Below, piece by piece: positions 1 through 41,169 of a DNA stretch of 41,169 bases; within the stretch, counting starts at the first letter, position 1; every line of letters begins with the position of its first letter. Source of the stretch: Verrucomicrobiota bacterium (GTDB lineage Bacteria; Verrucomicrobiota; Verrucomicrobiia; Chthoniobacterales; UBA10450). The translations under genes and the position numbers were made by a program. The DNA is taken from assembly GCA_003218475.1 (NCBI GenBank), contig QHNR01000001.1, positions 1-41,169 of the forward strand, written 5' to 3'. The notes under the pieces are model-generated. The model had not been told where the DNA came from and searched no databases. It saw only the letters and a list, made by a program, of their open reading frames with translations.

Positions 1-363
1 GAACTCAAGGCCGCGCAAGATCTTCGCACCGCCGAGCAAAAAGCCGCCGCCGCAAGTTACGTGGGCCACGCGTTGCGCTCGTTCCAGGAAGTGGAAGATG
101 CTCTCGCCGCCGATTACTATTTACGTAAACGCGAAGGCGCGCTTGGCGACGCAGTTTCGAGCAGCGCCGATTCGATCAAGTTCAGCAGAGAGCAGCTCGA
201 ACAGGGCCAGATCGACATGTTCACCGTCTTGCGTCTCACCGGGGAAAACCTCGCCGCGAAAGTCCAATTCACACAAGTTCGCGCATCCCGCCTCCGCGAA
301 CGCGTGAATCTGTACCTGGCCCTCGGCGGGGATTTCGAGGGAACTGGCGCTCCGGGAAAATAA
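1..363 (+). CDS. TolC/NodT-family outer-membrane efflux protein, C-terminal part
   Basis: The frame is open from base 1 to the TAA at 361-363, so only the last 120 residues are present. They are rich in Ala, Glu, Gln and Leu, as expected of the periplasmic helices of an RND-efflux outer-membrane channel, and they end in the family-typical NLYLALGGDFE segment just before the C-terminus. Proteins of this family form trimeric channels in the outer membrane that work with an inner-membrane pump and an adaptor; those partners would lie upstream, outside the window. The true start is outside too. The next gene starts 13 bases downstream with its own strong ribosome binding site, so co-transcription is possible. 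Confidence 0.82.
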   Translation, partial: ELKAAQDLRTAEQKAAAASYVGHALRSFQEVEDALAADYYLRKREGALGDAVSSSADSIKFSREQLEQGQIDMFTVLRLTGENLAAKVQFTQVRASRLRERVNLYLALGGDFEGTGAPGK

Positions 364-369
364 GAGGGG
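364..369 (+). promoter_or_regulatory. Ribosome binding site GAGGGG before the 154-aa protein
   Basis: The purine run lies directly after the stop codon of the efflux gene, seven bases before the ATG at 377. Most genes in this window lack a recognisable Shine-Dalgarno sequence, so this one is good evidence for the start. Confidence 0.6.
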
Positions 370-376
370 TCAGCTA

Positions 377-841
377 ATGCGAACGATTACCAACAATTAT
401 CGGGATACTCACGTCTTGAATCTAGGCTCCGGAGGTGAACGTGGTCCCTATCTTGTGACTCAGACAGGGGTCGCCCCAAGCGATGCGTTTACAAAGGAGC
501 GGATGTTTGTGCTTCGTCCGGATGGACGCTGGGTTGATTTTAATGCCTACGCCTGCCAAGGAAAGCCGGAAGCCATGGACGAGATTGTCTTTTCTACCAC
601 GACCGACGTGATGGAGACATTCGGCAAATTAATGGGCCGGCCTCAGGTTCTCGACCTGGCCGTTGATGAAGCGGGACTCAAGGCTTGGATAGAACGCCAG
701 AAAAGCGGCAATCCGTTGGAAGCGGCTCACGAGTGGGCGGTGGGATATCGAGAACGCCACCGCAAAAAGCGTCGTGGCCCAAGCGAGTCGACACTATGGG
801 CAAGGATATTGCCGCAACGAAAGAGAATGCGGAAAATTTAG
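377..841 (+). CDS. Hypothetical protein, 154 aa
   Basis: I do not recognise this protein. A GAGGGG Shine-Dalgarno sequence at 364-369 lies seven bases before the ATG, one of the best ribosome binding sites in the window, which supports a real gene with this start. The product is soluble, with no signal peptide or membrane segment. The first 100 residues look like a folded alpha/beta domain; the last 35 are very basic (RHRKKRRG, RKRMRKI) and may be unstructured or bind nucleic acid. Its last 46 bases overlap the preferred start of the SulP gene. The basic tail may therefore be an extension produced by running into the next gene. Confidence 0.6.
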   Translation: MRTITNNYRDTHVLNLGSGGERGPYLVTQTGVAPSDAFTKERMFVLRPDGRWVDFNAYACQGKPEAMDEIVFSTTTDVMETFGKLMGRPQVLDLAVDEAGLKAWIERQKSGNPLEAAHEWAVGYRERHRKKRRGPSESTLWARILPQRKRMRKI

Positions 842-2556
842 AACCAACGAGGTTTGAGTCGCAGCCTGCGGCTCGGCGCGCGTGGTATAACATATTTCCA
901 GTTCTCACGTGGCTGCGCGCCTATCAGCCTAAGTGGCTACGCGCGGACTTGATCGCGGGTGTTACCCTTGCAGCCTACCTCATGCCTGCGGGGCTCGCGG
1001 ATGCTTCGCTTGCTAATCTGCCGGCCGAAGCAGGCCTCTATGCCTGCCTCTTCTCAGGCCTTGTTTTTTGGTTGTTTTGCAGTTCGCGGCACACAGCTAT
1101 CACGGTCACGTCCGCTATTTCGGTGCTGGTGGGAGCATCGCTCGGTGACCTCGCTGGAGGCGACATCTCACGATTCTGGGCTCTGGCGTCGTGCACGGCG
1201 TTGATTGTCGGCGGGCTGGGTTTCATCGCCTGGCTGGCCAAGGCCGGGGTGATCGTGAACTTCATTTCGGAAAGTGTTCTCGTGGGATTCAAGTGCGGTA
1301 TCGCTCTGTTCATAGCCAGCACCCAGTTGCCAAAGCTGTTTGGGTTCAAAGGTTCACACGGCGATTTTTGGGAACGCTCGGGCTACTTCTTTTCGCACCT
1401 CAGCGACACTAATTCCGCGTCGCTCTTGCTCGGTATCAGCGCGCTGATCTTATTGCTCCTGGGTAAGCGATTTCTCAAAAACAAGCCTGTGGCGTTGTTT
1501 GTCGTCATTGCCGGTATTCTCGTCGCTTCGACTATGGATCTCGGCACGCTCGGCGTGAAAGTATTGGGTGAAGTTCCGCAGGGACTGCCGCCATTCGGGC
1601 TTCCGGCAGTTCATCTGTCCGACTTGAACGACCTGTTGCCTCTCGCGCTCGGTTGTTTTCTTCTAGGCACGGTAGAGACGGCTGCGCTTGGTCGCATGTT
1701 CGCGGTCAAGCACGGCTATCGTTTCGATCCAAACCAGGAATTGCTCGGCATCGCAGGCGCGAACGTTATGGCCGGACTGGGCCACGGTTTTCCCGTCAGC
1801 GGCGGGATGTCGCAATCGCTCGTCAACGAAAGCGGCGGGGCGCGCACACCATTATCCGGATTCATCGCAGCCCTTCTCACGCTGCTGATTGTCTTATTCC
1901 TGTCAGACGCGCTCCGCAATCTGCCGCAGCCCGTACTCGCGGCTATCGTGCTGATGGCGGTAACCGGTCTGTTCAAGCTGTCAGCGCTCAAACATCTGTG
2001 GCGGGCGGATCGCGCTGAATTTGTAGTGGCGATTGCCGCGCTACTCGGCGTGCTCGGCTCTGGACTGCTCCGCGGCGTCATGATCGGCGCCGTGATTTCA
2101 CTTGTGCAACTGCTTCGCACTGCCTCGCGTCCTCACGTTGCGTTCCTCGGGCGAATTCCTGGTAGTCGCCGCTTCTCAGATCGACAACGCCATCCGGATA
2201 ACGAATTGATTCCCGGCGTGCTAATTTTTCGTCCTGAATCTGGACTCGTTTATTTCAACGTTGACCACGTGTGCAGGACGATTCTCGATCGCATAAATGT
2301 CGAGCCGAAACTGCCCAAGCTACTTGTGCTTGACCTTTCTTCGGCGCCGCGCGTTGACCTGCAAAGCGCCCATGCACTTGGCGATTTATCGAAGGAAGTC
2401 ACGGCGAAAGGCATCCAATTCCAAGCTGTCGAAGCGCGTTCTTCCGTTCGTGACCGGCTTCGCAGTGAAGGTGTAGATGCCAAATGGGGTAGCATTAACC
2501 GCTTTAGAAGTGTCGCCGACGCAGTCGAAGATTTTCAGAGGACTGCGAGCACATGA
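796..2556 (+). CDS. SulP-family anion permease with C-terminal STAS domain
   Basis: The 586-residue product is an inner-membrane SLC26/SulP transporter. The early segment LRADLIAGVTLAAYLMPAGLA is the usual SulP entry region, followed by about ten to twelve hydrophobic helices up to roughly residue 425, including the conserved stretch GHGFPVSGGMSQSLVNESGG. The last 130 residues form a STAS domain (PGVLIFRPESGLVYFN, then LLVLDLSSAPRVDLQSAH). The family carries sulfate, bicarbonate or other anions; the substrate cannot be told from the sequence. A TTG 111 bases upstream would extend the frame, but that extension is Arg/Pro-rich and lies deep in the preceding gene, so the ATG at 796 is preferred. 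The gene overlaps the 154-aa protein by 46 bases. Confidence 0.88.
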   Translation: MGKDIAATKENAENLEPTRFESQPAARRAWYNIFPVLTWLRAYQPKWLRADLIAGVTLAAYLMPAGLADASLANLPAEAGLYACLFSGLVFWLFCSSRHTAITVTSAISVLVGASLGDLAGGDISRFWALASCTALIVGGLGFIAWLAKAGVIVNFISESVLVGFKCGIALFIASTQLPKLFGFKGSHGDFWERSGYFFSHLSDTNSASLLLGISALILLLLGKRFLKNKPVALFVVIAGILVASTMDLGTLGVKVLGEVPQGLPPFGLPAVHLSDLNDLLPLALGCFLLGTVETAALGRMFAVKHGYRFDPNQELLGIAGANVMAGLGHGFPVSGGMSQSLVNESGGARTPLSGFIAALLTLLIVLFLSDALRNLPQPVLAAIVLMAVTGLFKLSALKHLWRADRAEFVVAIAALLGVLGSGLLRGVMIGAVISLVQLLRTASRPHVAFLGRIPGSRRFSDRQRHPDNELIPGVLIFRPESGLVYFNVDHVCRTILDRINVEPKLPKLLVLDLSSAPRVDLQSAHALGDLSKEVTAKGIQFQAVEARSSVRDRLRSEGVDAKWGSINRFRSVADAVEDFQRTAST

Positions 2557-2574
2557 ACGATAACTAACATCAGG

Positions 2575-3009
2575 ATGATCGCGAAGCTGTTAATCGCCTC
2601 GTTGCTCGTCGCGACCACGGTCATTATTCACGCCGCCGGGCTCGGCATGGCGTTGAGCCACGCTTTGCACTCCAGCGAGCGCCCGCACACGCGGTTTTGG
2701 CCGATCACTTGGCTGCTGATCCGTATCGCATGGTTGCTAATTATCATTCATATGCTTGAGATCGCGGTCTGGGCACTGTTCTTCTGGTGGGAGAAGTGTC
2801 TACCGAATGTCGAGTCGGCGTTTTATTTTTCCGGCGTAACCTACGCGACTCTCGGTTACGGTGATCTCCTCCTGCCCAAAGAATGGCGGTTGTTCGGACC
2901 TCTGGAGGCGCTTACTGGCAATCTGATGGTCGGGCTGTCCATCGCATTTTTCTTCGCTGTAGTGACTAGAAAATTCCTTCAGCTCATGGACGAAGACGGC
3001 CGAACTTGA
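2575..3009 (+). CDS. Two-helix potassium-channel-like protein
   Basis: The 144-residue protein has a hydrophobic N-terminal helix (residues 4-30), a second helix (about 46-72), a pore-loop region with TYATLGYGD (about 89-97) and a last helix (about 113-131). TLGYGD closely resembles the TVGYGD selectivity filter of K+ channels, so this is probably an Ion_trans_2-type channel subunit that would act as a tetramer in the inner membrane. No cytosolic RCK or nucleotide-binding domain follows. The gene begins 18 bases after the SulP gene and ends four bases before the next one, so the three may form one transcript. K+ selectivity is inferred from the filter only. Confidence 0.75.
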   Translation: MIAKLLIASLLVATTVIIHAAGLGMALSHALHSSERPHTRFWPITWLLIRIAWLLIIIHMLEIAVWALFFWWEKCLPNVESAFYFSGVTYATLGYGDLLLPKEWRLFGPLEALTGNLMVGLSIAFFFAVVTRKFLQLMDEDGRT

Positions 3010-3013
3010 TCGC

Positions 3014-3670
3014 ATGAGAACGCAATCCGACCCGCCGACTACATCGGACAGACCGCCCGCCGAAAAGCAAAAGTGGGTGGAGCCTGTCGCAGCCTTGCTG
3101 ATGGCGCTGGCGACACTAAGCACGGCGTGGTGCGGCTATCAGTCCGCAGCCTGGACGCGTCAGAGCAATCGGCTGATGAATGAATTTAACTCTCTCGAAC
3201 GCAGAGCCGGTCTGTTGACGTTGCAAGGCATGCAGCAGGCAACCATTCACACCGGCATGTTCATGCAAGCGCTTGCCGCACATCAGGCGGGTAACGACAC
3301 GCTCGTGCACTTTTACGTCGAACGCTTTCCTCCTGAGTTGCGCAAGGCTTATGACGCATGGATCGCAGAGAAGCCCTTCGAAAATCCAAATGCGGATCCG
3401 CATCCGTTTGTCCCCAAGCTCTATGAGACACCAGGGACGCGCGAAGCCGCAGACGCCAACGCCAAGGCAGCAAACAGTCTCAATGAAGCGCGCAAGGCCG
3501 GCACGTTGTCCGGTCAATACCTCGCGAATACTGTTCTGTTCGCGGCAGTACTCTTCTTCGCAAATGCGTCGAGCAGATTTGAGCAGCGTCGGGTGCGCAT
3601 CGTTGCATTCAGTTTTGCGATCGCTGTCTTCCTCTTTGCCGTCGTACGGACCGCGATGCTTCCGTTGTGA
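3014..3670 (+). CDS. Membrane protein of unknown function (DUF4337-like layout)
   Basis: The 218-residue product has one N-terminal transmembrane helix (about 24-45), a long soluble helical middle part (about 50-165) and two C-terminal helices (about 166-185 and 194-215). This layout resembles DUF4337 proteins, but I cannot confirm membership. The protein follows the channel gene after four bases, which suggests co-expression. The last 72 bases recur, about 72% identical by hand count, at 4154-4225, where they form the end of a broken second copy. No catalytic motif is visible. Confidence 0.68.
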   Translation: MRTQSDPPTTSDRPPAEKQKWVEPVAALLMALATLSTAWCGYQSAAWTRQSNRLMNEFNSLERRAGLLTLQGMQQATIHTGMFMQALAAHQAGNDTLVHFYVERFPPELRKAYDAWIAEKPFENPNADPHPFVPKLYETPGTREAADANAKAANSLNEARKAGTLSGQYLANTVLFAAVLFFANASSRFEQRRVRIVAFSFAIAVFLFAVVRTAMLPL

Positions 3671-3998
3671 ACTGGCAGGCGGATCCATTCACGGCGACGG
3701 TTTGCAATGATCACCGACTCCTCCCCGGTCGCGTACGACCAACGTCCAATATTCGAACCGGCATCGCGGCACACAAGCTTGCGAATTAAGCAGGGCGTAC
3801 GACGGGCATGAGATGGCTAATGGAAACGCTGCAACGGTTTTCGAACGTCTCAATTCGCTTTTCTTACAGTTCACTTTCTCAGGCAGCGTTAAAAAGATCG
3901 AAAGGTGACCAGTTATGACCAGAAAAAATAACAGTTATTGGCCCGTTTCTTTCTTTACTCGCTCTCGCTGCTGCCTTGTGTGACATTCCGGTAGAGCG
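3671..3998. other. Gene-free spacer, 328 bases
   Basis: No convincing coding region on either strand. A stretch near 3915-4001 would encode a signal-peptide-like sequence (ending LALAAALCDIPVER) only if one A is removed from the six-A run at about 3924-3929. It may be another fragment of decayed sequence leading into the debris at 3999. Confidence 0.4.
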
Positions 3999-4225
3999 AT
4001 GAAACTGGCTCCGGACGTCGAGTTTCACGAAGATATTCGTCTGCTAATCTACAGACCGCGCAGTTCGTTGAACGAGGCGTCAGTGAACAAGATCGTGAAT
4101 GTTATCGAAGACGTAGAAGCCAGATTGAATGAGCCTTTCAATCGATTCTTTAATTCGTCGCATTCGCTTTTGCTGTGGCTGTGTTCGCATTTACGGTTAT
4201 CCCGACGGTGATGCTTCCGATGTGA
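3999..4225 (+). pseudogene. Chimeric gene debris: 5' end of a SpoIIAA-like gene joined to 3' end of a DUF4337-like gene
   Basis: Bases 3999 to about 4153 encode the first 50 or so residues of a protein that aligns with the intact small protein at 22969: both begin with K-L after the start, and share L-x-E-A-[ST]-V-N-[KE]-I-V and P-[FL]-N-R-F. At about 4153 the similarity stops. From 4154, in another frame, the sequence becomes the last 23 codons of a paralogue of the 3014-3670 gene (ending MLPM against MLPL), with stop at 4223-4225. Two unrelated gene fragments are thus fused. Neither can make a functional family member. Confidence 0.7.
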
Positions 4226-4275
4226 GATCGCGCATAGGCAACTTCAGTATTTCGCAGCGAATTGATTCTAGTTGT

Positions 4276-5907
4276 ATGCGGATGGTTCTGGTTGGTTTGG
4301 GCGTGCTGACCCTTGCGGGTTGTGCGACAAGTCCGTATGCGGAGGTGTGGCACAAGAAGCCGCAATTGACGGGCCCGCGTGGTCCTGAGCCGCTGGCAAC
4401 TGCCGAGCAAAACTTTACAAAAGCAATGCGCGAAGAGCGGGCGCATCCGCTCGTTGCAATGGCCGATTGTCTCGTCGCGTTGCAATCGGCGTCAGACCAA
4501 CTGAAGCGCAATCCTCGAAACGCGACAGCGGTTCGCGATTACAATTTTGGTGTTAGCCGCATCTTCCAAATCATTCACGACACGAACCTCGACCCGTGGA
4601 CGCAGCCATTGATTGTGCCGACTGCGCAGGGCGAGTTTGTGCTGACGTATAAACCTGATCCGCGACCGGAGTGGAATCCGGCGCTGTACGACTTCACGCC
4701 GGCCGACGAATTCGACGTGGGCGGGAAATATGTTTCCGAGCGTACTACTCGTGCCGGGATTGGCGCTCCAATTGTTGCCGTCGAGCGGGAGGAAAGTAAA
4801 AATGCGCGCGGCAAAGCCGCGCCGTCGCGTATCTTTCGTACTGTTAGTGCCGTCGCACAGTTTCAGGGGCGGCAATGTATTATCGGCTTTTACGATCCAC
4901 TCGATCAGGAGACAGCCAGCTTTTATGGCCACACCGTGCCACTCGCTGCCGATTTCACGGTTCCATTGGCAGTGATGCTTCAAGAGACCGATCCGGCGAG
5001 GCACGAATTGTCGCGCGTTCTCAACCCGGAGAAATATGCCTACACGGCTAGAATCGAGCGCCTCCAGCCTTTTAATCCGAACAAAACCGTCGTGCTCGTG
5101 ATCCACGGGCTAAAGGATTCGCAGGCTACCTGGACGCCGATGATAAACAAATTGGAGGGCGATCCAGTCATCCGAAAGCATTATCAATTCTGGTTCTACA
5201 GTTACCCAAGCGGATATCCTTTCCCATACTCCGCAGCGATCCTGCGCGACGAACTTGATGAAGTAGAGAAACAGGTCCCCCATCTCAAACCCATGGTGGT
5301 GATTGGCCACAGCATGGGTGGTTGCATCAGCCGCGTCCTTCTCACCGATAGCGGCAATCAGCTTTGGATGAAAATCTTCGGCAGGCCGCCGGATCAAGTA
5401 CAGCTTTCGCCGAAAACGCGGGAGTATTTTCGGCAGGAACTATTTTTTCGCCATCGACCAGAAATCGGACGCGTAATATTCATTGCTGCGCCATTGCGCG
5501 GAAGCAACATGGCCACCGGTTGGGTCGGGAAACTTGCCTCGCTGATCATCCATGAGTCGTCCGCGAGCAGTCAGGCGAGTCAGGAAATGCTTCGCGTAAC
5601 AAACGCCCGAGAGGAGGAGCTCAAACCGAAACGCCGCGCTAACAGCGTAGACAGTCTCTCACCGAAAAGCCGTTTCCTTCAGGCGATGGACACCATTCCG
5701 ATGACACCCAGTGTGCCGTACAATACGATCATCGGCGATCGCGGCCGCGGCGATTCACCAAACTCGAGCGATGGAGTCGTGCCGTACTGGAGCTCGCACA
5801 TGAAGGGGGCGGAGAGCGAAGACATCGTTCCATCCGATCACAGCGCGCACCAGAATCCGCAGGCAATCGAAGATGTAATGCGCATTCTCAAGAGATACGC
5901 GAAGTAA
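4276..5907 (+). CDS. Lipoprotein alpha/beta hydrolase (lipase/esterase-like)
   Basis: The chosen ATG gives a 543-residue protein with a short lipoprotein signal ending in the lipobox LAGC (about residues 14-17); the frame stays open further upstream to 4129 but that part lies in gene debris. The N-terminal half (about 30-265) is a family-specific region. The C-terminal half is an alpha/beta hydrolase: HGLKDSQATW forms the oxyanion region, GHSMGG carries the nucleophilic Ser, SSDGVVP offers the acid and SDHSAHQ the catalytic His. It should sit on a membrane facing the periplasm and hydrolyse an ester or acyl bond; the substrate is unknown. It ends five bases from the convergent pseudogene. Confidence 0.82.
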   Translation: MRMVLVGLGVLTLAGCATSPYAEVWHKKPQLTGPRGPEPLATAEQNFTKAMREERAHPLVAMADCLVALQSASDQLKRNPRNATAVRDYNFGVSRIFQIIHDTNLDPWTQPLIVPTAQGEFVLTYKPDPRPEWNPALYDFTPADEFDVGGKYVSERTTRAGIGAPIVAVEREESKNARGKAAPSRIFRTVSAVAQFQGRQCIIGFYDPLDQETASFYGHTVPLAADFTVPLAVMLQETDPARHELSRVLNPEKYAYTARIERLQPFNPNKTVVLVIHGLKDSQATWTPMINKLEGDPVIRKHYQFWFYSYPSGYPFPYSAAILRDELDEVEKQVPHLKPMVVIGHSMGGCISRVLLTDSGNQLWMKIFGRPPDQVQLSPKTREYFRQELFFRHRPEIGRVIFIAAPLRGSNMATGWVGKLASLIIHESSASSQASQEMLRVTNAREEELKPKRRANSVDSLSPKSRFLQAMDTIPMTPSVPYNTIIGDRGRGDSPNSSDGVVPYWSSHMKGAESEDIVPSDHSAHQNPQAIEDVMRILKRYAK

Positions 5908-5912
5908 GGAAA

Positions 5913-6363
5913 TCAAAACGTGACTGGTTGGAGAAGCTGGAACTGCATCGTACTTCCAGGATTAACCACTGTTGTACCGCCGGTATGTCCATAGTGCGCC
6001 TGTCGCCCCGTTTGTGGACCGCCCGCCGGTTCGACGCTGGTTGTCTTTACCGGGATCCTGCGTCCATTCACTTCAATCGACGCGAGTTCCACACTGTGGC
6101 CCGGATTTGCGCGGATTAGCACGAGAGGAAACAATCTTCCCGAATACTTTTATTCCGGCTTTCAGTGCGACATTTCCTTTGACAGAAACGTCCTGAGCCA
6201 GCTTCGCCTCAAAGCTTCTTCCGACCGTGCTCTGGGATGTAACAAGGCTAACAGTCTTTATAGTCAGCGTTGTTCCAGTGGGAATCGTAGCTGCATTTAA
6301 ACACGAAGCCGCAAACCACCCGCAGACTACTATGGCGCATCCAAACAATCTCTTTGCTTTCAT
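5913..6363 (-). pseudogene. Frameshifted small secreted protein, paralogue of the 20731-21183 gene
   Basis: Reading from 6363 downwards, the first part encodes a signal peptide (ending LNA) and then ATIPTGTTLTIKTVSLV and VGRSFEAKLAQDVSVKGN, nearly the same as the intact paralogue. After SSRANPRKSGP the frame breaks (about 6095-6105) and would end early. The rest (EVNGRRIPVKTTS, HYGHTGGTTVVNPGS, MQFQLLQ) continues in another frame to a TGA at 5913-5915. Compared base by base with the paralogue, the break is a net loss of two bases next to GGGCC. It is either a decaying duplicate or a sequencing error. Function of the family is unknown. Confidence 0.8.
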
Positions 6364-6495
6364 ACTAGAATAACAATTGATGATGCGTTGTGTGTTACAA
6401 GGGTCGCCTCTCTTTTTAAAAACGAAGCACTCGGGAATAAAGAATATTCTTGCTGACCGCTATAGCCAACCCCGTTCGTCTAAAGCTATCCCATT

Positions 6496-8952
6496 ATGAG
6501 TTCGTTCAGCAAAATTCCTGCTAAAACTACTGCCGACGAAATCAAGCAGGCGTTCCGCGAGAACCTCAATTCCGGACTTGGCCGGTTGGAGCGATTTGCG
6601 ACCAAGAATGATCTTTATCTCGCGCTTGCGTTAACGGTCCGCGATCGGCTCTTTGAGCGCATCGTCGAAACGATGGATACCTACGGCGGCGTGAATGCGC
6701 GCCGGGTCGCATACCTATCAGCAGAATATTTGCCAGGTCGGCATCTGGAGAACAATCTGCTCAATCTCGGGATCACTGATGTGACGCAGGAAGCGTTGCG
6801 CGAGCTTGGCTATGATCTCGATGAAATCGCCGCGCAGGAAGAAGAGCCCGGCCTCGGTAACGGCGGCCTTGGAAGGCTCGCGTCGTGTTTCATGGATTCG
6901 CTCGCGTCTATCGAAGTGCCAGCCCTTGGCTACGGCATCCGGTATGAGTTCGGCATTTTTGATCAGGTGATTCGCGACGGCTGGCAAGAGGAAATCACTG
7001 ACAAATGGTTGCGCTTCGGAAATCCGTGGGAAATCGCGCGCCCAGACATTGCATATTCTGTGAAGTCTGGTGGACGCACGGAAACATTCACCGATGAGCA
7101 GGGAAACTTTCGTGTGCGCTGGATTCCCGATACCGAAGTCCGAGGCACCGCGTACGACACGCCGATCGCGGGTTACCGCGTCAACACGTGCGACGTTTTG
7201 CGGCTTTGGAGAGCCGAGGCGGTCGAGTCGTTCGATTTTGCTGCCTTCAACCACGGCGACTATTATCGCGCCGTTCAAGACAAGGTTGTGTCGGAGAACA
7301 TCACGAAAGTTCTCTATCCGAATGATGATGTTGAGGTGGGCAAGGAGTTACGGCTGAAACAGCAGTTTTTCTTCGCGAGCTGCTCGCTTCAGGACATGCT
7401 GAAGATTCATGCACTGCTCGGCGGCACCCCTGCAACGCTTCACGAAAAATGGGCGGTGCAGCTCAACGACACGCATCCTGCGGTTGCGGTGGCCGAGCTG
7501 ATGCGATTGCTGGTCGATGAGCACGGCCTTGGATGGGAAGAAGCGTGGGAAATCACGCGCAACACTTTCGCTTACACGAACCACACGCTGTTGCCCGAGG
7601 CGCTGGAAAAATGGACTGTCGGCTTGTTCGGTAAGCTGCTACCGCGGCATCTCGAAATCGTGTACGAGATTAATCAACGTTTCCTGGATGAAGTACGCGC
7701 GGCGGTCCCTGGCGATGGTGCGCGCGTCGCGCGACTCTCGTTGATTGATGAAAGCGGGCCCCGCTATGTGCGCATGGCACATCTGGCGTGCGCCGGAAGC
7801 CATATGATCAATGGCGTCGCGCAGCTTCATTCCGAGCTGTTAAAGCAAACTGTGCTGCGCGATTTCGCCGAGCTGTGGCCGGAGAAATTCTGCAACGTCA
7901 CGAATGGCGTTACCCCGCGCCGCTTCGTGGCGCTGAGCAACCCCGGGCTCACCCGGCTCATCACATCACGCATTGGCGATCGTTGGCTGCAGGATTTGAA
8001 CCGGCTCCGAAAGTTGGAGCCGCTTGCCGACGACAATGAGTTTCAGAAGCAGTGGCGCGAGGTGAAACTCGCGAACAAGGGCCGCCTCGCAGCGCTGATT
8101 GCCGAGCGTACCGGGATAAAAGTCGCGCCGGAATCGCTCTTCGATGTGCAGGTGAAGCGCATTCACGAGTACAAACGGCAGCATCTTGCCGCATTGCACA
8201 TCATCACCCTTTATCTCCGACTGCGGCGCGATCCCCAAGCTGATGTGCCGGCGCGCACGTTCATCTTCGGCGGCAAAGCGGCGCCGGGTTATTTCATGGC
8301 CAAGCGCATCATCAAACTCATTAACTCCATCGGTGAAATCGTAAACACCGATTCAGCAGTGCGCGATCGACTCAAGGTCGTTTACTTCCCGGATTTCAAC
8401 GTTACGAACGCGCAGTTCATCTACGCCGCCGCGAATCTGTCCGAGCAAATTTCCACCGCTGGCAAGGAAGCAAGCGGTACAGGCAACATGAAGTTTGCCC
8501 TCAACGGCGCGCTCACCATTGGAACGCTCGACGGCGCAAACGTCGAAATCCGCGAAGAAGTTGGCGCGGAGAACTTTTTCCTCTTCGGTCTCACTGCCGA
8601 CGAAATCGAGGAAGCGAAGCGGCGTGGGTATCGTCCACGCGATTATTACGAGCAAAATAGTACGCTGCGCGAGGTCATCGACTTCATTGCCAGTGGCGCG
8701 CTTGGCCGCGGCGACGCTGAGTTGTTCCGCCCAATCGTCGAAAACCTCCTCGACAAGGATCCGTTTCTACTGCTTGCCGATTACCAACCCTATATCGACG
8801 CGCAGGAGCAGGTGAGCACGCTGTGGCGCGATCAGCGGGCCTGGACGCGGCGGTCGATCCTCAACACCGCACGCATGGGCAAATTCTCATCGGACCGTTC
8901 GATTCGGGATTACTGCGCGCGCGTATGGAATATTCAGCCGACAGAACAGTAA
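6496..8952 (+). CDS. glgP: Glycogen/maltodextrin phosphorylase
   Basis: The 818-residue protein has the full length and conserved blocks of glycosyltransferase family 35: AYLSAEYLPGR near the N-terminus, EEPGLGNGGLGRLASCFMDS, the QLNDTHPAVAVAELMR block, QVKRIHEYKRQ, and EASGTGNMKFALNG, whose Lys (about residue 666) binds pyridoxal phosphate. It releases glucose-1-phosphate from alpha-1,4-glucans by phosphorolysis in the cytoplasm. Together with aldolase, PEP carboxykinase and phosphofructokinase nearby it points to active storage-polysaccharide and triose metabolism. No Shine-Dalgarno sequence is evident before the ATG. Confidence 0.97.
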   Translation: MSSFSKIPAKTTADEIKQAFRENLNSGLGRLERFATKNDLYLALALTVRDRLFERIVETMDTYGGVNARRVAYLSAEYLPGRHLENNLLNLGITDVTQEALRELGYDLDEIAAQEEEPGLGNGGLGRLASCFMDSLASIEVPALGYGIRYEFGIFDQVIRDGWQEEITDKWLRFGNPWEIARPDIAYSVKSGGRTETFTDEQGNFRVRWIPDTEVRGTAYDTPIAGYRVNTCDVLRLWRAEAVESFDFAAFNHGDYYRAVQDKVVSENITKVLYPNDDVEVGKELRLKQQFFFASCSLQDMLKIHALLGGTPATLHEKWAVQLNDTHPAVAVAELMRLLVDEHGLGWEEAWEITRNTFAYTNHTLLPEALEKWTVGLFGKLLPRHLEIVYEINQRFLDEVRAAVPGDGARVARLSLIDESGPRYVRMAHLACAGSHMINGVAQLHSELLKQTVLRDFAELWPEKFCNVTNGVTPRRFVALSNPGLTRLITSRIGDRWLQDLNRLRKLEPLADDNEFQKQWREVKLANKGRLAALIAERTGIKVAPESLFDVQVKRIHEYKRQHLAALHIITLYLRLRRDPQADVPARTFIFGGKAAPGYFMAKRIIKLINSIGEIVNTDSAVRDRLKVVYFPDFNVTNAQFIYAAANLSEQISTAGKEASGTGNMKFALNGALTIGTLDGANVEIREEVGAENFFLFGLTADEIEEAKRRGYRPRDYYEQNSTLREVIDFIASGALGRGDAELFRPIVENLLDKDPFLLLADYQPYIDAQEQVSTLWRDQRAWTRRSILNTARMGKFSSDRSIRDYCARVWNIQPTEQ

Positions 8953-9076
8953 CGCGAATTCGGCCATGACACACAGAGTCCAGAAACAATGGTGACGCGG
9001 GTGTGGCCAGGTTCTTCGTCGCCGCTGGGAAACATCTCTCGCCTCTCATTGATGAACTCAACCTGACTCTCGCAGC

Positions 9077-10219
9077 ATGAAGAAGCCTCACCAGAAAGCG
9101 ATTTTCCAGACGCCGTCTGGAAAATATGACGGTCTCATCGGCGGCATCGCCCAGTTACTGGAGACGGCCCGCCACAACGCCGCGCGGACTGTCAACGCGC
9201 TAATGACAGCTACCTATTGGGAAATCGGCAGGCGTATTGTGGAATTTGAGCAGCGTGGTGCTGAGCGGGCCGAATATGGGGAAGAGTTACTTGGCAAGCT
9301 ATCGACGGATCTTCGGGCGCGTTTCGGTCGTGGGTTCTCGCGTTTCAATCTGGGACGATTCCGCGCGTTTGATCTCGCCTTCCCTGACAAGGAAATCCGA
9401 GCGACGCTGTCGCTCGAATCTCCCGGCGAAAAACGAGCGACACTGTCGCTCAAATCACGAGAGACGGTTCCCACGCTTGATCGTCTCGCGGTCGCCTTTC
9501 CGTTGCCGTGGTCACATTACGTCCGGCTTCTCACAATAAAGAATGAACTCGCGCGCGCCTTCTACCACCGGGAAGCATTGCGCGGTGGCTGGAGCGTGCG
9601 CCAGCTCGATCGCCAGATCGCCTCGCAGTTCTACGAACGCACCGCTGCCTCGCGAAACAAAGACGCCATGTTGCGCAAAGGTGCCGTTGCCTCCGCGGAG
9701 GATTCAATTTCCGCCGATGAAGAAGTGCGCGACCCACTCGTTCTCGAATTCCTCGGACTGAAAGACGAATACTCGGAGACCGACCTTGAAGAGGCACTGT
9801 TGCGGCACCTTGAGAACTTCCTGCTCGAGCTCGGCGGTGACTTTGCCTTCATCGGTCGCCAACGTCGGTTGCGAATCGGCAGCGAATGGTATCGGGTCGA
9901 TCTTGTTTTCTTTCACCGCAAACTGCGGTGCCTTGTGGTCATTGATCTGAAGGTTGGCAAGTTCACACATGCCGATGCGGGTCAAATGCACCTTTACCTG
10001 AATTACGCGCGCGAACACTGGACGCAGGCGGACGAGAACCCGCCGGTTGGTTTAATCCTGTGCGCCGAGAAAGACGATGCGATCGCTAAATATGCGCTGG
10101 AAGGATTACCGAACAAGGTTCTGGCGCGCGAATATAAATTGGCTCTTCCAAATGAGAAACGTCTCGCGGCCGAGATCGAAAAGACCCGCGAGCTCCTGGA
10201 AAGAAGGAGTTCCAAATGA
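9077..10219 (+). CDS. DUF1016 (YhcG-type) PD-(D/E)XK nuclease-like protein
   Basis: The N-terminal half (about 15-105) matches the DUF1016 N-domain (TATYWEIGRRIVEFEQ, EYGEELLGKLS, FGRGFSRFNLGRFRAF). The C-terminal half (about 200-350) carries a PD-(D/E)XK-like core: FAFIGRQRRLRIGSEWYRVDLVFFHRKLRCLVVIDLK, then KFTHADAGQMHLYLNY. Related proteins are often linked to restriction systems or mobile DNA; no partner is present here. Between the domains, residues about 108-125 are encoded by two copies of a 7-bp-stem palindrome spaced exactly 36 bases, giving the repeated RATLSL. This looks like an in-frame insertion of repeat DNA. The protein is otherwise complete at 380 residues. Confidence 0.85.
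   Translation: MKKPHQKAIFQTPSGKYDGLIGGIAQLLETARHNAARTVNALMTATYWEIGRRIVEFEQRGAERAEYGEELLGKLSTDLRARFGRGFSRFNLGRFRAFDLAFPDKEIRATLSLESPGEKRATLSLKSRETVPTLDRLAVAFPLPWSHYVRLLTIKNELARAFYHREALRGGWSVRQLDRQIASQFYERTAASRNKDAMLRKGAVASAEDSISADEEVRDPLVLEFLGLKDEYSETDLEEALLRHLENFLLELGGDFAFIGRQRRLRIGSEWYRVDLVFFHRKLRCLVVIDLKVGKFTHADAGQMHLYLNYAREHWTQADENPPVGLILCAEKDDAIAKYALEGLPNKVLAREYKLALPNEKRLAAEIEKTRELLERRSSK
9399..9451. repeat. Two in-frame palindromes inside the DUF1016 gene
   Basis: GAGCGAC-GCT-GTCGCTC (9399-9415) and GAGCGAC-ACT-GTCGCTC (9435-9451) are perfect 7-bp inverted repeats with three-base loops. They lie 36 bases apart, so they keep the reading frame and give a 12-residue protein repeat. The flanking bases (CGAG... 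and ...AATC) are also shared. Confidence 0.85.
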
Positions 10220-10340
10220 ATGCTTACTTTCTTCTCGTTCTTCTCCGCCAACGGACGGATGCACCACCACGCACGTTCGAGCATATGATGGAATTTCCAT
10301 CGCAAGGCCACTCCCTTGCGGTGTTGCGTGCTGAACGCCC

Positions 10341-11090
10341 ATGAATCCCAAGAAAAACATGAGCAAACAAAAATCGTCCTTCGGGCAATCCGACATCGTT
10401 CGCCTCAGCGACGAAGATGCCGCGGTCGAACTGCTCGAGCGCGCTGTCACCGGCTTATGGGAAGTGGTCAATGACCTGACGCGTTTTCGTCGCACGACTC
10501 GCCAAAATTATCGAGTCACTATTTTTGGCTCTGCCCGGCTCGAGCCTGGCACGGTCGCTTATAAGCGAGTGAAACAGCTGGCCGCTGAACTAACGAAAAT
10601 GGGATGCGACATTGTTAGCGGCGGTGGTCCGGGCATCATGCGGGCGGCCAATGAGGGCGCACATTCCGTTGATCCAAAAGCGCTGCACCGCTCCGTGGGT
10701 ATCCGCGTGGCGCTTCCGTTCGAACAGGAGCTTAATCCATTCGTCGGACTGGCTTACGAACACCGTACTTTTTTCTCGCGGTTGCATCACTTCATGATTG
10801 CTTCCGACGCCTTCGTAGTTGTGCCCGGCGGGATTGGGACGCTGTTGGAGATGGCGCTCGCCTGGCAACTCCTGCAAGTCAGCAAACTTTACAACACACC
10901 GCTCATTCTTGTCGGCAAAATGTGGGCAGAACTTATTGAATGGGGCCGCCGTTCGATGCTCATCAAGAGCAACGAGCTTGCGAGTGAAGCCGACTTCACC
11001 ATTCCGCATTGTGTGAACACGATCGAGGAAACCATCGCGGTGATCCGCGAAAATCGCGCTGCGTGGCTGGCGACGCAGAATGTAAAATAG
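10341..11090 (+). CDS. LOG-family protein (possible cytokinin-type nucleoside 5'-monophosphate phosphoribohydrolase)
   Basis: The 249-residue protein has the two hallmark motifs of the LOG/'lysine decarboxylase-like' family: GGGPGIMRAANEGA and PGGIGTLLEM (the PGGxGTxxE motif). Characterised members cleave the ribose-base bond of adenine-type nucleoside monophosphates; older databases call them lysine decarboxylases, which is misleading. It is a cytoplasmic Rossmann-like enzyme. A second ATG 18 bases further on (MSKQK) is also possible. Neighbouring genes do not clarify its role. Confidence 0.87.
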   Translation: MNPKKNMSKQKSSFGQSDIVRLSDEDAAVELLERAVTGLWEVVNDLTRFRRTTRQNYRVTIFGSARLEPGTVAYKRVKQLAAELTKMGCDIVSGGGPGIMRAANEGAHSVDPKALHRSVGIRVALPFEQELNPFVGLAYEHRTFFSRLHHFMIASDAFVVVPGGIGTLLEMALAWQLLQVSKLYNTPLILVGKMWAELIEWGRRSMLIKSNELASEADFTIPHCVNTIEETIAVIRENRAAWLATQNVK

Positions 11091-11161
11091 CCCGCGGGAA
11101 TTTTTGAGAATGCCCTATTTGTCAGACCTGATTGCGAAGCTGTCAGTGTAATACCAAACGC

Positions 11162-12187
11162 ATGCCAATTGCCGATCATAAAACCTACTGCGCGATGCTC
11201 GACCGAGCACGTGCCGGACACTTCGCGCTTCCGGCCGTCAATGTGACTTCACTCACTACCGCGAATTCCGTCCTGCGCGGACTGGCTGAGAGCAAGGCCG
11301 ACGGGATCATCCAGATTTCTACGGGCGGCGGCGCGTTCGCGTCCGGCACAACGATCAAGGACATGGCACTCGGCGCGATCTCAATTGCCGAGCATGTGCA
11401 CCGCGCGGCAGAACGTTATTCCATCTATGTCGCGCTGCATACCGATCACTGTCTGAAGGACAAGCTCGATAAGTTCGTCCTGCCGCTCGTCGAGGAAACC
11501 GAGAAGCGCCGCGCGGCGGGCCGGCCAAATCTCTTCACCGGCCACATGTTCGACGGGAGCAATCTTTCATTGAAGGAAAATCTCGACATTTCCGAGAAAC
11601 TGCTTGAGCGCTTCGCTAAGGACGATCTCGTGCTAGAAATCGAGACGGGTGCTGTAGGTGGCGAAGAGGACGATGTCGTCGGAGATCACGCGGCCAAGCT
11701 TTACACAACACCGCAAGACACACTGGAAGTGGCGCGTCGGCTCAATCCGATCGGCGGGCGTTATCTACTCGCGGCCACATTCGGCAACGTCCACGGCGTG
11801 TACAAGCCAGGCCATGTGAAGTTGAAGCCGGGCGTGCTGAAAGAATGCCAGGACGCGGTTGTAAAGGCGTACGGCGAGGACGCGCGCTTTCACCTCGTTT
11901 TCCACGGCGGCTCGGGCTCCGCGCTCAGCGAAATTCACGAAGCGCTCGATTACGGTGTCGTGAAGATGAACGTGGATACCGACATGCAGTACGCGTTCAC
12001 CCGCGCCGTCGCCGGGCACATGTTTAAGAACTACGACGGCGTGCTGAAAGTGGACGGCGAAGTTGGCAACAAGAAGGTTTATGACCCGCGCTCCTACCTC
12101 GCGCTTGCAGAAGCGGCCATGGCCGAACGCGTGAAGAAGGCCGTGAGCGATTTGCGCGGCAACGGGAAAACGATGTTCGCGTCATGA
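11162..12187 (+). CDS. fbaA: Class II fructose-bisphosphate aldolase
   Basis: The 341-residue enzyme shows the class II, type A signature: ALHTDHC (metal ligand and catalytic Asp), EIETGAVGGEEDDV, AATFGNVHGVYKPG, FHGGSGS and NVDTDMQ. It splits fructose-1,6-bisphosphate into dihydroxyacetone phosphate and glyceraldehyde-3-phosphate using Zn2+. The frame runs 30 bases further up to a non-ATG codon, but MPIADHKTYCAML is the usual kind of N-terminus, so the ATG at 11162 is chosen. It precedes PEP carboxykinase in the same direction, consistent with glycolytic/gluconeogenic grouping. Confidence 0.95.
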   Translation: MPIADHKTYCAMLDRARAGHFALPAVNVTSLTTANSVLRGLAESKADGIIQISTGGGAFASGTTIKDMALGAISIAEHVHRAAERYSIYVALHTDHCLKDKLDKFVLPLVEETEKRRAAGRPNLFTGHMFDGSNLSLKENLDISEKLLERFAKDDLVLEIETGAVGGEEDDVVGDHAAKLYTTPQDTLEVARRLNPIGGRYLLAATFGNVHGVYKPGHVKLKPGVLKECQDAVVKAYGEDARFHLVFHGGSGSALSEIHEALDYGVVKMNVDTDMQYAFTRAVAGHMFKNYDGVLKVDGEVGNKKVYDPRSYLALAEAAMAERVKKAVSDLRGNGKTMFAS

Positions 12188-12322
12188 GCGCGGTGTTTCC
12201 TGGACAATTTTCGGGGGGGTCGAAGTCGGAAGGCCGGACGGTCCGGGCACGACTAAGAGTTTTGTCCGATAGGCTGGAGCTCTCGGCTGTGCTAGAACTG
12301 TAGAATTGCAACTCCAGTGCAA

Positions 12323-13921
12323 ATGAACGCCATGAACTCTGTCATATTCACTCTCGAGCAGCACGGTCTCACCGTCGCCGACGTGCATCATAATCTTCAG
12401 CCTAGCGCGCTCTATGAACACGCGATTCGTTTTGAGAAAGACGCGAGCATTGCCGAGAACGGCGCGCTCGTCGCCTACTCGGGAGTCAAGACGGGGCGTT
12501 CGCCAAAGGACAAGCGTGTGGTCGAGCATGCCGCGTCGAAAAACGACGTCTGGTGGGGACCAGTAAATATTCCGTGCGACGAACGCACATTCCAAATCAA
12601 CCGCCAGCGCGCGCTTGACTATCTCAACACGCGCGAGCGGCTCTATTGTTTCGACGGCTTTGCAGGCTGGGATCCGAAATATCGCATCAAAGTCCGAGTG
12701 ATTTGTTCGCGGCCGTATCACGCGCTCTTCATGCATACCATGCTCATCCGTCCGATGCGCGACGAACTCGCCAGCTTTGGGACACCGGACTTCGTCATCT
12801 ACAACGCAGGCGCGTTTCCGGCGAATCGGCTAACGAGTGGCATGGGATCGACGACCAGCATCGATCTGAGCCTCGAGGACAAAGAACTTGTTATTCTGGG
12901 CACCGAATACGCTGGCGAGATGAAGAAAGGTGTCTTCACCGTGGCCAATTACTTTGTGCCAAGGCGCGGTTTGCTTTCGATGCATTGCTCGGCCACTGCA
13001 GATAAAAAGACGGGGGTTTCGTCGCTGCTCTTCGGTCTCAGCGGCACCGGAAAAACCACACTCTCAGCCGATCCAAAGCGTCATCTCATTGGTGACGACG
13101 AACACGTTTGGAGCGATGACGGCATTTTCAATATCGAAGGCGGTTGCTATGCGAAGGCGATCAATCTCGCGCCAGAAAGCGAGCCGGACATTTTTCAGGC
13201 GTTGCGGTTCGGCGCCGTACTCGAGAACGTCGTCCTCGACGAAGAGCGCGATGTCGATTACACCGATACAAGCATCACGGAGAACACTCGTGGAGCGTAT
13301 CCGATCGAGTTCATTCAGAACGCGAAGATCCCCTGTGTCGCGGGTCATCCGACCGACATAATCTTTCTCACCTGTGATGCGTTCGGCGTGCTGCCGCCGG
13401 TCAGCGCGCTCTCACCGGCGCATGCGATGTATCATTTCATCAGCGGCTATACCGCCAAGGTCGCAGGTACCGAGATGGGCGTGACGGAGCCACAGGCAAC
13501 ATTTTCGCCCTGCTTCGGCGGACCATTTCTCGTCTGGCATCCCAGCAAATACGCGGAACTGCTTGCGGAAAAGATGAGAAAGCACGAGGCGCGCGTCTGG
13601 CTGGTTAACACCGGGTGGGGCGGCGGCGCTTATGGCGCCGGCAAACGGATCAGCCTCAAAAATACACGCGCAATCATTGACGCTATTCACAGCGGCGACC
13701 TCGCGAAGGCGAAAACAGCGCGCGATCCAGTATTTGGTTTCAACATCGTCGTTGAGTGCCCCGGCGTGCCTGCGGAAATTCTGCGCCCTCGCGAAAGCTG
13801 GGCCGACAAGTCTGCCTACGACACGACCGCGAAAAAACTCGCGACTCTTTTCAATAAGAATGTCGAGACCTACGCCGCAGGCGCGAGCGCTGAGGTTAAA
13901 GCCGCAGCGCCTGTGGCTTGA
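12323..13921 (+). CDS. pckA: Phosphoenolpyruvate carboxykinase (ATP)
   Basis: The 532-residue protein carries the ATP-type signatures: KTGRSPKDKRVV, the P-loop GLSGTGKTTLS (about residue 240), the kinase-2 motif IGDDEHVWSDDGIFN with the adjacent EGGCYAK, and NTGWGGGAYGAGKRI near the C-terminus. It converts oxaloacetate and ATP to PEP, ADP and CO2, the entry step of gluconeogenesis. A GTG six bases upstream is in frame; the ATG is preferred. The 135 bases before the gene hold no recognisable regulatory site. Confidence 0.96.
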   Translation: MNAMNSVIFTLEQHGLTVADVHHNLQPSALYEHAIRFEKDASIAENGALVAYSGVKTGRSPKDKRVVEHAASKNDVWWGPVNIPCDERTFQINRQRALDYLNTRERLYCFDGFAGWDPKYRIKVRVICSRPYHALFMHTMLIRPMRDELASFGTPDFVIYNAGAFPANRLTSGMGSTTSIDLSLEDKELVILGTEYAGEMKKGVFTVANYFVPRRGLLSMHCSATADKKTGVSSLLFGLSGTGKTTLSADPKRHLIGDDEHVWSDDGIFNIEGGCYAKAINLAPESEPDIFQALRFGAVLENVVLDEERDVDYTDTSITENTRGAYPIEFIQNAKIPCVAGHPTDIIFLTCDAFGVLPPVSALSPAHAMYHFISGYTAKVAGTEMGVTEPQATFSPCFGGPFLVWHPSKYAELLAEKMRKHEARVWLVNTGWGGGAYGAGKRISLKNTRAIIDAIHSGDLAKAKTARDPVFGFNIVVECPGVPAEILRPRESWADKSAYDTTAKKLATLFNKNVETYAAGASAEVKAAAPVA

Positions 13922-13962
13922 GGCAGGACTTGCTCTTCGAAAAGTCGAGCGAACACCACGCG

Positions 13963-14766
13963 ATGATGAAGAGAATCATCTTCCTAACACTCGGTGTCAT
14001 CGCCGGATTCCGTGGAGCCAATCTGGAGGCCGCCGAGCAAGCAGGCACGAGTTCGGATCAGGTGCCCGCGGCCGATCTGAAAGAGCGCAACGATCCTACG
14101 GTTCTTACCCGCCGCGTCTGGCTGGAGACGGAGTGGAATAAGTTCACCGATGGAACGAGCATCGTGGAGGAGACGGCAGGGACCTTGTGGGCCTGGCGTG
14201 TCTCGGAGAATCAGGACTGGGCGGTGCGGTTGAAACTACCGGTGAAATTTCGCGTCGGCAGCGACGATCCCAGCATCCCGGACATCGGGGGTCTCGGGGA
14301 TGTCAAAGTGGCAACAGGCACAGCTTTCCGGTTGAGCAAGACCTTCCGCGTCGGCGCCGGTTTGGACTTGGAAATGCCGACAGGACGTCACGAACTTAGC
14401 AACAACGCTTGGCGGATTCAGGAGTTCGGCGCCCTGGGGTGGGACATTACGCCGTGGCTCACTTTTAGCCCGTCCTTCGAATACAACGAGTCGGTCGCCG
14501 AAGAGGGCAATGCACAACCATTGAATTTCTTGGAAACATTCTTTCCATTTACCATCATTCTGCCACACAAATGGGCGGTGATCGCGGGTTACGAGAACAA
14601 GACGGACTTTGAAAACGACAACTACGTCACGAACAGGGCGAAAATCGCGATTGCGAAAGAACTCGAATCAATCCCGCTAAGCTTCTACCTACAGGCGAAG
14701 CGGGATTTCGATTCAGGCGAGAAAGAGTTTCAGGTTAACTTTGTCGTTACTTGTTACTTCCGTTGA
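13963..14766 (+). CDS. Outer-membrane beta-barrel protein of unknown function
   Basis: The ATG at 13963 gives a 267-residue protein with a signal peptide (MKRIIFLTLGVIAGFRGANLEAAE). The rest is a run of alternating hydrophobic strands (WAVRLKLPVKFRV, VATGTAFRLSKTFRVGAGLDLEMPTG, LTFSPSFEYNESV) ending in VNFVVTCYFR, where an aromatic residue next to the C-terminus is typical of barrels inserted by the Bam machinery. It resembles the uncharacterised 'transporter' or MetA-pathway-like outer-membrane family. The gene starts 41 bases after pckA and could be in the same transcript. Confidence 0.72.
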   Translation: MMKRIIFLTLGVIAGFRGANLEAAEQAGTSSDQVPAADLKERNDPTVLTRRVWLETEWNKFTDGTSIVEETAGTLWAWRVSENQDWAVRLKLPVKFRVGSDDPSIPDIGGLGDVKVATGTAFRLSKTFRVGAGLDLEMPTGRHELSNNAWRIQEFGALGWDITPWLTFSPSFEYNESVAEEGNAQPLNFLETFFPFTIILPHKWAVIAGYENKTDFENDNYVTNRAKIAIAKELESIPLSFYLQAKRDFDSGEKEFQVNFVVTCYFR

Positions 14767-15041
14767 AGTGGAGACGTTAACGAACGCCTCAAAATTCGCA
14801 TCGTTGTGTCATCATTACCGATCAACCGGTCGTGCGGAGCCGCGGCAATACCGCGATTCGCGAGGGCTGAAGGCTTGCTACTGGGCAGCTGCAACGGCAG
14901 CGAATCGTCGGACGATTGAGGCGTTAGATGACTTCGTCCAAAAACCGGTGGCGTCCGTAACTGGGTCCTTAGTCCAATGGTGCGAGCGCGCTCCTTCACG
15001 CTATACTCAGCGGGAATTGCAGATCGGATCTGCGTGATCAG

Positions 15042-16712
15042 ATGAGCTGGCTTTTCGATCTCCACAAGACGCAGCCCGTCGCACACGCCATCGGCGCGCT
15101 CGCCTTTGTCTGTGTACTTGGAATGGCGCTGGGCAGTTTGAAATTCCGCGGCATCGGCTTGGGCACCGCCGGCGTGCTTTTCGCCGGGATTGTTGTCGGA
15201 CATTTCGGCAATCCGGTGGATCAACACACGCTCCATTTCGTGAAGGAGTTCGGGCTGATGCTCTTCGTCTTCACAATCGGCTTACAGCTTGGCCCCGGGT
15301 TTGCGGCGGCGCTGCGGGATCAAGGCGTAAAACTGAATCTGCTCGCCGCCGCGATCGTGATCCTCGGCGCGATCGGTGCACCGCTCATCGGCGCGCTGGC
15401 GGGGTTCGACATGGCGGCGGTGCTCGGAATTTACTCTGGCGCGGTCACGAACACGCCCTCGCTCGGCGCGGGTTCTCAGACGCTCAGCACTCTGCCGAAC
15501 ATCACGCCGGATCGTCTCGCATTGCCCGCGCTCGGTTACGCCGTTGCCTACCCGATGGCGATCGCTGGCATTATTGGGACGCTGATTTTACTCAAACAAG
15601 TCTTCCGCATTGATCCCGTGCGCGAGGCCGCAGCTTTCGCCGAGAAGAACCGTGCGCCGGTCGAGCCGCTGGAGCGTCGCACGCTGGTGGTTACGAATCC
15701 AAATCTCCACGGCGTGCGCGTCGATGCGATCCCTGGCCGGATTGAGGCGCGCGTCACCATTTCTCGCGTTTGCAGCGGCGAAGGAATAGCCGCCGCGACT
15801 GACGCGACCGTCATTCACAAGGACGACCGTCTCGCAGTCGTGGGCACCCGGGCGGGCTTGGAGCAGTTTGAGCGGGTCGTGGGAAGGCGGAGCGACGAAG
15901 ACCTTCTCCTGCAAGAGAGCGCCATTACTTACCGCCGAGTGGTTGTGACGGATCGAGACGCGCTGGGTAAAACCGTTGGCGAACTCAATCTTGACGACCG
16001 CTTCGGTGTGGCCGTTACGCGCGTGACCCGCGCCGATCTGGAGATGACTGCGGTGCCCGGTTTGCGTCTTCAATTTGGCGATCAACTTCAGATCGTGGGA
16101 CGGGACGAAGACCTCGACAGAGCCGCGACCGCGGTGGGCAATTCGCTCAAGGAATTAAACGAGACGCACTTCATTCCGTTCTTCATCGGCATCGTGCTCG
16201 GAATTCTTCTGGGCAGCATGCCGATCGCCTTCCCCGGTTTGCCGCAACCAATTCGTCTCGGTCTGGCCGGTGGTCCGCTCATTGTGGCGCTCATCCTCGG
16301 CCGCATCGGGCGCATTGGCCGGCAGGTATGGAACATGCCGACCAATACCAATCTCGCCTTCCGCGAATTCGGGATCGCACTCTTCTTTGCCGCTGTCGGC
16401 CTGGGCGCGGGCGCGAAATTTTTCGCCACCGTCTTCACCGCCACCGGGCTTTATTGGCTGCTCGCCGGATTTTGCGTCACCGTTTTGCCGATCCTGCTCA
16501 TCGGCATCTTCGCGCGCGCCATCTGGAAAACAAATTTCATGGACCTGAGCGGCTTCATCGCGGGCAGTATGACCGATCCTCCTGCCCTGGCCTTCGCCTG
16601 CAACATCGCCCGCTCCGATGCTCCGACGGTTGGCTACGCCACCGTCTATCCGCTTACCACGCTCTTACGCATCCTCTCGGCGCAGGTGCTCGCGATTTTC
16701 CTTTTCCGATGA
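15042..16712 (+). CDS. AspT/YidE-type transporter with two TrkA-C domains
   Basis: The 556-residue protein has the AspT layout: about five to six membrane helices (1-185) with GLMLFVFTIGLQLGPGF and TNTPSLGAGSQTL, then two soluble TrkA-C/RCK-C domains (about 200-285 and 290-365), then a second membrane half (about 370-556) repeating the pattern with FGIALFFAAVGLGAGAKF and GSMTDPPALAFA. This duplicated architecture is that of aspartate:alanine exchangers and YidE/YbjL proteins in the inner membrane. The substrate is unknown. Its TGA overlaps the ATG of the phosphofructokinase gene (ATGA), so the two are translationally coupled. Confidence 0.9.
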   Translation: MSWLFDLHKTQPVAHAIGALAFVCVLGMALGSLKFRGIGLGTAGVLFAGIVVGHFGNPVDQHTLHFVKEFGLMLFVFTIGLQLGPGFAAALRDQGVKLNLLAAAIVILGAIGAPLIGALAGFDMAAVLGIYSGAVTNTPSLGAGSQTLSTLPNITPDRLALPALGYAVAYPMAIAGIIGTLILLKQVFRIDPVREAAAFAEKNRAPVEPLERRTLVVTNPNLHGVRVDAIPGRIEARVTISRVCSGEGIAAATDATVIHKDDRLAVVGTRAGLEQFERVVGRRSDEDLLLQESAITYRRVVVTDRDALGKTVGELNLDDRFGVAVTRVTRADLEMTAVPGLRLQFGDQLQIVGRDEDLDRAATAVGNSLKELNETHFIPFFIGIVLGILLGSMPIAFPGLPQPIRLGLAGGPLIVALILGRIGRIGRQVWNMPTNTNLAFREFGIALFFAAVGLGAGAKFFATVFTATGLYWLLAGFCVTVLPILLIGIFARAIWKTNFMDLSGFIAGSMTDPPALAFACNIARSDAPTVGYATVYPLTTLLRILSAQVLAIFLFR

Positions 16713-17950
16713 ACACACCCACGCTTGGCGAAGCGCGCTTCGCATCAAAAAAAAGTCACACGACCAGTGATGAAGTCCGCATCCCGGAGCGAATCGAAGT
16801 CGGCGCCGATGCAGGGATCCAGTTCGAACTGGCAGGGCCGCGGGCGAACTTGTTTTTCGATCCGAAGCAGACGCGCGCCGGGATCGTTACGTGTGGCGGT
16901 TTGTGTCCGGGCCTGAACAACGTAATTCGCTCGCTTTTTCTCGAGCTGCACTACGGCTACGGCGTCGCGGAGGTACTCGGCTTTCGTGGTGGCTACAGCG
17001 GGCTCGATCCCGCGTGCGGAGTTGAGCCGGTGAAGATCACGCCGGCATTTGTTGACGACATTCATCAGCATGGCGGGACGGTCCTTGGCTCTTCACGCGG
17101 TCCGGTGGATATCCGCAGAGCCGTGGACAATCTTATTGCCCGCGACGTGAACATTCTTTTTACCGTGGGCGGCGACGGAACGCAGCGCGGCGCACATGAT
17201 CTCTATCAGGAAGCGCGCAAGCGCGGCCACGCACTCTCCGTTGTTGGCGTACCGAAGACAATCGACAACGATGTCGGCTTCGTTTCGCGCACGTTCGGGT
17301 TTTTCAGTGCTGTTGAAGAAGCAAAACGCGTCCTTGATTGTGCGCACACCGAGGCGCGTAGCGTGCCCGGAGGTATTGGTCTGGTAAAGTTAATGGGGCG
17401 CCACGCTGGATTCGTCACTGCCGGGGCAGTAGTCGCGAGTCAGGACGTGAACTTCGCGCTCATCCCTGAGGTGCAGTTCAAGCTCGAGAGTTTTCTAGCC
17501 GCGCTCAAGGAACGGATGTTGAACAAATCTCACGCAGTTATCGCTGTCGCAGAAGGCGCAGGCCAAGATCTGCTCGGCGCGGAGGCGACTGAACGCGACG
17601 CGTCCGGCAACTTAAAACTTAAGGACATCGGGCCGTTTCTCTGTGAGAAAATAAAGTCCTACTTCAACAGCGAGGGCATCTCAGTCGTTATTCGTTATTT
17701 CGATCCGAGCTATCAGATTCGAAGCCGGCCAGCGAACTCCGAGGATGCACTGCTGTGCGATCTCTTCGCGCGTCACGCGGTTCACGCCGCCATGGCAGGC
17801 AAGACTGGAGTCGTCATTGGTTTTCTACACGAGCGCTTCATTCATGTGCCGATCGAGTTGCTCGCTACACACACGAAACGCCTTAATCCTGCCAGCGGCT
17901 GGTGGCGCTCCGTCCTCGCTGCTACAGGACAGGCGGCACAATTCGATTGA
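16709..17950 (+). CDS. 6-phosphofructokinase (G/K active-site type)
   Basis: The start overlaps the stop of the transporter gene by four bases; the frame is open far upstream but only as a shadow of that gene. The 413-residue enzyme has TCGGLCPGLNNVIR (nucleotide binding), GGDGTQRGA (residues 154-162), PKTIDNDVG (182-190) and LMGRHAGFV. The Gly in GGDGT predicts ATP as phosphoryl donor, whereas the Lys in PKTIDND is usual in PPi enzymes. This mix is typical of the plant/trypanosome-like 'X' group, known to use ATP in studied cases. It phosphorylates fructose-6-phosphate in glycolysis. Confidence 0.9.
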   Translation: MNTPTLGEARFASKKSHTTSDEVRIPERIEVGADAGIQFELAGPRANLFFDPKQTRAGIVTCGGLCPGLNNVIRSLFLELHYGYGVAEVLGFRGGYSGLDPACGVEPVKITPAFVDDIHQHGGTVLGSSRGPVDIRRAVDNLIARDVNILFTVGGDGTQRGAHDLYQEARKRGHALSVVGVPKTIDNDVGFVSRTFGFFSAVEEAKRVLDCAHTEARSVPGGIGLVKLMGRHAGFVTAGAVVASQDVNFALIPEVQFKLESFLAALKERMLNKSHAVIAVAEGAGQDLLGAEATERDASGNLKLKDIGPFLCEKIKSYFNSEGISVVIRYFDPSYQIRSRPANSEDALLCDLFARHAVHAAMAGKTGVVIGFLHERFIHVPIELLATHTKRLNPASGWWRSVLAATGQAAQFD

Positions 17951-17975
17951 GCAGTCATCCAGAAAGAAAGCGATT

Positions 17976-18374
17976 ATGGATAACGAAGCTACTCATCAAC
18001 TACCCGCCACACAACCCGACCCCAGAGTGCAACTCGCCTTTGAGCGCACGTTTCTTGCGTACGAGCGCACCCGGATCGCCTGGGTGCGAACGGCGCTCGC
18101 GCTGATCTCGTTCGGATTCGTCATTGCAAAGTTTTTTCAGTACCTGCGCGAGAAACAGGGTGAAACAGCTACGCTGATCAGCCCTCGCACGGTTGGTCTC
18201 GTCATGATCACCATTGGACTGGTTGGCTTGATCCTCGCAAACTGGCAGGAGCGGCGGGCCGTGAAGGCCTTGCGCGAACGTTGCCCCGGCCTCCCGCAAT
18301 CGACGTCAGGCGTGATGGCCGTACTGATCACGTTGTTCGGCATCCTGGCCCTGATTGGCGCCCTGCTGCGATAG
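17976..18374 (+). CDS. DUF202 (YidH-type) membrane protein
   Basis: The 132-residue protein has the DUF202 core: LAFERTFLAYERTRIAWVRTALALISFGF, followed by three membrane helices (about 38-58, 72-90 and 110-131). A purine-rich stretch (AGAAAGAAAG) lies before the ATG. The family is small and of unknown function in the inner membrane. The gene follows phosphofructokinase by 25 bases and may be co-transcribed with it. Confidence 0.83.
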   Translation: MDNEATHQLPATQPDPRVQLAFERTFLAYERTRIAWVRTALALISFGFVIAKFFQYLREKQGETATLISPRTVGLVMITIGLVGLILANWQERRAVKALRERCPGLPQSTSGVMAVLITLFGILALIGALLR

Positions 18375-18565
18375 GGATCGAATCGATTTGTCCTCAATGA
18401 CAAGAAGACATTGCGCACTAAAAAATCCACCGGTTCTTGGCAGCGTACGCCTATAGCTCGCGACGATGTCGGAATTCCACTATCGTATTTTCTTTCCGCA
18501 TCACCGGTCTGATGAGCAGTCGTAGTGTTTTAAAAAATGAGAGCAAGTAGATAAGAGGCGCGATC

Positions 18566-18924
18566 ATGTCGGTGCAAATGCAATACGAGCCTAACGACAT
18601 CTGTGTGCTAGGCATGAGCGGCATTTTGAAACGATCCGAATTTGGCACAGAACAAACGGAACTCGCTCGTCATATCGACGCCGGGTCGAAACCTCGCTTG
18701 CTCGTAATTCTTGAGAACTTTGAAGGCTGGGAACGCGGCGCGGATTGGAATGATCTCGATTTCTCTTCTCGCATGCCAATAAAATTTCCAAGATCGCCAT
18801 CGTCGCCGAGCGACGTTGGGAGCCTCTCGCGCTTGCTTTTGCAGGAGCGGGAGTCCGTCGCACGCCAGTGAAGTTTTTTCCGTCTAACGAACTCGAGCAG
18901 GCGCGAAAGTGGTTGGCCGAATAA
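18566..18924 (+). pseudogene. Frameshifted SpoIIAA/STAS-like protein
   Basis: An AGAGG ribosome binding site precedes the ATG. The first 65 or so residues match the SpoIIAA-like family (RLLVILENFEGWERGADWNDLDF), which has a STAS-like fold. The ATG frame then drifts into Arg/Ser-rich sequence and ends at 18871. From about 18760 the family pattern resumes in another frame (HANKISKIAIVAERRW, ALAFAGAGVRRTPVKFF, SNELEQARKWLAE) to TAA at 18924. The shift equals one missing base. Joined, the two parts make a complete protein of about 119 residues, so the break is recent or a sequencing error. Confidence 0.8.
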
Positions 18925-19110
18925 GCTGCCATTATAGGCCGGCATACGCGATCTTGGCGAACGCCTCCGCACCTGGCTTTTTGGGCGCGCCTCGTTTTTG
19001 CCTCGCTGGTGCCGAAAAAACTCGTGCGGACGGCTTCAGACACAGCCTGAGCGGATGCGACCTTGGTCCCATATCCAATCACGAGGTCATTTCAGACATT
19101 AGGATGCGCG

Positions 19111-19632
19111 ATGAATTCTCCTGACGACTCCGTCGGTTCGAAAGCCTCGCGCGCGATTTCGAAGAGTGTGCCCGGTCCGGATTTTTGCGTTACTATCCCG
19201 CTAACCGACTCATGGCCTGGCAACCACGGGGGCACACTGGACGATCTCATGCTAGACCAAATCGCTGAGTGGCTGGTCGACATCGAAAAAGCATCCCTTC
19301 CGTTCAAGTGCTTCGTGGATCTCAGTCGGTTGACGACTGTTGCGGTTCGCTCCCGTCACGTTTTTGAATTTGCGCGAAAGAGAGCGGAGCAATTCACCGG
19401 AGCCGAGCCGGTGCGGACTGCGTTGTTTTCCGAAGACTGGGTCGCCTTTGGCATCGCCTGTTTCTACGAGTCGCTGATGGAAAACACACTGATCGAGGCG
19501 CGCGCATTTCGCGATCTCGCCAGGGCGGCGAAATGGCTCGCCATTCCAGTCGACGTTTTAACGCTGAAGGATTTTGCCCGCGCCTCACATTGGAGCCACT
19601 CCTGGGAAACATTCTTGAAGCGAAGCGTGTAA
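19111..19632 (+). CDS. Small soluble protein related to the 22969 SpoIIAA-like protein
   Basis: The product has 173 residues and no signal peptide. Its second half shares the pattern D-L-S-x-L, VF-x(2)-A, F-x-D-L and AAKWL-x-[IV]-P with the protein at 22969, so both belong to one poorly described family with a probable SpoIIAA/STAS-like alpha/beta fold. No catalytic motif is visible. The ATG at 19111 is chosen over an in-frame GTG-type start at 19063 because the extra residues match nothing in the relative. It lies 187 bases after the frameshifted SpoIIAA-like gene. Confidence 0.6.
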   Translation: MNSPDDSVGSKASRAISKSVPGPDFCVTIPLTDSWPGNHGGTLDDLMLDQIAEWLVDIEKASLPFKCFVDLSRLTTVAVRSRHVFEFARKRAEQFTGAEPVRTALFSEDWVAFGIACFYESLMENTLIEARAFRDLARAAKWLAIPVDVLTLKDFARASHWSHSWETFLKRSV

Positions 19633-19668
19633 GACCGAAGTCCCATTGTTGACGGGTCTTGCTTTTTG
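19631..19668 (+). terminator. Possible intrinsic terminator after the 19111 gene
   Basis: AAGACC (19631-19636) can pair with GGTCTT (19655-19660), followed by GCTTTTTG. The loop is long (18 bases) and the stem only six base pairs, so the call is weak. Confidence 0.3.
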
Positions 19669-19696
19669 CACGCTCTCTCGCTTAACAAATTAATAT

Positions 19697-20371
19697 ATGA
19701 ACAAGTATATCGCCGAATTCATCGGAACTTTCTTCCTTGTCCTGACAATTGGCTGCACGGGAATTGGCGCGGGTGCGGGTGTTATTGCACCGCTCGCCAT
19801 CGGCGCGGCTCTCATGGTGATGGTTTTCGCGGGCGGCCACATCTCAGGCGCGCATTACAATCCGGCAGTTACAGTCGGCGTCTTGATCCGGGGTAAAGTC
19901 AACGCAGCCGACGTGGTGCCTTACATGGTTGCACAACTCGTCGGCGCCGGGCTCGCTTCTTTGATCGTGATCAAATTCCTCCGGGCCGGTGTCGCGGTCA
20001 CTCCGATAACGCCGCATGTTGGTCCGGCGCTGCTTGCGGAGTTTCTTTTTACGTTCGCGCTGGTGTATGTGGTGTTGAACGCGGCTACTGCGGAAGGGAC
20101 TTCCGGCAATTCATTCTATGGCCTCGCTATTGGCATGACGGTGATGACCGGTGCATTCGCCGTGGGAGACATTTCGGGCGGCGCATTTAACCCCGCCGTC
20201 GCCTTCGGCATCTGCGTTCTTGGTATTTCAAGTTGGGGCAATATCTGGATTTATCTGCTGGCCGATTTCGCTGCTGCCGTCGTCGCGGCCGTAATTTTCC
20301 AGATGATCAATCAGCCAATGCAAACCACCCCGATCGCAACCGCCGAGCCGCCTTACGAAACGCCGCGGTAA
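19697..20371 (+). CDS. Aquaporin/MIP-family channel
   Basis: The 224-residue protein has six membrane helices and both NPA motifs: HYNPAVT (NPA at 55-57) and AFNPAVA (NPA at 165-167). It starts with the usual YIAEFIGTFFLV. The Arg that normally follows the second NPA (NPAR), part of the selectivity filter, is Val168 here, so the pore may differ from classical AqpZ water channels and GlpF glycerol channels. It should form tetramers in the inner membrane. Transcribed alone; the palindromic element at 20394 lies directly downstream. Confidence 0.9.
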   Translation: MNKYIAEFIGTFFLVLTIGCTGIGAGAGVIAPLAIGAALMVMVFAGGHISGAHYNPAVTVGVLIRGKVNAADVVPYMVAQLVGAGLASLIVIKFLRAGVAVTPITPHVGPALLAEFLFTFALVYVVLNAATAEGTSGNSFYGLAIGMTVMTGAFAVGDISGGAFNPAVAFGICVLGISSWGNIWIYLLADFAAAVVAAVIFQMINQPMQTTPIATAEPPYETPR

Positions 20372-20393
20372 CTCTGCATCTTCTTAGTGCTCG

Positions 20394-20608
20394 TTGATTG
20401 TCAGTTCGAAGAAATCGAGCCTTTACGTCACGCTTTCCCGCCTCTCCCCTTAGGCAAGGGGAGAGGACTAAGGTGAGGGCTTTCGAGTACATCCATTGGC
20501 TCAGTTGCCGTGTAGGCAAACCCTCACCCTCCCCCTCTCCCTGCGAGGGCGAGGCGACCCATGCGCCGCGGCGTCTCCCACACCCCAACGACGCGAACTG
20601 ACAATTGA
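20394..20608. repeat. MITE-like element with terminal inverted repeats and internal palindromes
   Basis: Fifteen-base ends TTGATTGTCAGTTCG (20394-20408) and CGAACTGACAATTGA (20594-20608) are inverted repeats, identical at 13 of 15 positions. Inside lie a perfect 11-bp hairpin with a 4-base loop (20441-20451 / 20456-20466), then GGTGAGGG (20472-20479), and its inverted counterpart CCCTCACC with a CCCTCTCCC/GAGGG palindrome (20521-20553). No protein is encoded. The internal palindromes resemble those at 31214-31387. It fills the gap between the aquaporin gene and the next gene and may also act as a transcription barrier. Confidence 0.65.
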
Positions 20609-20730
20609 CCAACAGTACCCCGCATCTTCTCGGGGCGAATATTCGTCTTGACGATCCGACGCCAAAAGTCTGTAATTTCAAAGGACTCTTTTCTTCTCCG
20701 CGCAACTCAACCACAACCATTCAAACCAAT

Positions 20731-21183
20731 ATGACCCGAAATAAATTCAACACAGTCATCGCTATAATTTGCGGGTGCTTTGCGGCTTTGTCTTTGAATG
20801 CAGCCACGATCCCCGCCGGGACAACAGTGACAGTAACGACGGTTAGCCTTCTCACCGCGCAGGATGTAGTGGGCAGAAGCTTCGAGGCGAAAATCGCCCA
20901 GGACGTTTCGGTGAAGGGAAATGTTTTATTGAAAGCTGGAACAAAGGCCTTCGGCAAGATTCGCTCTTCTCGCGCTAATCCGCGCAAATCCGGGCCGCTC
21001 ACTGTGGAATTGACGTCGGTCTCGGTGAACGGACGCAATGTCGCGGTGAAGACGAACAGTGTCCAACCGGGAGGCCCACCCCAGACAGCGCGACAGGCCC
21101 AGTATGGACATACCGCCGGCACAACAGTGGTTAATCCCGGTAGCAAAATGCAGTTCCAGCTTTTACAAGCCGCTACTCTTTAA
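20731..21183 (+). CDS. Small secreted protein, intact paralogue of the 5913-6363 pseudogene
   Basis: The ATG at 20731 gives 150 residues with a clear signal peptide (FNTVIAIICGCFAALSLNA, cleavage before ATIP). The mature part is beta-rich and polar: VGRSFEAKIAQDVSVKGN, FGKIRSSRANPRKSGP, then a Gly/Gln/Thr-rich tail (YGHTAGTTVVNPGS) ending MQFQLLQAATL. The same start is seen in the minus-strand paralogue, which supports it. Such domains, with an ATIPAGTxVxVxT opening, are seen in secreted or envelope proteins, but I know no function. Confidence 0.75.
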   Translation: MTRNKFNTVIAIICGCFAALSLNAATIPAGTTVTVTTVSLLTAQDVVGRSFEAKIAQDVSVKGNVLLKAGTKAFGKIRSSRANPRKSGPLTVELTSVSVNGRNVAVKTNSVQPGGPPQTARQAQYGHTAGTTVVNPGSKMQFQLLQAATL

Positions 21184-21189
21184 GGAAGC

Positions 21190-21400
21190 GTGTTCAGAAG
21201 CTGTTTCGCGCGTTCGGCCGAGATTGTTTTCGATCAGGGTCTAGGTGATTTATTCGCACTCAGAGTGGCTGGCAACGCGATCGATGGTCACGCCTCGAGA
21301 AGCATCGAGGACGCAGTCGATGAGGCGGTGAGCGCGGTCAGTAATTCGTTAGGTCACCACGGAATCAAAAACGGAAAATTTGCCTGTAGTGGAAGGCCAA
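21190..21400 (+). pseudogene. Carbonic anhydrase (beta class) remnant
   Basis: The reading frame contains EIVFDQGLGDLFALRVAGN followed by IDGH and SIEDAVDEAV, unmistakably the central block of a beta-carbonic anhydrase. The zinc-binding CxDxR segment that should come just before is reduced to SCFARSAE, and the following GHExCGA zinc block is replaced by SLGHHGIKNGKFA. The start, most of the N-terminus and much of the C-terminus are missing; the frame ends at 21453 in Cys-rich nonsense. It cannot be an active enzyme. Confidence 0.7.
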
Positions 21401-21493
21401 GAACCTCATGTCTGGAGTGTATTACGTGCATGGGGTGTTATTGCTATCGCTGACGCCTACGTCACAGAGTTGGCAAGCTAGGGGCAAAACTGG

Positions 21494-22732
21494 ATGCGAT
21501 CAAAAGGTTTCATTCGCGTGCAAATTGGGACGCTTATAGCCGCGACGAGCGTCATCCAACTTGCCAACGGTTTCTATGGTACTTTCATCTCCCTACGGGT
21601 GGCGATCGAGAGTTTCGACGCAATCATGGCCGGCCTAGTGCTTAGCAGTTATTTCGCCGGTTTCACGTTGGCCGCGTTGTTCTGCGGAAGAATCATCGAG
21701 CGCATTGGGCACATCCGCGCCTACGCAGCATTTGCCGGTGTCGTTGCCAGCGCAACTGCGTGCATGCCGTTGTGGGTTGGACCGCTCTCCTGGATTATTC
21801 TACGCGCGATTGTCGGTTTCGGATGCGCCGGGATCTTCGTGACGACTGAGAGTTGGCTGAACGCCAAGGCTCCGCGATCGGAACGCGGTCGAGTGTTCTC
21901 GATCTATATGGTCGGGACGTTCCTAGCGCTCGCAATCGGGCAGCTTCTGATCGGCAGGGCCAACATTCAGACGGCAGCGCCTTTCAACGCGATCGTCGCC
22001 TTGTTCGCGATGGCGCTGGTGATGGTCACCACGACCCGGGCCGAGCCGCCCCAGGCAACCGCTACCGAACGGCTGCCCTATGGTCAACTCTCGCGCGCCG
22101 CACCCGTCGCAGTCGTTGGTTGCGTGCTTAGTGGCCTCATCGCCGGTACCTTCTACTCATTGGTTCCAGCATGGATGCAGGACGTGGGCATTGAACGCGG
22201 ACGTATCGCGCTGTACATGCTTGTGGCCGTCCTCGGCGGGTTCGCATTCCAGATTCCAATTGGCTGGATATCGGACCGTTTCGACCGGCGTGTTGTGCTC
22301 GCGGCGCTCGGGCTCGGCTTCGCAGGCACGGCACTTGCCCTAGTCGGCCTGCCACACTCTCTGCCAGTGGTCGCTTCAACCGCGGTGCTGCTCGGAGGCT
22401 TCATGTCGACCCTCTACCCTGTGTGCGTGGCCCACGCGCACGACCGCATGCCGATGGACCGAGTCGTTGCGGTAAGCGGCCGGCTCATCCTTGTGAGCGG
22501 GTTGGGCTCCGTGCTTGGCCCACTCATAGGCTCGAGCATAATGTCGCGCCTCGACATTGACGGGGTGTTCTATTTCATGGCTGCCGCCGCGCTGCTGCTC
22601 GGGCTAGTGGCCGGAGGGAGAAGTTTGACGACTGCGCCCCCGCAGCACCTAAGACGGCCTTTTGAAATCCTGGCACCGCAGGCGGCACCGCTCGCGCATG
22701 ACACGCAACGTTCTCTGGATGAATCACCATAA
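21494..22732 (+). CDS. MFS transporter (YcaD-like)
   Basis: The 412-residue protein has 12 predicted membrane helices in two halves. Motifs include GFTLAALFCGRIIERIGHIRAY (MFS loop 2-3 motif), TTESWLNAKAPRSERGRVFSIYMVG, typical of the YcaD subgroup, and GWISDRFDRRVV in the second half. It is an inner-membrane proton-coupled carrier or efflux pump of unknown substrate. It lies 93 bases after the carbonic anhydrase remnant's last open codon block and has no obvious co-transcribed partner; the 236 bases that follow show no gene. Confidence 0.88.
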   Translation: MRSKGFIRVQIGTLIAATSVIQLANGFYGTFISLRVAIESFDAIMAGLVLSSYFAGFTLAALFCGRIIERIGHIRAYAAFAGVVASATACMPLWVGPLSWIILRAIVGFGCAGIFVTTESWLNAKAPRSERGRVFSIYMVGTFLALAIGQLLIGRANIQTAAPFNAIVALFAMALVMVTTTRAEPPQATATERLPYGQLSRAAPVAVVGCVLSGLIAGTFYSLVPAWMQDVGIERGRIALYMLVAVLGGFAFQIPIGWISDRFDRRVVLAALGLGFAGTALALVGLPHSLPVVASTAVLLGGFMSTLYPVCVAHAHDRMPMDRVVAVSGRLILVSGLGSVLGPLIGSSIMSRLDIDGVFYFMAAAALLLGLVAGGRSLTTAPPQHLRRPFEILAPQAAPLAHDTQRSLDESP

Positions 22733-22968
22733 CCACATTCCCCAGCGACTGCCTGATAATCAGACCCGGCACGAGATTGCAATTCCAAACTTCTAAAAAG
22801 CCGCCACTTTTTAAGAAAGCGTGAGCCGAAGCGGTTTGAGGACGTGGGGCCATCACCTTTCTTGACGAGAAGTAAGCTCCTCAACAAACAAACGCCGTCC
22901 GCTGCCAAACTCTAGTGGGCGAGCTGGTGAAGTGACGACAAGACGATAGCGTCTACTATTGGAATGAT

Positions 22969-23370
22969 TTGAAACTTCCCGCTCACGTTCTGTTTCGGAA
23001 GGATCTGTCTCTCATCCTCTGGAAGCTACGCGGCATCCTGGATGAAGCAACGGTCAACGAGATTGTCGCGTTCACTGAGGCCGTCGAAAAACGTAGCCGG
23101 AAACCTCTCAACCGATTCTACGACTTGTCGGCGCTTGACGCCGTTGATCTGAATTTTGACTTCGTCTTTCACGTTGCGCTTGGCCGGCGTCTCTCGGCCG
23201 CACCCAGGCCCGCAGTGAAATCCGCCTTCTACGTAACGAGCCCGGACAGCACGCATTACGTCAAACTGCACGCCATGCTGACCGATTATTCGCCGCTCCA
23301 CGTTGCCCTGTTCACGGATCGCGCCGCCGCTGCGAAGTGGCTCGGCGTTCCGCTCGAGGCGTTATCGTAA
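22969..23370 (+). CDS. SpoIIAA-like small protein, TTG start
   Basis: The 133-residue cytoplasmic protein starts at TTG. This start is supported by the fragment at 3999, whose ATG-AAA-CTG aligns with TTG-AAA-CTT here. The sequence (ILWKLRGILDEATVNEIV, KPLNRFYDLSALDAV, AAAKWLGVPLEAL) suggests an alpha/beta fold of the SpoIIAA/STAS kind, and it is distantly similar to the protein at 19111. There is no catalytic motif. No partner kinase or phosphatase gene is nearby, so an anti-anti-sigma role cannot be claimed. Confidence 0.7.
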   Translation: MKLPAHVLFRKDLSLILWKLRGILDEATVNEIVAFTEAVEKRSRKPLNRFYDLSALDAVDLNFDFVFHVALGRRLSAAPRPAVKSAFYVTSPDSTHYVKLHAMLTDYSPLHVALFTDRAAAAKWLGVPLEALS

Positions 23371-23474
23371 TAAGAGCCCAGGCGGTGTTACGATTCTGTT
23401 ATAAAAATCTCCGTGCCAAATAAAGGGTTGTCGCGATGGGCTCACTTGCATGATCTCTCCGACCGTGAGGCCGT

Positions 23475-23687
23475 TTACCAATAGCGGTAATAACCTGCAC
23501 GCCCATTAACGCCGACAACCCAACCCCGGTGCCGATAGTAGTGCCCGTGATAGTGGTATCGGTAGTAATGCCCTCGGTACGAATATCGGTAGTAACGGCC
23601 TCCGTAATAATAAGCCGAAGCTTGTGCCGGAACAAAACAGGCAACACCGAGCACCACAGCAAACAGTAGCGGAAGAAGATTTTTCAT
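23475..23687 (-). CDS. Small secreted Tyr/His/Arg-rich protein
   Basis: From the ATG at 23687 the 70-residue product has a signal peptide (MKNLLPLLFAVVLGVACFVPAQASA) and a mature part of about 45 residues built from repeats of the kind YYRYSYRGHYYRYHYHGHYYR, ending GYYRYW. An upstream in-frame extension to 23846 overlaps the neighbouring membrane-protein gene and spoils the signal peptide, so it is rejected. Low-complexity Tyr/Gly/His proteins of this sort are common in Verrucomicrobiota; metal or surface binding is possible but unproven. Confidence 0.7.
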   Translation of the reverse strand: MKNLLPLLFAVVLGVACFVPAQASAYYYGGRYYRYSYRGHYYRYHYHGHYYRHRGWVVGVNGRAGYYRYW

Positions 23688-23746
23688 AAGTTTCCTGACT
23701 ATTAAACGCGGTGACTGCTTTGTTGTCGCGAAATATTTTTGCGGCT

Positions 23747-24325
23747 CTACTGAAATCGCAAGATAGCGGGCGTCACCGACTCTCCAGCGAGTTTTGTGAA
23801 TATCACATAAACTAGATTGCTCAGTGGCTCCTTGTACTTGGTCCACGGCCCGATCAATGCTCTTCCCAATTGCTCCAGCTCCTGTGTGTAACAGAACAAT
23901 GCGAACAAACCGATAACTAAAGCAAGGTAGCGGGAGGTAGGTATCTGGAATTCCGGCCTTCGCACAATAAAGACGAAGCCAAAAACAGAGGTCGCCAGGA
24001 CGAAGGACATGCGGGCGACAAATAGAAGGATATGGCCAACGAATGTGCTACGAAGTTGCGGGAGCGACTGCCGAAGTCGGCGGCCTATCCAATAACCTGT
24101 CTGCATCAACGTGATCGCCGACAACGACCATACCAAATTCTCCGGTCGCGGTACATGACTGCCCGGGTCTAGAAGAACTTGCCTGACGAGCGGCACGGCA
24201 TACCACAGAAGGATGGCGGTCCCTGTCGTTTGCAGGGCGAACAAAAAGAAGTAGCGCAAGGCACCGCGGCTCTTCCCTCCGCGCCCGGAAGCGGCCATCG
24301 GATCGTGCGGTCCGGTCATTGACAT
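23747..24325 (-). CDS. Four-helix inner-membrane protein of unknown function
   Basis: From the ATG at 24325 (alternatives at 24319, 24298 and 24385) the product has about 192 residues with four hydrophobic helices: FLFALQTTGTAILLWYAV, LVWSLSAITLMQTGYWIG, LLFVARMSFVLATSVFGFVF and LALVIGLFALFCY. Charged linkers (RRLRQSLPQLRS, RRPEF) separate them. The C-terminal segment is soluble. I cannot place it in a family. It is transcribed divergently from the outer-membrane gene at 24566 and upstream of the Tyr-rich protein gene, 59 bases apart. Confidence 0.6.
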   Translation of the reverse strand: MSMTGPHDPMAASGRGGKSRGALRYFFLFALQTTGTAILLWYAVPLVRQVLLDPGSHVPRPENLVWSLSAITLMQTGYWIGRRLRQSLPQLRSTFVGHILLFVARMSFVLATSVFGFVFIVRRPEFQIPTSRYLALVIGLFALFCYTQELEQLGRALIGPWTKYKEPLSNLVYVIFTKLAGESVTPAILRFQ

Positions 24326-24470
24326 CCAACTTAGCGCACAATGCGCATGACCGCCCTGCAGATCGGCAGGCAGGGAAAAATTCATAAAACAGTCGCGACA
24401 ATCAGCACCTGCGCAGGATACACGCGCGATAAACGAGCAACTTTGCGGCAGCGTGTGCAAATATGTCTAT

Positions 24471-24487
24471 TGTTACGATTTCGTTAC
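24471..24487 (+). promoter_or_regulatory. Direct repeat GTTAC-N6-GTTAC upstream of the outer-membrane gene
   Basis: TGTTACGATTTCGTTAC places two GTTAC half-sites 11 bases apart, about 80 bases before the TTG start at 24566 and in the divergent intergenic region. An 11-base spacing of direct half-sites is the usual pattern for OmpR/PhoB-type response regulators. A close copy lies at 23386-23406, but there it sits between convergent gene ends, which weakens a promoter role. Confidence 0.3.
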
Positions 24488-24550
24488 AAAATTTTCCTAC
24501 TGAAAAATAACGCTTTCCCCGATGAACTCCGCTATATACAGTCGCGAGCC

Positions 24551-24557
24551 GAGGGGG
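24551..24557 (+). promoter_or_regulatory. Ribosome binding site GAGGGGG before the TTG start at 24566
   Basis: This strong purine run, eight bases before a TTG codon, decides the start of the following gene: the TTG begins a clean signal peptide, whereas the long upstream extension of the frame does not. Confidence 0.6.
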
Positions 24558-24565
24558 AAATCCGG

Positions 24566-25477
24566 TTGATACGGCGATTCATTAGCCAGTGCTTTTTCGC
24601 GGGCATTTTCTTGTCAGCTTGGACTGCTTTGGCTGGAACTGAGAGCTACGACTACAAACAAGCGCCGCCTCCTCCTCCGCCCTCCTGGTGTGAAACGCCT
24701 CCGACATTCGAAATCCGCGTCGGTGCTCCCGGGTGGTTGGCCGGAATATCCGGCGATACTGGAGTACTGGGATTAGTCGACTCCACGGACATTACCTTCA
24801 GCGAGGTTTTGCGGCATCTGACGCATGTGCCCATTGTGCTCAGCGCTGAGTTCCGATATCAGCGATGGGAGCTTTTCGGAGACGGTCAGTACATGGAGGT
24901 GGGCGCCTCTGCGACTCTGCCCGGGTTGCTTTTTACCAATGCGAATCTTCATCTCAAAGACGGGTTGGCCGAAGCCTTCCTTGGTTACCGACTAATTAAT
25001 TGCGATAAGGCAGCTCTCTCTTTGTTTGCGGGCGCGCGTTACAATTATGAAGGAGTTAACCTAAGCATTTTCAATAATGGTGACGCGCGCCTCGTCATTC
25101 TTCGTCAATTACTGGGAATCCGCAACAAGTTGGCGGTCTCGGGTTCGACCGATTGGGTCGATCCCGTGATCGGGGTGCGCGGAAAAGTGAGGATTTGGAA
25201 GGCGACATCTCTTTATGCCGAAGGCGATATCGGTGGGTTTGACGCCAATTCTGACTCGGCTTTTGATATACATCGCCAGGGACGCACACTCGTAAAAACG
25301 CCGATATCAAGCGAGGATTGGAGCTATCAGCTTCAAGGCGGCTTTGAATTTCAAGTTAGCAGGTGGTTCTGGACGCAGGTCGGCTGGCGCTGGCTGCGGA
25401 CAGACTTTGTCTCTGGCGGTTTTACCAATAAGACCGACTTGAATGGGCCATTCGTCCAGGGCGGCGTGAATTTTTAG
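24566..25477 (+). CDS. Outer-membrane beta-barrel protein
   Basis: From the TTG the product has 303 residues: signal peptide (IRRFISQCFFAGIFLSAWTALAG), a short proline run (PPPPPP, about 31-36), then a barrel of alternating strands such as VLSAEFRYQRWELFGDGQY, AALSLFAGARYNYEG, DPVIGVRGKVRIWKATSLYA and YQLQGGFEFQVSRWFWTQVG. It ends with Phe (GGVNF), the usual barrel terminus. The frame is open upstream to 24341, but that region is intergenic in character. The substrate or role is unknown. A direct-repeat site lies about 80 bases upstream. Confidence 0.75.
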   Translation: MIRRFISQCFFAGIFLSAWTALAGTESYDYKQAPPPPPPSWCETPPTFEIRVGAPGWLAGISGDTGVLGLVDSTDITFSEVLRHLTHVPIVLSAEFRYQRWELFGDGQYMEVGASATLPGLLFTNANLHLKDGLAEAFLGYRLINCDKAALSLFAGARYNYEGVNLSIFNNGDARLVILRQLLGIRNKLAVSGSTDWVDPVIGVRGKVRIWKATSLYAEGDIGGFDANSDSAFDIHRQGRTLVKTPISSEDWSYQLQGGFEFQVSRWFWTQVGWRWLRTDFVSGGFTNKTDLNGPFVQGGVNF

Positions 25478-25592
25478 ACTGCTTCCGTTAATCAAATCAA
25501 TCCGGCCGGAGGGGCGACATCGACATCGAGGGTGAGAGCTGAGTCATCGTCGGAAGACAACCCACACTTATGAAAGCTATGCACTTAGGATT

Positions 25593-27569
25593 ATGACCAG
25601 AGAACTTATGAAACAAAAATTCCAGATTATCTTTATCTCCTGTATTGCCGGCCTCGCTTTGCCAGCGTTCGCCGCCGAGCAACCCATAACAGATGTAGGC
25701 ACGCTCGATGAGACATCGGCCAAGCAGGCGTTTCCCGAAAGGCCGCCGTATTCGCCTTACGCTGGGCGCAACTTTCCCACGCGGCCGTTTTTCGGCGATA
25801 CGCACGTCCATACTTCGTTCTCAATGGACGCGGGCGCGTTCGGATGCCGACTGGGACCGGCTGATGCATATCGTTTCGCCAAAGGTCAGGAGGTAACGGC
25901 TTCCAGCGGTCAGCGTGCGATGCTGGCGCGCCCACTTGACTTCATTGTTGTAACCGATCACTCGGATGGCTTCGGATTTTTCCCACAGTTACTTGGCGCT
26001 AATCCCGAGTTGCTGGCATATCCACAAGGCCGGAAGTGGTACGACATGATCAATTCCGGCCACGGTGCGGCCGCGGCGGTCGATATCATCCAGAGTTTTT
26101 CACAGGGGACCATGGCCAAAGGGTTACTGCCCGTTCCCGGCACGTCTACCTATCGCGGAGCATGGCAGGAAGTAATTAAGGCTGCGGATGAGGCGAATGA
26201 TCCAGGCCACTTCACCGCTTTCATTGGCTATGAGTGGACGTCGACTACTAGCGGAAACAACCTCCATCGCAATGTCATCTTCCGGGAGAACGGGCTCTGG
26301 GCCGGTCAGGTCGAACCTTACACAACTCAGAAACCGCTCGGCAGCGATAACCCGCGCGACCTGTGGAAATGGATGGCGGCCTACGAACAAAAAACCGGCG
26401 GTAACGTGCTCGCTCTCGCCCACAACGGCAATCTAAGCAACGGCATCATGTTCCCGATCATCGAATCGTTCACGGGGAAGAAGATCGATCGCGAATATGC
26501 CGAGAATCGCATGCGATGGGAGCCGCTCTATGAATGCACACAAATTAAAGGCGACGGCGAGACACATCCATTCCTTTCGCCTAACGATGAGTTTGCCAAC
26601 TTCGAGCGTTGGGACAAAGGCAATCTCGACCTGAGCGTGTTGAAAAAGCCTGAGATGCTGGAGTTCGAGTATGCGCGCTCTGCGCTTAAGAACGGCCTCA
26701 AAATGGAGGCCGAGCTTGCAGTTAATCCTTACAAGTTCGGGCTGGTCGGTTCCACTGACACTCATACCGCGCTAGCTACCGCTGATGACGACAACTTCTT
26801 CGGCAAGACTTCTAACTCGGAGCCAAGCGCAACCCGCGCTACGCATCCATTCATCAAGACTGATAAGGCGACAATCATGAGCTGGGAAGAAACTGCGTCC
26901 GGCTATGCTGCCGTATGGGCAACCGAGAATACGCGGGAAGCACTTTTCGACGCCATGAAGCGCCGCGAGACCTACGCCACTACTGGTCCGCGCATGATCG
27001 TGCGCTTCTTCGGCGGCTTCGACCTTGAAGAGAAGGACGCGCAGGATCGCATGCCTGCACGTATCGCTTACACCAAAGGCGTGCCGATGGGCGGCGATCT
27101 TCGCGCCGCTCCCGCTGGCAAGTCGCCAACGTTCCTCGTTGCCGCTCTCAAAGACCCAATCGGCGCAAATCTTGATCGAATCCAAATCATCAAAGGCTGG
27201 TTAGATAAGGCGGGCAAGACTCAGGAAAAAGTTTACGACGTAGTCTGGAGCGGCGATCGCAAACCGGGCAGCGACGGAAAGGTTCCGTTGGTTGGGAATA
27301 CCGTCGACGTGCCGAACGCGACCTACACTAACAGCATCGGCGCGCCCGAGCTAATCAAAGTCTGGAAAGACCCGGACTTCGATCCGGCATTGCGCGCGTT
27401 CTACTACGTGCGCGTGATTGAGATTCCCACGCCGCGGTGGACGGCATATGACGCCAAATACTTCGGTGTGAAAATGCCGCCGGAAGTTCCGATGACTACG
27501 ACGGAGCGCGCCTATACATCGCCGATCTGGTACACGCCAACTAACAAGATCGAGGGCCGAACCAATTGA
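25593..27569 (+). CDS. DUF3604 exported protein (PHP-like metal site), first copy
   Basis: The 658-residue protein has a signal peptide (KQKFQIIFISCIAGLALPAFA); an ATG 15 bases further in is an equally good start. FFGDTHVHTS (residues 67-75) gives the D-x-H-x-H pair of a PHP-like metallohydrolase, with VVTDHSD (119-125), an ALAHNGN segment and GSTDTHTAL further on as probable ligands. GCRLGPADAYRFAKGQEV is typical of DUF3604. The C-terminus ([24 protein letters not shown]) is complete. The enzyme activity of the family is not established. It heads a run with the second copy, an isomerase, a HupE-like protein and an FGE homologue. Confidence 0.9.
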   Translation: MTRELMKQKFQIIFISCIAGLALPAFAAEQPITDVGTLDETSAKQAFPERPPYSPYAGRNFPTRPFFGDTHVHTSFSMDAGAFGCRLGPADAYRFAKGQEVTASSGQRAMLARPLDFIVVTDHSDGFGFFPQLLGANPELLAYPQGRKWYDMINSGHGAAAAVDIIQSFSQGTMAKGLLPVPGTSTYRGAWQEVIKAADEANDPGHFTAFIGYEWTSTTSGNNLHRNVIFRENGLWAGQVEPYTTQKPLGSDNPRDLWKWMAAYEQKTGGNVLALAHNGNLSNGIMFPIIESFTGKKIDREYAENRMRWEPLYECTQIKGDGETHPFLSPNDEFANFERWDKGNLDLSVLKKPEMLEFEYARSALKNGLKMEAELAVNPYKFGLVGSTDTHTALATADDDNFFGKTSNSEPSATRATHPFIKTDKATIMSWEETASGYAAVWATENTREALFDAMKRRETYATTGPRMIVRFFGGFDLEEKDAQDRMPARIAYTKGVPMGGDLRAAPAGKSPTFLVAALKDPIGANLDRIQIIKGWLDKAGKTQEKVYDVVWSGDRKPGSDGKVPLVGNTVDVPNATYTNSIGAPELIKVWKDPDFDPALRAFYYVRVIEIPTPRWTAYDAKYFGVKMPPEVPMTTTERAYTSPIWYTPTNKIEGRTN

Positions 27570-27597
27570 AAACTACCCTAACAAGAACACGACGAAG

Positions 27598-27942
27598 CTA
27601 CTCTTCTTGCCTCGCAAAGAATTGCTCCAACGCCGCGCAGACTTCGGGCACATGAACGGTTGCGACTTCCCAGACGATCTTCAGGTTCACGTTTGCGTAC
27701 TCGTGGGCAACGATGTTGCGCATTCCGCGCATTTTGCGGAAAGGCAGCGCTGGTACTTCGCGCCGGGTGTTTTCGTTCAAATGCGCGGTTGCTTCCCCGA
27801 TGATTTCGAGCCGGCGAATCACCGCGTCCTGCTTTTGCGTGTCTCCGAGGAAAGCATTCTCACTCGTGTTCGCAACGTATCGAGCGATCAACCGCGCCGC
27901 CTCGAGGATATCGCGCAGGCGTCCAAGTTGATCAGCTTCCAT
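27598..27942 (-). CDS. hepT: HepT-family (DUF86) toxin RNase
   Basis: From the ATG at 27942 the product has 114 residues, the normal length of a HepT toxin. It contains the RX4HxY motif (RNIVAHEY, residues 75-82): Arg and His form the HEPN RNase centre and the Tyr is the residue that MntA antitoxins modify with AMP. Its start overlaps the end of the mntA gene by 11 bases, so the pair is co-transcribed and translationally coupled. It is on the opposite strand to the two DUF3604 genes that flank it. Function as a toxin is inferred from family knowledge. Confidence 0.88.
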   Translation of the reverse strand: MEADQLGRLRDILEAARLIARYVANTSENAFLGDTQKQDAVIRRLEIIGEATAHLNENTRREVPALPFRKMRGMRNIVAHEYANVNLKIVWEVATVHVPEVCAALEQFFARQEE

Positions 27943-28252
27943 GGAGGCACACTGCGGTGGAAAGAATGTGATCCCGGGCAAATCGATTCGGCGACTGCTC
28001 GAGCGAGGAACGCAGGACAAAATCGACCGCCGCGCCGACGATCTCTTCCGCTTCGCCAGCCATCTCCAGCAACTGCGAGGTCGATACCGGTGCCGACAAT
28101 GTTACCAAGAGATCGACATCGCTCTTCGGTTCCATCTCGCCACGCGCCGCAGATCCGAAGACTTCCAACTTGCGGATTGGATGTTTCGCGTAAAACGGGC
28201 CTAGTCGTTTCCGCAGCACGGAAAGCGAGAGCGTGTTGGTTTTGCTATGCAC
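27932..28252 (-). CDS. mntA: MntA-family nucleotidyltransferase antitoxin
   Basis: The 106-residue protein has the minimal nucleotidyltransferase motif GSx10DxD (GSAARGEMEPKSDVD, residues 33-47) with RG after GSAA. MntA proteins neutralise HepT by transferring AMP groups to its conserved Tyr. It is encoded first in the two-gene unit, upstream of hepT. The 124 bases to the second DUF3604 gene form a divergent promoter region. All key residues are present, so the pair looks functional. Confidence 0.88.
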   Translation of the reverse strand: MHSKTNTLSLSVLRKRLGPFYAKHPIRKLEVFGSAARGEMEPKSDVDLLVTLSAPVSTSQLLEMAGEAEEIVGAAVDFVLRSSLEQSPNRFARDHILSTAVCLHGS

Positions 28253-28376
28253 AGCCTGAACTTAACCGCCAACCAGGCACAATATCAAGCTCCTCTCCTT
28301 CGATCACCGCCAGCACCATTTCGTACACGCCGCGGACCTAAACTCGACTACAACAATCATCCAAAGGAAAAATAAC

Positions 28377-30179
28377 ATGAGAACTACGATCATTCGGAAG
28401 CTGACCCTCGCGCGCTCGGCTATGTTGTTACTGGGTCTCACGAGCCTCAGTTTGGCAGCGCGGTCTTTGGCGCAAGATGTGGATGTCAATCCAAAGAACG
28501 TCACGCTCGGCAAAGCCGAATACTGCCCTTACCTCGACCATGCTTACCCTGATCGCGTATACTTTGGGGACACACATCTGCACACGTCCTACTCGACTGA
28601 TGCGGGCATGATCGGTTGCACGCTCGGTCCGGATGAGGCTTACCGATTCGCACGGGGCGAAGAGGTCACCTCGAGCACGGGCGTCCGCGCGCGCCTACAG
28701 CGCCCGCTGGATTTCCTGGTTGTGTCCGACCACTCCGAGAATCTCGGCCTTGCTCCAATGATCGCCGAATCGAATCCTGATCTGCTCAAGACGGAGTGGG
28801 GGCGCATGGTTCATGATCTTGTGAAGAGTGGCAAGGGAGGACTGGCATATAACACATGGGGTGAAGCACTGCTCAAGCGGCAAGACCCCTTGAAGGGTAA
28901 CGATGCCGTCACACGCGCGATGTGGGAGCGCATCACGACTTCCGCCGAAAAATATAACGAGCCGGGCAAGTTCACGGCCTTCATCGGCTTTGAGTGGACC
29001 TCCGCCCCTAACGGAAACAATCTCCACCGCAACGTCATCTTTCGCGACGGTAAGGCTAAGGCGGATCAGATCATACCGATCTCGCAGTATGACACTCAGG
29101 ACGCCGAGGAATTGTGGAAATGGATGAATGCCTATGAGCAGAAGACCGGCGGCCGCCTCTTAGCTATCCCACACAACGGCAATCTCTCCTGTGGCATGAT
29201 GTTCGACGATGTTACCTTGACTACTAAAAAGCCGCTCGACCGCAACTACGCGCTACAGCGGATGCACTGGGAGCCGATCTACGAAGTGACACAAATGAAG
29301 GGCGACGGCGAGACACACCCAGCGGTTTCGCCCGGCGATGAGTTCGCCAATTTCGAAACCTGGGACAAAGGTGGCTTTGGGAGTACCGTCCACACACGAG
29401 ACATGCTCCCGCGCGAGTACGCCCGCGAGGCGCTCAAGCGCGGTCTGAAGTATGAGGAGAAAATTGGGGCGAACCCATTCAAGTTCGGGATGATCGGTTC
29501 GACCGATTCGCACACTGCGCTTTCGACTGCGACCGAGGACAACTTCTTTGGCAAAGTTACGCCTCTTGAGCCTTCCGCCAGGCCCGACCGCTTCGACGAG
29601 ATCATCACCGGTCGCCTTTCAAAGGATCCGTCGCAGCGGCAATATGCCTGGCAGACGAGCGCCTCCGGCATTGCCGCGGTTTGGGCGACGGACAACACCC
29701 GCGAGGCATTGTGGGATGCCATGTCGCGCAAGGAAGTCTATGCCACCACCGGCACACGGCTGATCGTGCGCATTTTCGCCGGCTGGGATTTCGTCCCTGA
29801 TGACGCGGAGCGGCACGACTTTGCCAAATACGGTTACCAGAAAGGAGTGCCGATGGGCGGCGACCTCACCGCTGCACCGGAAGGTAAAGCTCCAACTTTC
29901 TTGATCCGCGCGCTGCGAGACGTTGATGGCGCAAACCTCGACCGCGTGCAGGTCATCAAGGGTTGGCTCGATACCAAAAGCGAAACGCATGAACAGATCT
30001 GGGACGTGGCCGTGTCCGGGGACCGCAAGATCGAAGCAGATGGCCGTTGTAAGACGCCTATCGGTAATACGGTGAACGTCGCAGATGCCAGCTACCAAAA
30101 CACCATCGGCTCGCCCATGTTACTGGGCTACTGGAAGGATCCGAACTTCAACGGCGCGCCTTCTACTACGTACGGGTGA
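28377..30179 (+). CDS. DUF3604 exported protein, second copy, frameshifted near the C-terminus
   Basis: The protein is closely similar to the copy at 25593 along its whole length: signal peptide (residues 1-32), [10 protein letters not shown] with the D-x-H-x-H pair (65-69), [19 protein letters not shown] and [11 protein letters not shown]. The frame ends early in [15 protein letters not shown]. The first copy continues there with about 50 further residues. Those residues exist in another frame just downstream (30152-30313), so one base, or four, has been lost near 30150. The remaining 600 residues keep all probable metal ligands. Whether the shortened protein folds is unknown. Confidence 0.87.
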
Positions 30180-30313
30180 TCGAGATTCCCACGCCACGTT
30201 GGACGACATACGACGCAAAAATCTTCGGCACGAAGCCACCCGCAAATTGTCCAACCTCAATCCAGGATCGCGCCTACACATCGCCCATTTGGTACACACG
30301 CGCTAAATCATAA
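30152..30313 (+). pseudogene. Displaced C-terminal end of the second DUF3604 gene
   Basis: In the frame ending at TAA 30311-30313 the sequence reads [19 protein letters not shown], then FGTKPPA and [10 protein letters not shown], matching the C-terminus of the first DUF3604 copy. It has no start of its own. It ends eight bases before the isomerase gene, as the intact gene would have. Confidence 0.85.
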
Positions 30314-30321
30314 TTCCGCTT

Positions 30322-31194
30322 ATGAAAAAACTTATTCGCGAACCATTCATTCACTTCCTTCTTCTCGGGGCGGCTATTTTTCTGGCAAATCATTTTCTTT
30401 CTGCGCGCGCCGATAATCAGCCGGGCAAGATTGTCATTACCCAAGGCGACATCACATCGATAGTGATCGGCTTCTCGCGCACCTGGCAGCGCCCACCCAC
30501 ACGTGAAGAGCTGGACGGCTTGATCCGCGATCGCGTGCGCGAAGAAGTCTATTACCGGGAAGCAATGGCAATGGGTTTGGATCGGGACGACCCAGTTATC
30601 CGGCGCCGGCTGCAACAAAAGCTGCAATTTGTTACTGACGATGTCGCAGCGGCGCCTGAGCCCACAGACGCTGAGTTGACAGAGTATTTGAAAGCACATG
30701 CCAAAGGTTTCCGCGCGGATCGTAAGTTTACCTTCAGCCAGGTGTATCTCGATCCGAGTAAGCACGGCGATCATCTTGCCCAGGATGCGAATGAACTCCT
30801 GATTCAGTTGCAACAGCAAAGACGCGATGTCGACCTTTCCTCCTTAGGCGACGCCTTTCTATTGGAGCACCGGTTCGAAGCGGCGCCGACCACCGAGATC
30901 GCAAAACAGTTTGGCGATAAGTTCGTGGCGGAACTGGCCGACGTTCCAATCGGACAATGGTTCGGTCCGGTCGAATCCGGTTATGGCAAGCATCTGGTCC
31001 TTGCCGAAAACCGTACCGAGGGGCGTCTGCCTGAGTTAGCTGAAGTTCATGACGCTGTTCTGCGCGACTGGACCAATGCTCGCCGGCTGGAATCGAACGA
31101 GAAGTTTTTCCAAAGCCTGATCAAGCACTACCAGGTAGTGGTCGAAACATTTGATCCGGCGAAAGCTGACCAAAAAGTCGCAAACGCAAAATGA
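30322..31194 (+). CDS. Membrane-anchored parvulin-type peptidyl-prolyl isomerase
   Basis: The 290-residue protein begins with an N-terminal anchor (FIHFLLLGAAIFLANHFL). A SurA/PpiC-like helical region follows (LDGLIRDRVREEVYYREAMAMGLDRDD, VIRRRLQQKLQF), then a parvulin-type domain (about 135-250) with FTFSQVYLD and IGQWFGPVESGYGKHLVL. It should act in the periplasm as a folding helper. It starts nine bases after the displaced DUF3604 end and its TGA overlaps the hupE-like ATG (ATGA). Its dedicated place between DUF3604 and HupE/UreJ genes suggests a specific client, possibly the DUF3604 protein. Confidence 0.85.
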   Translation: MKKLIREPFIHFLLLGAAIFLANHFLSARADNQPGKIVITQGDITSIVIGFSRTWQRPPTREELDGLIRDRVREEVYYREAMAMGLDRDDPVIRRRLQQKLQFVTDDVAAAPEPTDAELTEYLKAHAKGFRADRKFTFSQVYLDPSKHGDHLAQDANELLIQLQQQRRDVDLSSLGDAFLLEHRFEAAPTTEIAKQFGDKFVAELADVPIGQWFGPVESGYGKHLVLAENRTEGRLPELAEVHDAVLRDWTNARRLESNEKFFQSLIKHYQVVVETFDPAKADQKVANAK

Positions 31195-32405
31195 ATTTGA
31201 AATCGTTGGAGTGCCCTCACCCTCACCCTCTCCCCGAGGGAGAAGGAATATTCGCTGCAACTGGCCGATGGGAACGCATCCAGCTGTCGAGCACCTCTTC
31301 CAAGACCGGCGAGGCCGAAGTGACATCCGAAGCTTCAAGAGCCTCGCGTAGCTGTTCCCTCTCCCCGTGGGAGAGGGTGAGGGCGAGATTTCCGTTACTA
31401 ATCGCTTTTCTTTTGTTCGTGACTTCGTTCTGCGCTTCGGCGCACGAAGTCCGCCCAGCGTATCTCGAACTGCGCCAGACGGCGACCGACAACTACGATG
31501 TTCTGTGGAAGGTGCCGGCGCGTGGCGACAATATGCGGCTTGGCATCTACGTGCAGTTCCCACCCGGGACAAGTAACGTTACTACGCCACGAACCTTATT
31601 TGCTAACGACGCCTCGACTGAACGGTGGAGCATAAAACGACCAGGTGGCCTAACCGGTGACGAGGTTCACATTACCGGTCTCGAGGCGACGATGACCGAC
31701 GTGTTGGTGCGGATCGAGAATCTCGATGGCACAACTCAGGTAACTCGTGTTACTCCATCATCGCCGTCGTTTGTTGTAGCAGCTGCGCCCGGTGCGTTAG
31801 AAGTGTGCCGCACTTACCTCGTGCTCGGGGTCGAGCACATTCTATTCGGCATCGATCATCTGTTGTTTGTGCTAGCTTTGCTTGTTCTGGTAAAGGGATG
31901 GCGAAAGCTTGTCGGAACCATCACTGCGTTCACGATCGCGCACAGTATCACACTAGCGGCCGCCACATTGGGATTCGTGCACGTCCCAAGCAAGCCGGTC
32001 GAGGCGACGATTGCTCTTAGTATCGTCTTTGTCGCTTGCGAGATTGTTCATCGGCGCCAGGGACGATCCGGTCTCACGGAAATGTGGCCGTGGGTAATCG
32101 CGTTTAGCTTTGGTCTTTTGCACGGGCTCGGCTTCGCGGGGGCGTTGCGCGAAGTTGGCCTCCCGCAAAACGCGATTCCGCTCGCGCTTTTTTTCTTCAA
32201 CGTCGGCGTGGAAGTGGGACAACTCCTCTTTATTGGCTTAGTCATGGCGGTAATCACGCTGGCAGTTCACGCCGCCAGGAAATTCAGTCGACGGAACGTC
32301 GCGCCGCAAACTTCCTTTGCTTGGTGTGAAAACATTTCGGCTTACGCCATCGGCGGCGTCGCGGCCTTTTGGCTGATTGAACGAACCCTCACTTTTATTG
32401 CATGA
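31191..32405 (+). CDS. HupE/UreJ-family membrane protein with a repeat-derived N-terminus
   Basis: The frame starts at an ATG overlapping the isomerase stop (ATGA). Its first 62 residues are encoded by palindromic repeat DNA (HPHPLPEGEG, SLSPWERVRAR). A proper signal peptide follows: starting at the in-frame GTG at 31377 it would read MRARFPLLIAFLLFVTSFC-ASA. The exported domain (HEVRPAYLELRQ) and seven or so helices with VEHILFGIDHLLFVLALLVL, FTIAHSITLAAA and GLLHGLGFAGAL are typical of HupE/UreJ_2 proteins, some of which are thought to handle nickel or cobalt. Either start is possible; the GTG start would give 342 residues. The TGA overlaps the next ATG. Confidence 0.82.
   Translation: MNLKSLECPHPHPLPEGEGIFAATGRWERIQLSSTSSKTGEAEVTSEASRASRSCSLSPWERVRARFPLLIAFLLFVTSFCASAHEVRPAYLELRQTATDNYDVLWKVPARGDNMRLGIYVQFPPGTSNVTTPRTLFANDASTERWSIKRPGGLTGDEVHITGLEATMTDVLVRIENLDGTTQVTRVTPSSPSFVVAAAPGALEVCRTYLVLGVEHILFGIDHLLFVLALLVLVKGWRKLVGTITAFTIAHSITLAAATLGFVHVPSKPVEATIALSIVFVACEIVHRRQGRSGLTEMWPWVIAFSFGLLHGLGFAGALREVGLPQNAIPLALFFFNVGVEVGQLLFIGLVMAVITLAVHAARKFSRRNVAPQTSFAWCENISAYAIGGVAAFWLIERTLTFIA
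31214..31387. repeat. Pair of inverted palindromic repeats inside the hupE-like frame
   Basis: The left unit (31214-31246) contains CCCTCACCCTCACCCTCTCC and a CTCCCCGAGGGAG palindrome. The right unit (31356-31387) is its inverted partner: CCCTCTCCCCGTGGGAGAGG followed by GTGAGGGCG. About 110 bases separate them. They resemble the internal palindromes of the element at 20394-20608, but with opposite relative orientation. Confidence 0.75.
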
Positions 32406-33541
32406 ATAAGCGCCTGACACGTGCTTTGATTTCATTCTGTCCAAATCTGAAAATGCAGCGTCCCGCAATCTTCCTTTTCGCAGCACTCTTAATATCCAGG
32501 CCGGCATTCTGTGGCACGACGGAGTTTGAGCCCACTGTTCCGAAAACGAAGCCCGCGCCGGGCAAAGCACCTAAGGGCATGGTCTGGATTCCAGGCGGTG
32601 AGTTCTCGATGGGCGCCGCTGTAAACGGTGAAGGCGGCCATGAAATGCCTATGGCGTCGAACGACGCAGGTCCGATTCATCGCGTTCGCGTGGATGGTTT
32701 CTGGATGGATGCAACGGCAGTGACGAACGGGCAGTTTGAGAAGTTTGTTAAGGCGACCGGCTACGTTACGATCGCGGAACGGACGCCCACCCAGGAAGAA
32801 TTTCCGACTGCGCCTGCTGAAAACCTTGTAGCAGGCGGAGTTGTTTTCGCGCCGACCGATCAGGAGGTCCCGCTCAACGATCATTATCAATGGTGGAGCT
32901 ACGTCAAAGGTGCGAACTGGCGGCATCCGCTCGGGCCGGAAAGCGATATCAAAGGGAAAGAGAATTACCCCGTGTTGCAGATCGCTTATCCTGACGCGGA
33001 AGCTTACGCGAAATGGGCGGGCAAACGTCTGCCGACTGAAGCCGAATTTGAATTTGCCGCGCGCGGCGGGTTGTCCGGAAAGACATACGTGTGGGGCGAT
33101 GAATTTCGGCCCAATGGGAAATGGATGGCCAACACTTGGCAGGGAAAATTCCCAGTGAAGGATGCTGGTGAAGATGGTTATGCAGGCATTGCGCCGGTGA
33201 AATCGTTTTCGCCGAATGGTTACGGACTTTACGACATGGCCGGCAACGTGTGGGAATGGTGCAGCGATTGGTATCGCCCGGATTATTATCAGACGCTTAT
33301 CGACAAAGGCGGCGTTGCGAAAAACCCGCAAGGCCCCGATTCACCATTTGATCCAGCTGAGCCGAATGAGAAAAAACGCGTCCATCGCGGTGGCTCATTT
33401 CTTTGTAACGACCAATACTGCTCGCGCTACATCGTTGGTACACGCGGCAAAGGCGAGGTTAACACCGGCACGAATCATCTGGGCTTCCGTTGTGTGAAAT
33501 CACCGCGAAGCAGCGACAATTCCGTAGCCCGAAGTAAATAA
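32402..33541 (+). CDS. Exported formylglycine-generating enzyme homologue (SUMF1 fold)
   Basis: The ATG overlaps the previous stop (ATGA). The 379-residue protein has a hydrophobic export signal (AIFLFAALLISRPAFC, about 22-37) and a complete FGE-sulfatase domain: GMVWIPGGEFSMGA, HRVRVDGFWMDATAVTNGQF, RLPTEAEFEFAARGG, YDMAGNVWEWCSDWY and HRGGSFLCNDQYCSRY. Cys335 and Cys340 match the Cys pair (Cys336/Cys341 in the human enzyme) that converts a substrate Cys to formylglycine. Most FGE-fold relatives lack this pair, so real catalysis is plausible. No sulfatase with a CxPxR site is encoded in the window, so the client is unknown. Confidence 0.88.
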   Translation: MNKRLTRALISFCPNLKMQRPAIFLFAALLISRPAFCGTTEFEPTVPKTKPAPGKAPKGMVWIPGGEFSMGAAVNGEGGHEMPMASNDAGPIHRVRVDGFWMDATAVTNGQFEKFVKATGYVTIAERTPTQEEFPTAPAENLVAGGVVFAPTDQEVPLNDHYQWWSYVKGANWRHPLGPESDIKGKENYPVLQIAYPDAEAYAKWAGKRLPTEAEFEFAARGGLSGKTYVWGDEFRPNGKWMANTWQGKFPVKDAGEDGYAGIAPVKSFSPNGYGLYDMAGNVWEWCSDWYRPDYYQTLIDKGGVAKNPQGPDSPFDPAEPNEKKRVHRGGSFLCNDQYCSRYIVGTRGKGEVNTGTNHLGFRCVKSPRSSDNSVARSK

Positions 33542-33551
33542 GAGCGCGCCT

Positions 33552-34364
33552 TTATCCGCCAGGTTCCGCGGCGACGATCGTAATGTCGCCCGATGTTACG
33601 CGCACTGTAACGTCGGAGCGCCTGCCGGCACCGACAGATAGGTCTATCTTGCGTGAAGACTGGTCGTTGAGTTCGACCATCGTCTCGAGGTTGTTCGTGA
33701 TTTTTCCGTTTAATGTTTCGGCGTGCACGCGCAATGCAGCGCCGCGCGCAATGGAAAGACGCGCGTTTCCGTTCAAAATCTGGGCGTCAGCCGAGAAGTA
33801 TGGTGCTTCACATCGCCCATAGACGAGATCGAGCCCACCACTTGCAACCGCCACTTTAAGATTGCCGCAGCAATCTCGGATCTCGAGCTGGCCGTTCACC
33901 ACGTTGGCCCGCACGTCTGCACTCTGGATTCCCTCAACCGACGCTTTGCCATCATCCAAATCAAGGCGGGCTATTCTTGCGGTTCGCGGAACGGATAAGG
34001 TGTAGTCGACCGCAGTCGTGCCGGCGTAGAACGGCATGTTCTTTTGCCGCAGGAACGCGGTCTTGATTAGGACGTCGCCAGGTTCCGCCGTCACATCCAC
34101 GGTGATGTTCTTCAGTTGAGCGGCACTAGAGGCCGATTTGACCGCGTGCATCCGCACCTCCGATACATCCGCCCCGCGGATCGCGACCGATCCTCGCGGG
34201 TTCGTAATCCGCAAGCTGGCGTCGGCGTTCACCTTATAGGTTTGCTCGATCACCTCATCGGCCGGGCGCTCGCTTCCTTTCTTCGAATTACAACCAGCCA
34301 AAAAGAAAACTGACACCAGAACGGTCGTGGCCGCCGGGACCGCAATTCGAATTATCGTATACAT
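33552..34364 (-). CDS. DUF4097 lipoprotein
   Basis: The 270-residue protein has a lipoprotein signal ending in LAGC (Cys at about residue 25). The rest is a right-handed beta-helix-like run typical of DUF4097 'putative adhesins': LRITNPRGSVAIRGADVSEV, LDLDDGKASVEGIQSADV, NVVNGQLEIRDCCGN, LNGNARLSIARGAAL and VTVRVTSGDITI. It should be anchored in a membrane facing the periplasm or the surface. It is convergent with the FGE gene, 10 bases between the stops, and transcribed alone from the 34365-34573 region, where no clear promoter is seen. Confidence 0.82.
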   Translation of the reverse strand: MYTIIRIAVPAATTVLVSVFFLAGCNSKKGSERPADEVIEQTYKVNADASLRITNPRGSVAIRGADVSEVRMHAVKSASSAAQLKNITVDVTAEPGDVLIKTAFLRQKNMPFYAGTTAVDYTLSVPRTARIARLDLDDGKASVEGIQSADVRANVVNGQLEIRDCCGNLKVAVASGGLDLVYGRCEAPYFSADAQILNGNARLSIARGAALRVHAETLNGKITNNLETMVELNDQSSRKIDLSVGAGRRSDVTVRVTSGDITIVAAEPGG

Positions 34365-34573
34365 TCGGGTTCCTATGATGTGACAACAGTATTGCTCAAA
34401 AGCCTTGTCGCCCGTCGGCCTTTAGTCGTAGTACAAACCGATGCCAGCAATTGGAAAACCGCGGTTTTAGTGTGCAGGATCGATTTGTGCCGGGGCCGCT
34501 CAAGTAAACCGCAGCTTCTCAGGGGCGGAAATCCCAGGAACGTCTAGTTATTAGCGACGACAGGTTTTCATGT

Positions 34574-35263
34574 TTAGAGCACTCGCCATTTCAGTTCGCG
34601 CGAATCTCTTGCGGTTTCCCACAGACGGATTCCACCGGGGAGCGCGTTTTCATTTCGCCCACGCTCGATTCCCTTTGGCAATCGACGAAATCGGTGCACG
34701 AGACCGCCGCCGAGGATAACATAATCTGCGATGAACGACTTTTTTAATTGTGTGACTGCGTAAGCAACTTCTCGTTTCCATTTTTTCTCCCCCAAGAGCT
34801 CCAGCCCTGGAATGCCGAGATGATTTTCAATAATTTGACCATCTGGGTACGGCAGATCGCCGAGCTCGAGCGGCATAAGAGTCTTGTCCCACACCAGTGC
34901 GGAGCCCAAGCCGGTGCCAAGTCCCAGAAAAAGCATTCGCCCGCCATGGTAACTGCCGAGCGCTTGCATCGCTGCGTCGTTGACCACGCGCACGGGTATT
35001 CCGAGCGCCCTCGCAAAATTGAAACGGACCCAGCCTTTGCCCAAATGTTTGGGGTCCCTTATGATTCGGCCGCTTCGCACCGGCGCGGGGAAACCAATCG
35101 ATGCGACATCAAAATTCCAGCCGCGCACGTTCTGCTTGAATCTGTCAACGAACTCGGCCGGACCCATTCGCGGACCCGAAACGAATTCGCGCTCGACGCG
35201 GCGCGACATAAGCAGTTTCACGTACGTGCCGCCGATATCGACGACCAGAATTTTTCTCTCCAT
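34574..35263 (-). CDS. ROK-family sugar kinase (polyphosphate-glucokinase-like)
   Basis: The 229-residue enzyme has VVDIGGTYVKLL (phosphate loop), SIGFPAPVRSG, VVNDAAMQALGSY (catalytic Asp) and FLGLGTGLGSALV (second phosphate loop), then a late VILGGGLV. Its short length and GFPAPV block resemble the PPGK-like subgroup, which can use polyphosphate; the donor cannot be decided here. The zinc-binding Cys cluster of classic ROK repressor/kinases is absent. It is the last gene of a minus-strand run after the DUF4388-like gene, 33 bases apart. It would supply glucose-6-phosphate to the glycolytic enzymes encoded elsewhere in the window. Confidence 0.82.
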   Translation of the reverse strand: MERKILVVDIGGTYVKLLMSRRVEREFVSGPRMGPAEFVDRFKQNVRGWNFDVASIGFPAPVRSGRIIRDPKHLGKGWVRFNFARALGIPVRVVNDAAMQALGSYHGGRMLFLGLGTGLGSALVWDKTLMPLELGDLPYPDGQIIENHLGIPGLELLGEKKWKREVAYAVTQLKKSFIADYVILGGGLVHRFRRLPKGIERGRNENALPGGIRLWETARDSRELKWRVL

Positions 35264-35296
35264 GAGCGACGGCCCCGAAATGGATTCGGGATGAAG

Positions 35297-36331
35297 CTAG
35301 TGGTCCCGCCGGACGGAGCCGCGAAGACGCTGAAAGAAGCTTTGCGGTTCTGGTTTTGCCGGTGTGCTGGCAGGCCAGCATTCCACTATTTCAAGTGCGA
35401 GAAATCGGAAAAGCAGTTGCCTGGCAGTTTTCAAATCGAGCCGCAGATTCTTGGCAATTTGTTGCACCGAGCGGGCACCATTGAATTGGGACCCGAATTG
35501 GGCCTCATCTGAAGTCAGCTTTAACCTCTGGACCCGCTCGAAACCGTCTCTCGTGTAGGCGGGAATCGATGTCGGGTCAAAACTTGCAGGTTGCTCCGGA
35601 TTCTCAACAAGACGCAAAGTTTCCAGCGCCCAGTCCCTCACGTTTGGCTCCCCAGGAATATCTCCGACATCGCTTAACAAATCGGCATTCTTTTCAAACA
35701 TGATCCAGACGCGTGGCGCGGTCCAAAGCTCGGAGAAAAGCTTTTGCCCATAATGATGCATCAACTCCAATGCTGGCTGGCGAGCGATCGATTCGTCGCG
35801 GGCAAGAGTCAGAAGAAACGGAGTCCCTGTTTCCCTTTGTTGATTGCGCGCTCTGTCAACAACCACCACGTCCGTATCGGCGAGGGGGGGCGGCGTCTCA
35901 GAACAATAAAGATCTGGGTCTCGCGTAGTTACGAAAACAATCTCGCCGTCCCGCGCCAGAAGCTCGATCGCCTCCTGTTCCCAAAATGCTCGCATTACGC
36001 CGGTAAGCCTCTCATTTGCTATTGCCCGCAATGCACGGCTCAACGGAAACAGAGTCGTGTGACCGCAAAAATAAACATCAGCCGTGCCCGGCTCCTTTCT
36101 AGGAATAACTTCAGTGTCCGTAGCCTCGGCCGCAGGTTGGGACCAATCCGGAGCTGTTTCCGACGCGCGCCACCATTCGTCGGACTGAGCACTCTCCACA
36201 TTCTCACCAGCTTCCGGCGTGGGTTCTTCCTCTTGCGGAACAGGTGCACTGTCGGTTTGGTCCCGCACTTCGCTATCCGAAGATTCCATTTGAGCTTCTA
36301 TTGACTTGGGTTGGCCGCGTGATTCCGGCAT
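35297..36331 (-). CDS. DUF4388 (PATAN-like) domain protein
   Basis: From the ATG at 36331 (MPESRG) the product has 344 residues. The first 90 are acidic and disordered (SDSEVRDQTDSAPVPQEEE). A DUF4388-like domain follows (about 90-250: LFPLSRALRAIANERLTGVM, ELLARDGEIVFVTTRDP). The last 80 residues resemble a winged-helix (FNGARSVQQIAKNLRLDLKT, LLFRFLALEIVE). Such proteins occur with gliding, polarity or signalling systems. The frame extends to 36463 but that part overlaps the ligase gene. It is transcribed with the ligase (43-base gap) and the ROK kinase. Confidence 0.72.
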   Translation of the reverse strand: MPESRGQPKSIEAQMESSDSEVRDQTDSAPVPQEEEPTPEAGENVESAQSDEWWRASETAPDWSQPAAEATDTEVIPRKEPGTADVYFCGHTTLFPLSRALRAIANERLTGVMRAFWEQEAIELLARDGEIVFVTTRDPDLYCSETPPPLADTDVVVVDRARNQQRETGTPFLLTLARDESIARQPALELMHHYGQKLFSELWTAPRVWIMFEKNADLLSDVGDIPGEPNVRDWALETLRLVENPEQPASFDPTSIPAYTRDGFERVQRLKLTSDEAQFGSQFNGARSVQQIAKNLRLDLKTARQLLFRFLALEIVECWPASTPAKPEPQSFFQRLRGSVRRDH

Positions 36332-36374
36332 AATGTTCCTGTGTCGTATAAGCAAATCCCATATGAAGGCTCTA

Positions 36375-37814
36375 TCAAGAACCCAATCTTCGCAACGGGG
36401 AACTCTCGTCCGCCATCGAGAACCGCCGTGCCAGGTCGCGCCGGCTGATTTTTCCGCGCTCATTCATCGGAATTGTGTCCACGACAAAAATCCGCTTCGG
36501 TACTTGCCAGGTGCTTAACGCAGCCCGGCAACATCGCAGGAGATCACCTTCCGTTATCTTCGACGACACTACCACACATGCCGCCACTTCTTCATTGCGC
36601 AATCCCGCGCCTACCGGACGGCCGAATACAACTGCCTGTCGCACACCGTTAAAGCGCAGCAAGTGCGCTTCTACTTCTGCCGGATTCACCTTTTTCCCCG
36701 CAACGTTAATCACATCCGAAATCCGGCCGACGATCCTGAACCCCGAATCGTCTCGCGCCAACAGATCATCGGGCACAAAAATTCCATTACCCAGCTTTTC
36801 CTCGTCCGGCTCGGGGAAATAACTATCGGCGACGGCGGCGCTGCGCACTTGAATCTGGCTCGCACGGGCGTTTGGGTTGAGCAGTTCAATGCTGATGCCT
36901 TTCATCGGCTGCCCGACAAAGCCTTCCTCCTTATTCGTAGTTTCGCGCTCGTAGCAGATCCCGCCGCATTCCGACGCACCGTAAAATGAGTGGATCGTCA
37001 GGTTGAACTTTTCCCGGAATTTCTTCGAGACCGCACGCTGGAGTGGCGCACCTGCAGAAATGCAGAGCCGTAACTTCGGCAGCAAAGGAACGTGTTCCAT
37101 TTCGTAGAATGCCTGATAGAAAACCGGCATTCCGGGAAAAACTGTGGCATTGCTGTGGACAAGATCGGAGAGGATCGCACGCGGTGTTCTGTCGCGGCTC
37201 ACGACCATCGGTACACCGCGTGCAATCAGTGGCGTGAGCAAATTGCTGAACCCATAGGAATGCGAGATCGGGATCACGCCAAAATTCAGATCGGTATCGC
37301 TAATACCCATCGTATCGCAAATCTGATTGCAATCGGCCAGTAGCTGATGACTGCGAAACCGAATTGCACGCGGCGCGGCCGTCGTGCCAGAGGTAAGCTT
37401 GAGAAGCGATGGCGAATGCTCGCCCCATGGTGTTGTAGCGTCGGCTGTCCCCAGCCGAAATATCCGCGGGGGCTCTCCGCTGAGGACAGCGGACACTACA
37501 GCGCTAGCTTTGCAGAGCTCTACAGCCGCATCGCGCTGCTGGTCGTTCATCGATTGTTCCAGTGGGAGAACAACCAGGTGTCTGCGCAGACACGCAATCA
37601 AGATCGAAGGCCAGTCTTCGTGGTTTCCGATCTGAATAGCGATGACACTGCCGGGCGAGAACATCTCAACATTGGACTCGAAGTCCGAGGCGCGTTTTTC
37701 TACATCGGCAAATTTCCGGAGAACCTCGCCGCACGTGTTTACGATGGCAGGCCGATCTTTTGCGCGGCGCAGAGTTTGTCGCCAAGCATTGAGCAATGGG
37801 TCGGTCGATTTCAT
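36375..37814 (-). CDS. AMP-forming acyl-CoA synthetase/ligase
   Basis: The 479-residue enzyme has all adenylation motifs: LTSGTTAAPRAI (P-loop, about 140-151), FYGASECGG, GRISDVINVAGKKVNPAEVE (hinge and A8) and the C-terminal NERGKISRRDL with the catalytic Lys. It activates a carboxylic acid as acyl-AMP, probably then as a CoA or carrier-protein thioester. Residues about 105-127, just before the P-loop, are encoded by a 67-bp GTAG-type repeat and are probably not ancestral. It is the first gene of a minus-strand trio with DUF4388 and ROK genes, divergent from rpmE. Confidence 0.87.
   Translation of the reverse strand: MKSTDPLLNAWRQTLRRAKDRPAIVNTCGEVLRKFADVEKRASDFESNVEMFSPGSVIAIQIGNHEDWPSILIACLRRHLVVLPLEQSMNDQQRDAAVELCKASAVVSAVLSGEPPRIFRLGTADATTPWGEHSPSLLKLTSGTTAAPRAIRFRSHQLLADCNQICDTMGISDTDLNFGVIPISHSYGFSNLLTPLIARGVPMVVSRDRTPRAILSDLVHSNATVFPGMPVFYQAFYEMEHVPLLPKLRLCISAGAPLQRAVSKKFREKFNLTIHSFYGASECGGICYERETTNKEEGFVGQPMKGISIELLNPNARASQIQVRSAAVADSYFPEPDEEKLGNGIFVPDDLLARDDSGFRIVGRISDVINVAGKKVNPAEVEAHLLRFNGVRQAVVFGRPVGAGLRNEEVAACVVVSSKITEGDLLRCCRAALSTWQVPKRIFVVDTIPMNERGKISRRDLARRFSMADESSPLRRLGS
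37434..37500. repeat. REPIN-like GTAG palindrome pair inside the acyl-CoA-ligase gene
   Basis: TGTAGCGTCGGCTGTCC (37434-37450) and GGACAGCGGACACTACA (37484-37500) are inverted repeats matching at 15 of 17 positions. Each end holds its own hairpin: CGGCT-GTCCCC-AGCCG (37442-37457) and CCGCTG-AGGA-CAGCGG (37477-37492). A GTAG next to a hairpin, doubled in inverted orientation, is the form of a REPIN moved by a RAYT transposase. No RAYT gene lies in the window. Confidence 0.8.
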
Positions 37815-37864
37815 ACCTTGCGCTGGTGGCTTGGCGCGATTAAGTTCCGCACTCCGTTTCGAAG

Positions 37865-38092
37865 ATGAAAGCCGGCATCCATCCAGAATATCACGAAACC
37901 GATATCGTCTGCGCGTGCGGCGCGGTCTATCACACCCGCTCCACTCGTCGCGATATTAAGATCGGTATTTGTGCCGGTTGCCATCCATTTTTCACAGGCG
38001 AACAGAAGTTTGTGGATACCGCCGGGCGCGTGGAAAAGTTTGCTCGCCGTTACGGTAGCACCAAAGCCGCCCGCGCTGAGAAAAAAGCTTAG
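37865..38092 (+). CDS. rpmE: Ribosomal protein bL31, zinc-binding form
   Basis: The 75-residue protein matches L31 ([41 protein letters not shown]). The CxC and CxxC Cys groups mark the zinc-carrying C+ form. It belongs to the large ribosomal subunit. It starts the conserved run with prfA, prmC and murA, and is divergent from the ligase operon, with only 50 bases between the starts. Confidence 0.95.
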
Positions 38093-38098
38093 CTGGCT

Positions 38099-38149
38099 GT
38101 AGAGGCGTTTGCCGCAGCGAACGCCTTCTCGAGCGGCTGACACAGCCGC
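38099..38149 (+). repeat. GTAG-flanked double hairpin between rpmE and prfA
   Basis: GTAG (38099-38102) is followed by a 7-bp stem, AGGCGTT/AACGCCT (38103-38109 / 38120-38126), and a second stem, GCGGCTG-ACA-CAGCCGC (38133-38149). There is no T run, so an intrinsic terminator is unlikely. It may be a REP unit or an attenuator-like structure just before the prfA start. Confidence 0.5.
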
Positions 38150-38160
38150 CACTGCACTTC

Positions 38161-39240
38161 ATGGACTTGAATTCCCTTATTCAACTCAAACGCAAACGCT
38201 TCGAACAACTGGAGCACGATATTGCCGGCCCGGCGCTTTTTTCCAATCGACGACGTGCGAGCGAAATGATGCGCGAGCACGCGAACATCAAGCAAGTGCT
38301 GGCGAAGTGGGACGAACTCGAAGTTGCGCGCAAGCAGTTGGACGACAATCGCGAGCTCGCGACGTCACGCGACGTGGAGATCGCAGCCATGGCTGACGAT
38401 GAGATTCCGGAGCTCGAAAAACGAGTGGCCGATCTGGAACGAGATGTTCAGATCGCCCTGCTGCCATCGGATGAAAATGAAGAGCGCGATGCCATCGTGG
38501 AAATTCGTGCTGGAACAGGCGGCAGCGAAGCCGCCATTTTCGCTGCCGATCTTTATCGCATGTATCATCACTACGCAGAGTCCGCCGGCCTAAAAACGGA
38601 AGACCTCGAATCGAGTCCGTCGGAACTTGGCGGCCTGAAAGAAGCAATCTTCCGAGTTTCTGGCGAATCTGTCTTCCGAAAACTGCGTTACGAAAGCGGC
38701 GTTCATCGTGTGCAACGCGTGCCTGCGACGGAAGCGCAAGGTCGTATCCATACATCAACGGCCACAGTGGCGGTGTTGCCGGAGGCGGAAGACGTCGACG
38801 TTGAATTAAAGCCGGAAGATTTGCGAATCGAAGTTTCACGCGCCGGAGGTCCGGGCGGGCAGGGCGTCAACACGACCGACTCAGCCGTGCAGGTCCTGCA
38901 CATTCCGACGGGTATGATGGTGCGCTGTCAGGACGGCCGCAGCCAGATCAAAAACAAAGAAAGAGCGATATCGATCTTGCGAGCGCGGTTGCTGGAGCGA
39001 AACCAGCGCGAAGAGGCGGAGAAATACAGCGCGCAACGCCGGGGCCAAATCGGCACGGGTGGACGCGAAGAAAAAATTCGCACCTACAATTTTCCGCAGA
39101 ACCGCATCACGGATCACCGCATCGGCCTGACGCTTCATAATCTGGATCGCATGATCGACGGCGATCTGGACGAGTTGATCGGCGCGCTGCAAGCCGCCGA
39201 TGTGGCGGAACGTCTGAGGGAATCAACGGTCGTTGCGTAA
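38161..39240 (+). CDS. prfA: Peptide chain release factor 1
   Basis: The 359-residue protein carries GGPGGQGVNTTDSAV (the GGQ peptidyl-tRNA hydrolysis motif) and RVPATEAQGRIHTS, which holds the P-A-T tripeptide that reads UAA and UAG in RF1 rather than the SPF of RF2. The N-terminal helical domain is complete. It ends translation in the cytoplasm. The prmC gene, whose product methylates the GGQ glutamine, follows after 28 bases. Confidence 0.96.
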   Translation: MDLNSLIQLKRKRFEQLEHDIAGPALFSNRRRASEMMREHANIKQVLAKWDELEVARKQLDDNRELATSRDVEIAAMADDEIPELEKRVADLERDVQIALLPSDENEERDAIVEIRAGTGGSEAAIFAADLYRMYHHYAESAGLKTEDLESSPSELGGLKEAIFRVSGESVFRKLRYESGVHRVQRVPATEAQGRIHTSTATVAVLPEAEDVDVELKPEDLRIEVSRAGGPGGQGVNTTDSAVQVLHIPTGMMVRCQDGRSQIKNKERAISILRARLLERNQREEAEKYSAQRRGQIGTGGREEKIRTYNFPQNRITDHRIGLTLHNLDRMIDGDLDELIGALQAADVAERLRESTVVA

Positions 39241-39268
39241 CGGACTCAGTCTGCCTGTATCTTGCTAC

Positions 39269-40105
39269 ATGACCGTGCTCGAAGTGCTGCAAGCGACAAC
39301 TGCGTATTTCAAGAAGCACAACATCGAGAGTCCGCGGCTGAATGCCGAGCACTTGCTCGCGCACTTGCTCGGGCGAAACCGCATTGAGCTGTATCTGGAA
39401 TTTGAGCGCGTGCTGACTGAATCGGAGCTCGCGCCTTTGCGCGATCTGGTGAAGCGCCGCGGCGAAGGCGAGCCGCTTCAGCATGTCCTCGGCACGGTGG
39501 AATTTTGCGGCCACGTTTTTCTCTGCGAGAAACGTGCGATGGTACCCCGGCCGGAAACCGAAGAACTCGTCGAATTTTTAGTATCCAAAATCCAAAATCC
39601 AAAATCCAAAATCGTAGATGTGGGGACAGGCAGCGGAGTTATTGCGCTCACTCTAGCAATGAAATTTCCCGAGGCAGAGATTCTCGCTGTGGACATTTCG
39701 GACGATGCGCTCGCGCTCGCACAAGAGAATGCCGCCAGGGTAAAGCTGGCGGACCGCGTCCGCTTTCTGAAAAGCAATCTGCTGGAAAATGTGGACGGAA
39801 CTTTCGATCTCGTTGTCGCGAATCTTCCTTACATCTCGATCCAAGACCGCCACACTCTTTCCCGCGAAGTTTTGCACGACCCGGAGGTCGCGCTTTTTGC
39901 CAGCGAGCGAGGCGATGAGTTGGTGCGCGAATTGATTGCGCAGGCGCCGTCGCAGCTCCGCCCGGGTGGAATGCTGGCCTTGGAAATAGGAATCGGCCAG
40001 TGCGAGGCGCTTCTTTCGGCATTGGCGGAAAAAAATTATCGCGACATTTCTTTTAAAAACGATTACTCAGGTGTAAAACGTTTCCTGTTCGCGAGGTATG
40101 GATAA
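39269..40105 (+). CDS. prmC: Release factor glutamine methyltransferase, with NLPY motif and heptamer repeat
   Basis: The 278-residue enzyme methylates the GGQ glutamine of release factors using S-adenosylmethionine. The N-terminal helical domain (MTVLEVLQATTAYF, SPRLNAEHLLAHLLG) and the SAM-binding DVGTGSGVIALTLA are typical. The usual catalytic NPPY is NLPY here (residues 185-188). Residues 106-115 (SKIQNPKSKI) come from a tandem heptanucleotide repeat just before the SAM motif. The ATG at 39269 is preferred to a TTG inside the prfA end. It overlaps murA by eight bases. Confidence 0.93.
   Translation: MTVLEVLQATTAYFKKHNIESPRLNAEHLLAHLLGRNRIELYLEFERVLTESELAPLRDLVKRRGEGEPLQHVLGTVEFCGHVFLCEKRAMVPRPETEELVEFLVSKIQNPKSKIVDVGTGSGVIALTLAMKFPEAEILAVDISDDALALAQENAARVKLADRVRFLKSNLLENVDGTFDLVVANLPYISIQDRHTLSREVLHDPEVALFASERGDELVRELIAQAPSQLRPGGMLALEIGIGQCEALLSALAEKNYRDISFKNDYSGVKRFLFARYG
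39583..39613 (+). repeat. Tandem ATCCAAA heptamer repeat inside prmC
   Basis: Four complete copies of ATCCAAA plus ATC, 31 bases without a mismatch. Three units encode seven residues, so gain or loss of one unit shifts the prmC frame. Confidence 0.9.
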
Positions 40106-41169
40106 GATTCTCGTTCACGGCGGCCATCCACTTTCCGGCTCCATCAAGGTCAGCGGCTCGAAGAATTCTTCGCTGCCAATTCTCGCCGCCACGTTGCTTA
40201 CCCGCGAACCTTGCATCGTTCATCGCGTGCCTGACCTAAGCGACACGCATTACATGCTGCAAATTTTGATCCATCTCGGCGCGCAAGTGGAACGCGCCAG
40301 CGGAACAGTCACGACGGCGGCCGAGAACGTGCAATCGGTCGCGCCTTACGATGTCGTGCGCAAAATGCGCGCTTCGGTTTGCGTGCTCGGGCCGCTGCTT
40401 GGCCGTTGTAAAGAAGCGACCGTATCGATGCCGGGCGGATGCGTGATTGGCGATCGGCCAATCGATTTGCATCTGAAAGGATTCGAGGCGCTGGGTGCCG
40501 CCGTGCGCGTGGAAGGCGGCAATATAAAAGTTTTTGCCCCGAAATTGCGCGGCGCGGTGGTTAACTTACGCGGGAAATTTGGGCCCACCGTTCTCGGCAC
40601 CGATAACATCATGATGGCGGCGGTGCTGGCGGAGGGAACAACCGTGATCGAAGGCGCGGCGCAGGAACCGGAAGTTGTCGATCTTGCGAATTTCTTAAAC
40701 AAAATGGGCGCCAAAATCGAAGGCGCGGGCACGCGCCGTTTGATCATCGAAGGCGTAAAAGAATTGCACGGCGTCGAGCACGATATCATTCCCGATCGGA
40801 TTGAAGCCGGAACATTTCTGGTGGCGGGCGCAATTGCCGGTAAGGAAGTAACCGTCAAGCGCGTAAATCCAGAGCATGTTCGCGCGGTCACCGACGCGCT
40901 GGCGCGATGCGGCCTTCCAATCGACGTAAAAGATGATGCGATTTCGATCTTGCCGAACGGAGATGCCAGTGCGCTGGAGCTAACGACGGAGCCGTATCCA
41001 GGTTTTCCCACCGACATGCAGGCGCAAATGTGCGCGCTACTCTCGACGACAGACGGCATCAGTGTCATCACAGAGAACATTTTTCCGCAACGCTACATGC
41101 ATGTCGCTGAGTTAAAGCGGATGGGCGCACATGTCGATCTTGAAGGCGCGACTGCGGTGATCCAGGGCG
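40098..41169 (+). CDS. murA: UDP-N-acetylglucosamine 1-carboxyvinyltransferase, C-terminus cut by the window
   Basis: The ATG overlaps the prmC stop by eight bases. The 357 residues present show VSGSKNSSLPIL (Lys22, Asn23) and MPGGCVIGDRPIDLHL, placing the catalytic Cys exactly at residue 115 as in E. coli MurA, so the enzyme should be sensitive to fosfomycin. LGTDNIMMAAVLAEG, IIPDRIEAGTFLVAGAI, PYPGFPTDMQAQ and ENIFPQRYMHV are all standard. It catalyses the first committed step of peptidoglycan synthesis in the cytoplasm. About 60-70 residues are missing beyond the edge. Confidence 0.96.
   Translation, partial: MDKILVHGGHPLSGSIKVSGSKNSSLPILAATLLTREPCIVHRVPDLSDTHYMLQILIHLGAQVERASGTVTTAAENVQSVAPYDVVRKMRASVCVLGPLLGRCKEATVSMPGGCVIGDRPIDLHLKGFEALGAAVRVEGGNIKVFAPKLRGAVVNLRGKFGPTVLGTDNIMMAAVLAEGTTVIEGAAQEPEVVDLANFLNKMGAKIEGAGTRRLIIEGVKELHGVEHDIIPDRIEAGTFLVAGAIAGKEVTVKRVNPEHVRAVTDALARCGLPIDVKDDAISILPNGDASALELTTEPYPGFPTDMQAQMCALLSTTDGISVITENIFPQRYMHVAELKRMGAHVDLEGATAVIQG

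Follow-up and report, generated by a model that had tools for sequence, protein, structure and literature searches.

A conserved DUF3604–PpiC–HupE gene module, probably gained beside a resident FGE gene, in a Verrucomicrobiota bacterium

The window, namely the whole stretch of 41,169 nucleotides of a Verrucomicrobiota contig that was analysed, carries two DUF3604 genes followed by genes for a parvulin-type isomerase, a HupE/UreJ-type permease and a homologue of the formylglycine-generating enzyme (FGE), and all five of these Pfam-matched genes lie on the + strand. DUF3604 A (25593-27569) matches PF12228 at profile positions 2-591 with 819.9 bits (E 1.6e-246; cut-off 20.4) and encodes a predicted PHP-fold protein with a C-terminal beta domain, for which export is probable. 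DUF3604 B (28377-30179) is of a second paralogue type and covers profile positions 3-541 with 708.8 bits at the same cut-off; a frameshift brings it to an early end, and the last 50 profile positions (541-590, E 5.6e-20) are read in another frame at 30149-30298, in a C-terminal remnant on the + strand that extends from 30149 to 30313. The original prediction of two large DUF3604 proteins with a D-x-H-x-H type metal site is thus borne out for the motif and not for the integrity of the second gene. Between the two genes, on the - strand, there is a MntA/HepT-like toxin-antitoxin pair (27601-28252), whose scores are below the NCBIfam cut-offs and whose HepT and MntA matches occur in the window only, among 84 sources compared; this pair is not part of the DUF3604 module.

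The isomerase, PpiC (30322-31194), is recognized by Rotamase_2 (36 bits) and has a hydrophobic N-terminal anchor, as read by eye, and an alignment of its relatives displays a conserved N-terminal EPxxHF. It is followed by the HupE/UreJ_2 permease (31191-32405; PF13795, HupE_UreJ_2, 164 bits), anglerase-like and with an external histidine-first beta domain, and by the FGE-sulfatase ORF (32402-33541), which spans positions 3-255 of the 255 of PF03781 with 268.8 bits. The FGE resembles the formylglycine-generating enzyme of PDB entry 2q17 in its C-x4-C pair (CNDQYC in the translation) and over nearly its whole length (E 2.4e-83). The membrane-anchored isomerase, the HupE/UreJ-type membrane protein and the FGE homologue with both catalytic cysteines had all been described correctly from the sequence. 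Directly upstream of DUF3604 A, an outer-membrane-barrel-like protein and probable accessory is encoded at 24341-25477 on the + strand; it has no Pfam family for the gene itself, and it had been left out of the cluster as initially drawn.

The nine residues H71, H73, D79, H123, E214, H225, H277, D389 and H391 are invariant in the 52 DUF3604 sequences aligned (52/52), and they were read against the series HxH...D, H, E, H, H, DxH, which we take to be the ligand set of PHP enzymes. The AF2 model of DUF3604 A (pLDDT 89.7) has as its best PDB fold match the PHP domain of RNase AM (7ug9; probability 0.99, E 1.1e-3), and the top three matches are all PHP-type (probability 0.91-0.99, E 1.1e-3 to 2.4e-3), with low TM-scores (0.18 by query) and with no fold match of the DUF3604 or HupE models reaching E 0.001. 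On the basis of this model DUF3604 is assigned as a PHP-fold protein, and its sequence suggests that it is probably an exported metallohydrolase. The PHP domain of RNase AM differs from DUF3604 by large insertions at 10% identity, and DUF3604 looks exported, unlike RNase AM, which presumably is not. The PHP ligand set is also shared with the CehA/McbA-type metallohydrolases, to which DUF3604 adds the C-terminal beta domain; the NCBIfam CehA_McbA model (NF038032) finds A as a distant match of 25.4 bits, short of its cut-off of 80 bits, and does not match B.

The model of HupE (pLDDT 91.6) consists of strands at residues 28-133 followed by helices, and the top Foldseek match of its N-domain is the zinc-binding protein ZrgA (probability 1.00, E 1.2e-3). 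The predicted cleavage, ASA|HEVRP when the site is read by eye, leaves a histidine as the first mature residue, which is His in 31 of 36 relatives and Asp in the other 5, and the permease residues H154, D160, H161, H189, E222, H249 and E279 are kept in 35 or 36 of the 36. A sequence search of the PDB with DUF3604, HupE and PpiC gave nothing at the limits used; for the window HupE no chain was retrieved at E <= 1, and a second search returned one weak uncharacterized chain (E 0.21). In the accessible part of the anglerase study (PMC12537917), HupE_UreJ_2 proteins with an N-terminal His are proposed as metal-capture permeases, and the Ang-1 domain is described as copper-binding, with ZrgA as the closest reported fold match. 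The window protein shares with the Ang-1-HupE/UreJ-2 anglerase of that account the signal peptide, the first mature His, the ZrgA-like beta domain and the PF13795 permease, and differs from it in the size of the external domain, about 115 residues versus about 175 in RbAng-1a (PMC12537917). The gene context differs as well: the Ang-1 permease neighbours named there are DUF4198, indigoidine synthase A-like and PfkB, and neither DUF3604 nor an isomerase is among those given in the main text of PMC12537917. The structure 9GCE is absent among the 50 listed fold matches of the HupE model. By analogy, HupE looks like a metal-capture permease.

The association of these genes was surveyed in 80 DUF3604 loci taken from at least 576 confirmed PF12228 stretches; 25 of the loci have a flank shorter than 4.5 kb, and in the other 55 both flanks reach 4.5 kb or more. 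Of the 80 loci, 66 have both PpiC and HupE_UreJ_2 no more than 1.3 kb away from DUF3604, as do 50 of the 55 well-flanked ones, the nearest gap between DUF3604 and the pair being at most 1275 bp across the 66. Two gene orders exist, with PpiC-HupE after DUF3604 in 36 loci and before it in 30, the three genes share one strand in 65/66, and the linkage spans six phyla when the phylum is taken from the record title. The comparison of gene neighbourhoods suggested with the original prediction therefore yields a co-occurrence of DUF3604 with PpiC and HupE far above chance, and DUF3604, PpiC and HupE_UreJ_2 are a conserved module. All six genomes checked among those without a visible pair beside DUF3604 encode HupE_UreJ_2 elsewhere, and in five of them PpiC adjoins the distant gene. 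Since PpiC-HupE pairs also occur apart from DUF3604, they may serve other clients; no constant third gene was seen by eye beside such pairs in 12 stretches.

The 4-nt ATGA overlap of PpiC and HupE (31191-31194) recurs in 38 of the 66 other loci, with starts taken from the longest ORF, and for this reason it looks genuine, as had been proposed; that it might be an artefact of a repeat was considered and dropped on the same count. The repeat is palindromic (31214-31389, inverted arms of 33 nt, 85%) and lies in frame behind the HupE start codon, where alignment occupancy across the repeat residues is mostly 1-35%. With at most one mismatch allowed, its end motif has 18 sites in the genome, spread over 16 contigs, against none for the reversed pattern; a search of the genome with the whole repeat (190 bp) gave no second copy. 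The exact end motif is absent from 11 sister-genome stretches and from 7 further stretches of this genome, whereas the 80 foreign loci contain it once.

The junction between HupE and FGE is of a different kind. In the sister genome G021 the FGE gene lies directly behind an aquaporin gene, whereas in the window a further 12 kb separates the two: positions 1-84 of stretch L042 correspond to window 20289-20372, and L042 from position 97 onward to the window from 32431 onward. A block of about 12 kb (20373-32430) with the whole DUF3604 module is thus missing there, as judged from one G021 contig that starts 84 bases before the join in a genome 68% complete. DNA homology with G021 sets in at 32431, and the FGE ORF there opens at the site equivalent to window 32453, the probable true start of the window gene too; because of this likely start, the ATGA overlap with HupE at 32402-32405 is interpreted as a junction effect, and the joint translation read into it is not upheld at what appears to be an insertion seam. 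FGE is found at 84-87% identity, in long matches, in 9 of 24 same-genus relatives, and DUF3604 in 0 of 146 relatives searched. As sister genomes carry FGE without DUF3604, the FGE gene at this locus probably does not belong naturally to the module. From these sequence comparisons we infer acquisition of the module next to an FGE gene already in place, rather than loss of the module in G021; such a loss may also account for the block-free site when this is taken alone. Base composition is unchanged at the block edges and therefore lends no support to a foreign origin of the block. Misassembly may have occurred at the block seams; contamination of the contig is unlikely, given that the downstream genes match sister genomes and that the block repeat motif recurs at the sites listed above.

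Taken together, these data are best accommodated, in our opinion, by a module of outer-membrane-like protein, two DUF3604 proteins, PpiC and HupE gained beside the resident FGE gene, in which an exported PHP hydrolase would be folded with PpiC and accompanied by metal capture through HupE, a reading that we favour with some reserve. DUF3604 would be secreted through Sec and, as a hydrolase of the PHP family with several metals in its active site, would act most likely, by analogy with PHP enzymes, on a phosphate- or carbamate-type ester. From its anchor in the inner membrane, PpiC could aid the folding of DUF3604 on exit from the translocon, and the histidine-first domain of HupE would catch a transition metal and deliver it to the permease half. 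The captured metal might load the exported DUF3604 or be taken up after DUF3604 has freed it from its substrate, and FGE would serve the cell's sulfatases and not DUF3604. Of the cluster as first conceived, the DUF3604/PpiC/HupE linkage, the invariant PHP-type site and the metal-capture look of HupE are retained, and the membership of FGE here is given up. It is conceivable, and proposed tentatively, that DUF3604-PpiC-HupE forms a dedicated envelope enzyme-maturation system, in which HupE loads the PHP metal centre and PpiC folds the protein, and that these genes pass together from one phylum to another, often combining with sulfatase/FGE cassettes into larger desulfation-dephosphorylation loci.

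A sulfatase connection can also be framed as a catabolic module in which DUF3604 and exported sulfatases act on sulfated or phosphorylated polymers, FGE activating the sulfatase and the window retaining only the FGE part. Sulfatase relatives are present in the flanks of 15 of the 80 loci and FGE in 6; a sulfatase closely precedes DUF3604, in the same orientation, in L093, L120 (a weak Sulfatase_C match only), L121, L126 and L141 and lies upstream of a broken DUF3604 gene in L059, and L129 has sulfatase, HAD, FGE, two DUF3604, PpiC and HupE genes in one row. Among 30 genomes, FGE near the module was counted in 4 versus 0.57 expected (about 7x, P 0.0017) and sulfatase in 4 versus 1.27 expected (about 3x, P 0.03), these rows including several related rhizobia. 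A link with sulfatases is therefore possible, the FGE enrichment speaks against a general irrelevance of FGE, and FGE could serve a sulfatase working in a DUF3604 pathway. In the sister genomes G007 (L043) and G015 (L050), FGE comes after two sulfatase genes with a HAD gene and after a sulfatase read as two ORFs, respectively, so the relatives of this FGE are themselves sulfatase neighbours. However, 65/80 loci lack a sulfatase and 74/80 lack FGE in the stretch examined (25/80 with a flank below 4.5 kb), Pfam shows no sulfatase domain in the 30 window ORFs compared with it, and FGE exists at the block-free site, which leaves this catabolic module rather unlikely. The genome has sulfatases on six other contigs, one with CSPTR and another with CTPSR, and in its remaining sulfatases the cysteine motif was not found with the patterns used.

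Genuine membership of FGE in the module, where it would activate or modify DUF3604 or some other exported enzyme encoded there, is very improbable: the ATGA overlap at 32402 of the sequence as it stands, the short gap and the enrichment in the 30 genomes speak for it, but sister genomes have FGE in contexts without DUF3604, and the 52 DUF3604 proteins have neither a CxPxR-type target motif (0/52) nor a conserved cysteine. The cysteine modification proposed for an exported enzyme finds no support in these two results, and a role of FGE as DUF3604 maturase was rejected on the missing motif and the G021 site with FGE and without the block. DUF3604 might instead degrade an extracellular metal-binding organic compound, HupE importing the freed metal and the outer-membrane protein being the entry pore. 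The metal-capture role proposed for N-terminal-His permeases (PMC12537917, in its accessible part) agrees with such scavenging, as do outer-membrane-protein relatives in the flanks of 21/80 loci (no more than 1 kb from a core gene in 10/80; the L074 relative matches DUF481, E 1.6e-4) and an R. indicum neighbour annotated as a GTP-binding protein that could, at a guess, be a metal chaperone; PpiC, however, has no obvious role in it, and we regard it as improbable.

In the open literature DUF3604 emerges in one paper, in the accessible part of which a Chlamydia gene is given in a table. Searches of open PMC retrieved no paper on DUF3604 or PF12228 function, none on HupE/UreJ with DUF3604 or in a parvulin or peptidylprolyl isomerase operon, and no related one on FGE together with HupE; the three-gene unit is widespread but, in this literature, undescribed. 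The supply of metals to enzymes outside the cytoplasm is a long-standing question, for which a small, widespread and tightly linked gene set, coding for a metal enzyme that is likely to be exported together with a folding enzyme and a permease for metal capture, is a simple test system, and the linkage thus offers the first testable roles for DUF3604, a family of many soil and symbiotic bacteria.

Within the phylum, PF12228 matches occur in 51 of 387 genomes (48 over the cut-off) and are mostly short and partial; near-full-length matches were found only in the window and in G417, G457 and G318, and G327 has a single piece of 389 positions with an internal stop. For PpiC and HupE of the window, the closest relatives come largely from the same phylum, and DUF3604 B clusters with a single member of each tandem pair in L069, L142, L144 and L147.

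The window covers positions 1–41169 of contig C68 in a draft genome of 3.16 Mb (195 contigs, 83% complete). The gene identities of the original prediction were each matched by Pfam, all on the + strand: two DUF3604 genes (A, 25593–27569; B, 28377–30179), one parvulin-type isomerase gene (PpiC, Rotamase_2; 30322–31194), one HupE_UreJ_2 gene (HupE; 31191–32405) and one gene for a sulfatase-activating enzyme (FGE, PF03781; 32402–33541 as first read). DUF3604 B is broken near its 3' end by a frameshift (30149–30179), with the last 50 profile positions read in another frame, due to either an assembly error or a pseudogene. An MntA/HepT-like toxin-antitoxin pair is located on the − strand between both DUF3604 genes (27601–28252), and a second HupE_UreJ_2 gene is present on contig C143 (38996–39442) of the same genome.

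DUF3604, PpiC and HupE constitute a real, conserved module built from known families, and no description of the module itself was found. In genome contigs of 84,980 species at least 576 DUF3604 stretches were confirmed and the best 80 loci were analysed; these were picked on DUF3604 similarity alone, many being rhizobial and distant members being unsampled. The expected co-occurrence of PpiC and HupE with DUF3604 was borne out, since both adjoin it in 66 of these best 80 of at least 576 stretches; for the 55 loci flanked by 4.5 kb or more on both sides, the figure is 50. The trio lies on one strand in 65 of the 66 loci, with PpiC/HupE placed after DUF3604 in 36 and before it in 30. In every one of the 66, the closest core genes are no more than 1275 bp apart (median 59). 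According to record titles, full-trio loci span Pseudomonadota, Desulfobacterota, Acidobacteriota, Verrucomicrobiota, Planctomycetota and Nitrospirota. For the five well-flanked exceptions (L077, L124, L133, L135, L145) and for L121, which has 3.2 kb on one side, all six genomes carry HupE_UreJ_2 elsewhere and in five of them PpiC adjoins that gene, so PpiC and HupE form an independent unit. The overlap of these two genes at 31191, proposed as a sign of joint production, is probably ancestral because the same 4-nt overlap is common to 38 of the 66 loci.

The best-fitting mechanism, which we hold to be somewhat probable, makes DUF3604 an exported PHP metallohydrolase whose folding and metal supply would be handled by its module partners; linkage and enzyme type are its strong parts, and metal loading is a step that we infer. 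Export would rely on a predicted Sec signal peptide. The N-terminus, read by eye, looks like such a signal peptide. All nine residues of the PHP metal-centre motif are invariant in 52/52 aligned DUF3604 proteins. The AF2 model of DUF3604 (mean pLDDT 89.7) has PHP-type structures as its top three PDB matches in Foldseek, namely RNase AM (7ug9, prob 0.99), 3e0f (0.94) and 3o0f (0.91), with low TM-scores and E-values of 1.1e-3 to 2.4e-3, none being ≤0.001. Lower ranks are occupied by beta domains such as those of Kir channels and RhoGDI, which we read as matches to the C-terminal beta domain of DUF3604. By sequence, no PDB chain was matched at E ≤ 1, and DUF3604 A scores below the threshold of the CehA/McbA family (NCBIfam).

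In the membrane half of HupE, residues H154, D160, H161, H189, E222, H249 and E279 (numbering from 31377) are conserved in all, or all but one, of 36 proteins, and the predicted first mature residue after the signal peptide is His in 31 and Asp in the other five. In the structural model (mean pLDDT 91.6) beta strands make up the external domain, and its best PDB matches are ZrgA (prob 1.00, E 1.2e-3), a zinc protein of the Vibrio cholerae periplasm (PMC9820375). The name anglerases has been given to HupE/UreJ-2 proteins whose N-terminal His domain binds metal, with a Kd of 73.6 nM for copper and 220 nM for nickel; there too, ZrgA was the closest structural match (PMC12537917). The N-terminal His and the ZrgA-like fold are common to both, and the window HupE looks as if it works like the anglerases as that paper describes them. 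Its external domain is shorter and may belong to the same family; the paper's main text mentions neither DUF3604 nor an isomerase, the neighbours listed being others (PMC12537917).

FGE, in turn, most likely became a neighbour at this locus through an insertion. It is standard by sequence (PDB 2q17, E 2.4e-83), with the C-x4-C pair, and a search of 38 relatives gave a long match (84–87% identity) in 9 of 24 same-genus genomes and short pieces only in two others (G014 and G020); protein alignment of the fetched sister stretches gave 81–89%. A separate search found DUF3604 in 0 of 146 relatives, the sole match among 147 genomes searched being the window's own. In the sister genome G021, the aquaporin end (window 20289–20372) and the DNA matching the window from 32431 onward are only 12 bases apart, and the same DUF4097, ROK and 35297 genes follow; the window therefore carries about 12 kb extra (20373–32430) relative to G021, whose contig, the only one showing both sides, begins just 84 bases before the join. 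Parts of the downstream gene order are common to G015 (L037) and G023 (L044), and in G010 and G014 the aquaporin is on the opposite side of FGE, so the FGE surroundings vary within the genus. The G021 FGE ORF begins at the counterpart of window 32453, and the ATG at 32402 is within the extra DNA; the HupE-FGE ATGA overlap was therefore formed at the seam and loses its value as a sign of joint production. FGE, now 47 bases 3' of HupE, could be transcribed together with it. A direct action of FGE on DUF3604, as in the suggested modification or activation of an exported enzyme, is not plausible, CxPxR being present in 0/52 DUF3604 proteins, which have no conserved Cys.

A link of the module with sulfatases is plausible. 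FGE relatives flank 6 and sulfatase relatives 15 of the best 80 of at least 576 loci, the former all matching PF03781 (L115 only partly). Background gene counts were made for 30 genomes; in these, FGE is near the module in 4 loci vs 0.57 expected (P 0.0017) and sulfatase in 4 vs 1.27 (P 0.03), or 4 vs 0.75 (P 0.006) minus three sulfatase-rich genomes; these P values overstate the case because several rows are related rhizobia. The expected 1.27 is a lower bound, since two genomes have at least 53 scored sulfatase candidates, and the observed sulfatases, taken from one protein cluster, may be too few. These counts argue against treating FGE as a pure bystander. In five loci a sulfatase gene of the same orientation immediately precedes DUF3604, one of them identified by a weak C-terminal domain match only, and L059, whose DUF3604 gene is broken, has such a sulfatase too. 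In Mesorhizobium escarrei (L129, 5393–16658) sulfatase, HAD, FGE, two DUF3604, PpiC and HupE genes are consecutive. Among the sister genomes, two sulfatases and a HAD gene precede FGE in G007 (L043), as does a sulfatase read as two ORFs in G015 (L050); in the window's genome, 7 sulfatase matches are spread over six other contigs.

The absence of the module from relatives suggests that the block was gained by transfer; the same absence could come from loss in the relatives, which is possible, and no shift in base composition was detected at the block edges. The block has probably been resident in this genome for some time, because the end motif CTCACCCTNNCCCTCTCCC of a dispersed palindromic repeat has 18 genome sites with at most one mismatch vs 0 for the reversed pattern. 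The repeat is observed at 20459–20541 and at 31214–31389, the latter read as protein inside HupE; this second copy, with arms 85% complementary, occupies in-frame sequence that separates the start codon of HupE from the signal peptide, where at most about one third of other HupE proteins have aligned residues. An ATP-dependent PEP carboxykinase gene (12317–13921), without match in 28/28 relatives searched, is another accessory gene on this contig.

Of 72,556 plasmid records, 79 encode DUF3604; 61 of these 79 come from Rhizobium or Sinorhizobium, and 41 are typed non-mobilizable. The presence of DUF3604 there, with the same trio in all three neighbourhoods read (3 of 79 records), suggests that the module can travel. 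On a Rhizobium indicum plasmid (L178, 11023–13640), DUF3604 is directly followed by genes for a GntH-annotated MBL hydrolase and for a GTP-binding protein. Two long DUF3604 genes are present in 7/80 loci. In a tree of 91 sequences, B clusters with L057, L058 and a single copy from each tandem pair in L069, L142, L144 and L147 (support 0.998), and A with L068 (0.98) and L069 (0.78); the A-plus-B pattern occurs in four of the seven two-gene loci and is absent from L117, L129 and L131. The closest PpiC and HupE relatives are in three loci assigned to Verrucomicrobiota by title or group (L069, L072, L058) and in L094, titled as Acidobacteriota, and the closest relative of DUF3604 A is in L068 (Bradyrhizobium by title).
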